From Climacium dendroides (Eukaryota; Streptophyta; Bryopsida; Hypnales; Climaciaceae), in assembly GCA_950106755.1 (NCBI GenBank), contig OX467092.1, positions 8,618,001 to 8,682,000 on the forward strand: a stretch of 64,000 bases of DNA, written 5' to 3'. The translations under genes and the position numbers were made by a program. Shown here one piece after another: positions 1 through 64,000 of this stretch (the stretch's first letter is position 1; each line of letters begins with the position of its first letter). A model generated the notes under the pieces. It did not search any database and was not told the DNA's origin. It was given only the letters and a program-made list of their open reading frames with translations.

Positions 1-365
1 ATTCTATGGCTCCAACTAGAGATTGGATAGTAGGTAGAGGAGGCACATCCTCTGGAGAAGCTTGTATACTAGTGCAACGATGCTAGAGTATGAGCATTGA
101 GTGTTGAGCAATGAGTGATTAGATTTGAGCATTTATTGCAAGGATTTTTTACTAGAAATAGACATGTCAAAATAATAAATATGGTTGTTAGACCTAAATA
201 TAGTAATGTCAAAAAATAAAAAAATAAAAATTTACAAAGTTTTTTACCAAAGTTTTATTTAAAATAATCAATTTTAGAATCAAATGTTGCATAAGGAAGT
301 ATTAATGAAGGATTGGCATTTTGAACAAGTTGATTTTACAACCATAGATTTTATGTATGAATGAA

Positions 366-410
366 CTTCATCCATCCATCATCCATCCATCCATCATTCA
401 TCATTCATCC
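366..410. repeat. ATCC/ATTC microsatellite
   Basis: Short tandem run of CATC and CATTC units in AT-rich DNA. No gene overlaps it. Low-complexity repeat only. Confidence 0.8.
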
Positions 411-744
411 AAAAAAAACTTTCATTGTACATTGCTAAACATGTCCTAAAAATGTCCTAAACAAAAGAGTGATTTTTATTTTTTATTTTTCTAAAAGTAG
501 TAATTTATAAAAATTATAAAAATTTGCATGGTTGACCTCTAAACTTTGTTAACTATTTTGAGGGTGGTTTAATGCTCTTTTGAATTGCGGAGCACTTTAA
601 ATGTTCATTTGTAGATATATATAACAATCAATTGTATTGAACAATGTTGTTTGGTTGTAGTTAAGTGCTTCCCTAAATTGTGGAGTACTTTCAATTTATA
701 GAATTGTAACATTTCATTCTACATTGTTATTTGGTTAAATTTAG

Positions 745-745
<1 letters not shown>

Positions 746-797
<52 letters not shown>
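746..797. repeat. (TC)n(TA)n compound microsatellite
   Basis: About ten TC dinucleotides pass directly into about fifteen TA dinucleotides. A simple repeat of this type is likely to vary in length between individuals. Confidence 0.9.
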
Positions 798-798
<1 letters not shown>

Positions 799-1536
799 AA
801 TGTTTACGATTTTACAAATGATTTGAGTGGTCTACAGGGTGCCATGAATTATTTGGACCACCGTAAAGTAATTAGGGTTTAAAGTATGTGGCAACTACTC
901 CAATGAACCATTCTATATATATCCACCTTTGAACATAAGTGGTTTTACTATCTACTATAAGATGGATACACAATATCTTATAGATTGCTATTTACAAGAA
1001 GTAGTTTTACTTCATCAAAGCTCAAATTTGGTGCATGTATATACTTGTCATCCTCAGAGTTTGCCTTGCAAATAAATCTAAAGACGTTATACAAATGTTT
1101 GTAGTTCATCCATGATTTTCTACTACCAAGTGCAGCTGTATTCATGATAATGAAGTCTTCGTAGGTATAAGTAGGGAAGTCTGAAATTGTGATTCGATAA
1201 ACCTTTTGGTTGGAAAAGATACCAGACATTAGAGTTATTACTCTACCATAGTTAGGGTATGGAATAACGACTATAGATTCAACAACAACTTTTAGGTTTT
1301 ATATTGTCTCTCATTTGTTGTGGTGGTCAATGATAGGCTCATTAAAGTTCTATCAAATGGTCTTCCCCAATTGCTTCGTGGGGTGCATATCACTATCAAA
1401 TGGTTGCAGATTGTTATTTGGTTGCTTTGAGTGAAGGAAAGACACACCTCGCTCTATAGTTTCTTCATTAAAGAGTTTGAGTGTTGGTTCGCCTACCTCT
1501 TCAATTTGCAATTGGAACCCTACTTCCTCCAAAGAA

Positions 1537-1592
1537 AGGATCTCTGATTTGGTGAGAGGAAGTCAGTTGTGAATCACCAAATCAGAGATCCT
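1537..1592. repeat. Perfect 19-bp inverted repeat, 18-nt loop
   Basis: AGGATCTCTGATTTGGTGA at 1537-1555 is exactly reverse-complemented at 1574-1592. It lies inside the decayed copy-B transposase interval. No function can be assigned. Confidence 0.75.
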
Positions 1593-2279
1593 ACTATCCT
1601 ACAAGCAATAGGCTACACATTTGGAAGAGGAGGTTAGTTGTGAATCCACTTCACCTTAGAGCCTCCTACACAATATGTAAGATCATCTACGCAGAACCAA
1701 AAATCAAAGTTGATGATGAGCTTGATTCCATATTCTGTCATGCGGCTATTGTAGGTAGGTGCTGCTATTCCACTTACTCGACTTATTTATCTTGGCTTCA
1801 CATTTCTTCTTCATTCCAACTTGAGCTCCATAACAAGTCTTTCATTCCTTCTTACACCTAGCAATGTACCACACAGAAGGGTTGCAATTTGTTTGAAGCA
1901 CTTTGGTAGCATGAAGGCACATTGTGCTTGGTTCTCCTTCTTGTGTCAATATTGGTATTGGTGTTGATGCTCATGCTTTTGTGCGTTTTCAGGTAGAGAG
2001 GCCTTGCCTTGGGAAATCGCGGAAATTCTAGTTGCAACTAAATTTGGCCCGGAATAATGAAAGAACCTCAATCAAATACTCCCATCATATATATATATAC
2101 TCACAAATGCCCCATATAATGATATATAAGCCAAGTAGAGTAGCCTATTCTCATATAACTCCCATAATATACTATAGAGTGTAAGAAAGTTTCACATGTT
2201 TGTAAAAAATGGTAGAAGATACACCTAAACCTCTATAACTTCTCCTAAAAGAGTACTCGACACTAAAATTAGTGCCACA

Positions 2280-2960
2280 GAAGCTTCACAACTCCAAATC
2301 AAGAGTGTAATATCTCTCTGGAAAGATAACAAAAATATCTACAAACCTTAAAAATCTAAAGTAAAAATAAGATACTGTCCGAATTCTACAGTTGTTCAAA
2401 GTTCACTATTTGCAATTCAAAGGCAGCTCCTCACTACTTTGCTTCCAAGCCTATAAATTTTGCATGTTAAATCCAAACTGAGTGTGAGAGGTCTCTTTGG
2501 AAATCTAACAAGAATATCTACAAACCCTGAAAATTTCAAGTAAAATTAAAATATTGTCCGAATTCTACAGTCGTTCAAAATTCACTATTCACAATTCAAA
2601 GGCAGCTCCTCACTACTTTGCTTTCAAGTTCATAACTTTTTCATTCTAACTTCAAATTGAGCAAATGATATCTCTATGGGAAGCTAACATCTCAATAAAC
2701 AACTTCACCAAGTATCATGAGAAAATACTTCCTCACCACATAGTTATGAGCCCTCGAAAATTCAGCTTCCATTCTTCATGGCAAACATCCCTCCCTCACT
2801 TCCTCAAGTATAACTTTTGCACAAAAACTCCAAATAGAGCGAGTGATAGGGTTTTGGAAAGACAAAAGTATGAAGAACAACCTCCCAAAATTTCATAGCC
2901 AAAAACCTCATGTACAAAATACAATGACCCTCCAAAGTTATGGTTTCCCTCAAGCAAACC
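2280..2960. repeat. Degenerate tandem repeat, about 179-bp unit, near four copies
   Basis: The segment containing GTCCGAATTCTACAG and GGCAGCTCCTCACTACTTTG occurs at 2377 and again 179 bases later at 2556. More diverged copies of the same unit, marked by AACTTTT followed by CCAAAT-GAG, follow near 2640 and 2815. ORFs on both strands across this array are by-products of the repeat. Confidence 0.7.
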
Positions 2961-5602
2961 TTGAGGAGGAGGAAGAAGATCTTCCACCTTATCCTCCACC
3001 TCACCCTCCATACTTTTCACCTAAGCTAGTAGATTAAACCCCTACAAGTGCCATATGGACCACAATTTGTTTGTTGGTCACTTCTTTTCTCCCATAACCC
3101 TATCCTTATCTCCTACATGGCATTCTAATCTTCTAGAAGTCAATAGAAAGGTCAAACAAGCTTCACCTTTCCATTTAAACAACTTTAAATACAAACTAAA
3201 AAATACCAAATGACTTCAAGTGTAAAAACAAACATTATAAATCCAAACAATTGTTTAATAGAGGTAAAAAAGGTTGAGTCCAATCCGTATGGATGGATTA
3301 GGCTCCCCCCAAAACCCTCTATTTAAACAAAAAGTATATATTTCTACATAATGTCCGTATAAACAACACGACAACATGCTTTTGCTGATCAAGTTTGAAT
3401 TCTAGGTGTAGAAAATTTCATAGTATCATGGCGGTAAGAATTACCGTCTGATCCAGGTGGCAAATTTAATTTACACTTCGTTTGGTAGTTTGGAGATAGC
3501 CTTGACAAACTTTGTTGGATTTTTTGAGGAATTTTTGTTTTGTCTTGCAGCTCAAAGGCAAAATTCATCTAAGTAGGGATTAGTGCCGGATGCATATCCT
3601 TAGAGGTATGTCCAGTAATTAGTTGATTGTTGAATAGACCGCATCATGTCAACTATGGTAGCAATGTATAAACAAGTTTCCTTCTTCTCAGACATTTGCA
3701 ACCACTTGTTGTGAACTGTCTTCGCTAAGTTGCATGAAGGCATTTTGGCTAGTTCCTCTAAGTTCAAGTCCTGTACTACCAATAATAATTTCAAGTGATG
3801 TGGTAAGGCTTCTTTGATTTTGAAAGTTGTGTTTTAATATTGAAAATTGGGGATGTTAAATAGAAACCACAATTTTGAACACTAAAAAAACTTGTTCCTG
3901 AATAGAAATTGAATAGTCAAAAAGAAAAGTTCAAATTTAAGGAAGAATATGCGTTACCAATTCTAAAAATCCACCTCCACTGTTGGTATCAAAAGTACTA
4001 GAAACCTAGCCAATCATCTAGTTCTTGGAGAGAGTCCTCTGATGTAGTCCTTGAAGAAAGCCACCAACCTTTGATTCCAAGGTATCTTTCTTTCGCTTCC
4101 GCCATGAACTTTGCATCTTTGTATTGTTTGCAAAGCTTCTTGTAAGTTTCTTGGAACTCCAATTAGATAAGCTTCTGTGTATGTTTATTTAACAAAGTTG
4201 TCCAATGAAGTAGACATGAGCGTTCTCAATCTTGTATTGGTTTTTTCTTGTTGCCACTTCCATACACTACATGAACAGCATGCCAATTTTCCATTGCGTT
4301 ATCATCCATGAATCCCTTGAAATTTGGAAAAGAAATCCCATGTCGTACCATGATAGAGTTAAGGGATCTCTACATTTGCTCTTGTGATTGAGCATCCTCA
4401 CTCATCATATTGTAGACGCAGATAGTTAGGACTCGACAAAACTCAAGGTCAAAGACATGAGTAGCCATTGACATCCATCCCTTGACCCTCTTCACATGAT
4501 TAGACATGCACCAAGAATTTTGCAAGTCTTCACTAGGTTGCATTCACCTGATCAAATCCACCCCGCTTCCTAAACCTTCCTCAAACATCTTGAAAAGGTA
4601 AACCTTATCCTTACCTTGGCCCCAAAACACGCTATCTTGAATAAAGAAATATGTACTTCTCATTTTCAATGAAATTATATTGTCAATGGGTCCTTTGTTT
4701 GTACTTTAACAAAATTTAGAGATAGTATTTCAAATACTTGGTGAATTAAGTGTCTTGAATTTTTTTATAATAGCCTCAAGGGCCTCTCCGTAGAAGGGTT
4801 TTCGATCACTTTGTAGTCCTTCCTCTTCAAACAATTTAGATGCAAGAAATTCTTTGCTAGCAGCTAGCTGAATGGCTGAATTCATTACAATTGGTGTCTT
4901 TGATACCTCTTGACTAATCAAAAATGTTGTTTGATCAACAAAATCATGACAAATGCCCTTATTCACGGGATGATTGTGAATACCAATATGGATACAAGCT
5001 CTTAGAAGACCTATGAGGTCAAGACCCTATACATACAACAAGGGTACAAAGCTTTGCAGAAAGGAACTTCCTTATAGATCCAACATACAAGATTAGATTT
5101 TGCTAGGGATTGCCTCCCTACAATAAAGACAACAGGTGATGAACCCTCCCACTCTGTCTCATTTTTGTTGCCACTTCGTTGTAGTCTAGGGCAGGCTTGG
5201 TTTTCACAAATTAGATGACCTATACACAATGAGTAGTAGAACTTTAGGCCAAAGTCATTCGCAATGATTGTGGTGTATATGTGTGTCAATTGTGGCCATC
5301 AAACTTACAGTCCATGCCTTCTAATTGTCGACCTACAAAAGATGAAGAAGTAGAACTAGATCTACTTCCAAAAGGGGATGTCGAAGAAAAAAGAGGAGGT
5401 AACTCAAAAAGCACATCCCCATTAAATTATTGAGGAAGATGTTGGACATATTTACAACGAAGTGTATTGAGGTTTAGGAACTTCAATTCATTTCGTGCAC
5501 GTGAATGACTTTGCATATCTCTAAGGTACTCCAAGACGCTTACAAATCTAAATGCCCTCTGATGAACTAATGAATGTAATATACTATTGTGTTCAATGTG
5601 GT

Positions 5603-5702
5603 CAAAGATCAAAAGTGACTCTAAAGACCTTCGGAGTACCAAAAACTTAGTACCTACCTAGAGAAAGGCTCTAGCTGTCTCCAGAGTCACTTTTGATCTT
5701 TG
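5603..5702. repeat. 20-bp inverted repeat with 60-nt spacer
   Basis: CAAAGATCAAAAGTGACTCT at 5603-5622 is exactly reverse-complemented at 5683-5702. It lies in the 5' part of the decayed copy-B transposase gene, probably a local inverted duplication after the gene died. Confidence 0.75.
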
Positions 5703-6415
5703 TTAGCATGACTGTAGATATGACTTGAACTCCTTCGCTATCCAATAACTCCTACTCCATCCACAAGGTTGACAATTCTAGATTGAATTTTATACTAAGA
5801 ATTAATGTAGATACCCATGCCACACTATCATCTGTACAAGATAATGAAATTGGAATGCTAAATCCATCACCGCGAACAAGTGCCATGTCCATACTTGCTT
5901 GTGCATACAATTTATAAACTCATGTTCAATGTCATTGCTTATGTGGGAGAATCCGAAAACTTCTTTATAATAGTAGGGAAATGACTATGAAGTAGCAGAT
6001 ATGGATTTCAATTGTTTCATATCTTGAGTTGTAGTGATTTGAAATTTGAATTGGAAAGCTTGCATTTAAGGATTTTATGCACGGCCTACAATTAAGTTAT
6101 TTTATTTCAGTTACTAGTAGACAATCCTTAGAATTATTAATAGTAGACAGCGCCGCATTGAGAGATGAAGGACTCTTTCAATATAAGGGTCATATCTTTA
6201 GATGTAAATAATTGTGAGGTAGTTGAGCGAAGAAGGGATGACCTAAATGACCGTTTATGCCTAGGTATGTAGATGTTGTTTTGTCTAGAGAAGGTCTAAT
6301 TAATTGGATGAGAATATGTGCATTAGGCTCTGAGAGTGCTATATATTGGAGAGAATGCAAAATTGGCTCTAAAAAAATAGAATTAGTTTTCTTGTAGTTT
6401 TCTTGGTTGGAGGGA

Positions 6416-9208
6416 TGTCAATGGGTTTTCAAAGAAAGAGACGTAAAGCAGGTCTTCTATTTTCTAGTAAGAAGCAGTTAGAGAAAGCGAAGATGGTTAG
6501 ACACTTGTAGAAAGCTAATGGTGCCGAGATTAGTAGCACTATTCAGACCTTATCCTATGAAGATAATGGAGCTAAAGTTGGGCATATTCTATATAGAGCT
6601 AGTTCAACACAAAATAGTGAAGGAACAGATATTACCAAGCTTGATAGTGTGGATGAAATTGGAGAGGACTTATGCCAATCAAGTCTAGTTGAGAATAACG
6701 TGGCACTAAAAAGTGTAGAGTTGGTAAGTTTATGTACTTATTGCTACAACTAGTCATTAGATAGTGAGGAGTTGAATTTACATTTACATATTTGTTAGAG
6801 GTGAATTTGACACCAAACCTCTTATCGTGTAATTTGAGAAGACGATTCCAACGGTATATAGCATGCAAAAAATAGAAAGTTTTTGAGTGTTTTATGGCCT
6901 AAAAAAAATTCAGCATATTCGAATCTTCTCTAAAATCTGGAGAATCGGAAGATTTTTTGGCCAAATCTTTCCCGCATATTTTCAGGGGACTTTAGCGATT
7001 TTTGTAAGAAAATTTGTGAGTCCAAAAAATCTGAAAAAAATTGAGGTGAGTAGTGAGGTTATAATCTATGCGTAAAAAAAATTTGGATCCCAAATCTTCA
7101 AAATCACAAAATCTATTGAAGATTCCTTTGTCTTATATCTACCAATCTCTTCCTTATTTTTATTTTTATTTTTTTTGACTAAGAACAACTTGATGGCTAG
7201 ACTAGGGTTTGCTTTCGGGTAGTTTTCTTTCTTTTGCATTGTTGTATTTTGGTTTAGGGTTGCATCTTGGTGCTTCTAGTACCATAAACTTACAGAGTGG
7301 CTTGTTGTGGAAGGATGGAGAGGTGTGCGGTGAAGGCGGAGAGGGTGTCCCCAAATGTATCGAAGGAGTCAACACTCTGAAAACTCAAGTTGCCAAATTC
7401 CTAAACAAGTTCTATTTTTGATCTTGTAGATTATTTTCTTAGATTGTAGAACATCGCCTTGTTAACGAGGTGACAATCTTAGGATGTTTTGTGTCTCATC
7501 AAAATGGTACGTAGTTCAAAGTGTAGGTTTAGAATTTTTTTTCCAACTACTCATTTGGGTTGTAGAAGATGGCTTCATTAACAAGGTCTTCATTTCTAGT
7601 TATTTCGTATTTCATCAGAATTGTATGTAGTTTACAGTGTAGGTTCCCAATTTTTTGTGGAATTGCTCATTTGAGCTGACCAAATATGGCCTCGTTATCA
7701 AAATCTTCATTTCTAGTTGTTTTGTGTCTCATCAGAATGGTACAAAGTTTAGAGTATACGTTCCCAATTTTTTTTTTGCATTTGCTCATTTGAGCTATCC
7801 AATATGGCCTCATTAACAAGGTCTCTATTTCTAGCAATTTTTTGTCTTACTCCAATGGTATATGCTTAGAGCATAGCTTTCCAAATTTTTTTCTAAATTG
7901 TTGGATTGGCCTTTAGAACATGACCTCGTTAACAAGGGCTCTACTTCTAGCAATTTTTTGTCTTACTCCAACAATACATACTTAGAGCATAGCTTTCCAA
8001 ATTTTTTTCTAGATTGTTGGATTGGCCTTTAGAACATGGCCTTGTTAATGAAGTCTCTATTTCTAGCAATTTTTTGTCTTACTCCAATAGTACATGCTTA
8101 GAACATAGCTTTCCAAATTTTTGTCCTAAATTGCTAGTTTGACCTTTAGAACATGGCCTCCTTAACAAGGTCTCATTTTTCTAACATTTTAGGCCTCATT
8201 TGCTTAGGGTGTAGGTTTTGAATTTTTATTCTAAATTGTTGGTTCAGCCTTCAGAACATAGCCTTGTTAATGAGGTCTCATTTTTCAAACATTTTAGATT
8301 TTTAGGTCTCACTCAAACAGTACGTACTTAGGGTGTAGCTTTCCAATTTCTTGTCAATTTCTTTTTATTACTCACTTGTATTTTAGAAACATCACCTCGT
8401 TGACGAGGTGTCAAATTCAAGGGTTCACATGATTCTTTTTGGAAAGGAGATGTAACTAATGTATATTTCCAATTTGGTCCAACAATTGTACAGAATGAGT
8501 ACCTATGGCAACTTGAAGTTGGAAGAGTTCAAGGGTCTTCTAAACAATGAAGATTACAAAAAATGCGAAAACGGAAAACTGCTAGGTGCTTGGTATCTAT
8601 TGACATCGAAAGTCTTTATACAATTCCTTCATCATGTGAGTGTTTTATGTTTATTAAAAAATTTCATTCATTTCTTGAAATTTGTAAAATTCATTTTATA
8701 TTAATTTCAAATTCTTATTTTTCATATGCAGTAAGAGATTGCTATTATTTCAAATGCGGCAATATGAAAATATTATAAGAAGACACAACCACAAGATCAT
8801 ACTCCAAAGGAAGTTCATGATGTTATAACCCAAGCTTCCATTGCAGCTATCAAGGGATTTCGAATAGAGTTTGATAAGCAATTTGCCATTGTACATTTGA
8901 AAAATGGCGTTGTATTTCTAGAAGAGGTATGTAATTTTGCTTTCTTTCTTACAAATGAATGATTTGTATGATGACATTGGTGTTGGTTTTAACTATAATT
9001 CTGTTCTTTGAAATTTCAGATTGACTTGTATTACAATGCTAACAAAAAGCCTAAGATGTCATTGGAGAAACTTCAAAGGATATCTACATGTGTGAGCCCC
9101 GGGATTGTCACCTATGTCTCAAACTGGAGGCGCCACCAAATTCCAACAGAATTTCAAAACATTCCGCGTGATTCCAAGCAAATCATGATCGTACAAAATC
9201 CAAATTAA
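6416..9208 (+). pseudogene. First half of decayed ParB-methyltransferase gene (copy B)
   Basis: Three exon-like blocks match consecutive exons of the gene at 18796-27288, with intron positions retained. Block 8459-8635 (LVQQLYRMSTYGNLKLEEF; donor GTGAGT) matches the exon at 22083. Block 8732-8926 (ITQASIAAIKGF ... FLEE; donor GTATGT) matches 22387. Block 9020 to about 9190 (KMSLEKLQRISTC) matches 22671. Upstream, 6416-6720 is a coding-like, basic then acidic stretch with one TAG that ends at a GTAAGT donor; it may match the exon at 20613, but similarity is weak. No ParB-like exon is recognisable between; the interval is filled by a 116-bp tandem array. The copy stops just before the exon with which the fragment at 37896 begins. 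Confidence 0.65.
7430..8430. repeat. Minisatellite, about 116-bp unit, nine copies
   Basis: A motif of the form CCTCGTTAACAAGGTCTC recurs with starts near 7459, 7574, 7691, 7809, 7925, 8041, 8158, 8273 and 8396. Spacing is 115-123 bp. Each unit also contains CAATTTTTTGTCTTACTCCAA or a variant and an A/T-rich stretch. The first and last units share a variant ending in GAGGTG. The array lies between the first block and the 8459 block of the decayed methyltransferase gene. Confidence 0.85.
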
Positions 9209-9304
9209 GACTTTTTGGACTCTTTTCTTACATTCTTAAGCCTTTCGGACAATCCTGGCCAATTAAAATTGAAAAATACTTAAATCTCCAAAAATTAGTT
9301 TTTT

Positions 9305-9853
9305 CACCTTTTCACTAGGTTTAAGAAATGCTTTCTATTGTGAAGGTTTTGGCTAGGAAGTTTGGGGTTAAGGAGTTCCCTAGGCTAATTTGGGTCTTTC
9401 GATGCCAATGGCATAGTTCATTTATCAATTGGAGATTTTCTCCAAAAGTTATAGAAGGACTAGCAATAGGGTAGAAATAGGCATAGTAGTAGTTGATTTT
9501 CATGATTTTTTAGTTACGTAGGTAGTTTTAGAATAAATGGGAAAGACAGGGGTCCTTGAAAACGTATAAAAGGGCTTCCACTGACTCCCTTGGGATCCCC
9601 GTTTCTTCATTTTCATGTTTAGGCGTATGCGGCTATGTTGTTGAGATTTCTTTGGTATTTCACTAAGAACCTTGTATTGTTTGCATGTCTGCTCTTGAAT
9701 TTTAAGCCTCTTGCAATTTTTTGAGCTTTTACAAAGGATGTGGGGTCCCTTTGAACTTGCTTGTATTGTTTTTTGTCAATCGTACTAACACTAAGAAATT
9801 CTCGGCCAAATTCTAGCGATGCTGTTAGTCAAGAACTCTTAGAATTTGCTTAA
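9305..9853 (+). repeat. LTR-like promoter module, left piece
   Basis: This stretch resembles 56830-57100. Both contain GCCAATGGC, then CTCCAAAAGTTA, then a TATA box (TATAAA at 9565; TATATAAGG at 57041) followed by a C/T-rich stretch. The younger MULE interrupts it at 9854, and it appears to continue at 27676. Inference: part of an LTR of a retroelement that split the copy-B methyltransferase gene. The LTR ends were not located. Confidence 0.4.
9565..9570 (+). promoter_or_regulatory. TATA box in LTR-like module
   Basis: TATAAA in the context ACGTATAAAAGGGC, with a pyrimidine-rich stretch downstream. The related module at 56.8-57.1 kb has a TATA element at the equivalent place. Confidence 0.4.
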
Positions 9854-9863
9854 CCATTGGAGG

Positions 9864-10050
9864 CAACGATGCTAGCAGGCGAGCTTGGAGTGGGGAGCTT
9901 GCGAGCCGCGAGTGTGAAGTTTGTGAGCGGTGAGCACCAAAAGTATATTTTTGGAAATTTTTTTCATCCAATTTTTTTTCATCCAAAAACTTACTATTTA
10001 TAGTAAATTTTGTGACCTATGACCGTGGCTCCTATTACCGTGGTCTACAT
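9864..10050. repeat. Left terminal inverted repeat of copy A
   Basis: Starts CAACGATGCTAG directly after CCATTGGAGG. Contains GAGCTTG/GCGAGCC motifs and GTTTGTGAGCG, then GACCTATGACCGTGG at 10014. It matches the right end in reverse complement, with a roughly 50-bp A/T-rich length difference. Confidence 0.7.
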
Positions 10051-10714
10051 TTAATTTATAATTTCAGGCTTGGGTTTCTTATTTGCTGACTTCTCGGACT
10101 TGTAAAATTATGTATATATTTGAAACTCTTATTCATCCTACTACACAAAAGTAGGGGTATAACACTTTTTATAAAATAGACCATCATGAGTTTCGGAGAA
10201 TACTACAGTGTTGTTTGAAGGGGATAAATTGAGCACGGAGAACTAGGGCTTCTAATTATCCCATAATGATTGCTATTTCTAACAAGTGCTAGTATAAGAG
10301 GAATGGTATAGAAGAGTTAGCCAAGCTAAAGGTCAAGGTTTGTTGACTACTACAAACAAATGTGGTAGATTTCTAATTTTGACCGTAAAGTGATTTACTT
10401 CATGTATTTTAAATTTCTAATTTTTTGCCTTCCAATCTGACAGGAACTAAGATTGTAGGGAAGAGGTGGCAAAGCAAAAAATCTATATGAGTTTAGTCTT
10501 CGTATGTGTAGGGTAGCACGAGAGTATAGGATTAGGGTTCTAGCCATGCATTGGTATTTCATTTCACACAATTTAGTAATGACACTTCTGAAATATACTC
10601 CCACACTTTGCAAATGAAGGAACATTTTGATTGGTACATGCTTGAAATCATTTCTATTGCCAGATATACTAATGAATACAATATGCATGAATTTATCAAA
10701 AATTGCAATTGTGC

Positions 10715-11138
10715 CTACTCAGGGATAGTGATGAGTCCCGCTCGAAGTAGAAGTAGCTTCAACTCATTGAAGCTATAACTAGGTGCATGAATGAACTTGT
10801 CATCATGGATATCCATCTTGCAAAAATACCTATACAAATAATATAGATGTTTACAATTCACATACTACTGCCTTCCTCCAATTGCCGAGACGGCCATATT
10901 CACAAAATCCGGGCAAGTGCACGAGGGGAACATACCCACCGTAATTCGATATACGTTTTTGGTAGGGTTAGATCCCGTCTCCAATTCCACTATTGCGCCA
11001 AGGCCTGGAAAAGGGAGTAGGGTCACTCCTAGAATTTGTCCTTTAATGTTCCCAGCACTCTCCCACTTGTTCCGTTGTTTCGTACTTGGAGCATTTGCAA
11101 TTCTTCTGATGGTTCGGTTGTTCCTGATTGTTGGATAA
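10715..11138 (-). CDS. Transposase exon 2, SWIM zinc-finger tail
   Basis: Continues the frame exactly from the other side of the CACTA insertion (PTIRNNRTIRRIAN). Further on comes VYRITVGMFPSCTCPDFVNM, then CKHLYYLYRYFCK and a stop at 10715-10717. The CxC (tgc act tgc, near 10913-10921) and CxH (tgt aaa cat, 10847-10855) pairs define a SWIM finger, usual at the C-terminus of MULE transposases. A TAG at 10867-10865 falls between the two pairs and would remove the CxH half. Confidence 0.75.
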
Positions 11139-12319
11139 CACTAGAAGAAAAAGTAGGATTTTGCGACTGCGGTTTGCGACTGGTTTGTAGTCGTATCGGA
11201 CGTTTGCGACTTGGTGATATTCTGGAGTCTGCAGTCGTAGTGGACAAATCGCATGAGTTGCACTGCAGTCGCGAGGTTGTTTGTCATTCGATAGGCAATG
11301 GAGAACTTCGTCAATGAACTGCTATGACGTGGTTGCTGATGTGGAAGTTATTTCACTTATTTGTGTACAACTGGTTTGCGACTAATGTGCAACTGGTTTG
11401 CGATTGACATACAACTGGTGTGCAACTAGTTTGCGATTGATGTGCAACTCATTTGCGACTAGAGTGCAACTGGTTTGCGATTGACATACAATTGGTTTGC
11501 AATTGGTGTGCAACTAGTTTGCAATTAGTGTGCAACTAGTTTGCGATTGATGTGCAACTCGTTTGCGATTGACATACAATTGGTTTGCAACTAGTGTGCA
11601 ACTAGTTTGCGATTGATGTGCAACTCGTTTGCAATTAGTGTGCAACTGGTTTGCGATTGACATACAACTGGTTTGCAACTAGTTTGCGATTTGGTTATAA
11701 TTTATAGAGTTGTAGATTATAGAAATCTACAAATTGTAGAAATCTACAAAGTGTAAAAATCTATAAAATCTATAAATATTAGAATTTCACTATCAAAATT
11801 CATTACACAAGAATGCTATAACTTACCATTCTTATATGTTCAAGTTGATGGTATTCTTGAGAATCGATATGGGACAATTGAATCGATTTTCAGTCATGTT
11901 CTAGTTGCATTGCACTTGTTCTCTAGTTGCATTTGAATCGTTTTTTAGTTGCACTGTAGTCGGGCTCTAGTTGCATTATAGTTGATTCCTAGTTGCATTT
12001 GAGTCATTTCTAAGTTGCAATCTTCTAGTTTTTAGTTGCAGTCTGTAATCAGAGCGATTGCATTTTTCCACGGTGGACTCTACTTCGCGGATAGCTGTCC
12101 ACATGGACAACTGCGATGAATACTGGATGTAGAATACCTCATGTCAATTCTTCTGTTACAATATCGTAACCCTATTCTTCATTTTCTGACTACTTTGCGA
12201 CTACAACTACATACACGTGAAATTTGGTGCAAATACAGAGGGCTACAGTCGCATCTCAGTTGTATAGGACACATAGTCGCATCTCAGTGGGTTGCAACGG
12301 ATACGTTTTTCTTCTAGTG
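11139..12319. mobile_element. Non-autonomous CACTA element 1, inside the transposase exon
   Basis: Ends are CACTAGAAGAAAAA at 11139 and its inverse TTTTTCTTCTAGTG ending at 12319. Flanking 3-bp direct repeats TAA lie at 11136-11138 and 12320-12322. Inside the left end, 11370-11700 is packed with variants of TGCAACTGGTTTGCGATTG, the kind of subterminal repeats that CACTA transposase-associated proteins bind. No transposase ORF is present. The same terminal sequences occur in the element at 22951. Confidence 0.88.
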
Positions 12320-13287
12320 TAAGCATCCAGATTCTTGGGCGATGGTTGGTCATACAAAACACTTTCAAAAATCTTGGACATGGTGAACAATCGATGAGGC
12401 GACAGGGTGGGTCGTTCTTGGAGGTGGAAGCTCGCATGCTGTAGCAATAAAGTTTCGTCTCGATTGAGATTTGTCCCAATCAATACGGGCCAAACCTCCG
12501 GCACCTCAGGCCAATCAATGACCCATTTCCGCTTTGAGCCTTTCACGCACCTTTCAATGTCGTCCCAACAGAACCAGAAGTCTGAGACCACCTCGCGCCT
12601 ACTCCCATATTCTTCTTTCCTCCCACGATGAGTGGGAGTTGGGGTTCCCTTCCTCCCCTTCGCAATTTTTGCGTTACACTTGATGTTTGACGTCCGTTGT
12701 TGAGCTTGAGATCTGGCATTTGACTTGTGGCTAATCCTTGCAATGTGCCACTTCGATGTGTCACAGTCACTTTCAAATGCAACGGTCACATACTGCAAGG
12801 GGCGACCCTCAATTGTATTGCCCTTGCCATCCATCAATTCTTCTAAAGCCTTCGTTGACCTAGTCTGGACACGTGGTTGAGAGAAATTGATCTTATCTGG
12901 TCTATGGGAGTCTCCAGCATCACCAATAGGTACGTCCAACTTCCTCTTTGTGCTTCCAAATACTTCCTCTCCTTCCAAATGTGGTACACGACTTCCCACA
13001 CCATGTGCTTCAGGTAATGTGTTCAAGGCTTCGGCAATTTTCTTTGGGCAACCACTACGTCTTGCAACTCTCAGCTTCAGTTCCCCCTTAGATGGGCCGG
13101 ACCCACTTGCATGACCTCTGAGGTAGGCGCGATACTTTGTCATTTGCATCCAAGCACGAATACTGTCATCACAAGTGGCGTCAAATAAATTGTTCCCTCT
13201 ATTTCCGGACATTTGAAGCCACTTATTGTGCACTGTTTCAGACAAGTTATACGAAGGCAAGTCTGCCATCTCCTCCAAACTCAAGCC
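12320..13287 (-). CDS. Transposase exon 2, upstream part
   Basis: Starts GLSLEEMADLPSYNLSETVH after acceptor TTTGCAG at 13288-13294 and stays open to the CACTA insertion, ending in PSPKNLDAY. It carries a HNKWLQ segment shared with copy B at 3780-3600 and a basic linker. The final residues of the longer open frame (to 12256) are read from inside the inserted CACTA element and do not belong to the protein. Confidence 0.7.
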
Positions 13288-14145
13288 CTGCAAATGCACC
13301 CATTACAATACTTCAGTCTCCAATTATGGATTTGTACCTTTGACCAAAATTTACATATTCTCATGCAAGGTATCCAAAATAGTAGCATTTGAAGTAAGCA
13401 CTCCAACTTCCATCGGATCCGACGGATGTCCAAATGTTCTCTATTGGTACTCCCTTTTGTAGTCCCTGAACGTCACAGGGAAAAAAATGGAAGGATTACC
13501 TTCCACTAGTTCCAATGAATTTTGGAAATTGGAAATGAAAGATACATTCTGTGAGGTTAGTAGAGAGTTTCCTTGGAAGAAAGCACTTATATGAGAAGGG
13601 TAAAGAAATTGACTTCCAACAAAATATTAAATGGATTAAAAAAATGGAGTGTTTAGAAGACCAGTGAACTACCCAAGAAATACTCTGCTGAAAAAAGCTC
13701 TATATTCAAAAGAATATTACATTGACAAAAAATTAGGAGTGAACAAATTACTAGCACACTACCAAAAAATACTAGGCTAAGAACATTCGTCCAAAACAAA
13801 AAAACTAGACTACCAATAAAAGGAATAAAGGAAATCAAGCCAAAAAAAAACACTATCCTAAAAAGAAGTCTAGACTAACAAAATACTATTCAAATAAGAG
13901 AAAAAATAAAAAAAATCTAGGCTGGAACCAACAATTCACTACAAAAACAGTAGTGCACTAAAACAGAATTGTGCCCTAAGAATACGTGGATTTAAAAAAA
14001 CTACTTGAATAAAAAAAATTCTACACTACCAAAAACACCCATATACACGTATGTTCATATACATGTAGACGTTTAGGTGTTTGCATATGTGTATGTCATG
14101 AAGCCTCCCCATGCATATAGATAGAGAGATGACACGGTCACTTAC
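13288..14145 (-). other. Transposase intron
   Basis: 858-nt intron bounded by GTAAGT (donor, 14145) and TTTGCAG (acceptor, 13288) on the minus strand. It is A/T-rich with runs of A on the plus strand. Copy B has the same intron position but a shorter interval (about 3965-3780), so part of this intron may be a later insertion. Confidence 0.65.
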
Positions 14146-16305
14146 CATTGTCATGAAGCCTCCCCACTGCAGGTATCGAAAGTGCCAGAATGCAAGCCAA
14201 TGATCTAAATGATGAAGTGCTTCTTCATTCGCGGCTCCAGATGACAACCACCATGACCGGATTGCCAGGTATCGAAGCTCAGCTTCATCCATGGTCTTCG
14301 ATTCCTTGTATTGCTTGCATAGCGTAATATGTTGGTGCTGAAAGTTCTGTTTGATGTGTTTCTGTGTGTGCTTATGAAGGGAAGTGCTCCAATGTAGCAA
14401 ACACGTTCTCTTCCGGTTCTCCATGACCTCGTTCGCAGAACCACTCCCATATACTATACGGACCGCATTCCAATTAGCCATCGCACTATCTGCCATGAAT
14501 CCTTTGAAGTTTGGGTCAGGCACGCCATGTCGTGCCATAACAGCATTCAAACTCCTCCAAAATTGTACTTGGACCTGGGTATCTTCAAACTGCATATCGC
14601 ATACTGCGATGGTCATCACCTTCTTGTACTGAGAGTCGTACATGTGGCAGGCCATGGTGGTCCAATCTTTCACGCGCTTCACGTGGTCGAACATCATCCA
14701 CGCGTTTTCAAGGTCCTTTCCTGGTTGCATACGCTTCACCATATCCACTCCGCTTCATGGTCCTTCAGTTAGCATTTTAAAAATGTATACTTTCTCTTTG
14801 CCCTGTCCTGGGAAGACGCTATCGTGTATGAATTCGAACTTCGACTCTCTCTTCATAGTCATAATGTTGTCAATAATCCCTCCTCGGTTATTTGAGCGGA
14901 AGGAGGAAATTACGTTGCGTATACTAGGGCTACTTAGATATTGGAATCGATCCATCACCTCATCCACTTCCTCTCCCTTCAACATTCTCTTCTCTCCTTC
15001 TCCATGGTGAAATAAGTAGTTCGACAGGAAATCTTTGCTAACGGACAATGCTATAGCAGAGTTAGTGGCTGTCGGTGTTTTCGCAACCTGCTCCGCTAGG
15101 AGTTCACTAATTTCTTTTTTAGAATCTCTATACATGCCCTTTCCTACTAGATGAGTATGGGCTCCAAAGTGAATAGACACCCTTGTCATATTTGGATTGT
15201 CGCTATAACAATAGTAGATCCTAGCATCGCATGTGCTAGCGCATGTGTGAAGGCAAGTGGGTGTCACTTTGCAGACTTTACACACTAGGGTACAGTCTTT
15301 GGGTGGACCATCCCCTACTGCAAACGGGAAGACTGTGGATCCACTCCACTCTGTCTCATTCCTTTTTCCAGCCCTCTTCAAGTACTCGCACTCATGGTTC
15401 TTACAAGCAAGGTGACCGGCACAGAAAGACTTACGGAACTTTAGGTTGTCGACGTTGTAAATGTTTGTAGTTACGAGTTTGCACCATGTATGTCCATCAT
15501 AGCGCTTGTCCATTCCCTCCAAGTTCTTCGCTGCGGATGATGAAGAGGACGAGCGACACGGAGGTAACTCAAATAGCACATCTCCATTGTAGGAAGGGGG
15601 AAGGTACTGCACCTGATGGTGCTTTATAACATCAAAGTTTGTTGTGGACAATTCACTTCTAGAGCGACGAATACTGGACAATCTCTTCAAGCAATCCATA
15701 ATACTCACTTGGGTACCAAGATTTGCTGTCAGTGGAGGGCATGGAAATACAGGGGATTGTAAACTATTGGATGGGGTGGTTGATGTGACTTTTGTATCTG
15801 ACATACTGTGGACCGCAAACATGGCGTTTTGAAGTGCAACTTGCGGGGACTCTCCCTCAGATTCACTAGACAACTCTACAATGGTATTCATTTTCTCCCT
15901 CTTCACCTTCGTAAGAATCGTATTGTTCGGGAGTATAGGAAAGCAGTCACTTGGTAGACTAGCTGGAAGTCTTGGAGACATGTAAGGCATGTCCACTGTA
16001 GAATTGTCTGATTGCCGACTACCTAGCTCAGTGGCCGCCCCAAGAAGACTAAGAGGAAGCTCAAAAGCTCTATAGTTTCCTGCCCGCAGATACCAACAGT
16101 GGCCTTCTTCTTCTACACTCTTTTCCACTGGAATGGAATGCTCTAATTTCCCTAATTCTGACTTTCTCTCTTCTTCAACATAGATTGAAGACTCTAGGAA
16201 CTTGAATCTGACATGCAAAAGGTGATTGAGTACTCTAGCATGTCCTTCGTGATTCACTGGAAACACCAAAGGTATTTCATGACCATCTACTCTAATACAA
16301 GCCAT
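14146..16305 (-). CDS. Transposase exon 1 (zinc finger and catalytic core)
   Basis: 720 codons from ATG at 16305 to the GTAAGT donor at 14145, read as one frame through a single TGA at 14757-14755. The 516-residue piece before the TGA begins MACIRVDGHEIPLVFPVNHE, has a Ser-rich linker near residue 250 and then the finger. The piece after it (VDMVKRMQPGKDLE) continues without an indel, so the TGA is a point mutation or sequencing error. Coding-sequence base composition is richer in G and C than the AT-rich flanks. Confidence 0.7.
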
Positions 16306-18311
16306 AGTGTAAGTAGGATGACTGTAGGAATTTGAAATGAGAGAATTGGCTTTTAAGAAGGGTGTTGAGGATTTTATACTTTGTTGAGGAGTTCCTTACA
16401 ATCATTGTGATCATCACTTTTCACACAGATAGCGAGGTCCAGGTTAGTACAAATTTCTATTGCCACTCAATTAAGTTACTTTCCGTATTGCCGCCAGTAA
16501 AGGTTAGAATTTTGAAATTAAGAGCAGTTTAATAACCTTAGCCATCAAGCAATGATACCAAATTTTTGCAATGATGTATTAGGTATCCAAACTCATTGCC
16601 AATACATGCACGCCTTGCAGGAGCTCTGTCATTGTTAGGAGTGCCCAACTTCGCTGTCATTTTCAAAAATTAATTGCTGGAGGCGAAGGAAATATTGTGC
16701 CGACATTGGAGGATTTGGAGTGTGGCAAACTCAACTGATAGCATGACAGTTTTGTCAAAATGAGACGGACTTCAAAGTCATTAGGGCTGCCAGTACTTCA
16801 AGAGCTTAGTATGCCGATTTCAAAGCAAAATAAATGCATGGCGCTTTCATGGAGCCGCCAATACTCACGTGTCAGTTGATCTTAGGAGATTAATTACAGC
16901 TTGGCCAGTTAGGAGAATGCAGTAATTTCGAGCATGCGAACCTCGTTCAAGAGCAACTATAAGCTATACCTTGGACCTGCTCAAAGCCTTTTCATTTTGC
17001 AACTCCAATTGTGGTAGTAGCGTTGCATCTTAGTAATCACGTAGTTTTTGCTGTCTCATGCTTGTAGGCAATCCAAACTCTGCCATCTTAGCTCCGTCAC
17101 ATCGTACAAAAAGGAAGAGACGTAGAGCTTTCTTCTTTTCGACAGCAAAGGCTTTGAGGGTATCCAGGATGACGAGAGCGAAGAAAACAGTTTCAACGAC
17201 GAGGTAGGGTGTAGAGAGAGAGGTACCAAGAGCCATCCAGTTCCAAGAGGGTGATGCGCCTCCAGTAGATGAAGTGGGTCTACTGTTGCACACTGTGCAT
17301 GACAGGATCAAAGAGAGTGCAGGACTTAGCAAATTTGGAGGAGACGACACGGTGAATGTGAGTTTAGATTTGAACTCCTCTCATTTATTGCAGTCATGGC
17401 GTCAACCTAGATTATAGTGACAGAGGACCTTAGCTTGGTTATGATACCTAATTGTAGTGGATTGTGCACTACATTGCTTAGAGACTGACCATTATCATAC
17501 CGGAGACTTACCCTGAATGCACACCTCTGCACGGCATAGACGTGCTTTCAGTAGGCCATTTTAAGACTATGTGAAAGTGGAGCTGTACACTTTGAGTTCC
17601 AGACATTGAGTTGTAGACCTTCAGTTTTAGACTTTTAGTGAGTCATGGACAAGCATTGAGAGAACTTGCGTTTAGTTGCATTTCTGAACACGCAAAGTTT
17701 GCATTCCTGTTGTTGTTGTACAATTTTTAGTACTGACAAATAAGATCAATTGAGAGTGATAAGTACTCTCATATGGATTGAAGGCCTTGAAGGCTCTGGT
17801 GCTGCTCCAAAGAGACAAGTAGAACATCCCTTATTTTAGAAGTACTTTTCTGTAATTTGGAAAGGGTGTTTAAGGTCAAGGCCAGACATTTGTATTAACA
17901 AGAATAATTTGTCTGCGGTGTTCACATGAAGCTTGCAAACATTCATAGGCCTTGAAGGCTTGTAGACATTCTAATGTCACTAAGAAACAAAATGAATTTT
18001 TTTTAAAGTTCTATAATGCCAAAGCAATTTAATCACCAGCAGGGGTGCTTTGGAGTTTTCAAAATGAAAGAGTGCTCAGAAGTTAGTCGTCCTCTGAACT
18101 AGCAATCCAGAAGCCAGTCTTGGGAGTCCTCAGTCTCCAATTGTGAGTCTGAAACTGGAAATCAAGGAAGATGAATAAGAGCTTCGAATCGGTCGAACGC
18201 CCTGAGCCACAATTCGGTGTCTCCCGCACCGCTCGCTCCAGGAAGTTGGTTCCTGATTTCCAAGCGTCCAAAATGCCTCCGAAAAGGTACTTCTGTTCCA
18301 AGTTCACGGAG
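16306..18311. other. Divergent intergenic region between the two element genes
   Basis: Two kilobases between the transposase start (minus) and the 18-bp array upstream of the methyltransferase gene. It presumably holds both promoters, but no convincing TATA pair could be fixed. A minus-strand open stretch at 17350-17030 (hydrophobic segment VVETVFFALVILDTL) lacks an ATG at its head and is not recognisable. GC content is higher than in the outer flanks. Confidence 0.4.
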
Positions 18312-18483
18312 GTTCACGGATCCGACGGTATTCATGAATCCGACGGTGTTCACGGATCCGACGGTGTTCATGAATCCGACGGTGTTCACGGATCCGACGG
18401 TGTTCACGGATCCGACGGTGTTCATGAATCCGACGGTGTTCACGGATCCGACAGTGTTCACGGATCCGACGGTGTTCACGGAT
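18312..18483. repeat. 18-bp tandem array with GGATCC core, nine full units plus a partial
   Basis: Unit A is GTTCACGGATCCGACGGT; unit B differs as GTTCATGAATCCGACGGT. Starts are every 18 bp from 18312. Order is A B A B A A B A(variant) A, then a partial unit. Because 18 is a multiple of three, several frames stay open and give artefactual six-residue repeats. The array lies about 310 bp upstream of the methyltransferase start codon. The GGATCCGACGGTGTTC part is also the centre of the three palindromes in intron 1. Confidence 0.93.
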
Positions 18484-19100
18484 GCTGCCCAGGTGAGTCC
18501 TGAATGCCGCGCAAGTGAGTCGATTTCGAGATAGACTCGCGGATATCTCTCTGCGCCGTCCAACGAATGAGCTTCCAAGGATTCCTCCTGTGGACGTAGG
18601 TGGGAAACATTCAAACTCTCTCATCGCTCACGATACGTGCTGGACGGTGGAGGACCTTGCATTGAGAAGCTGGTGCTCGACGATATCACATGCCACAAAC
18701 GGTCGCGTGTGCTGGAATGAGAACTTGTGGGATTTTCATTTTGTGAATTGATTATCAACAGCTTGGCACTCCTTCATCTGCAGGACAAAGCTGCAATGGC
18801 CCGTAGTACTCGCAGTCGTTCCAGGATGGCAGATGCCGAGCCGGACCCAGCACTTCAGGTCAGTGTCTAGATTTTGGTCGATCGTGTGAGTCCTATGTGC
18901 ACAGGAGTCCAAGCTTCAGCAGCGCCACGCGCGGCGCGCGATAGTCGCGTCACGCGGGTGATGCTTGTTTTCTTGAGTGCCCGATTCAGTTAGAACATGT
19001 ATTGCTCGATCGATTGCTCTGGCTTCCATTGCTGAGTTTCCAATCTGGACTTCAGAAAGGGGCGGCAACATCAGAAGTGTCAGAAGGGAGGTGTCACGTT

Positions 19101-19202
19101 GGCCTGAAGAAAACATGATCAGCCCGGGGGTGCTGCTTGAACACCGTCGGATCCGACGGTATTCAAGCAGCACCCTCGGGCTGATTATGTTTTCTTCAGG
19201 CC
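19101..19202. repeat. Palindrome P1, 102 bp, no loop
   Basis: Left arm starts GGCCTGAAGAAAACATG, right arm ends CATGTTTTCTTCAGGCC-like. Symmetry centre lies between 19151 and 19152 in GGATCC. Three mismatches in 51 pairs. The central core (CCGTCGGATCCGACGG) equals that of P2 and matches the 18-bp array unit. Confidence 0.93.
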
Positions 19203-19439
19203 GACGACTCCAACGACCACCCTGACCCAGTACTGAGCAGAAGTCTTATCTTCCTTGAGCTCCGCACTGGGGGAGATGCGATAATCCGAGATGAAGCTGA
19301 TAGTGAGAAAGGCTGGCTCGATTTAGCTTCCGAATTATGTTTTGCTACTGAAATTTGTCACCGTAGCACGTAGTATCCTCAGTCCCAGTAAGGCGTTCCA
19401 GATTCAGTATAAACACAAGAATGAGAAATGTTGAATCTG

Positions 19440-19530
19440 GCTCGTGCACTTGCCTTGATCGAATAACCTTCACTCGTGCACTTGCCTTGATTGAATAACC
19501 TGCAAGATCACTTGCTTTGATTGAATAACC
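19440..19530. repeat. 33-bp tandem repeat, three copies
   Basis: CACTTGCCTTGATTGAATAACC or close variants occur near 19446, 19479 and 19508. They lie between palindromes P1 and P2 in the same intron. Confidence 0.75.
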
Positions 19531-19584
19531 CGCGTGGACTGGCCTAGATCTCATTTTGAGAGAAATCTGATTTTGAGAGAGAAC

Positions 19585-19692
19585 TTGGGCACGTGAAAAA
19601 TGCCATCAGGCTGGGGTGTCACCATGAACACCGTCGGATCCGACGGTGTTCACGGTGACACCCCAGCCTGATGGCATTTTTCACATGCCCAA
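19585..19692. repeat. Palindrome P2, 108 bp, no loop
   Basis: Left arm starts TTGGGCACGTGAAAAATGCC; right arm ends in GGCATTTTTCACATGCCCAA. Centre lies between 19638 and 19639. Two mismatches in 54 pairs. Core as in P1. Confidence 0.93.
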
Positions 19693-19819
19693 ATCTCCCG
19701 CGTGGACTAGCGTAGATCTAATTGGAATGTGGATGTGGGCTGGCCTTTATCTCGTAGGAATTTAATGTCGCCTTGGACAGCTCATATCTCATTAGAATGA
19801 GGCTGCAAGAATTAGAGAT

Positions 19820-19927
19820 TTGGGAATGTGAATAATTCCATCAAGCTGGGATGTCACCGTGAACACCGTCAGATCCGACGGTGTTCACGGTGACACCCCA
19901 GCTTGATGGAATTATTCACATGCCCAA
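19820..19927. repeat. Palindrome P3, 108 bp, no loop
   Basis: Left arm starts TTGGGAATGTGAATAATTCC; right arm ends in GGAATTATTCACATGCCCAA. Centre lies between 19873 and 19874. Three mismatches in 54 pairs. Homologous along its length to P2, with most differences between P2 and P3 mirrored in both arms. Confidence 0.93.
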
Positions 19928-20612
19928 GTTGTTTTTACTCAATTTGTGCTCCAAAACTGCTGTATGGGTCCATCTTCAATCCTAACGTGTGCATTTGCTT
20001 TCTTCAGACATGTGATCGTCATGGGGAGTTGTTCGATGGCACACAATCAATCTCTGATGAGGTATTAGTATCTGTCTTTTTTTGTTTATATTTAAGTAAT
20101 GAAATAGAGGGAATTCGGATTTGGGATTTAGGCTTAGTGCTCTCAATGTCGTTAGGAACTCGTCCCCAAGCTCTGATTGTCTTAGGGAACTCGTTCTCAA
20201 GTTCCCAATTTTTTTTGCTTACATTATTCGTTAGGACTCATCCTTCAGTTCTCTATGTCTTAGGAAAATCTTACTAATGTACTCATAGCCTTTGGCTTGG
20301 ATTTTGAATTGCTATTGCACTATGTTCTTTGCAAATGCATGTTTTGTTGTTCTAAAAGAGTTATAACATATTGTTAGAGAGAATTACCTTGCCAAGACAT
20401 ATGCGTCTTGATTTTACACTTCAATGTAGGTATAGAACTCATGTAGGGGAATGAATCCTACATGTACAGGAAGTTCAGTTACGGAGACCTTTGGTATTTA
20501 TAGTACATGTTGAGATTTGTAAATTGAAGTTTCCTTGCTTACAGTTGCATTCAATGTCTCTTAGACATTGTCTTCAACCTCAACTCTAATTTCATTGTAT
20601 TCATTCCTCCAG

Positions 20613-21053
20613 GTTGGCCAACGCAAAGGCAAGTGCCCAAGGGTGACATCTAAAGAGAAACAGGCCCCAATTGACCAGACCTTGACGTCGTTGCAGATAG
20701 GAGGGCCTTCTCAACCACAAAAGGGGCCTCAAGCACGCCAAGTGCTTTCAAGTGACTCTAGTGATGATGAAGAGAACTTGGTGAGTTTTGCAGACATCAT
20801 GGACGCTGCAAAGCGTGCTGTAAATGACTTCGAGGGAGATAGGCTTACTTGGAACCAAGGGCCTGGGCCATGGTTCTCACCTGAGAGCTCAGAGATGGAG
20901 TATTCCTCCACCATTGAGCTCTCAAATGCTAGCTCTAGCCCCTCGTTTGAGGAAGTGAGTGAGAGTATTGGGATTGGTAGAGTTTACACATATGAAGTCA
21001 TCATCCTTAGCTCAGATGAGGATGAGGATGATGACGTGGACATCATCCAATAG
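20613..21053 (+). CDS. Exon 3 with read-through form (short acidic isoform)
   Basis: If the strong donor GTGAGT at 20955 is not used, the frame continues to TAG at 21051-21053. It then ends in a very acidic tail (SSDEDEDDDVDIIQ), giving a 185-residue protein with exons 1 and 2. If the donor is used, the frame joins ATGGATGTTTCACCC at 21277 in phase 0. The 322-nt intron has a CTGAC branch-like site before TACATGCAG. Both products are plausible; the spliced form yields the fusion protein. Confidence 0.5.
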   Translation, partial: VGQRKGKCPRVTSKEKQAPIDQTLTSLQIGGPSQPQKGPQARQVLSSDSSDDEENLVSFADIMDAAKRAVNDFEGDRLTWNQGPGPWFSPESSEMEYSSTIELSNASSSPSFEEVSESIGIGRVYTYEVIILSSDEDEDDDVDIIQ

Positions 21054-21276
21054 GGTTTCATGACCCCAATTACATACCTTCTGCGGTTTTAGACATGCAA
21101 GCCATGTGCAGGCTATTTTTCTTTCATATATTTACCACTCTTCCATTTTATAAGTGTAATTTTTTTTATTGAAGTAAAGAATTTTCAACTGCGTCTCAAT
21201 ATAAATTCTTCGCACGGACTTGGCCTCTTTTTTAATTTGCGAGTGCAATCTTCTCTGACTAGAATTGTACATGCAG

Positions 21277-21974
21277 ATGGATGTTTCACCCACTGGAGTA
21301 ACTCAAGAAGAGACCATCTTGGAGACTCCGGGAACAGATGAAACGACACAGCCGCATATTGAGGACGAAGAAGAAGAGGATGAAGAAGAGGACGAAGAAG
21401 GAGGAGGACAAGATCCCATGCAAATAGATGACCTAGAAGACAAAGATCAAGGACTCATGGAGGATGAATTGCGGCGCATACAAAAAGGCGACTCAGTAGA
21501 TATCCTCTCCACTCTGCGAATGAAGCCTGAAGAACTCTTCCGGCTACACATCCCGCTTTGCAGACTTGTCGTTATGCCCATGGTGAGGCCCACACTCGCT
21601 TGTGACATTACGAAGTTGGAGCAAGAATTCGCAGGTGGATACCGTGATGGAGCGGCAGTGTTCTATATCTCTACCACTAATGAGGAAGGAGAAAGCCAAG
21701 AGTTCGCAGAGGACGAGATGAACAAGTGGGATCCAATCTGGAGAGAGAAAAATGAAGTGTTCACACGCTACCTCGACTCCAGACCTGAACTTCAGTTCCT
21801 CAAGAACTTGAAGTTCTTCATTTGCGACGACAACCATCGCCGCATTGCATGGATGAACCTCATTGACAGGTGCTACACATTGCTCCCAAAATGGCACTGT
21901 GTCGTAGACTGCATTGTACTGGAAACCAAAGGGAAGACTTAGCTTGTCATGCAAGTGATGCATGACATCAACAA
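21277..21974 (+). CDS. Exon 4: acidic segment and ParB-like domain
   Basis: Encodes an acidic stretch (EDEEEEDEEEDEEGGG), then LHIPLCRLVVMP.VRP and KFFICDDNHRRIAWMNLI. The latter resembles the conserved DGNHR-type motif of ParB/sulfiredoxin-fold domains, in which the N-H-R residues line the active or nucleotide site. TAG at 21940-21942 interrupts the frame 11 codons before the donor; the following codons (LVMQVMHDIN) read on naturally, so it looks like a recent point change. Confidence 0.65.
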
Positions 21975-22950
21975 GTGAGTTCTTCCTTCTTGAGCTGCTT
22001 TTCCGGTCTTTGGTTTTTATGTGACCTAGTTGTAAAATCATGGTGGCTTATTGGATTTCCTAAAATAGTCATCTACTTCCAGGTCAGTGGAAGATTCACA
22101 CGTGAAGACAAACTTGGTACACACTTTGTACCAGGTGCAGAAGTATGGTCTTCTCCCAATCAACCGATTTGCTGATCTCCTCAAGCCCGGGGAGAAGAAA
22201 AGGTGTTTGCAATTCAAGGTTTCAAGGAAATGGTATAGCATACCTGTGGAGGTCTTCACATCGTTCATTTTCAGGGTAAGACACTATGTGTTATCCAAAT
22301 TTGGAATCCTTCAGTTTGTTGCAGTCTGCTCCCAAAACTCTTCACATGCCTAACTTCTAATTCAATGTTATCGTTTGAATGTGCAGCAAGAGATTTCCCA
22401 AGCTGCGGATGCTGCAGTGAGAAAGTATACCGATGTTACACCAGAAGAGGAGAGGACCCCTGAAGAAGTCACTTTTGCCATAAGGGCGGGAGCAAAGGAG
22501 AAAACCAAAACTCTGATGGTGAAAATGGGGAAGTTGTTGGCAGTGGCTCAACCATCTAACGGGCCAGGCTTCTTACAGGAGGTCAGTCTAATTCTGAAAC
22601 CTTGCACAACTACAAATTTACTTCTTCTGTTTTCAAACGCCAAGAGTTATTGAATGTGTTGCTGTCATAGGTAGAGAGGCACTGGAGCACTAATGAAGTG
22701 CCTGAAATGACATTGGAGAAGTTGCAAATGGTGGCCACGTGCAACATGGCGCCTGCACACAAGATCAAGATCTTGAAGTGGTGGAACTCCTCCGCGCCAT
22801 TTCGCGAAGCAAGGAAGTTCCCACCAAAGCCCGTCTCTGAAAATCTCTTACCCCATTTCCTTGCCAAATGCGTCTGGTATGCTGGGGTAAGGGAATTGAT
22901 TCCTGTAGTCAAGTAACTATACTAAGCGATACTTGGTTTTCAAATTGTAA

Positions 22951-24485
22951 CACTAGAAGAAAAAAGGGGGTTTTGCGACTACGCTACACAACTGGTTTTT
23001 CAGTTGCATCGGACATTTGCGACTGGATTGCAACTAGTGATAATTTGGAATTTTGTAGTTGCAGTGGACACTCTAGAATCTAGGAAACGTTTGTAGCAAT
23101 ACACCTTGTCTGTGACTCATTTGCAACTTGTTTGCAACTTGTAAATTTGTAGATTATTAAAACATTAGTCTTAATGATTTATAGATTTCAAAATTTCAAA
23201 TCTACCTTTCTCTAGATTTTAGGTTTCAAATCCACCTTTTTGTAGATTTTAGGATTTTAAATCTACTTTTTTTCTAGATTTCTAAATTTCAGATCTACTT
23301 TTTTCAAGATTTTAGAATTTCAAATCTACCTTTTTCTAGATTTCAGAACTTTTGAACTACCTTCTTCCTAGATTTCAAAAATTCAAAAATTGGTATTTAA
23401 TAGATTTCATTAGTTTAGGAAACTTTACAATTTTATAGATTTTAAAGTTTCTTAATTTTCAATTTTCTTAAAATTTCTATTGGTTGTAGAATTTTGTATT
23501 CTATAGAATTCTAAATATTATAGAAATCTACAAACTGTAGAAATCTAAGAATTCTACCAACACAATTCATTGCATAAGACAACAATAGCTTACAAGTCTT
23601 ATATGTCCAACTTTAAGGTACTCTTGACAATAGATATGGGACAACTGAGATACTAAAAAATGATTAAGAAGCAACTAAGATATTGAAAAACAACTAATAA
23701 ACAACTAATGTATGACTTAACAATGACTAGGAAACAACTAAGACAACTAATGCATGACTTAAAAGTGACTAGGAAACAACTAGTTTTACTACTACAAAAC
23801 TCAATTTTTGATTGATTTCAGTAGATAAGTGAAACAAATCTATACAATCAAATCAACAAAATAGCTAAATTTTCTAAGAGTGTAAAATGACTAAAAACCA
23901 AATGGCCAATTTCATTAAAATGGAGACATTCCATTATTTGGCACTTTTAACAGTTTAGATTGTGCAATCTGAAATCTATATCCATCCTAGATTTCTAAAA
24001 TCTATAAAAGTCCTAGATATCTAAAATCTAGATTTTTACTAATTTTTTAAAATCCCACAATCTAAAATCTATATCAGTCCTAGATTTTTGAAATCTATAA
24101 ATGTTCTAGATGTACATAATCTATATTAGTCTTAGATGTCATTTTGCAATTGAAAACCCACAGTTTGAAAAATTGCACAGAGAAATATAGAATGCTACCA
24201 TTTTAATGAAATTTGCCATACAACTAAAGTACAACTAGAAAGCAACTAGGAAATGACTAGAAAATGACTAAGAAATAACTTTGGTCATTTTATAGTTGCA
24301 ATTTTTCTCTAGTTGTTTCCTAGTCATTTTTACAACTATAGATTGACTGCTTTGCGACAAAAACAATAATATAAAACAATTAAATTAAATTTGGTGCAAA
24401 TAGAGAGGATTTCAGTCGCAGGATAGTTGTATAGGACACTAGTCGCAGAACGGCCGGTTGTGGCAGACACGTTTTTCTTCTAGTG
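22951..24485. mobile_element. Non-autonomous CACTA element 2, in an intron of the methyltransferase gene
   Basis: Ends CACTAGAAGAAAAAA at 22951 and TTTTTCTTCTAGTG ending at 24485, with TAA direct repeats at 22948-22950 and 24486-24488. It shares subterminal sequence with element 1 (TTTTGCGACT near the left end; GTTGTATAGGACAC near the right). The interior is A/T-rich without coding sequence. It sits in the 22887-24557 intron and leaves both splice sites intact. Confidence 0.88.
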
Positions 24486-25930
24486 TAACTCACAAGTTCA
24501 GAATGGGACCATGAACGTCTTCAATTGTACATTTTTAGCATGCATTGTACTCTGCAGATCGAAGATGCAGCAGTGGAGTACTTCGACTCGGTGGTGAAGC
24601 AGGACAACATCACTGTGAACTACAGCATTCCAATGCAACCACAGTACTTGGTAGAGTACATAGAAGGGTGGAGGCGCACAATTTGGGAGCACGGGTTTCA
24701 GACATATTTCAAAGGGCACAATTACTTCAAAAAGGGGGACTCATTCATGGCTCACGAAGCGTCAGCCGCTGTTGTGCGCAGAGTTTTGTACCGGTGAGTT
24801 CCACTATCTGAATACTGGAATATGTCTAATAACTTGGTGGACAGCAAGTTATTGTAAAAATCACTATACTATTTGAAGTCCATTATAATGAGGTTTCAAA
24901 TGTTCACTTCAACTCTAACTCCTTATTTTAGAACCTTTCGGTATACAATTGTATGATAATTCTCTTCTGCAACGTCTCCATTAGGCCCTTATACTGGAAA
25001 TGCATTCATTTTTCACAAGTTCGTTGGTCTTACCATCCAGATTTGCTCACAGATGTATGTTGTAGAGATTCCATGATCATCATTTACATTCTCCTAAATG
25101 CAAAATCATACTTGTACTGTAGATATTTCAAATTTGAGCTCGAAGGAAAAGGAGCCATCGATCGCTCAGACCTTCCCCCCTTCCTATCATCATATCTGGA
25201 TCGCACATCCAATTCTTGTATGTTCACCGCACACCAGCTCCGCACCTACACCACAGCTCATCTCAGCGGTGGAGGATGGTACTTGGATTGTCTCCTCGAG
25301 TTCACTCCTCCTTCCGAGGTTGAATTCAGGAGATCTTTGGACGGGAAAGGGGTCCTGGACTTAGAGATCAATGAGTTTACAGGCCTGGATGACAAAGCGA
25401 GAAAGAAGGCCATTGCAAGGAGGGATTTTCTGGACCGGAAGAAAGAGGCGCGGGTCCAAGTCCACCTTGAAGCGAAGGAGATGAAGGCATCCGAGCTTGT
25501 TGACAAAAAGGTGGCAAAAGAAAAGGAAGAGAAGGGTAAAGGCAAGGGAAAGGGAAAGAAGAAGGAGGAAGCGGGAGGCGAGGTGGTACCATCTTCCACC
25601 GCAAATGAAGATTCACAGGCGCAAAGTGAAGTACAGAAGAAGGCTACTCTCCTACAGCTCACCGAGGAAGTTATCACTCGTATGACACAAGCCATGGTCA
25701 TTACAGAAGGTGATGTTTCTAAGACGGAGGATTTGATCCTCAACATCTCCATCGAAGTCTTGGCAAAAGACATGGTCGAGGAGAAGCCCACGTGGTACAA
25801 CGAGGTGCTGCATTTCTTGAAAAAGGTATGCATATGCATCTTTGTACTCAAAAGCGCATTTTATGCTTTCATGTCTCATGAATGTTTTCTGTGCTTATTT
25901 TTAACTTCACCATATTCTACATATTTGCAG

Positions 25931-26951
25931 ATGTCGGCCGGAAAGACTCGCATGTTCGAGGGAGTGCCAAATGCTCGACCGGGGGTGGATGTCATATTCA
26001 TTGACTGTCCGGAGAACTTATCCGTGCCTGGGCTCTCTACACCGGCCCATGAGGTGCCAATGTGGAATGCAGATGCTGATGATGAGGCTCTCCAGTTGGC
26101 ATGTAGCTTTGCCGCAGAGCATCTACAAGATGATGGGTGCATCATTCTATTTCACTCCTACAACATCAAATCCAAAGAGAACATTGCTGGGGTATGTGAG
26201 GCGTATGACTTGTTGATGAAGAAGGACTGGATGGGGATGAACCACATGCACATCACCTCGGCTATAGACAACACAAAGATGGTAATTTTCATAGAATTTT
26301 GTCTCCTTTTATGAACAAGTTGCAATGCACTCCATTCAATGCATTCTTACGTACATTTGCTATGGACGTTGCAGACACAGAAGTTTGGAATCACCCTCCT
26401 CGTGAAGGACCTCGACTCCAAAGGAAAATCCAAATTTTCCTTCAAAAAGACTAACACCACAATGAAGGCTGGTGTGGACTTGGCTATCGATGACATGTTG
26501 ATCAATTACACCCATGCAGATGACGTGGCTATGAATGGAAACAAACCTTGGCGAGGCTCATGCAAAAAAGATCCAAGGTTCTTCACTATCCTCTTGGAGG
26601 CAACAAGCGTTCCAGGAGACTTGATTCTGGATTGTACCGCATCTACAGGTAATGATTCCATTCAGAAGTTTACTCCTCCAAATGTGTTCTTCCAATTCTT
26701 TCATGGAACTAAGTCATTTTGATTTCACTGCCTCCAAGTGCATGTATTACGGCTTGCCGTGGCATCGGCCACCACATTGTGGCTTTGGAAGGGAATAAAG
26801 ACATTTATGATGCCATTCTGAAACCCATGAGGAAGTCACCAACACCCGTAGTGGTGACACCAACTGTGCCACCAATAGTTCACCTTTCACAAGATCCGGA
26901 GGATATGCCAGTGGTGCCTTGCAAATTCATTCGCAAGGGAAAATCTAGTAA
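25931..26951 (+). CDS. Methyltransferase-domain exons 10 to 12
   Basis: Exon 10 holds VDVIFIDCPENLSV (motif IV position) and CIILFHSYNIKSKENIAG. Exon 11 (26375-26648) holds GITLLVKD and ends LILDCTAST. Exon 12 holds ACRGIGHHIVALEGNKDIYDAIL, the usual strand-helix following motif I. The order matches the N6_N4_Mtase family. In that family motif IV is normally D/S/N-P-P-Y/F; here it is DCPE, so catalysis may be lost or altered. The exon 11-12 join is uncertain: the acceptor CTAAG at 26709-26713 keeps the frame, but a more natural start would be near 26738, one base out of phase. Confidence 0.65.
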
Positions 26952-27524
26952 GTAAGTTGGCATTTTCTTTCATCTTTGCTTGGATGAAGACTTTCATGTT
27001 CTACAATATTGACAACATGTCTTTTTCCATTGCAGAGATGGGAGATTGATGGCAAGGAATGACACCCTACCCCAACTAAGTCTTCTCATCAGTCCGGAAA
27101 AGTCTTTTGAGCTCCCAATCTATGCCGAGCAAATGGCAAGTGCCTTCGCGGAGTTTGGTTGTTCCAAACCCAAACGCCTTAAAGACACTTATGCTCTAAA
27201 TGTCTTACAGTATATAGATGTTTCAGCATCCGAAGGTAGAGAGTCCTCGGAGTCATCTCCGAGTTCTGATTCTTTGATAGAATTCTAAACAACTTAGATT
27301 CATGAGATTGACAAATCTCTTTAATGGGTCAAACTATTATGTGTTGATTTTCATTGTAGTTGGATTTGTGTGTTTATGGATACTTCTTCCATGTGTTCAA
27401 TTTTCTTGCATGTTTTCTACTTGCTTCATTTTCTTCAATTGATAGTATTTTGTCTTTGCCTATAAGAAAGATTGAAAAATAAAAACAGGACACTAAACCG
27501 ACTTTCAAAAATAGATCTCACATT

Positions 27525-27665
27525 AACCACTCTGTACACGGCACAATACCCACGGTCATAGGTCAACTCTACAAGATTCTAAATTTTTTCAATTCATTTT
27601 TTTCACGCTCACAAGTTCGCAGGCTCATAGGCTCAAGCTCATAGGCTTGCCAAATAGCAACCCTG
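27525..27665. repeat. Right terminal inverted repeat of copy A
   Basis: Ends at 27665 next to CCATTGGAGG. Read on the minus strand it begins CAGGGTTGCTATTTGGCAAGC and later contains GAACTTGTGAGCGTG and GACCTATGACCGTGG, matching the left arm. Confidence 0.7.
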
Positions 27666-27675
27666 CCATTGGAGG

Positions 27676-27926
27676 TGTTATGTCATACTAATCATTTCCA
27701 AATTTTAGTGATTTTGTGTGAGATTTCACGACTTGAAGTTGTCAAAAATCTCCTAAGCACTTGGCTTGGAAATAAGTGGTCCATGTGTTGTTTTGAGCTT
27801 TGGATTTTTAATTGAAAGACTTGGGTGGGAACCAAGCTCTAAAAAATTGTAGTGCTTAACTAACCTTGGCAAGCTTTGTCCAAAATTCGGTTCAATCCCG
27901 AAGTTTCGCTCTTCTGCATAATTTTG
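27676..27926 (+). repeat. LTR-like module, continuation after the MULE insertion
   Basis: Resumes after the second CCATTGGAGG. Ends in CCCGAAGTTTCGCTCTTCTGCATAATTTTG, one unit of the 97-bp tandem repeat that continues at 29709 beyond CACTA element 3. So the two pieces were contiguous before the CACTA insertion. Confidence 0.5.
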
Positions 27927-28209
27927 CACTACAACAAAAGCAGTGTTTTATAACTGCAAAATATGACTGCAGTAAGTCGTAAAATCAAAAAATACGACTC
28001 ATGCAGAAATCACTGTAGATGACTCGAAATATGACTGACTGTAGTCGTTTAGAAGCAGTCGCTTCAGACATCAGTCATATTGGCAGTCATATTTTCCAAG
28101 GGATATAAATACCCATTTTTAGCCATAGTATGCCAACATGGCGTATACTTTGACTTTCCTAGGGGAGTCTTGACTTTTTCTTGAGTTACTCGGGCAAACA
28201 AAAAAATCC

Positions 28210-28560
28210 TACGTGGAATATGACTATGGTCAGTCATATTTTTGGATGACGTGGAATATGACTGCGGTCAGTCATATTTTTGGATGACGTGGAATATGAC
28301 TGCGGTTAGTCATATTTTTTAATGACATGGAATATGACTACAGTGAATCATATTTTTTGATGACATGGAATATGACTGCAGTCAGTCATATTTTTGAATG
28401 ACATGGAATATGACTGCAGTGAGTCATATTTTTGGATGACGTGGAATATGACTACAGTCAGTCATATTTTTTGATGACATGGAATATGACTGCAGTCAGT
28501 CATATTTTTTGATGGCATGGAATATGACTGAGGTGAGTCATATTTTGCAGTAATGTAGAA
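28210..28560. repeat. 38-bp palindrome-containing tandem units in CACTA element 3
   Basis: Units of GACGTGGAA followed by the near-palindrome TATGACTGCAGTCAGTCATA and a T run repeat about nine times. Variants replace CAGTC by CGGTC or CAGTG. Such inverted-repeat-rich subterminal arrays are typical of CACTA elements. Confidence 0.85.
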
Positions 28561-28849
28561 TACGACTCTCGTTAGTCATATTTTATGGAATATGACTTCT
28601 GTAAGTCATATTTTTGGCTTCATGAAGTTGCAAGTAGCTTCCAATGTCTTTGTTTCAACTTTTGATGCCTGCATATACAATCAAAGAAATGAGAGGTTAG
28701 TTTTTAGTGATTGAACAACAAAGCCTAACCTTCAAAGATTTACAATCAATACAAAATATGTAGCTCAAGTTTAGGATAGGAAGAATAAGATTGATGATGG
28801 AGGAAACAAGAAAAAAAATATAAGTACTAAGAGATAACAAGAATCAAAA

Positions 28850-29290
28850 GTTAAAATGCAATAAGGAATAAGAAGCAACAACTAAGACACAAGAAGAAAC
28901 AAGAAGCAACACAAAACAAGAAACAACAACTAAGACACAATATGAGGCAACAATTAAGACATAAGAACAAATAAAAAGCAACAATTAAGATACAAGAAGA
29001 AACAAGAAGCACCAACTAAGACATGACAAGAAACAACAAGAAATGAGAGTATAGATGCAATAAGAAGAAATAAGAAGCAAGAACTACAAAACAAGAGGAA
29101 ACAAAAAAACAAGAACTAGGAAGAAGAAAGAGTTCAAATGCAAGAGAAAGAAAGAATTTAGATGCAACAATAAGAAACAAGAAGCATGAACTAGAGAGCA
29201 ACAAGAAACAAGAGTTAAGATGCAACAAAAAGCAACAACAAGTGAGAGCTAAGAGACAATAAAAAGTAAGGAAGAAGAGCCACAAGAAGT
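28850..29290. repeat. A/G-rich low-complexity stretch
   Basis: Variants of ACAAGAAGCAACAACTAAGA repeat irregularly. The minus-strand open frame here (Leu/Ser/Phe-rich) is an artefact of the A/G richness. A short AAACCCTAAAA telomere-like motif follows near 29308. Confidence 0.75.
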
Positions 29291-29708
29291 GGCGGCTAGG
29301 GTTTCAAAACCCTAAAAAAATGACGGCTAGGGTATCAAAATCCTAAAAAAATAGTGATTAGGATTTCAAAATTTTAAATAATGATTTCTTTATATTTTTT
29401 TTGGAATTGCCCAAATTTTTCTTGAATTGCCCAAAAAAAAAAAAAATCACTATTATATGAAAATATTAGTGATAATATGACTCAATGTTCCCAAACATGT
29501 TCCCTACGTTCCCTATGAAGTACTTTGGTATTCCTAATGGCCGTATAGTATACGCTTGTGAAGTACAAGGCGTAGAAATAACTGGCAGTCATATTTTGCA
29601 GTCATATTTCTCCCCAAAGTGTTGGCCTTCAAGAATATGACTACAAGCAGTCGCTAGTCATCCTCAATCATAATTTTGCAGTCATAAAACACTGCCATTG
29701 TTGTAGTG

Positions 29709-29995
29709 TTGGGGCTAAGTATTCATTATCTTTTGTTCCCTCTTTCCCAAAATTCAGGGGCTAAAATCCCCATACGGCAAAGTTTTGCTCGTCCGCATAA
29801 TTTTTGGGGCTAAGTATTCATTATCCTTTGTTCCCTCTCTCTTAAAATTTGGGGGCCAAAACCCCGTATGGTGAAGCTTCGCTCTTCCGCTTAATTTTTG
29901 GGCTAAGTATTCATTATTTTTTATTCCATCTTTTCTAGAATTTGGGAGTATAACTCCTAAGACGGCGAAGCTTTGCCTCTAAACTAATTTTTTCA
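29709..29995. repeat. 97-bp tandem repeat, three units
   Basis: GGGCTAAGTATTCATTAT occurs near 29712, 29808 and 29907, each followed about 60 bases on by an ACGGCGAAGCTTTGC-like segment. Similar CGGCGGAGCTTTG segments form a 61-bp array at 57605, which links the two LTR-like modules. Confidence 0.75.
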
Positions 29996-29999
29996 GTGT

Positions 30000-32900
30000 T
30001 TATTTTCTTTGGATAGGGTCCCTATATGAAGATCCAAGGTGGTGTGGTGTAAAACCAAATACTTGGGATTAATCCCAAAAATTGTGGCGAGCAACAACCA
30101 TCCAAAAATTTAAGAAAAACTAGCTAGCTAGCCAGTTGGCAGTCAAAAGGAGGTTGGTGGTTAAAAAGGGGGTTGTCCACAAGATTGGTAGGTTGTTTGA
30201 TTAAGTGACCTGGTTACTTGATTGAGTGGCCAGGCTACATCATACATCTCAAAACATCAAAACTACATGGGGAAGATATCCAACTAGGTCCTCATCTTGT
30301 TTTGTTTTTATTTTTATTTTTGAAAGAAGGACTAGCTATTTTTTCCCAAAATATCAGAAAATAAAAAATAAAAAATAAAATTCAGAGTGATCAGAGTGAA
30401 GGAGAGGATTAAAATTCATATTATAGCCTGGTCATCTAGGTTTGACCAAGGCTAGAGTGACCTTCTTTGTACACCAAAATTTGCTAGAGAATCTGTGAGG
30501 TAAGAGAGTAAAAAAATTCAGATTTCCATAAAAGTACCAGAGTGATCTAGGCATTGAATGAGTGGAGAAGTGAGGTCTGAAATTTCAGATTGGAAAGTCA
30601 ATCAGGGTTAACTAAGAAGGCTGAGATCTAGAACACATCTAGAGAGTGTTTACAAAGAGTCCAGATCATATTGAAAGAAATTGAAGTGAACCAAAGAAGT
30701 GTTAGGCCTTATAGGAGTGGTTGTGAGGTGTAGTGTTAACCATAGGTATACTGGTTCCCAAATAATTTCCATTTGTTGTGCATCCTTGGCATTCCAACGT
30801 TGACAAAACTCCTTTTTGAAGACAGCTCAACAACCCCAAGCAACAAAAATTCACAAAACAAGTGCAAATGAAGAAGACAAGTACTCTAATAGATTAATAG
30901 GGAAGAAGGAAGAAGGTTGTTAGTATCCTGAACCATAGGGTTGACTTTTGTGACCATAGTTAGTATTTGAATATTTTGACTTTAGGTGAGTTTAGCATTT
31001 GGTTATTAGAAGGAAAAGATTAACAAACTTATTTGGAGTTTCTGTTGACTTTTAAAACCATTAGAAAAATCTTGGAGAAATTAGATTAGATTTTTTGTAT
31101 GTTTTGACTTTTAAAGCCTATTGACAAAAAAAAAGGAAAAGAAAATAGAAGAAAGGGTAAAGAAGCTTAGTTGGCATAGATTAGACTTTAGCAATCCTTT
31201 AAGTTACAATGTAAGTCAAAATCGAGGAGACACAAAATTAGGATTAGACCAATGCATTGGCACATGCATTCAAAATGTATTAGTGTAGATTGTGAAAGAA
31301 GAGGCACTAAAATGGGACATGTCAATGAAATAGAAATTGTTTTAGTAACAATGTCTCAACCCCTTAAGGACTAAGGCCTTTTTTTTCCAAAAATACACTC
31401 AAAACTGTCGTTTCCATTGCAAAGGGCAATTTGGTGACTTGTAGGTAGGTTTTGTGTGAGGTGAGGTTTCAGAGGAGGTGTAGTAGGTGCTTGCATTGTC
31501 TTAGAGTGATGTGTTGCTAAAAGATTGCTGGAATTCAATGACTTTGAGTGCACGTCATTTAAGTAAGGGTTCTTGCAATTTTTGGAGTGAAGTGTGTATT
31601 TAGGGTGAAAGACTGACACTGAGATTTTCCAATGATTGCGAATTTAAGATGTGTTGTTCGAGAATGCTTGAGGAATCTTTTGCCTATTTTGCGATCATAA
31701 ATTTTAGGATAGCAAGGGATTTAGCTGAAGATCAGGGACATGTATGAAAAACAATATTAGATAGTAGTATCAAACACGATTATTCCCCAACATTCTCCAA
31801 CAGTGTCAAAGTTCCCTGTCAAGGGAGCATAAGCGTCTCCTGACAATGCATTTTGTTATAGTAATGGTACTTTTGAGTTGTCTTTTATAGAAAAGAGGCC
31901 TTAGAAATTCAAGGATAATTCCTAAATAGTAAACCATACAATCCACTTTGTGGATGATGAATGTTTTGAAACACATACTTGGCACCCACTTGACATTCAT
32001 TGCAAAATCTACAAGCAAGGTCATGTAACATGTAAATGAAAAGAAAAAAAGAATGCTCTACATGAATCAACAATATGGGTATTTTAGATGAGTTACTATA
32101 AAATTGTATATTTTCAAAACTTTTGGCCGTACTCTCCACAAAGGTAAATTTTTTTTGTTTTTTTTTACTTTTTTGGGTGGGTGGGTATTTTAGATGAGTT
32201 ACTATAAAATTGTATGTTTTCAAAACTTTTGGTCATACTCTCCACAAAGGTAAGTCTTTTTTGTTTTTTTACTTTTTTTTAGGTGAGTTGAGTACTTTGT
32301 CACCCATGATAAGATTTGTTAGTACCACTCAACCTCAACTAAATAAATAATGTGAAATGAACACTACATGTATTCTGAACCCCTAAATGCCCAAGGCCTG
32401 TTTTGAGCTTCTTGAAATTTGCTCTAAATTGAACAAAAAGTCAACATTTTGATGAGTTGTATTAATTTTTTTAATTGTAACTATACAATTTCAAACTAGA
32501 CATGTTAGAGATTGCATAGAAAAAAAACATACAACAATATCACTTACAAATTGAAAGTTTATAATGTTTGATCATCAAGGTGTTAAAACTTTAAAAATCT
32601 TTCAATTCTCTTTTTTTGTATGTCAAATCTAAAAAATTGGTCGCCAAAAAAATATGAAGTTGAAGGGCCTAACATGCATAACTCCAATAATTTGTGGCTT
32701 CTCAAAATTTACTCTACAATTTTTTTAAATGAATTTCCAATGTGATTTTTCCTTTAAGATCTAGTGTATTTGAGACTCATTTCCAAAAGCCCTCAACACT
32801 ATAGAAAGTCAAGATTACAATGGACACCCTTGCACAAAACCTTCAATAGAAAAATCATAATCATTCATTTTCAAAATTGGATTTTTGATACTAAAACTAG

Positions 32901-33520
32901 ACTTCAAAAAGAACTTTAAAAAATATGAAGTATTAAAAATAGCAGCTTAGATGGATATTATTTAACTTCAAAGTATTGTCAACATTTGGTGCCTCGGGCA
33001 ATTAGGGGTTAACTATTCCATAGGAATATGTTTCCAACTCATACGTCGGAAGTAATGAAAGTTGAGAGAATGTATTTATCTACAAGAGCTTGGGAACAAG
33101 AGGACGGTTGAAAAAACTTAGGGTAAGCATGAAAACGTTTTTGCAGATCCGAGGGACAAATTTGACTGAGCGATAGGTAGCCGACATCTTGAGATGCAAG
33201 CACAAGCACAGTTTCAGGAACCTCTACATATGCTGCTCAAGTTACAACACGATGGTCTGACTTAGTGGCCAATATGATATAATCTTGGATGTGATAACAT
33301 CCAAAATCCAGACAGTAGTACAAGGGAAAGGAAAATTCTCGATTATGGGCAAAGGACTCTAAGTCGTTCACAATACAACACACAACTTGAATAGCGGGTG
33401 TGTAAATGGTAAAGTCAGTGATGGCTCTTTGATTTTGGAATTGCTAAAGTGCTACAAACGGTTTACTGCAGCAAATGGGATCTCCGCAGACACTATCCTA
33501 TTTAGCAAAATAGTGCAAGA
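30000..33520. other. Non-coding AT-rich repeat DNA
   Basis: Read on both strands; no credible exon. It contains T and A runs, a CTAGCTAGCTAG patch near 30121 and a short duplicated block at 32077. GAGCATAAGCGTCTCCTGACA near 31826 resembles GAGCGTAAGCGTCTC at 34169, suggesting shared repeat ancestry. Confidence 0.5.
32077..32290. repeat. 106-bp direct duplication
   Basis: The block starting GGGTATTTTAGATGAGTTAC occurs at 32077 and again at 32183 with few changes. It includes CTCCACAAAGGTAA followed by T runs. Confidence 0.85.
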
Positions 33521-33525
33521 AGACA

Positions 33526-33717
33526 TCACTCATTGGCAAGGGCTTCATCCACCCGTGTATCATCAAGTGAGTTGGCAACAGGAGCAAGGCCCCATGAAAC
33601 CTTCACCATAGCTAACCTCAACAACCTATCTCCTATTCTAAAACCTCGGCGAAATTCTTGACTAATGACATCTTTAGCAAGCTCTGTTGAATCCTTGCGC
33701 ATGATTGCCTCGTGAAA
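33526..33717 (-). pseudogene. Last-exon fragment resembling plastid GrpE
   Basis: After an acceptor CTTCTGTAG the frame reads FHEAIMRKDSTELA, then RRGFRIGDRLLRLAMVKVSW, ending ANE and TGA at 33526-33528. GrpE proteins (nucleotide exchange factors for DnaK/Hsp70) end with a G-[FYW]-x-[IL]-G-D-R-[LV]-L-R-P-A-x-V-x-V segment. Here the conserved Pro after LLR is Leu. The FHEA lead-in fits plastid rather than mitochondrial forms. No other GrpE exon was found within several kilobases upstream. It is therefore likely a stranded or captured exon, not a working gene. Recognition is by motif only. Confidence 0.55.
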
Positions 33718-34854
33718 CTACAGAAGCATACAATTAATGCTCAGAATCAATTGATGGAGTATACAAAGACATTAAAGTGAAATTGTAACTTAGAATCCAA
33801 CCACAAAAGAGATATGCTCAAGTTTATCTCCTTCATCCAACAAACTCTTAATGTATTACTTGGGAGTTCTTGTGCACATAAATTATGTACTACGGAATAT
33901 CTAGGGACTTACTAAGGGCTTACTAGGCTTAGTATGCACTGCCTATTGTAGTGGTTTAGTCCTTTAGGCTAAGGCTACCTCAGTCATATTGTACTTTGGC
34001 TGCCTCAGGCTCTTGGTTAATTGAATTAACATGATAGGACGAGACTCGTTAAACATATCAAATTCAAATAATGAAACTATTAAGCATTGAGCACCAAATT
34101 GCACAGGTACAAAAGTCATGACGTTCCCCGACGTCCCCAAGTGGCGCCCCGAAGTTCTTCCGTCAGGAGAGCGTAAGCGTCTCTTGGTGGGGCCTATAAA
34201 AAATCATCAAAAAAGGTAGAGGAAATTGGAAGGAAAGTAGAAAGGGAGAAGAAGAAAATAGGCTCTAGCAGAAAACAAGAAGATTGGAAGACCAAATAAT
34301 TCACAAATTTTTCAATTATAAAAAAGCAAAAATATGGAAGGAGATGGAAGGAGTGTATCATCAAGTGATGAAATTTGAAGTTCAAGCTAGAGAAGAAAAG
34401 ACCAACAACTTCGAGGTCAGTGCTTAAACACAATCCCTTGATTGTGTTTTGATTTCAATTAGAATTCATACATAGAGTTCAAAATCAGACCATTAGAATT
34501 GCTCAAGAAGTAGAATTAGACTTCAGAATTGCGTATAAGTTTCCATTAGCTTTTGAAAACTATATTACACTTCAAAATCCAGCACAAACCCCAAAAGTTA
34601 TGTTGGAAAGAAGTTTAATTTAATTTTGAATGAAAACTTAGAATCACGTTAAAATGCCCAAAAGAATAAGGAGAGAATTATAAAATTAACATAGATCAAA
34701 ATTGAGAAAGTAGAAGAATAATTAAACCAAGGATAAAAGGAATTAATAGGTAAATTTTGAAGAACTGTTAGCTGTCAAAATTTATTCCACAATCAATTAA
34801 CATAAAAGTTAAAGAACAATAGGATTTTATTTTACTAAAAATCAAAGTCAAAGG
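33718..34854. other. Non-coding stretch beyond the GrpE-like exon
   Basis: No exon with convincing coding character. Contains CCGACGTCCCCAAGTGGCGCC at 34126, GC-richer than its surroundings, then A-rich DNA. Confidence 0.4.
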
Positions 34855-36660
34855 CAAGTGGAGTGTAGATAACCGAATTGGGTATATGTTTTGTAAATTT
34901 TTGAGCCATTTTGGGTGTAATGTGAGAGCTTTTGCTACTAGTTTGGTTGTTTTCTTGTTCAAACTGGGTATTTTGGTCAACTGATTTAATTCCAAATGGG
35001 AGTAGTCTTGCTGCCTAGTCGGTTGGTGTGGTTGTTTTAAGTTCCAAGTCAAAAGTCCAGTTAGTGTTGAGTTGGTGAGTCAATAGTGAATGCCAAGTGG
35101 GGTAGTGTTTGGTTTTGAGTTAATTGTGTTTTAGTCGAATTGGATGAATACCGGCAGGTGAAGTAAAGTTATGATCAATGTTGGTGTCAGGTGAAATTCC
35201 AAGTTGGATGGATGTCAGTTGGCTGTCTTCCCCGATTTGGCAACTGCCAATGTGAGTCCTATTAGGTTCTAAATTGGAGTCATTTTCTTCACCCACTGTT
35301 TGAGAGAGTCTAGTGCATGTCCCAGTCGATTAGTCATGCTATGTATGTTTTGTTTTGTGTGTGTGTGTTCTGGTTTGGTGATTTCCAGTTGGAAAGAATG
35401 TTTGTGTTGATTCTGGGTCGGATTGGAGTGCGAGTGAGTTTGTGTCTATGTCCAAGTTGGAGATGTGTGTGCCAATGCATGGCAATGTTATGTGCAATGT
35501 CGGGAAGATGCAGTGATTGAAAAATTTATCCAAGTGGATAGCTAAAGCTGAAAAGATTTGCAAATCCTAGTTGGGATTTGTTGAGTGATGACGATGAGAT
35601 GTGTTAGTTGGAGATATTTAGAACTTAATAGTTAAATTAGGAGTTTTGAGTATGAACAATATTGTAAAATTTATAATGGTGATTTGATCACCAATTCGGA
35701 ATTTAAATAAAAATATGTTAAACCGAATTGGTATCAAGTGCATGTGGAATATTTATGTTGAATCCTAATTGTATGGGAGCCTGTTGTTGTAAATTAGTGA
35801 TGTGCCAATTGGAAATTATTTGCAGTCATGTGAGTTTAGATTGATCCAATTTGTGTTTGAATATGTGTGCTTATTGAATAAGTTGAAATGTATGTTTAAA
35901 TCCAAGTCGGAATGTTGTGAGATTAATTTCATAACAGTCCAAGTTGGAGTGGGTAAAACCTGAATGTTGTCATGTGAATTCTAATTCGGTTTGTAATTTG
36001 TAAATGAAGTCATGTGTTGGAAACTAATTGAGAAGTGTATGTGATTGAATTCAATTTGTGTCTGTAAATGTATTGATATATACCAAATTGGAGTGTAAAT
36101 CCAATGGATGTGAAATAGCAATTTGAGGAAGCAAGATGAAGAGATCAGATGTTGTGGTACCCTATTAGGAGACAAACCTTAAAGCAATAAGATTCAACCC
36201 GATTTGGTGGTACAAGGCTATACTGAAGAGTACCAACCCCAATCCAATTTGGAAGCAGAAAAGCCGTAATTGGTTTACAGTAGAGTTGTGACGGCATTAT
36301 GATCCAAGTTGGAAGTAAAGACTAAATTTCAAGTTGGAAAAAAAAAAGACTAATTGAAAGATAAAAGAAAAGTAAAAGATAAAGATTAAAAACTAATTTG
36401 GGAGATTATCTTAATCCTTGTGGCCTTTAAGAAGGGAGTGGCAAATCTAGTAATTATACATTATCGCATAAGGAAAACAATTGTTTGTGTGGTTTAAAGA
36501 ACAAATTTCCTATAATATTCTACAATTGCAATGACCTATTAAGAATTCAAAATAGAAGTAATCCTATTATATTAGTCTCCCTAAGAATGAACTTTCAACT
36601 ATTGCTCGGGTATTAATTTTTTTTTAAAAACCCAAGTTTATCTATATGGAGTTAAAGTAA
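34855..36660. repeat. Large inverted repeat, left arm
   Basis: About 1.8 kb whose reverse complement is recognisable at 44838-46900. Matched landmarks include the segment near 35317-35570 (ATGTATGTTTTGTTTTGTGT, GAAGATGCAGTGATTGAAAAA) against 46180-46380, and the end near 36520-36655 (GCTCGGGTATTAATT) against 44838-44980. Both arms are studded with CCAA-(G/T/C)-TTGG-like palindromic decamers every 50-100 bases. This looks like two copies, in opposite orientation, of an LTR or other long repeat. No ORF is credible. Confidence 0.75.
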
Positions 36661-37830
36661 CTTCAAGTGGACAAGTAAAAAGAACTAGTGGTAAATTTTG
36701 ATAAACCGGTTAACGGTCAAAATTTACTTTCAAAACTTAACTTTTTATTAAGAATCTTGAAATAGAAAGATTGACTTTTATCCAAGTATCAATTAAAATC
36801 TTGAAGGTAAAATTATTCAAGGATAAAAATAAAAGTAGAATAAAAATAAAATTACCTTGAATAAAAAAATCATAGTAAAAATAGATGAAAGATTAAAGAC
36901 CATCCAAAGGAATCTTAAAAAGAATTTAGAATCTAAATTAAAGTAGAAGTCAAAGGTAAAAGATAGAAGTAATTTTGAAATTTGAAAGTAAAAGAAATTG
37001 GTGGGATAAGTTGGTAAACCAAACAGTGGTCAAATTTCCACCGTAAACAATTTTTATCCAGACGGTCAAAAGTAAGAAATTTTCTACCTTTCAGGAAGAT
37101 AAAAACAGAACCTCAAAGATAAAATTAATTAACCTTGAAAGTAGAAATAAAATCCAAAATTATCCAAAGTAGTAAAAAACGTTTAAGAATTTATCCCCAA
37201 GGTCAGAAGATAGCCAAAGGATAAGTTAGAGTTGGAACTTATGGGATATTCTTAAGATCCAAGACTAATTTTACCTCTAAAATCAGATTAATAGTAAAAG
37301 AGCTCAAGTAGAATGAAGATTTAAACAAAGTAGGTTAAAATTGAATCAACCAAATTGACCAGATAGAATCCAAGTCAGAATTTAGATAGAAGCTAAAAGA
37401 TAGAAAATAACCCAAAAGTTCAAAGTCAATTTCGATAGTTAGAATAGAATTAAGACCTATAAACTTTCGTCTTTTACTAAGAATTTACCAATTTAGAATC
37501 AGAAATAGGATTTAGTAAAAAACTCCATTGCTTGAAAGGCAGCTTGTTCACTACAACCCAATCACCCATATAATTTAATCAATTAATCTAAAACCTGGTT
37601 GTGCATGTTTGGTCTCGAGGATGAAGATTAAAACACTCATAATGTGTAGTTCAACCAAACTACAAGCTTCGTTGGCTTAGGTGGTGGAACTCCAGCAAAA
37701 CCTTTAGATTTCCCGCTCTTGGTTTTAACACTTTGATCTTATAGACTTGACTCTCTAAGGCTATTTTTTGAATTGAGGTATGTTATCAACCTTCTGTTTT
37801 AATACTTTTATTTTTCAAGTTTATAAATAT
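36661..37830. other. A-rich non-coding DNA with LTR-end-like segment
   Basis: Mostly A/G-rich. At 37520-37660 CTCCATTGCTTGAAAGGC and AACCTGGTTGTG then CACTCA recur in the order seen at 57925-58040, so this may be the 3' end of an LTR-like module. The pieces of the copy-B methyltransferase gene restart just after it. Confidence 0.4.
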
Positions 37831-37895
37831 TTTGATTCTTATCCTATTGTTGTACCATGATACACTTTGTTGTAACAATGTCTTCATACTTATAG

Positions 37896-40066
37896 TTCAA
37901 TGGAGTGCCAATGATGAGCTGGACATGATTGGTCCTTATGTGGAGACATGGTGCATTGTTTTGTGGGATCACGCTCTTCAAGAAAGACTCTTCATATTCA
38001 AAGTCTACTCTTTTCAAATGTTGTTGTAATGAGGATTCTATATAGGTATCTCTTTTACTTCATTTATATTTATTTTTGTAAATTTGAATTACTTTACAAA
38101 TCCAAAGAATAATTACATTTGTGCCTTTGTCATTGTAATAATTATGATAATTTTTTATGATTGTAGATATTTCAAGCGAGAGTTGAGTCAAAAAGGTAGG
38201 ATTGAGAGAAAATTCATGCCCAAGCTTTTTAGAGGATGGCTTAACACGTTTTTAAAGGGGTGCATGTTCACTTTGATTCAACAATAAGGATTTTTTGTTC
38301 AAGAACTCCAAGCTTGTCTTTGGTACTTAGAGTGCTCAAGGATTTTTGCCCCATCACTTGAGAAACTTGAGAAGGAGGTTGCTAGATATCATCCCAAAAC
38401 TAGCACACAGAATGACAAAAGGAGTCTTTAGATGAAGAAGGGAAGTGGAAGAGGTTGCACCAATGAAGGAGTGCAAGCCAAGGGAGAAGAAGATAGTGAA
38501 GGAGACTGCCATGAAGGATGACACCCCTTCTTCGTCTGTGCCAACATCTGTTCTTGTACCTCCTCCTTTTCTTGTACCTTCCACCACTTTTGAAGTGATT
38601 GATATAGCTCGCTCACTTTGCTCTCCAACCCTTATGTCTATTACAATGGATGTTTTTGCTTCATCAGAGTACATTGCCAAATCGACAATTCAACCCGACA
38701 CATATGGTATTGTATCTAAGGCTCTAATTCTACCATCGTCAATTTCTGCAATGCTCAAAGTCAAAAAGACGACAGGGAACAATGCATCAACATGGGATGA
38801 AATGCTTGATTTTGCAAAAAAAGTAACATCTATGCTCTCTACTCTTCTTTTAATTCTCTCTTTTCTCTTCCACATTAACTTATAAGTTTGGCATTGCAAT
38901 TCATTCATACATCTAAAAGTGTGCATATTTCTATGTCAAGGTTGGGAGGGAGAGGATGCAAACTCTTGGAGGCAACGTGAATTCTAGTTCATGCTTTGAT
39001 TTGATTAAGGATTTGATTGTTGTTGATATTTCGGATGGACTACTGGTCTCCAACATCTCAGTTCTTCCTTCTTATGTTCCTACTTGGATTATGTTGAATC
39101 AAGAGGAGGTTATTGAATCCATCTTTGAGTTTGCTTCGGAGTATATTCATTGTGATAGAGCAATTTTGTTGTCCCACCCAGAGAATGAAAAGGTAAAGGA
39201 ATTTACACTTGAGTGTATTGATACATGTGGCTTTCATCTACTTGATTCTTGGATGGATGTGAACGAGTTGAAACTTTCTAGTTACAAAAAATCCAAACGT
39301 TAGATAAGCTCTTATGAAATTTCCTTCATTTATAAATTTTGATATTTAAACCCACTTGTAGTAACTTTGTATTTGTCAAATAAGGCTATATTTGTTATAT
39401 TGAGACTTTTTGCAGTCTCATTTTTATCTTCGACTCAAAGATAAACCATTTTATCTCTTTATTAATATTTTTTTTATAAATAGGTAATAACACCAACTTT
39501 TAAATTTTCATTTTAGAATCACTAATTGAGCATTATTTATTCTTGATTTCAATTATTATTTTTGTAAATGAATTTCTAATATTTAGCATTCTATCTCAAA
39601 ATCTACGAAAAGTCTCATTATAATGAATATGACCTTAAATATTAATTGTCATACTTGTTTATACTTGGCAATCGCAGCACTTTTGGATCCTTCTTTTGTA
39701 CAAAGAAAATGGGAGGAAACATTGGTGGTGTCTAAGTTTTTTTATCTATGTGAACCAACAACTTAGTAATGCTGGCACAAATCTTGAAGAAGTGGACCTA
39801 CTTCACAACTTCACCTCCTTATAGACTCAGCTCATGAATGATATAGTTCCATAGAGAGGTGCTTGTGAGAACGATCCTCTTTTTGTGCAGCTATTGATTG
39901 AGGCATTTTCAAAATATGGTGATGTAGTGCTAGATTGTTATGCATCTACAAGCACATTCTATTAAACAATTATCATTATTGAAACCATGATTTTATTGCA
40001 TTGTGTGTAATATATTTGCTACAACTTACTAATGATGTTGCATTCAATCAGGGTTGTCCCCATCAC
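37896..40066 (+). pseudogene. Second half of decayed ParB-methyltransferase gene (copy B)
   Basis: Blocks follow the exon order of the gene at 18796-27288 from exon 8 onward. 37896-38029 (IGPYVETWCIVLWDHALQ) matches exon 8. 38167-38830 matches exon 9 (YFKRELSQKGRIERKFMP..., CMFT) and ends in the TWDEMLDFAKK region. 38950-39299 (DLIVVDISDGL ... DRAILLSHPENEKVKEF) matches exon 10. 39870-39957 (DPLFVQLLIEAF ... VVLDCYAST) matches exon 11. A trace at 40052-40066 may be exon 12. The motif IV position reads VVDISDG and motif I LDCYAST. Several stops and frameshifts make it a pseudogene. The first exon here is the one right after the last exon of the 6416-9208 fragment. Confidence 0.7.
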
Positions 40067-40400
40067 GTCACGTTCAGACGTCCAAATATCCATTCGGACG
40101 TCAGAATTCATCCCTAGTGTCCATCAGGATGAAATTGGGCCAAGAACCGTCGGTAGATGATGAATAACAACTAGAGAAATGGATGGACGGACTTGATGGG
40201 CAGACTGGACAGCGAAGGCTGTGCGGACAGACTAGGTGGATGGGTGGCTAGACGGGCAGAATGGATGGCAAAGGCTCTGTGGACGGGCGGGCTTGACAGC
40301 GAAGCTTCTATCGATGGGTAGCTGGATGGAAGGGCTAGACGAGCGAGATGAACGGGTGGTATGGACGGGCGGGATTGATGGGCTTTAAATCTTTTGTACT
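40067..40400. repeat. GACGTC/GGACGG-rich repeat, copy 1
   Basis: Begins GTTCAGACGTCCAAATATCC directly at the broken edge of the methyltransferase fragment and continues into a run of GGATGGACGGGCGG-like units. A similar start (GTTCAGACGGACGTCCAGCATC) occurs at 41478, and a similar segment at 63428. ORFs across it come from the repeat. Confidence 0.6.
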
Positions 40401-41460
40401 TAAAGTTCATTATTGAATTTCTAATTAGATAAGTTGCAAAATTGATTTTACATTGTACGGCAAGAAATTCAAAAATTATAATCCATGGTCCCTAGGCCAA
40501 TTATTGTCCCAAAACCACTCTAAGTTGCCATTTTTGTTGCATTCATCCGCAAATGAAAAGAAAAGAAAAAATTAGAATCTAAATATAGGATCATAAAGTC
40601 ACTTATTTCAATTGATTTGGAAAAAATTTCATGTAGTGTGACTTTATCGAGTTAGCAATTGAAAGATATTAGCTTTTAAAGTTGAAAACCAAATTTTGTT
40701 GAACCTTTGCCTAAGCTTTTGAGCAATTTCAAAAGACTTTGATAATTTGATTGCCATTTGAGGAAAATTTTCGATTTGTAAACTTTGAATTTAAAAATAA
40801 ATATGAGGGAGTACTCTATCAAAAGTCTAATTAAAAAAACTAAAAGAACAAAATTTATTTATTTATTTTTAAAAAATTGTTAAGTAGGATTACGTCAAAG
40901 ATTCAGCAACAAACTTAATTGTTATCTGTTTATTGCTTTGGTAAGGAATTGAAAGACATGATTTGAAATGTTGAAATTAAACTGGCAAAAAAACTTGTCA
41001 TGATTCAAAAACACTAAAATGAAAAATACTTTAAATTGCATTTGAAATTGATTCCTCTAGTTCTTTTGTTACAAGAATAAATGCAACTAGGCAATGCCCT
41101 AAGATTGTCTACAAAAACAAATTGTCCATATCTTTCTAATTGCTAGTCCAAATAGAAAATATAGAATGAATTAAATCTTGACAAATATAAACTTATAATA
41201 TCATACAAAAAAATATTAAAAAAAAATTTGGACCTTGGTTGATATTTATTGTGTTTACAGACAACCTTCGTTTCAGGCTTTCTCACCTCATTGGGCTATA
41301 ATTACAATTGGCAGGCGTGTGGGACTACTTGTTGCACAAATAAAATTTCCATGAATTGTATGTGTTTTCACTTCTTGTGGATTCCCAAAGAGTTTCTTTG
41401 GAGGGAGGGCATTCATTGCAATAAAATTCATGTTTTGGAAAAAAATCATAATTCTTTATC
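40401..41460. other. AT-rich non-coding DNA
   Basis: No gene-like reading on either strand. Multiple A or T runs, no convincing repeats beyond low complexity. Confidence 0.4.
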
Positions 41461-41464
41461 TTCC

Positions 41465-41700
41465 AAGGTAGTACGGATGTTGGGACGTTCAGACGGACGT
41501 CCAGCATCAATGTCCACTAGTTTCCAAATGTCCGGGGACAGAAATTTTGCACTTTATCCCATCCAATGGACGGGCGGTCGGATGGATGGTGTAGACAAGT
41601 GGGCGGATGGGACAGAAGAATGGGCGGATGGAGCGGACGCGTGGGTAGGTGGATGGGACGGACGGGGCATTGAGGAGGGAGTTGAACAATGCAGGGTAAG
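41465..41700. repeat. GACGTC/GGACGG-rich repeat, copy 2
   Basis: Starts with GGGACGTTCAGACGGACGTCC and continues in GGGCGGATGGGACGG-type units to about 41695. Same family as 40067 and 63420. Confidence 0.6.
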
Positions 41701-42313
41701 GTGGGTGATTTTTTTTTCAACGATTATTTAGGACTTAGTAGAGATGTAGAAGATAAAATTTTCAAGCAACAAATTGCCAAATAGCCATATAGGTGGCTCT
41801 TTCTTATACTTCAATTACTTTGTACCTCTGAAATCATTGGAATGACAATTTAAGACAAAAACTTGTCAATTGAACAACCGTCAATTGACACTTGAAAGAA
41901 GTGCATTTATAATCATCTCATGATTTTGAGATTTTTATTCAAACATACAATGACAAATGACGTTGAGACTTTCAAGTATTCCAAAATCATTATCAATTAA
42001 AACATGCTCACCAATTACAAACACACCTTCAATTGGAACTACATTGGCATTCATTGGTGATAAAAGTAGTATGTATAATCCATATATACTACGCAACTAT
42101 GTAATCCGCATGCATACCACTATGCATCTTTGCCTCTACACTTTGCCTCTACAGATACTACATAGTGCATACTTATATAGTTATATATAATATCCTAAAA
42201 GTTCAATATGAACGGCGGAAGTGCTCATCTAGTATAAGCCAATGGAATGAAGAAGTAAATTGCGAAATCACTTGTGCCAAATTGCTATGACCATTGGGAC
42301 CAGTTATGCAAAG
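41701..42313. other. AT-rich non-coding DNA
   Basis: Nothing gene-like seen. An ATATA/TATGC-rich segment lies near 42060-42200. Confidence 0.35.
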
Positions 42314-43721
42314 TCACTCCAAGTACAATTGAAAGACTTGTGCTAAGTCTTTATGCTCGTACCTCACATGTGAATCGCCTCCACGACCTTGCAAATGATC
42401 ATATGCCTCCAACATGCATGTCCTGTTAATCTTTTGAGCTAGTTGACCAATGACAAATTTCTCAAATTTTATGGAAAGTGTAGGTATGTTCTCCACATCC
42501 GCATCTCTTCTATGCATTTATGTAATTTTTGGATCCACACACCACCTCCTCCTCAAAGCTTCGTCCCAATCATTTGTCGATGTAAATGTATACAATGAAT
42601 TCATGGGCGCGGTACTAACAGTGGTCATCCCCCAATTGTAAACTCCAATGTAAACCCATGATTCATCTTCGGGAAAATGAAACATGATGTTGTTCGGAGA
42701 AATGTTGTTGTGGAGATGTCCAGTACCATGTACTCTATTCACGATATGCAACAATGCCCAAGTAAGCTCTCTGTGCTTCGCTCTTCATCATTTGAGATGG
42801 TGAGCACGAATGATTTCTTCATTAGTGATGTTGAGGTCATATTGAACTCGAATGAATATGTTGTCTGAATAATCATAATCCATTTTCAACATTTCATGCA
42901 AAGTACTAGAATTCTACCAAAATGAATATCCTTTGATTCGTGTTGTATAGCTAGGCTACAAAAAAGCGTATCACTCCATTGTGCGGAATCCACACAACCA
43001 TCGACTCGGTATTGTGTTCCATTTTTGCAAGTTTTGGTCGTCAACCTTCTTGGAGAGACATCTTCGTTGCAAACTCCCCAAATGCTTGAATTTCACCGCA
43101 TCCTTCAATTCGCATCCTTCGAACTGTTACATAGTCACCCCGCATGATTTTGTTATCTTGGGGAATCACCTTCGCTGTTTTTGAGAGCGCTATTAGATGG
43201 CAACGTGCACTTTGTATGTGCTACATCCCTTCCATATTCATCCACGCGCCAAGTCAATGACCCTAACCAGTTTCGTCTCTTAGCAAATGGTCTCATGTGA
43301 TTTACGAACATGTCCGCTTTCGTAATCACATGCTCAAATGCTTCATTATTTGTGCGGTGAACCTTCCTAAATTTCTCTAGGATTACCTTGACATTCCATA
43401 GTGCATCATGCAGCCGTTTATCCAACCAAGTTTGAAAATTCTTCTTCTCCGTTTCATCATACCACTCCAACACATGTAAGGCCCTCATCATACCGTCCTT
43501 CATATCCCCATTGAACTTTTCAATGCCTTCCTCTTGGTATCGAACATATTTGATATCGATTTGTTCCTCTCCTTGAAATGGTAAGGGTCTATTATTGTGG
43601 TCTCTGTCTCATAGAACTTGATGGTGTATTTTGTCAAAAATGCTTTGCAACTCTTTGAGGGATTGTCTTTAGTGGACTCAATAGGAGCCATGAATGCTCT
43701 TTCCCTCTTCAACCTTGGCAT
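42314..43721 (-). pseudogene. Kinase-like pseudogene
   Basis: Minus-strand reading starts MPRLKRERAFMAPIES at 43721. It shifts frame at 43500 and continues through MKDGMMRALHVLEWYDETEK to 43153. Broken frames follow, and from 42754 comes VHGTGHLHNNISPNNIMFHF then VYIGVYNWGM. This matches the HxD-containing catalytic loop and the DFG region of protein kinases in layout: the loop is LHNNISPNNI (HRDxxxxN expected) and the DFG position reads YNWG. Both catalytic Asp positions are Asn here. The C-lobe continues at 42517-42314 (KFEKFVIGQLAQKI). At least one frameshift and several stops are present. The family is not identified; with both Asp residues lost this copy would not be an active kinase even if repaired. 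Confidence 0.55.
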
Positions 43722-43794
43722 CTTGATAAACGTTACAAATTTTTAAATAAAAATGACAAGGGTTACCTCCAAATAATAGACCCTTACCATTTCA

Positions 43795-44300
43795 AGGAGA
43801 GGAACAAATAGAGGTCAAACCACTAAGCTCTCTGCTCTCTCTTACAAGCAAGGAGAAAGGTAAAAGTGAGATGCGGACGAACCGTCTACTTCTCTTATAT
43901 GAGGCAAATGGCATGTCCACATTATCAAGTGGACGGAGGTCATTCGATTTGGCAGACGGCTCAGCCATCCGCCAAATCTACGCCGTCTGTAATGGTGGAC
44001 AACCAATCATTCGATGCATCGGGATTGTCCAATCAGTCGGACAATTGGCCATTCGACAAATCGGATGGCGTTGTCCGCCCAATATCCTCCATCAACATCG
44101 TGTTGGTCATCTGATCTGGCGAATAGCGACCCATCCGCCTCACTGGGTCCATCCAATCAGGCCGACGTCGGCCATGCAGCAGACGGACTCGGCCGTCTAC
44201 CATATTTGAGCCGTCCATCTGGCAGATAACCAATCGTCCGCTCCATCTCAGCCGTCCGACTTGGTGGACGATTGGCCGTCCGCCCAAAGAATGGAAATGC
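43795..44300. repeat. GGACGG/CCGTCC-rich element with conserved flank, copy 1
   Basis: Flank GAGGTCAAACCACTAAGCTCTC ... TTATATGAGGC is followed by a stretch rich in CCGTCC, GGACGG and TCCGCC. The same flank and interior occur at 47665. ORFs here in five frames are composition artefacts. Confidence 0.65.
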
Positions 44301-44837
44301 AACTATTTTTTTCAACTCTCAACTATATTCTTAAATATAAGAAATATTGAATTAAAAAGTCTATAGTATAAAAAATTCTATAAATGACAATCATAGTCAT
44401 CTAGAATTACAAAATAGAGGTCAAATTAATTTTCTTTCCCAACTTTGAATGCTCATATCTTTCAATCTATACGGTCAAACTTCTTCAAATCTTTATTATG
44501 TGATCTGAGACAAATAAATTAGAAGATTGTACATTTAAACTTTAAGAAAAAACAAAAAAATGGATGGGACGACTGAACGCACAAAAAATGAAAGTCTTTA
44601 GTGAACTTTACAAAAAAATGATCTTGATCTTCTAGGGTTAAACACCTCAAGAAGGATAACTCTTGGACCGTTGTCCTTGAGGTTAAATACTTAAAATAGC
44701 ACGTGGTGAGTGAAATATTGATGTTTATTGTATAATGAGGATTTTTCTTTGTGCATACAAGAATGTCTTTCGAATTTTGACAAAAGCTTTAAGAATATCA
44801 ATTGGTCACATAGTTCTTTCATAAATACACTCCTAAT
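44301..44837. other. AT-rich non-coding DNA
   Basis: Nothing gene-like seen on either strand. Confidence 0.35.
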
Positions 44838-46900
44838 CTCGTATAGATATTGTAGATAAACTTGGGTTCTTAATAAAAAAATTAATACCCGAGCAATAGT
44901 CGAAAGTTCGTTCCTAGGGAGGCTAATATAATAGGACTACTTCTATTTTGAATTCTTAATAAGTCATTGCAATTGTAGAACATAAAGGAAAAGTTCTTTA
45001 GCCATATATTCTAATGTTTTTCCTCTCGCGATAATGTCTAATTACTAGATTTGCCACTCCACTCTTAAAGGCCACAAGGATTAAGAATATGCTCTTAATT
45101 TGGTTCTTTATTAATCTATAAATTTTTTTATTCTTCTTTTCCTTAAATTCTTTTCTTTTCCACCATCTTTTATTTGATCATTCTTTTCCAAATCTGCTTT
45201 TGCTCCAAGCTGGTTCCACCGTCAAGGTACAGTACTTATCAAATCAGCTTCACGACACCAACTTCGTACTTTAATCAATCTCCAATTGTAATCACTGATT
45301 AATCCAATTCGGCACTTGAATCAGGTACAGAACAATTGGCTTTCCATCTTCCTATTTGGGCTGAATCACACCAACTTGAACTTTGTCTTCAATTTCAACA
45401 ACAACAAGATCTTTCTTACCCAAATGAGAAGGGTTGAAGAAATTTTGCTTATGGCGGAATTTGCAGTTTCACATGCCAGCTTGGACTTCAATTACTTTTC
45501 TAATGCAAAATTCTCCATTTTTAAATCATTAATTTCAACTTGGAACTTAATTCCACAAATATGCAACACTCATCAATCGGCCTTACATCTCACAGATTGA
45601 CTTGGATTCACTCACGGATCATATACTGATTCGGCATTTACAAGACAACATTCAGACTTTATTCACATGCCTACTTGGGATGTTACAAATTAGTCTCACA
45701 ACATTCCGACTTGGACTTAAACACACATTTCAACTTATTCAATAAGCACACATATTCAAACACAACATAAATCACTCATCTGATTTACAATTTGGATTCT
45801 TCAAAATTACTACAACGACATTCACAAACACAAATTAGATCAATCTAAACTCACATGACTGCAAATAATTTCCAATTGACACATCACTAATTTACAACCA
45901 CAGGCTCCCATACAACTAGGATTAGACATTAAACACTCCACATACACTTGCATTCATCATCGATAATATAGATCACACTGCACCAATTTGGATAAACATA
46001 TATTTATATTAGCTTCCAAATTGGTGATCAAATCACCGTTATAGATTCAACAATTTTGTTCATATTCAAAACTCTTGATTTATCTATTAAACTCTAAATA
46101 TCTTCAACTTATACATTTCATCAACATCACTCAACAAATTCCAACTAGGATTTGCAAATCTTCTCAACTTTAACTACCCACTTGGATAAATTTTTCAATC
46201 ACTGCATCTTCTCGACATTGCACATAACATTGCATGCACTGGCACACATACATCTCCAACTTGGATACAGACACAAACTCACTCGCACTCTGATCCGACC
46301 TTGGATCAACACAAACACACTTTCCAATTAGAAATCACCAAACAAGAACACACATAAAGAAAACAAAACATACACAGCTTGACCAACTGGGACACACATT
46401 GAACTCTCTCAAATAGTGGGTAAAGAAAAATGAAACACAATTCGGAACTTAATAGAAAACTCCAAGATGGTTACCAAATTGGGAGTGACAGCCAACTCAC
46501 GTTGATAACCCAATTCAGATCTCACACGACACTAAAATGCCACCACTTAAACACACCTGTCGGCTATCCATCCCATTCAGCTGAACTCATTCTCATTTGC
46601 AAACACTACTCATTAACTTCGAAACAACTACTGACTCCTTACTTACTCGGCATTGACCAGACTTCCAATTTGGAACAACCGACCGGAGCCTACCACCCCA
46701 ACCATACCCAAATTGGAATTAACATCCACAAACCACCATTGACAAGACAATACAAAAATGACAACTTGGACTAAACAACCAGCCTAAAACTACCAAATGG
46801 GACTATAAACCCGTAAATAGCCACCAAAAGGCCCTCACATTACCTCCAAAATGGCACAAAAATTGTCGGTCTTTACATCCCATTCAGTTATCTATAGGTA
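44838..46900. repeat. Large inverted repeat, right arm
   Basis: Reverse complement of 34855-36660, slightly longer. It carries the same spaced CCAA-N-TTGG-like decamers. The arms differ by many substitutions and small indels, so this is an old pair. The 8.2 kb between the arms contains the second half of the copy-B methyltransferase gene. Confidence 0.75.
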
Positions 46901-47664
46901 CACATGATTGACAAGAAGGGTTTACAATATTTCCTTGCATTTTTAAGTGCAATTGAAGTTTTCATATGATTTGAAGACGCAAATATATTCTACTCATACT
47001 TCTGGAGTTTACTATAGCATCAAGAAAGCTTGATCTTCATTTTCAAGTATTCAAGAATGTTCAAATGTGGAATGTAAATATATTCCAACAATTGCTAAGT
47101 AGATCCAACTTCCCTGATGTCACAGTATACTCCAAGAACATGATTACCAATATATCCACAACATCAAATGCGGAAACATCTTCTGATCCTTTTTGAAAAG
47201 CAATTTTTTTTTTATGAGCATACAAATTGTAGAAGGAGTCATGTATAGTTTTTTGCTTTCTAAAAAGATACAAGAGATGTTTTCTCATTTGGTGATGTGG
47301 ATTTATTGCTAATTAAGTTCTTAGAGTGTACTGTGGCATAAAAAAAAGTGGATTTGCCTAGTAGATCGATCTTGAAAAATGTTTATATTCTGCAATTAAA
47401 CAACCTCCAACACTCGGGAAAAAATCCCAACCTCTTTTGATGTTTCAACAAGCTTCATGAGCATTAGTAGAGTTCGGAGTAGAGGAATCTCTAAACAAGT
47501 CTTGAAAAGATTTTTTCGTCTTGTCAAATGTTGCACACTTGTTTTTGTTCCTAGGTAGCCTCTTTGACTCTATTGATTGAGTGAAAGTGAAAACGTAATA
47601 AACGTCAAACATTAGGAAAAAAATTGACAAGAATTCCCTATATAAGAAACTCCTACCGTCTCAA
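46901..47664 (-). other. Possible decayed coding fragments of unknown origin
   Basis: Two minus-strand open stretches (47288-47061, HLLYLFRKQKTIHDSFYNLY; 47630-47445) have a mildly coding look but match nothing I recognise. They are short and interrupted. Most likely repeat-derived. Confidence 0.25.
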
Positions 47665-48000
47665 ATAGAAGAACCACTGGAGGTCAAACCACCAAGCTCT
47701 CCACTCTCTTGCAAACAAGGCTGCAATGGAGATGCAAAAGTGAGGGGCATACATCCCCAAACCCCTTTTATATGAGGCCGACGACCTCTTCCCGTTCGCG
47801 CCATTGGTCGGATGGAGGCCGTCCGATGTGGTAGACGAGCAACCATCCACCACATCTGTGTTGTCCACTTCGACAGACGGCCTACCGTCCGCATGATCGG
47901 AGTCGTTTGATTGCATGGACGATCAGACGTCCACCACATCTAGGCTGTTTGACTAGGCGGATGGCTAATGTATGAATGGTTTTCCATTGGATGGATGGCA
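47665..48000. repeat. GGACGG/CCGTCC-rich element with conserved flank, copy 2
   Basis: GAGGTCAAACCACCAAGCTCTC at 47675, then TTTTATATGAGGCCGACGACC and a CCGTCC/GGACGG-rich interior. Same layout and orientation as 43795-44300. Confidence 0.65.
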
Positions 48001-48668
48001 ACATTGGGGGCGTGGTCTCATCAATAGCACCTTTTTTTGCCCTTTCATCCTTGTTTTTGGTTAATCTAAATTTCTGAAATTTCAATTGCTCCAATTGATC
48101 ATTTTTTTTCTAGACTTCTTTTGAAAATGTCGTAAACACTCTTATTTTTTTAATAGTTCAAAATTAGAAGACCTTTGTCAAAAAATAAACTTATAGAATT
48201 CTAAGATATGAACTCTATAATTACCTTGTATACATTTTCAATGTGATCTCACATCATACAATAATCCTATCACTTCATAAATTGAATAATTTGTGGTCAT
48301 TTTTGGACTTGTAGTTATCTAAAAACCAAATATTATTTGTAATCAAATTATTTGCATTTTATTATTGATTTCCTAAATCCAATTATGCATTGGCATCTAA
48401 ATGACAAAAATACATAAATACAAATATTCAAATACATCACACACTCAAAATTTGTATTTGCAAAGAGCAACTATTCCTATTGGGGTGCTAGTGTGGCACT
48501 CCACAAGGTAAAATTCTTTGCCATATTATGAAATAGCTCGTGCAACTTTCGTATTTTTTCATACAAAGTGTTTTTCACACATGTTGCTTGTTCTAATATA
48601 TCCGCAACTATTCCATATTCACATTATTGTCTCTAAATGGTTATGATTTACATTCAAAATTACATTCC
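48001..48668. other. AT-rich non-coding DNA
   Basis: No gene or repeat structure recognised. Confidence 0.35.
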
Positions 48669-49825
48669 CACTATAAGAAAACTGCGTCTGCCTCGACATC
48701 CAGTCAAAAACGACGTATGTTCGCAAAAACACAATATGTCGCAGAAGACGTTGGGGTGTCAAGCCAAAAGAGTGAAGATTTTGCTCTGATGTCTTCGATA
48801 GCATTGCTAGATTTCAGTCACAGCATACTGATGCTACGAAAAACAATGATGCAATGTAAGACATCCAGATGGACACTAGATGTTTCCAAGGATGTCCACT
48901 ATAACATGTTCAGCCATGTCACCATCTTTGGTCAAACTTAGCTCAGAAGTTGATTTAGAATTTTGTTGCGGTTAGAGGTAAAGTAACTGTCCAAGGTTAA
49001 AAAGAGGACAACGGGCAGGTGGTGACTCCTAAAAGCTTATGTGGCATCTAACGTGGCGTGATGAGGTGGAAATTGTGTAACGTGGACATGGATGATGATG
49101 TGGCATGCCACGTCAACATACTTGGCCTATCCATGTTCCGATCTTGGATGTCTCCGTGGACGTCACAAATGACGTACTAACGTCTACATTGACGTCACTT
49201 CTGGCGTCAATATTTTATACTTATTGCAAATGTAATTTCAAGCCACATGCTATCCACTGTGCGTTTCATTACGTCTAACTGGACGTGTGGGTGTTGTGGA
49301 AGCAATTGTAGGCATTTTCTTTGATGTCAAAATGATTATAGATGCATGACATGACTTTATGCCCAAGGTTGAATTTGCACATGATGCACGTTCTTCCTAT
49401 GTAGTACAAAATGACTTATGTGTTTACTTGGTTTAGGTTCATTTTTGAGCTATTGAAGTCTTACATTTTGCGCACGTTCAACAAACTTCATTAGGATAAA
49501 ATTCCACCCTATTCATATGATATCACTTGCAATACCAAGCAAGACAGACTCTGCCATAAAATGCACATTCAAGATGCAACGGGTCTACTTGGAAGACATG
49601 AACATGCTGATGACTTTGTATTTCTCAGATGTCCTACGTGAAGTCAAAATGCTGGCATAGCAAACACCTGTCAGTGATGTGAACACCCTATGTTTCCTCC
49701 TCAGATGCAATGTCATCGCTAACTATGGCAACATACTCTCCACCATTGTCTGCTGGTTGGTGCACCGGGTCCACAACTTGTTGCAATGGTTATAGGCCAT
49801 CGAAGTCCCTATCATTCACCAATTG

Positions 49826-50070
49826 CACCATATAAGAAAACTATTTTTTTTCTGATGTCAGGTCAAAAATGTTGTACGTCCAGGATAACATCATACGTCT
49901 GAGAAAACATTGGGATGTCACGTCGACGGACGCTGGAAAAGCAGAGATTTTAGTTTGATGTTGTAGAAAGCATTGCTAAATTTCAGTCACAGCATATTGG
50001 TGCTATGAAAAACAATGATGCAATCTAAGACATTGTTGTGGACATTAGATGTTTTTTAAAATGTCCAAAA
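49826..50070. repeat. Internal duplicate of the element-4 left end
   Basis: Shares ATTTCAGTCACAGCATA-TG-TGCTA-GAAAAACAATGATGCAAT and flanking sequence with 48806-48860 in direct orientation, about 1155 bases downstream. Confidence 0.8.
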
Positions 50071-51489
50071 AAATTTTCAAAATGTTATAAGCTATATAGA
50101 TTTAATTTATATAACAATTTTATATAAATTAGATGAATGGATTTGTTATGAAAAAAAGTTTACAAAATCATATCAACATTATATTATATAAAAATATTTA
50201 TTTTTAACTTAAGATTTAAATTCTAAATTTTATTAGTTTAAAATCATAAATTTTGCATCAAATTTTAATAATTTTTATTGCTATTTCACCTTCTTAACTT
50301 ATTATTTTCAAATCATTCATATCTAATGTGGGGTGATTTTCTAGTGTTCTTGGACTTTGAGATATTTGACATCTTAACCCTTAAAGAACCAAGGCCTTTT
50401 TATTGCCATAAAATATTGAAAATTGCCATTTCTGTAGCAAAGAGTAAAAGAAATTTTAATTTTTCTCCACATCTAACTATAGAATCTTACACCTAACAAG
50501 TAGAAAAATTGTAGAAAAAATTTCAGAATTTTTGACCACATAGATTTAAAGTGGAAAAAACAAGTTTTTTAGCGCATTGAGGGACTAGATTTTTTGACTT
50601 TGGAAATTTTTTGCACTACAGAGTTTTGAGATTTAAATATTTATAGTAGAAAATTGAGTTGAGAGTTCAGGAAAATAAATTAAAAATAAAAAAACTTAAA
50701 TTTCATTCTTAAGAAAATTGTTAAGTAGAAGTAGGTATGAGATAGAAGGAAAATCTAAAATATTAATAAATTTTAGATGGAATTAAAATGCACTAATCTC
50801 AATGGTGAGATTGTTCTAGCAAGTAAACTAAGCCACGTGAAATTTTTATTTTGAAAAAATTGTAAAAATTGCATTCAGAAATGCATCCAACAAGTTATTT
50901 TTTTTAAGAAGATGCTCTAATTGCCTAAAAAACAAAAATGTCCATAACTTTCTCATAACAAATCCAAATGAAATGAATCAGAGCTTTCCAGATAGACAAA
51001 AATATAATCTACAATTGGAATTCCATGTTGGATGTATTGTTGTGTCATATTATATTGAAGTTAATGTTGCAAACAACCTAAATTTAATAAATGTGACTTT
51101 ATCAATTAAATGTTCAAGGAGACATCCCCATATATGTTGAAGATGACATGCAAATGTTCATCATGACATCATAAACAACAAATAAGATTTGTAGAAAATT
51201 TAGAAATTGTTGAAGCAAATGTTTAAAACAACATTAATGTCTAATGTCTAATTTCATACTACAGATGTTCTTTTGAATGTTTACAATGACGTCAAAAAAA
51301 ACATAACTAAGACATGTAAATGTTTTTTAAAACATCATTTCAGACATCATTGTATTTATGTTGCTGCTCATATTTTAGTTTTGTATATCCCATATTGTTT
51401 GTCATGCCTCCTACACCCTACTAGTATAAAAGGCTTGTCTTTTCATCAATTAATAAGTAGATTTTTGAGCCATTCAATATACTTGATAA

Positions 51490-51660
51490 ATATAGTGTAT
51501 GGCATATTGTATGGTGTATTTTGTATGGCATGTTGTATGTATTTTTTATGGTGTATTTTTTATGGCATATTATATTTTGTATGGTGTATTTTATATGTTG
51601 TATTGCATATGATATACCATATGTTGCATATTTTATATTGTGTACAATATATTACTGCAT
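51490..51660. repeat. GTATGG(C/T)(A/G)TATT-type simple repeat
   Basis: Irregular repeats of TGTATGGTGTATTTT and TGTATGGCATATT. They create a hydrophobic, Cys/Tyr-rich stretch in a 266-codon open frame that is not believed to be a gene. Confidence 0.8.
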
Positions 51661-52599
51661 TGATAACATTAGAGCGTCCAATACAATGCATACATGCGTT
51701 CCAGGAGATGTCCCAAAAAATAAATGTGTTCATAAATGCATCTTCTTCTACGAAGATAAAACAAGTGGACATCGCCGCTGACAACCTACAATGCAAGAAA
51801 CCATCTACTACCCCAGCATGTACTTGTGCTGGCTTGTGCAAGCAGACATCTCTTATGATAGGGTATGCTTTAAGAAGCACGCATGTGCAAACTCCACATA
51901 CTCGGATGGACATTTCAATCAGCATACAACTGTTTCACCTGACGTCATTTAAGACACCTAGACGTCCACAGCGATGTCTCAGAAGACATCCTAAAATGCT
52001 AGACAGACCAAGCAAGTGGCCCCCAAAAATGCCATGTCAACATCCGCAGATGCCACGTCAGCCAATTCCGTGAGCACCGACGTTGCATGTCACGTCAATT
52101 ACACGTCAGATGCCACATCATAGACGAGCAATGGATGAAAAAATGATACTTTGGCTTTCCTGCGCCTAGGTGGCAACCACATGTCAACTCCTGAAGTTAC
52201 CCATTGACCGATGTTTTTGTGGACATCACGATGCTGGGTCTACAAATTTGATGCAACGTATCATGTTTTTGGCATGTCCACAGCAGCACAAAGTGATTGG
52301 ACATCAGTCTAGACATAGAACGCGTCACGCGCGATATCGGGGTGTCTAAATTGCGATGTCGCGGCAAACACAATTTTCTTATAGTGTCATAGAATTGTTG
52401 GCAAACTAAATAACACCAGTATACACCCAAGTATGATTCTACAAAAAAAACAATCTAGCATTTAAGAATTGTACGCCCAACACTTATAAACTTTGCCTTG
52501 AGAGATGGAAAATAGTCATTAGGAAAAAAATTCCAAATGATTTATCATGTACTAGCATGAGTGATCCTACCAAATAAATGATCTATTACACCTACTATT

Positions 52600-53430
52600 T
52601 GATTTTGAATGACAAGCACAGTTTAGGTAGGACCAATGGATGTTCCACATTTCTTGTGGATATTTGTCTCATCAATCATTGGCCATTAGTACTTCTAATT
52701 TAATATATAACTTTACAATAGTGACTGAGAACTTGCTGTGATCGTATCCGTAGAGTGCAAAAATATTAACTAAATTTTGGCCATTGGATATGAGTCTCCT
52801 ACCATGCAAGGCAACATACTCATTCAAGTTTAATTTTTGCAACCTACCCCAAATTTGCCAAGTGGAAATTAGTAAAGGAATTAACAAATTAATGTTACCT
52901 ATAGCCTAGACCTAATGATCCTTTGAAGTCATCTAGTCTTCTATGGTTCTCCATGGCACAAAGGGTATGGCAAAGTGTAACAAGGAACAAATGGGAAAAT
53001 GTACCAAATTCTAGTAACAAAAGATTAGACAATGAGGTGCTGCAATCCTCAGTCTGGTTATTTGTGTGCCTAATGGCAACTTCAACGATGGTCGTGTTTT
53101 TCTTGGCTTCAACAAGCTCAATTTTATCTTCAACAAGAATTTGCATAAGCATACTCTACAACTCCTATAAGTGAGCAAGTACTTTGAGCAGATTAGTGTT
53201 TGCAAATTCAAAAATGCAAATCCATTGTAAAAGATCAAGGATCGTGAGTAGTAACACAAGCTCACCATCTTCCAATGCATTGTTGATTGCTATGAGGTTG
53301 TATTCCTATATAAATTGGTCGATCTCCATTGGATTAATAATAACCAAAGTAGCTTGTACTCGAACATGTACCCCTAAGATAGGAGAAGGAAGAGGTTCCT
53401 TATATTCCAATGTTACCATATCATGGTGCT
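52600..53430 (-). pseudogene. Unidentified decayed coding sequence
   Basis: From about 53400 down to 52895 one minus-strand frame reads as protein with only three stops. It begins EPLPSPILGVHVRVQATLVI, continues INNALEDGELVLLLTILDLL and later ILVEDKIELVEAKKNTTIVE. After an apparent shift it continues at 52887-52672 (LISTWQIWGRLQKLNLNEYV). Long hydrophobic and helical-looking stretches, no motif I can name. Probably the remains of a host or transposon gene; family unknown. Confidence 0.4.
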
Positions 53431-53663
53431 ATGAAGGTCCATTCCTCTACACTTGAAAGTAAATTCAACCAACATATTAGAATAAAACTGAATTTGAGGA
53501 AATAATATAAAAACTAGAGTAGTTTCACCAACTACTCATGGATAGAGAGTAAAAAAATTCCTTTCTGGTATATCCCTACTTGAAGGTAGTTTTCTAGTTA
53601 TTTCTAGTCATTTTAGTTTCATGCATATAGCAAAATTGACTATATCATAAGCTTTATGAGATC

Positions 53664-53932
53664 CACGGTTGTCATATCGGACAGAATCTTACTATTCACA
53701 GACAAATCGGGCGAATCAGGGTTGACTGGCTGCAAACTTTGTAGGCCAATAACTTTTGGAAAAATGATCCAAATTGGGCATATGAGATGTTTTTTGGCAT
53801 CTATAGTTTTTCATATGCCCAATTTGGATCATTTTTCCAAAAGTTATTGGCCTACAAAGTTTGCAGCCAGTCAACCCTGATTCGCCCGATTCGTCCGTGA
53901 ACAATAAGATTCTGTCCGATATGACAACTGTG
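53664..53932. mobile_element. 269-bp fold-back element with 8-bp target duplication (hAT-like MITE)
   Basis: Arms 53664-53784 and 53811-53932 are nearly perfect reverse complements with a 26-base loop. Ends are CACGGTTGTCATATCGG and, inverted, CACAGTTGTCATATCGG. ATGAGATC flanks both sides (53656-53663 and 53933-53940). An 8-bp duplication fits the hAT superfamily. The two overlapping ORFs are mirror artefacts of the arms. Confidence 0.88.
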
Positions 53933-53940
53933 ATGAGATC

Positions 53941-54600
53941 AAGTGTAATCTAAAAAAAAGTTCTTTACTTTTTTCTTGTAGAAATATTTTTAATTTTGAA
54001 CAAACCAAAATACTTCAATGGATGGTCAAAGTTTTATAGAAAATCTCTAAATATTCCAAGAAGTTGTGGGCCTTACATATGCCCAAATGTTCCAAAAACA
54101 CAAATAAGAAAATGTTATATTAGTGAAGTGCATTGAGTGTCTTCAACCCACATACGTATGTTACAACCTTCATGAGGAATAAACAAAGTAATAATAAGCA
54201 AAGTAATAATTGTGGAGTACGTGAAATTCAAGTAGGTAGAAAATAGGATAGGAAATGAGTAACGTAGTATAGAGTTTTTAAAATTTTCTTAAAGATAGAA
54301 GAAATTGGAAAATAAGTGCCAAATTTAGAATAGCAATATCTGGAACTATGCCATACTGGAACTGGACGGAACTGGGGACAGAAACCGGAAACACCGGATC
54401 CCAAGAACCTACGGTTTCTAAGTTCCGACCTAGGAGGACTAGGGAACCGTTACGGAAACGGTATGAAAATCCATTTACCTTGGGAACGTTGGAGAATTGT
54501 GGGATACTTAAGTCCACCACCAAGATCATTTTCTCCCTCTTTCTTGTTCTTACATTTTCACACGTGGTTAGCAGAGTGAAAGAGTGATGAGATAGGATCC
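53941..54600. other. Non-coding stretch before the retroelement remnants
   Basis: GC content rises from about 54300 onward; no coding exon is recognised. Contains GGGAACCGTTACGGAAACGG near 54442. Confidence 0.35.
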
Positions 54601-55622
54601 GAGTTAGGAAGAATGAAGCGAGGTCGGTGCCGATTGCACCGGATTAGACATGGCTACTAGATTACAAAAATCTACGATTATGGCCCGAATAATCACTCCG
54701 GCCATTCCAACTGATCCGGTTAACCGAAATTTTTTGGAACGAGGATCTGACTAGGATGGATTGTCTAGGGTTCATATAGAGGCCATGGAGTCTCAAAAGC
54801 GACGTAATGATTCAAGAACTCACCAATGGGGGTCCAAACCAATATGAAAGGACTATAAGGGGGCGACCCATAACTTAGACTATGAATAAGTGGGCAGAGG
54901 TTTACGGGTTTGCCAAGACAGGATACGGATTCACTTCCTGGGTGGATAAGTATGCCTTCAGAAAGTTCCGAGGTTCGGTTCACCCAAAAAAAAGGTACGC
55001 CATTAGCGATTGCAAGGATGCTAGACAGAGGCGAGGGCTGTAGTTCCTAATTTCGATCCTATATCCGAAAAAGCCTACCCGAGTTATGGTTACCATGGCC
55101 AACACCCTTTTTGGAACTTTGGAAGATAGGTTGGTTAATTGGGGATAGATAATCAGAGTAGTGGTAGCTAAGCTAGCAGATATTGTCTCGCATAGTAAAT
55201 CTAGTTTGATCAGTCCCTACCTCTTCCACCTCTATCATCATAATGAGGTGTTGAGTAATCCGAAAATGATAGCATACCAAACCAGAGTTACGATCCTACA
55301 GTACGAACTCACAGCGAAATATGGATCAAAACATCCGTAGTCGGATCTAGAGGAGGACGTTTTGGAAGTCAGAGAGGAACCTACCAAGCATCAAAGGAAG
55401 TCAACGAATCCGACTTCACGAGGAAAGTTGCCGTTACTGGAGGGAGTGGAGCCCAGCCAAGTTCTAACACAACAAGATGAGTTGAATCCTTTTGAGAGCG
55501 GGATTCAGTGGCTACATCACACTAAGGAAACATATGACAGAATGGCAGTCGACGTCCTCAAAGTCTATGAGGCACTAGGTGACATAGAACCGGAGCGCAT
55601 CATCGAGGAGATTAAGCGGTGA
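54601..55622 (+). pseudogene. Decayed retroelement-associated ORF, copy 1
   Basis: Pieces parallel the ORF at 58420. 54680-54720 (ARIITPAIPTDPVNRNFLE) matches its MRVVPEIPTDEVRLEHL segment. 55215-55330 (PYLFHLYHHNEVLSNPKMIA) matches AYVSHLYFHHSLLKTNKEDA. 55362-55622 (QDELNPFESGIQWLHHTKET ... EEIKR) matches its LEDISELVQHIVYRTEDIM region. Many stops and shifts. Confidence 0.5.
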
Positions 55623-56820
55623 CCTGAACTAGAAGTTCTGTGTGGGAATGTGATCCCACATGCTAGACCCTGAACACTAGCATTTGACGGGAAATTTCAA
55701 AAATTGTTCCCTTAAAAAGAAAAGTTTTTGAGTTTTCATAGGAGATTAGAAAAATTTAGAAATTCCGGATCTCTATGAGTACCCATTTGGTCACTCATGA
55801 CTCAGGAATTATTTTTTTGGATTTTGTTAGTTTTTAGTATAGTTTTATATATAAAAAGCCTAAAAAAGAGCGAATAACCAGAATGAAGATGTCACATACT
55901 AATATAGCAATTGGTCCTAGATGGAGCATTTCCTGCTATTTGTAACCAAATCCTGCATGTAGATAGGGTAGAACCCAGAAATTGTACAAAATAACCATGT
56001 TTAGTAGAAATTGCCCAACTTGTCTGAACCTACCTTTCAGTGACAAATCTTAACCAAATTGGTCCGAGGGAATTAGGTGAGAACCCTAATATAAATTTCC
56101 AAAGATAGGTTTTAGTTTTCCCATTCCATTGGCAAAATAGTAGAAACCCCAATTGTTAGCCTACAGGTGAAGAAAACTCAAGACGGAACAAAGGAGGGCA
56201 TCTACAACCTAAGTACGATAATTTAAGGTGGGAAGCATGCCAGGAGTCCAACGGAGCAATCGGCTCGCCAAGATTCCCTTCCATGTGGAAGATTCCCCAA
56301 TTATCGGAAGTTAAAGGAGATAGCGGGATTTGATTCTCCTTCCTTAGATGTGCAAAATGGGAATATGATTTTGCACATCCCTTGTGGAATTCCATGAGAG
56401 GTTCCCCCAAAAGTCTCGGTTTTTTCTGATCTTCTAAAGATCTTTTTCCGAGTAGTCAACCGCCCAAATCCAAGATGATAAATTCATAGAATTTACCATG
56501 GGTGTGGTAAAATCTCACTAAAAATTAGGTTAGCTTGTTTTATGCTAATAACATTCTCCAATAAGTTTCAAGACATTTTGATAGCCAGAAGACCTACAAC
56601 TAGGAAGATCCTCCCCGAATTGACAATTTCAAATATTACGGAGGGGTTGACTGGCGTATCGGGAGTATACGGAATCGGAATGGGGCCCAAATTAGGTCTT
56701 TTCTTACTCACCCAAGCCTACTTGAGACCCTAGTCTAGTTACTTTCTTCAAAAAAGTCAACCTCCAAAAGTTGGATTTTTTCCCTTTTTTGGTTTTCAAT
56801 TGGCGCTAGCTTTAGGTGGT
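55623..56820. other. Non-coding repeat DNA
   Basis: No gene-like frame recognised. It may be untranslated or internal sequence of the neighbouring retroelement remnants. Confidence 0.35.
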
Positions 56821-57040
56821 TTTTTGACGGATGAAAAAGGGATTAGGGTTTTTTAAGACTAAAAATGGCCTTCTGAAGCCAATGGCGCAATTCGTTTGTG
56901 ATTTGGAGCATTTCTCCAAAAGTTAGAAGTTTAAACCAGCGTAGAAAGTTAAAAAATTAGAATTAAGATGAAAATCTAAAAAGATAGGATTGCTTGGAGT
57001 GCACTCCAAGTCTTCTTTGATTTTGAGGACCTGGAGAAGG

Positions 57041-57049
57041 TATATAAGG
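57041..57049 (+). promoter_or_regulatory. TATA box of LTR-like module
   Basis: TATATAAGG followed by CCTCCCCTCCTCACTCACTC, a C/T-rich likely start region. Confidence 0.45.
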
Positions 57050-57112
57050 CCTCCCCTCCTCACTCACTCCATCTCTCTTGTAGTCTCATGGTCTTTTAAG
57101 TTTTGGCTCTTT

Positions 57113-57380
57113 GGGCCATAGTTTATATTTTTTCTTTGTGTCATTTGGAGAAGTTTTGGTTGGAACAAAACTCTCAAAGTCTAGTTGTGTACTAATTTGG
57201 GTCATAGTTTGTGTTTTTTCTTTGTGTCATTTGGAGAAGTTTTGGTTGGAACAAAACTCTCAAAGTCTAGTTGTGTACTAGTTTGGGCCATAGTTTATGT
57301 TTCTTCTTTGTGTCATTTGGAGAAATTTTGGTTGAAACAAAACTCTCAAAGTCTAGTTGTGTACTAGTTTGGGCCATAGT
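57113..57380. repeat. 86-bp tandem repeat, three copies
   Basis: GGGCCATAGTTT or GGGTCATAGTTT recurs at 57113, 57199, 57285 and 57371, each followed by TTCTTTGTGTCATTTGGAGAA and AACAAAACTCTCAAAGTC. Confidence 0.93.
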
Positions 57381-57604
57381 TTTTGTACTAATCCTAGAGG
57401 TTCTTCCCTTGTGATTGGCAATGCCGCTTAGGAGAGCCTCTAGTGTTTGATTTAAAATATTTTGTGAATTAACACTATCGTATTAACTCGTGTTAGTATG
57501 ATGCGTGTTTGAAAGTCATACTAACACTTGTACTAACATACATTGTAACCGTGATTATACTAACTCGTACTTGTTTTAAGTATTTTTTTTGGTTTTTGAA
57601 AATA

Positions 57605-57800
57605 CGGCGGAGCTTTGACTTCAAGTCCTAGGATTGTTATAGATTTTTTATGATTTCCTAAAAGACGACGGAGCTTTGACTTCAAGTCCTAAGATTGTTG
57701 TAGAACTTTGATGATTTTCTAAAAGACGGCGGAGCTTTAACTTCAAGTCCTAGGATTGTGATAGAAATTTAATGATATTCTAAAAGACGGCAAAACTTTT
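57605..57800. repeat. 61-bp tandem repeat, three copies plus a partial
   Basis: CGGCGGAGCTTTGACTTCAA or variants at 57605, 57666, 57727 and a partial at 57788. Confidence 0.93.
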
Positions 57801-58419
57801 GCTTAATCACTAATTTCAAGTGTCTCCCTTTTTATTAGTTTTTTAGGAACTAAAGTTTGGAATTGAATAAGAATTGTTTTGCAAGTATAGGACATTTAGG
57901 ACACTTAGGACACTTACAAAGATCCATTGCTTGGAAAGCACAATGGACCGACGTTAGAACACCCATAGGATAGGACCGATTTTAAGAACCTGGTTGTGTT
58001 TGATGATTTACTAAGGGTGGGTAAATAAGCACTCACAATCTCCGGATCCGGAAAAATTCCATTAGATATTAAAAACCTAATTCTGGAGCCCTAGAAAGTT
58101 CCGAAGATCGAATGACAGCGCCGGCCCTAAAAGCCAAAAACCGGATCCGTACTAGGGTTAGGTTTTTGCCGCCAAAAGCTATCCCGTACTCTTGTCTGAC
58201 CGTCCATCCGTCTGGCCATTATAAGAAGAGAACTGTAGCCGGCAGAAGGCATGATTGCCTTCTTATTTTCTTGCATCTGCGTTTCCGCCTTTCCAGCTCT
58301 TAAAAATTTCCGGTAGATTGAGGGACTGTGTGAGTTGCGATCGTGCAGGGGGTTCCAGAGTGATTCTTTGTAAGCAAGAGGGGTAGGGAGAGATTGTGCG
58401 AGGTTTTCTTGTGAGCGTG

Positions 58420-60484
58420 ATGTCTTTTAGGGCGAGCCGGCGTAAGCTAAAGGAAGAGCCAGAGGACTCAGACGATGCAATGCCACCACCACCGCCTCGG
58501 CCAAAGGCAATTCCAATAATGCGGGTGGTGCCAGAAATTCCAACTGATGAGGTCCGGCTGGAGCACCTACGACAGAACCTCACCAACATGGGGTGTGAGG
58601 GTTTGATGGATGTCCCTTGGGGCATCCGTGAGGAGAGTTTGGTGGCGGATTTGCTTCGTCTGGAAAGCAATATCTTCCATACCACCCTCCAGGTGAAACC
58701 AGAATTGTAGACGGTCAACGAGTGGAGAGCTGTCTACGGGTTCCGGATGGCGCCGGACAAGGTTATGGAAAAGAACCAAGAGTGCATGGAGGGCGAGTTC
58801 CGGGCGCCGGCCAACCCGAAGGATGGTCACCAGGTTTCAGACCTAGTGAAGCTGGAATATCGGGATGTGGTAGCGTTTCTCAACCCTATCCTTCACCCGA
58901 CCAAGCCAAGGCGAGTGGTGGCCAAGGTGGCTTCCACCATCCTAGGGAGTCTTCAAGGAAAGATGATGATGGATTGGGCCTTCGTCATCCACGAATTGGT
59001 ATTGGATCTTGTGCGTTCCTTCCGGTAGGGAAAGAAGGGTGAGAGCCCTCTTCCGGCTTATGTCTCCCACCTGTATTTCCACCACTCCCTACTCAAGACG
59101 AACAAGGAGGACGCTTATCAGGAGTTGGTTTAGCTTCAGAAGTACGGAGGAGAAGAACCTTCTTCCCGGGAAGAACCGGATGACGAGGAACCACCCACTC
59201 CTCTAGCAAAGAAGCCCCGGTGGGCAGAGGACTCCACCGGCAAGGCCAACAGAGGATACTCCCGCGCTAGAGCCACTAGAGGAGGAAGTTCCGGACTGGA
59301 AAGAAGAAGTCGGACCTTCTCCACAAGAAGCCAGACCTTCTCCACAAGAGGTCGGACCTGTGCAGCCGGAAGTTGGTCCCGCTCAAACGGAGGCAAAGGA
59401 GGAAGAAAGGACCGAGCTCCGATTAGGAGGGTCACCTTTGGAGGACATTTCGGAGCTGGTCCAGCACATCGTGTATCGGACAGAAGACATCATGAAAGTT
59501 CTCCAAAACTATGAGGAGACTCTCAAGCGGGTGTGCCGGAAGATGGCACTGACTGACTGGAATGCCATCTTCCGGAGGACGGACGTGTTGGTGGCGGCAG
59601 AGAAACAAAACGCTCTCCTGATAAAAGAGCAAAAGAGGTTGGTGACAGAGGCGGGCGTTTTACGAGTGGAAAAACAGACTTTGTTGGGACGAGACCAGGA
59701 GTCGGAGTCTAATTGTGTTAGGTTGGAGAGTGAGCTGCGAACAGCCCAAGAAATGGTCAGAGTCGTGAGGGAAGAGCACCGCCAGCAGATAGAGGCATTA
59801 TGCCAAGGTGTGACCCGACTCCGGAGTTCCTTGGATATTCCGGCGGACTGCATCAACAAGGCCCGGTTGTTCAAGGCCAACTTCGACGTAGCCGCCAGTT
59901 TGAGCCGGGTGCCCATTGTCAAGTGTTTACTGGAGCAAGCGAGACAGATGGATGCCTCTCGAGCCGAGATGCGGGACATGATGGAGTATTTGGCCCCTGC
60001 AGAGTCAAATTCGATAACTCCTCCTCCTTCCTCTCCCGTACAGACCTTGATGGTTCCGGAAGGTAATGTTTCGGAACCTATTGTTACAGAAGTATTACCA
60101 GTGGTACCGTCTGTTCTAGAACTTTCACCACCGCCGGGGAGACCAGAAGGAGTGGATTGGGGTGCAGTGGTACCTAAAGGCAGTGGAGACCTTTTCCTGG
60201 TGACCCCGATCATTGACCTTACAGGTACTCCTCTAGAGACTCGAGGGATTCGGTTGATACAGTCTTCTCCCCGCTACAAACAGACCCAGAAAGATTCTCA
60301 AGGAAGTTCGGAAGTTCCGGTAGTCGGGACTCAGAGTTTAGACAAAGGCACCAATATCGTGGGAGGTCCAAGTTGGAGAGTAAGGGGCCCTGATTTGTTT
60401 TCTCTAGGAAGTAGCCGAAAGCAGATAAACCTTGAATCGTTAAAGGACCTTATTCCTCCCACGAATAAGGATGCAGAGGAATAG
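58420..60484 (+). pseudogene. Retroelement-associated coiled-coil protein, copy 2 (best preserved)
   Basis: ATG at 58420 (MSFRASRRKLKEEPEDSDD) then a Pro-rich segment. In-frame TAGs at 58708, 59026 and 59128 interrupt, and a +1 shift near 59235 leads to the open frame 59360-60484. The middle part (WRAVYGFRMAPDKVMEKNQ ... LNPILHPTKPRRVVAKVAST) recalls the plant transposon-associated domain found beside Gypsy-like elements. The second part has a Glu/Arg/Leu coiled coil (about 59600-59990), then a Pro/Ser-rich acidic tail ending IPPTNKDAEE. No reverse transcriptase, integrase or protease is present in the window. GC content is clearly higher than in the flanks. Confidence 0.55.
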
Positions 60485-61560
60485 GGGGCAGTGTTGTATA
60501 TATTTGTGACAGTACCGGAGTCCGGCCGTCAAAGCCGGAAAAATAGGATCTAGTAGATTACCAGAAATCTAGCGGACCAGTAGGAATGTTTTGTGGGATT
60601 TTTAGGATGATGTTAGTTTTAGTATAAGTCAGTTTTTGATGGACCTTTGTGGTCATTCACATCCGTCCCATTATTTTCAACTTGTACCTTTTGAGCTTAA
60701 TTCAAGTGTTTGGAGGCTTTCCATTCTCTTACTTATTGTATTCGGTGCATGCTTGTGGGGGTGGGGGTCCATTTGTGCCTTTTTCGGATGCTGAAAACTT
60801 ACCTTAACTAGCAAGAGTCGACTTGTGAGTGATTTCCGGACGTCACTGGATTGATGGGGAGATCGGCTGGATTGTTCCGACAATAGTGTTAGTATACTAC
60901 CTGCTTGGATGCCGGTATAGCCTGAGGGTAGGATATGGCCTTAGGTGTAAGGGTATCTGAGAGGCTGCTAGCAGCTTCCGTGAACGGAAGTTTGCAAGAT
61001 GTGCCCGAATTCCAGATGCCGAAATTCCCCATAGACGGAGTCAAAGCCTCGGCGCAATGCTCAAGAGAGTGCAAGGATATCCACCTGGTCGATGGGAGGC
61101 TCAGTGTCAAGTTGATGCTAGAATGTCGTTGTAGTCCTTGACCGTCCCTGCGTGACCTAGTCCGGTAAGCATTCTAGATTTGTGAGGAGACGGAACAATA
61201 GGATACTTCCAGTCCCTGAGAGTTAAGTTAGTATTAGTAGTAGAGGTTGAGAGATAGATAGAGAGAGAGGGTGTGTTTCCAGACACAGTAAACATCCAAA
61301 CAATGGATCTGGCCACTTGTCACCTAAACCCAGGGATCCCGGAAGGGGCAACTGAACGATTTCCGGATTTGTCCGGAACCCATCCAGCACTAGTAGCCGA
61401 ATCGGACCTCTGGTCCGGATTAGTAAGTAGGAGAGAAAGTGAAAGCTTGGATCGAGGTTAGCCTATGAATCTGTGAGCCTCGAGTCCTCGTGGGAACAAT
61501 TCCGGAGCAATTTAATCTAAGTGGGCCTTTAATGAGAATTAGAGGCTAACTGGAGGAATA
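60485..61560. other. Spacer between retroelement ORF copies
   Basis: No continuous coding. GC-moderate, contains TCCGGA/CCGGAT motifs shared with the neighbouring ORF copies, so it is part of the same repeat family. Confidence 0.4.
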
Positions 61561-61565
61561 CTGGT

Positions 61566-62585
61566 CCAACTAATCACTACATTCTGTAAGAGAAGGACGG
61601 ATGTATCCGGAGTCTAGAGAAGGAGCATGATGACCTTATGGCACAGTTGTCTTCGTTGGAAAAGGAGCTGAATACGGCACGGCAGAGAGAGTCGGACACT
61701 CTCCGGATTGTCCAAAACCTGAAGGATATGATTCCGTTCACATTAGATGCAATGTTGAAGGTCGAGCTATTCAACACCAAATTGATTGCGGATGGCCATA
61801 TAACCGGATCAAAGGTATTGATGATCTTGGCTGACTTTGAAGCACGGATGGAGACAATATTGAGGGAGCTACATGCACTATCATAGAACATTGATTGTGA
61901 CCAAGTGCTAGACTTGTCCTTATTTCCGAAGGTACCTACTACCATTTTCTGGGTCTACAAAATCTGGGTCTGCAAGAGCAAGCATCAACATCGCTGGGTC
62001 CCGCCTAGCCAACTTCCGTCTCTTCACTTTCATCGCACAAGGATCAACCGAGAAACCCTTTTGAGAGCCAAATACCGATTCTAGAAGAGAAAGAAAAGAC
62101 CCCAGTCGGATCAGTTAAGACCTCGACTCCAAAGCCCAGTCCGACAAAAACAAAGACCTTTGATCCGTTGGATGTTTAGGGTTTACAGGGGATCTTCAAG
62201 ATACCACCCATTTCGGTTTGCTCTAATGTGATTGCACGGATAGGAGCTATTACAAATCTAGCGTGGATTTTTCCGGATAATTTCCTCTATATGGTCTAGG
62301 AAACCGCAGCCCCGACGCCAAAGAAGGACAACACTATGGTGAACTTAGCTGACTTCTCGCTAGGAGATGATGACGTGGAGATCTAGGAGATCCAGAAGTC
62401 TGAGACAAAAACTAATGAGGAAGAAGAAGAATCCGGATCAGCCAAGACTACTTGATTTGTTCCTGCAATCAAGACCCGGTCGGTAGCAAAGGCAACTCCA
62501 CCCCCGAAGTTCTTATCCTAGAGACTATCTACACTAATGGAGAAGGACGAAGGCAGTTCAAAGAAAGCACGAAAGGGTAGATAGG
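61566..62585 (+). pseudogene. Retroelement-associated coiled-coil protein, copy 3
   Basis: 61638-61886 (LSSLEKELNTARQRESDTLR ... AMLKVELFNTKLIADGHITG) aligns with the coiled-coil part of copy 2. Later pieces near 62090-62180 (TPVGSVKTSTPKPSPTKTKT) and 62330-62580 (FSLGDDDVEI, KTRSVAKATPPPKF) fit its C-terminal tail. Stops and shifts separate them. Confidence 0.5.
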
Positions 62586-63259
62586 TAGATAGTTTTAAGT
62601 TAGTGAGTTTTTCTAGAACAAATTTCCATGTATGGACCCGGATTTCGATTTTCTATGGACAACTGGCCAACGGCTTTTTGTTTAATCCAAAACGGTTGAT
62701 TGTGTCGTTGTCATGTTTTGTTGGTAGTTGTTGAGCCTTTTTGTGTGTTTTTAATGGTTAGGCAAATTTGTTGCCTTCCCATTCTACCTTGACTTATTCC
62801 ACTTTAGCTCTTATCATCTGAGTTGATTCCATTGTGTTTACATTCCGGCTTTAATTTGAGCAACCAGGCTTCTGCCCTAAGTATCTTTCTCATATGGTGT
62901 TTTCTCCACTTGTTCATCTGAATGTTTGAGTGTGAGAAGAAACGAGTAAAGAGGAAATCCGGATCTATAGCAATCTGGACCCTAACTGAGGAAGACGGTT
63001 GGTCGAGAGATTTAAGCTTGTGATTGAGGATTTGTGCGTGGTGCCTTTAATTTGCTGAAACGGTGATCCGGTGGAGGCTCGGGAAGGGTGTGGATGCGAG
63101 TCTGGAAGTCTAGGACAGATTCCATGCAGAGATAAGCAACCGCCAAAGGAATATTTCCACCCATTAGAAGGTCTGCCAACTACATAAGTAAGTCTAGATA
63201 CTAAATTCCAGAACCTCTTTGAGTTTTGGGTGTATTTAGATCCATCGTTGTAGTAAAGA
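62586..63259. other. Non-coding downstream region
   Basis: No gene seen. T-rich near 62620-62830, TCCGGATC motifs continue. Confidence 0.35.
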
Positions 63260-63419
63260 GGGGACTTAACGCACCCTGTGTAACCTACTGTTCAATTTGG
63301 AAAATTGTGAGGGAGTCACCCCCCTTGAACCAACGTATGTTCTTGGTGTTTTTGGTGTTTTTGGAAAGAGTGGAGAGTGTATGAGGATTACAAGTGGTGA
63401 AGTCCCTACCCCTCTAACA

Positions 63420-63930
63420 GGATTACATAGACGTCCGGACGGACGTCTAGCATCCGCGTTCGGAGGTTCCCGAACGTCCGCCGACATAGGACGTTTGGAA
63501 TTGTCTCCATCCAGCGAACGGGCGAACAGGAAGGTGGACGGGGTAGATGAGAAGGCGGATCGGTGTGGGGTCATCCGATCAGGCGGACGTCCGATTGGCC
63601 GCCCTGTCGGGTCCGTCCGATCGGACGGACGAACTGGCGGACGGGGTGGCTGTCCGCCCCCTTTGGCCCGTCCAATCGGGCGGACGGCCGATTGTCCACC
63701 TCGTCGGGTCCGCCCAATCGGGTGGACGGCCAATCGTCCGCTTCATCGGGTCCACCCGATCGGGCGAACGAGGTGGCCATCCGCCCCCTCTGGCCCATCC
63801 GATCGGGCGGACGGACAGCCGTCCGCGTGATCGGACAGTCCAGAGGGGGCGATTTTTAGATCGCCCACTTCATCTCAACTGTCCGATGAAGCAGATGAGC
63901 CAGGTCGTCCGCCACATCCAATGCAATTCG
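63420..63930. repeat. GC-rich GGACGG/CCGTCC repeat, copy 3
   Basis: Starts ACGTCCGGACGGACGTCT, a near-palindrome, then AGCATCCGCG. From 63540 it consists of units of about 60 bases built from GTCCGATCGGGCGGACGG. Much richer in G and C than the rest of the window. Open frames on both strands in all phases come from the lack of A/T-rich stops. Confidence 0.8.
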
Positions 63931-64000
63931 GACGATTGAAGATTTTCAAGCAGGGTTTTTTTTCGGGTTCTTCGATAAATGGTTATGTGGCCTTTCTAAA

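Follow-up and report, generated by a model that had tools for sequence, protein, structure and literature searches.

A MULE-like DNA transposon family in the moss Climacium dendroides pairs its transposase with a gene for a predicted ParB- and DNA methylase-like protein

The window analysed here, 64,000 nucleotides of Climacium dendroides contig OX467092.1, contains a block of DNA that is one transposon, large, abundant and fairly young. It is bracketed by a 10-bp target-site duplication, CCATTGGAGG, whose left copy lies at 9854..9863 and whose right copy lies at 27666..27675; the first-pass annotation had reported it as an exact direct repeat around a 17.8-kb block, and across the window it has just these two occurrences (9854 and 27666), with none on the other strand. 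The element starts with CAACGATGCTAGC and ends, read as the reverse complement, with CAGGGTTGCTATT. Its terminal inverted repeats (9864..9884, plus strand, and 27645..27665, minus strand) are 21 bp long and imperfect, with 14/21 identical positions in the window copy and 14-15/21 in eight other copies, and the probability of at least 14 matches in the fixed register is 7e-5. The annotation had also drawn on an inner 16-bp inverted match, TGACCTATGACCGTGG; its local score of 32 barely exceeds the best of 200 shuffles (30), and it was rejected as proof of the repeats.

The annotation had proposed that the ends should recur elsewhere as a pair, and they do so with 10-bp duplications. All 40 places that were scored, with 231 candidates in total, match the 201-bp 5' end of the element, the target-site duplication is exact in 9/9 copies, and both genes lie inside most copies read, in agreement with the proposal of a single transposon. 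Because the ends recur, pair with each other and are flanked by duplications, a chance block between unrelated repeats is ruled out. Median pairwise divergence over the transposase end is about 2.5 percent (10 copies and the window). Terminal inverted repeats of MULEs vary in length and can be missing altogether. The duplication length falls within the 8-11 bp given for MULEs in the portion of PMC6446971 covered, and the family is almost certainly one of two-gene MULE-like cut-and-paste DNA transposons.

The transposase gene (minus strand) and a second gene (plus strand) are arranged divergently, as first described. The putative transposase has a first long exon at 14146..16305, with one in-frame stop in the window copy and 139 homologs (120 of them listed; a further list gives 120 of 144), and a last exon that runs at 12323..13287 as far as a nested element. 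Splicing the first exon directly to the last preserves the frame; a middle exon near 13465-13340 was rejected, as it has no consistent frame here or in an open copy. MULE transposases carry a DDE triad with a C(2)H pattern between the second D and the E. Candidate residues for part of this pattern, D570, D606, C635 and H638, are invariant in 52 homologs. A SWIM finger, CxCxnCxH, is common but not universal in MULEs. In one other copy, which is open here, the last exon continues to a CxCx19CxH motif of SWIM type, identified by eye. The gene 1 product is predicted to be a transposase bearing a zinc motif of this type at its C-terminus. The domain calls found no echo in Pfam, where no model scanned gave a MULE, SWIM, ParBc or N6_N4_Mtase match: the open-exon transposase had no match to MULE or transposase models at E<=10, the 52 homologs gave only single weak matches, none of them to the MULE model, and no other transposase superfamily stood out. 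A PDB sequence profile search with the transposase returned one weak unrelated row.

The window copy has been invaded by other elements. A CACTA-like element at 11139..12319, with terminal inverted repeat CACTAGAAGAAAAA and TAA flanks, splits the last transposase exon and severs the C-terminus with the SWIM-type motif; it is missing at that place in 10/10 other fetched copies. A second CACTA-like element, at 22951..24485 in intron 4 of gene 2, is missing in 9/9 other copies covering the place. Each gene of the window copy also has one in-frame stop, and gene 2 has a frame slip in addition. Both genes are broken here, and so are all the complete copies read.

Gene 2 lies on the plus strand, as annotated; only 10 of the 13 exons proposed could be modelled. 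Exon 1 (21271..21974, start uncertain) carries a ParB/sulfiredoxin-like domain and the in-frame stop. It is followed by exons 2-4 (22083-22275, 22387-22581, 22671-22886), exons 5-6 (24558-24793, 25123-25825), exons 7-9 (25931-26281, 26375-26648, 26739-26951), which encode a DNA-methylase-like domain, and exon 10 (27036..27288). An open coding-like exon or small ORF upstream, at 20613..21050 (plus strand), may explain part of the difference between 10 and 13 exons. The predicted product is a long protein, with a ParB/sulfiredoxin fold at its N-terminus and, at its C-terminus, a domain akin to those of beta-class DNA methyltransferases.

The ParB-like character proposed for gene 2 was borne out as a ParB/sulfiredoxin superfamily fold in exon 1, modelled from 21457-21939. 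The P-motif arginine, whose role in the ParB fold is described in the covered part of PMC12704722, is R in 65/69 sequences, within CDGNHRRxAW. Pfam ParBc (PF02195) matched 0/69 sequences, and the PHROGs family 'ParB-like partition protein' gave a weak match in 12/69 (best E 0.039). A PDB sequence profile search with the ParB exon returned weak unrelated rows only (best KMP-11, E 0.028). A single-sequence structure prediction was discarded (pLDDT 44.9), and neither alignment found relatives in viral contigs.

The N4/N6-methyltransferase identity survives as similarity at the level of the fold. Around motifs X and I, gene 2 shows weak but consistent similarity to beta-class N4/N6 DNA methyltransferases: the PHROGs matches agree in 6/6 families (best E 0.0019), and the domain matches CcrM at E 0.067 and, among the best 15 of 84 phage records, YhdJ at 3e-3 and a phage DNA methylase at 5e-3. 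Canonical methylases have DPPY at motif IV and DPFxGSG at motif I. The window copy reads DCPEN and LDCTASTG at these positions, and LDCTASTG, which differs from the canonical form, is found in most copies. None of the 14 distinct copies readable at motif IV has the catalytic (D/N/S)PP(Y/F/W); all 14 have D[CI]PEN, DCLEN or DCPKN, never DPPY. The motif could not be read at three further places (C3_14278, L031, which is its 3' end, and C37_2590). With DPPY missing and no Pfam N6_N4_Mtase match, it is doubtful that the element's DNA is marked or protected by a functioning methylase, as had been suggested.

Codon comparison shows past purifying selection on gene 2, in that shared changes are constrained to a similar degree as in the transposase. 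Codons with too many gaps or Ns, no majority codon or more than one changed base were omitted; the counts cover 8 copies and the window for gene 2, including the frameshifted C34_34699, and 10 copies and the window for the transposase. C37_2590 has no gene 2 in the 20 kb fetched, and C3_14278 is without exons 8-10. In the noncoding control, frames 1 and 2 reuse the changes counted in frame 0. Of the 14 gaps in the alignment of the ParB exon, 13 have lengths divisible by three, and the gene 2 introns are retained.

The window also holds the remains of an older, diverged relative. These comprise a decayed transposase on the minus strand (3603..5919; tblastn 3705-5543, outer bounds by eye), decayed gene 2 exons 2-4 on the plus strand (8456..9205; tblastn 8471-9127, outer bounds by eye), and decayed later gene 2 exons with a methylase-like part (37643..39956, plus strand), whose motif IV position reads DISDG. 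The pairing of transposase and gene 2 extends to a distant relative.

Three near-perfect palindromes of about 108 bp (19097-19206, 19585-19692 and 19820-19927, together 19097..19927) lie between the divergent genes and could be aligned in 9/9 copies covering the region. They are conserved better than an 18-bp tandem array of about 9.6 units at 18312..18483, but the exact 18-bp core is missing in one of the 8 other copies counted. The array was detected by a tandem-repeat finder run on the window copy alone. It was rejected as a family-wide binding array, since TCCGACGGT is present 13 times in the window copy and, with both strands counted, only 3 to 7 times in each of 8 others, a count that excludes C40_25629; the fetched DNA of C37_2590 has none.

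On balance, we lean towards a two-gene MULE-like transposon in which gene 2 acts as a self-specific helper or regulator. It is very likely that gene 2 was selected for a role in the life cycle of the element itself. That it is a fragment of a host gene, captured and carried along in the manner of Pack-MULE passengers, is disfavoured and highly improbable: MULEs are prone to acquiring such fragments, according to the covered part of PMC6446971, and every complete copy read is broken, but the transposase-like selection, the in-frame gaps, the kept introns and the gene pairing in the distant relative all argue against it. Also improbable, if less strikingly so, is that gene 2 encodes an active DNA methyltransferase for N4-cytosine or N6-adenine, which the ParB-like domain guides so that it marks the element's DNA; the altered motif IV in every readable copy and in the older relative, and the unusual motif I, oppose what the similarity around motifs X and I suggests. 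This reading draws further on phage ParB folds, often fused to predicted N6N4-methyltransferases in the covered part of PMC12704722. Gene 2 could instead encode a structural partner in transposition, for example in end-pairing or target choice, and not an epigenetic regulator. The co-conservation of gene 2 with the transposase fits this, as does the loading of ParB proteins onto DNA as clamps (PMC12704722, part covered). Against it, many MULEs have one-ORF entries in the covered rows of Table 1 of PMC6446971, and we regard this reading as somewhat unlikely.

For the helper or regulator reading, the ParB-like domain would be a nucleotide-binding, DNA-loading module that recognises noncoding DNA of the element, perhaps the palindromes between the genes. 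The methylase-like domain would supply DNA or SAM binding and not standard base methylation, and the protein may maintain element expression or control transposition, as VANC does in VANDAL MULEs. We put forward an anti-silencing or regulatory role tentatively. More speculatively, and with lower confidence, a phage-style ParB and methylase protein may have been acquired by a eukaryotic DNA transposon and now form a nucleotide-switched clamp that spreads over its own DNA and blocks host silencing, the methylase domain being a non-catalytic DNA or SAM sensor.

Several known systems offer partial parallels, compared here with the covered portions of each source. VANDAL MULEs of Arabidopsis, with their VANC anti-silencing proteins (PMC10398659, PMC5735166), are likewise MULEs with a second protein, but the abstract of PMC10398659 has no ParB- or methylase-like description of VANC, and DNA binding by gene 2 is only predicted. 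Eukaryote-wide MULE families (PMC6446971) share 8-11 bp duplications, extra ORFs or motifs (SET, ovarian tumour gene, FAR1, RING) and, putatively, the SWIM finger; they differ in that the Table 1 rows covered include no ParB-methylase ORF, and methyl, ParB, moss and Physcomitrella are absent from the main text as covered. Phage and prophage fusions of a ParB fold with an N6N4-methyltransferase (PMC12704722) join both domains in one mobile-element protein, but are prokaryotic and Pfam-recognised; plant and transpos are absent from the main text covered. Algal-virus Mariner elements (PMC3627910) are DNA transposons with transposase and methylase, but of the Mariner superfamily, with a separate endonuclease and a methyltransferase of the C5 or Methyltransf_26 class. 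DNMT-bearing and Dam-bearing elements (PMC5890265) also encode a DNA methylase, but are retrotransposons with C5 or Dam-like enzymes, and ParB is absent from the main text covered. TET/JBP-bearing DNA transposons (PMC12730594) have repeatedly carried a DNA-modification gene, but in fungi and for a dioxygenase that is not methylase-like. Open-access literature searches turned up no ParB-methylase in a MULE, which does not establish its absence from print, nor any previous case of a eukaryotic transposon that recognises itself through a ParB-like system. The pairing of ParB with a degenerate methylase is best known from bacterial viruses and was not met by the searches in such transposons.

Being numerous and fairly young, the family lends itself to tests of the role of gene 2 by excision assays and by profiling of expression and methylation. 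Transposons with their own epigenetic tools (VANC, TET/JBP, DNMT) give some of the clearest views of how mobile DNA and silencing come into conflict. If true, a ParB-methylase-like partner under selection in a MULE of plant type would be a new class of such tools, and would tie eukaryotic transposons to an architecture of phage counter-defence.

The MULE-like element at 9864-27665 is a real, high-copy and fairly young transposon, and its second gene, unusual in build, has been under selection. The 10-bp direct repeat that the first-pass annotation placed around the block, CCATTGGAGG, occurs exactly at 9854 and 27666 and nowhere else in the window. The termini are 21-bp inverted repeats that match imperfectly, with 14-15 of the 21 positions identical. 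In searches of the source genome (412.6 Mb, 123 contigs), all 40 places scored for the 5' end (201 bp; 231 candidates) matched, at 95-100 percent across the full query, and so did all 40 scored for the 3' end (144 candidates). A correctly oriented scored 3' end lies no more than 40 kb away from 25 of the 40 scored 5' ends, against a chance expectation of 0.093. The ends recur as a pair elsewhere, an outcome in favour of the earlier proposal. Twenty of these pairs span 14,693-15,234 bp, and the remaining five 16.5, 17.8 (the window copy), 22.4, 23.2 and 31.9 kb; one further pair, of 15,348 bp, was seen by reading the copy C34_34699. Ten other copies were retrieved, each as two 10-kb tiles. Both ends are visible in eight, and these and the window copy have exact 10-bp duplications of nine different targets.

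The window copy is longer because two CACTA-like elements are nested within it (11139-12319 and 22951-24485), with identical 14-bp terminal inverted repeats, flanking TAA and tandem repeats inside. The first insertion is absent from that place in all ten other copies and the second in all nine that cover the place; the copy C3_14278 has a related insertion at a different place. Regarding the surroundings, a 38-bp tandem array (28211-28584) lies immediately right of the element, and a plus-strand, partly low-complexity open frame of 425 codons is found at 59207-60481. About 300 bp past the 3' end of C34_34699 begins part of a transposase belonging to a sister family, with a DNA identity of about 81 percent (fetched piece L016:5745-7913, 15745-17913 of that copy).

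The minus-strand transposase of the window copy has one in-frame stop, and the first nested element cuts its last exon. Both long stop-to-stop frames (786-787 and 466-467 codons) are open in three of the ten other copies; C40_25629, the only open copy read through, has a C-terminal SWIM-type motif (CTC-19 residues-CKH). Mosses are known to have SWIM transposases of this kind. The protein collection holds 139 homologs, the best 120 of which reach up to 81 percent identity and carry no Pfam domain. Pfam gave no match at E<=10 for the open-exon model and, among 52 homologs, yielded no more than isolated weak hits, all to families that are unrelated. D570, D606, C635 and H638 are among the invariant residues, a pattern consistent with that of DDE enzymes of the C(2)H type, with the last acidic residue not placed. 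Because of this residue and the Pfam result the element is labelled MULE-like, judged on duplication length, SWIM motif and layout.

The divergent plus-strand gene had been described with 13 exons; the gene is present, but ten exons were modelled (21271-27288), with a provisional exon 1 start. Its splice sites are GT/AG in the nine copies examined, except for one acceptor and one donor, and the exon 9 acceptor is one base off the first-chosen site in all eight copies reaching it. Of the eight complete copies, none is open from end to end; one contains a single stop, another a frameshift. Stops fall mostly at different codons from copy to copy, and 11 of 15 stop changes (shared and private pooled) arose as CAG>TAG or TGG>TAG. 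This bias, together with the intron-rich genes and the CACTA-like elements, gives the genome a plant-like character.

As had been predicted, both genes lie between the same ends at several loci: nine of the ten fetched copies have them, one with the second gene incomplete in the fetched DNA. In the tenth, C37_2590, homology reaches only 16885 within 20 kb, and the 3' end is 31.9 kb from the 5' end. The window also holds a decayed older relative with the same divergent gene order. Its minus-strand transposase (3603-5919; tblastn 3977-5543, longest piece 51 percent, E 2e-128) and second-gene exons 2-4 (8456-9205; tblastn near 8471-9127, E 8e-8) are followed by the present element and then by later second-gene exons (37643-39956; 39 percent over 98 residues, E 9e-12); its ParB exon was not found. 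On the simplest reading of this order, the present element and other insertions would have landed within the relative's second gene. Among public contigs over 10 kb, six of identical size appear in both homolog lists (61 and 67 distinct sizes) against 0.016 expected, and therefore very probably carry both genes.

Substitutions were counted against the majority codon, taken as ancestral; with transitions given a weight of 5, the neutral N/S is 2.4 (2.3-2.9 for weights 8 to 2). For changes shared by at least two copies, the second gene has an N:S of 21:34, at 0.25 of neutral (P 6e-7), and the transposase one of 33:52, at 0.26 (P 1e-9); these and the following P values are guides, as related copies are non-independent. 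This is the pattern expected if elements needed both genes to multiply. Private changes are 156:76 in the transposase (0.85 of neutral, P 0.25), which would then decay freely within individual copies, and 119:89 in the second gene (0.55, P 3e-5), where they still look partly constrained. A noncoding control in frame 0 gave 20:3 private and 8:2 shared, and Fisher's test separates the second gene from it in both classes (P 0.006 and P 0.019, respectively). Stop changes number 12 private and five shared in the transposase, and nine private and one shared in exons 1, 6, 7 and 8 of the second gene. Ahead of the second gene, 20613-21050 is open and has the look of coding sequence (a lone single-base gap; private 15:9 with three stops, shared 4:5); it may represent an additional exon or a small ORF. 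A minus-strand frame of 116 codons (17030-17380) lies upstream of where the transposase starts; it is open in seven of ten other copies too (shared 6:8; private 16:7, two stops) and is possibly a 5' exon.

The methylase-like part of the second gene matched six PHROGs families, all methyltransferases (best E 0.0019), CcrM in NCBIfam (E 0.067) and, mixed with unrelated entries, DpnA (0.37) and MboIIA (1.7) in PDB. Phage tblastn gave 84 records at E<=10, none covering over 80 percent of the query; the 15 listed include YhdJ (3e-3) and a DNA methylase (5e-3). These matches are individually weak, and most rest on one shared motif X/I stretch. The position of the catalytic motif reads DCPEN or DIPEN, with variants DCLEN and DCPKN, in all 14 distinct copies (the eight fetched copies, the window and the pieces L032-L036; L029 and L030, duplicates of the window and C40_28564, were not counted, and nothing could be read there in C3_14278, L031 and C37_2590); the older relative has DISDG. 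Judged from these residues, the catalytic motif is not conserved, and the protein is not classed as an active methylase; because the motif is missing, the earlier proposal of a working methylase marking the element's own DNA is disfavoured.

Our search of open-access text found no ParB-methylase in a eukaryotic transposon. There are, however distant, known parallels in other mobile elements. VANDAL MULEs likewise carry a second, self-specific protein, VANC, which binds noncoding regions of its own family and induces loss of silent marks (PMC10398659); fungal DNA transposons carry TET/JBP (PMC12730594); and phage ParB folds are fused to predicted N6N4-methylases, a build resembling that of the second gene, with a suggested, perhaps anti-defence, role (PMC12704722). 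As for noncoding repeats, an 18-bp tandem array, GTTCACGGATCCGACGGT, of about 9.6 units lies at 18312-18483, and TCCGACGGT sites are fewer in the eight other copies counted than in the window copy. Between the divergent genes, three palindromes of about 108 bp each (19097-19927) align in all nine other copies covering them and could serve in hairpin extrusion or as binding sites. By analogy, the known parallels point to self-specific regulation as the role of the second gene: its protein would bind the DNA of its own element, with the palindromes as candidate sites, might use a nucleotide, and may affect silencing.
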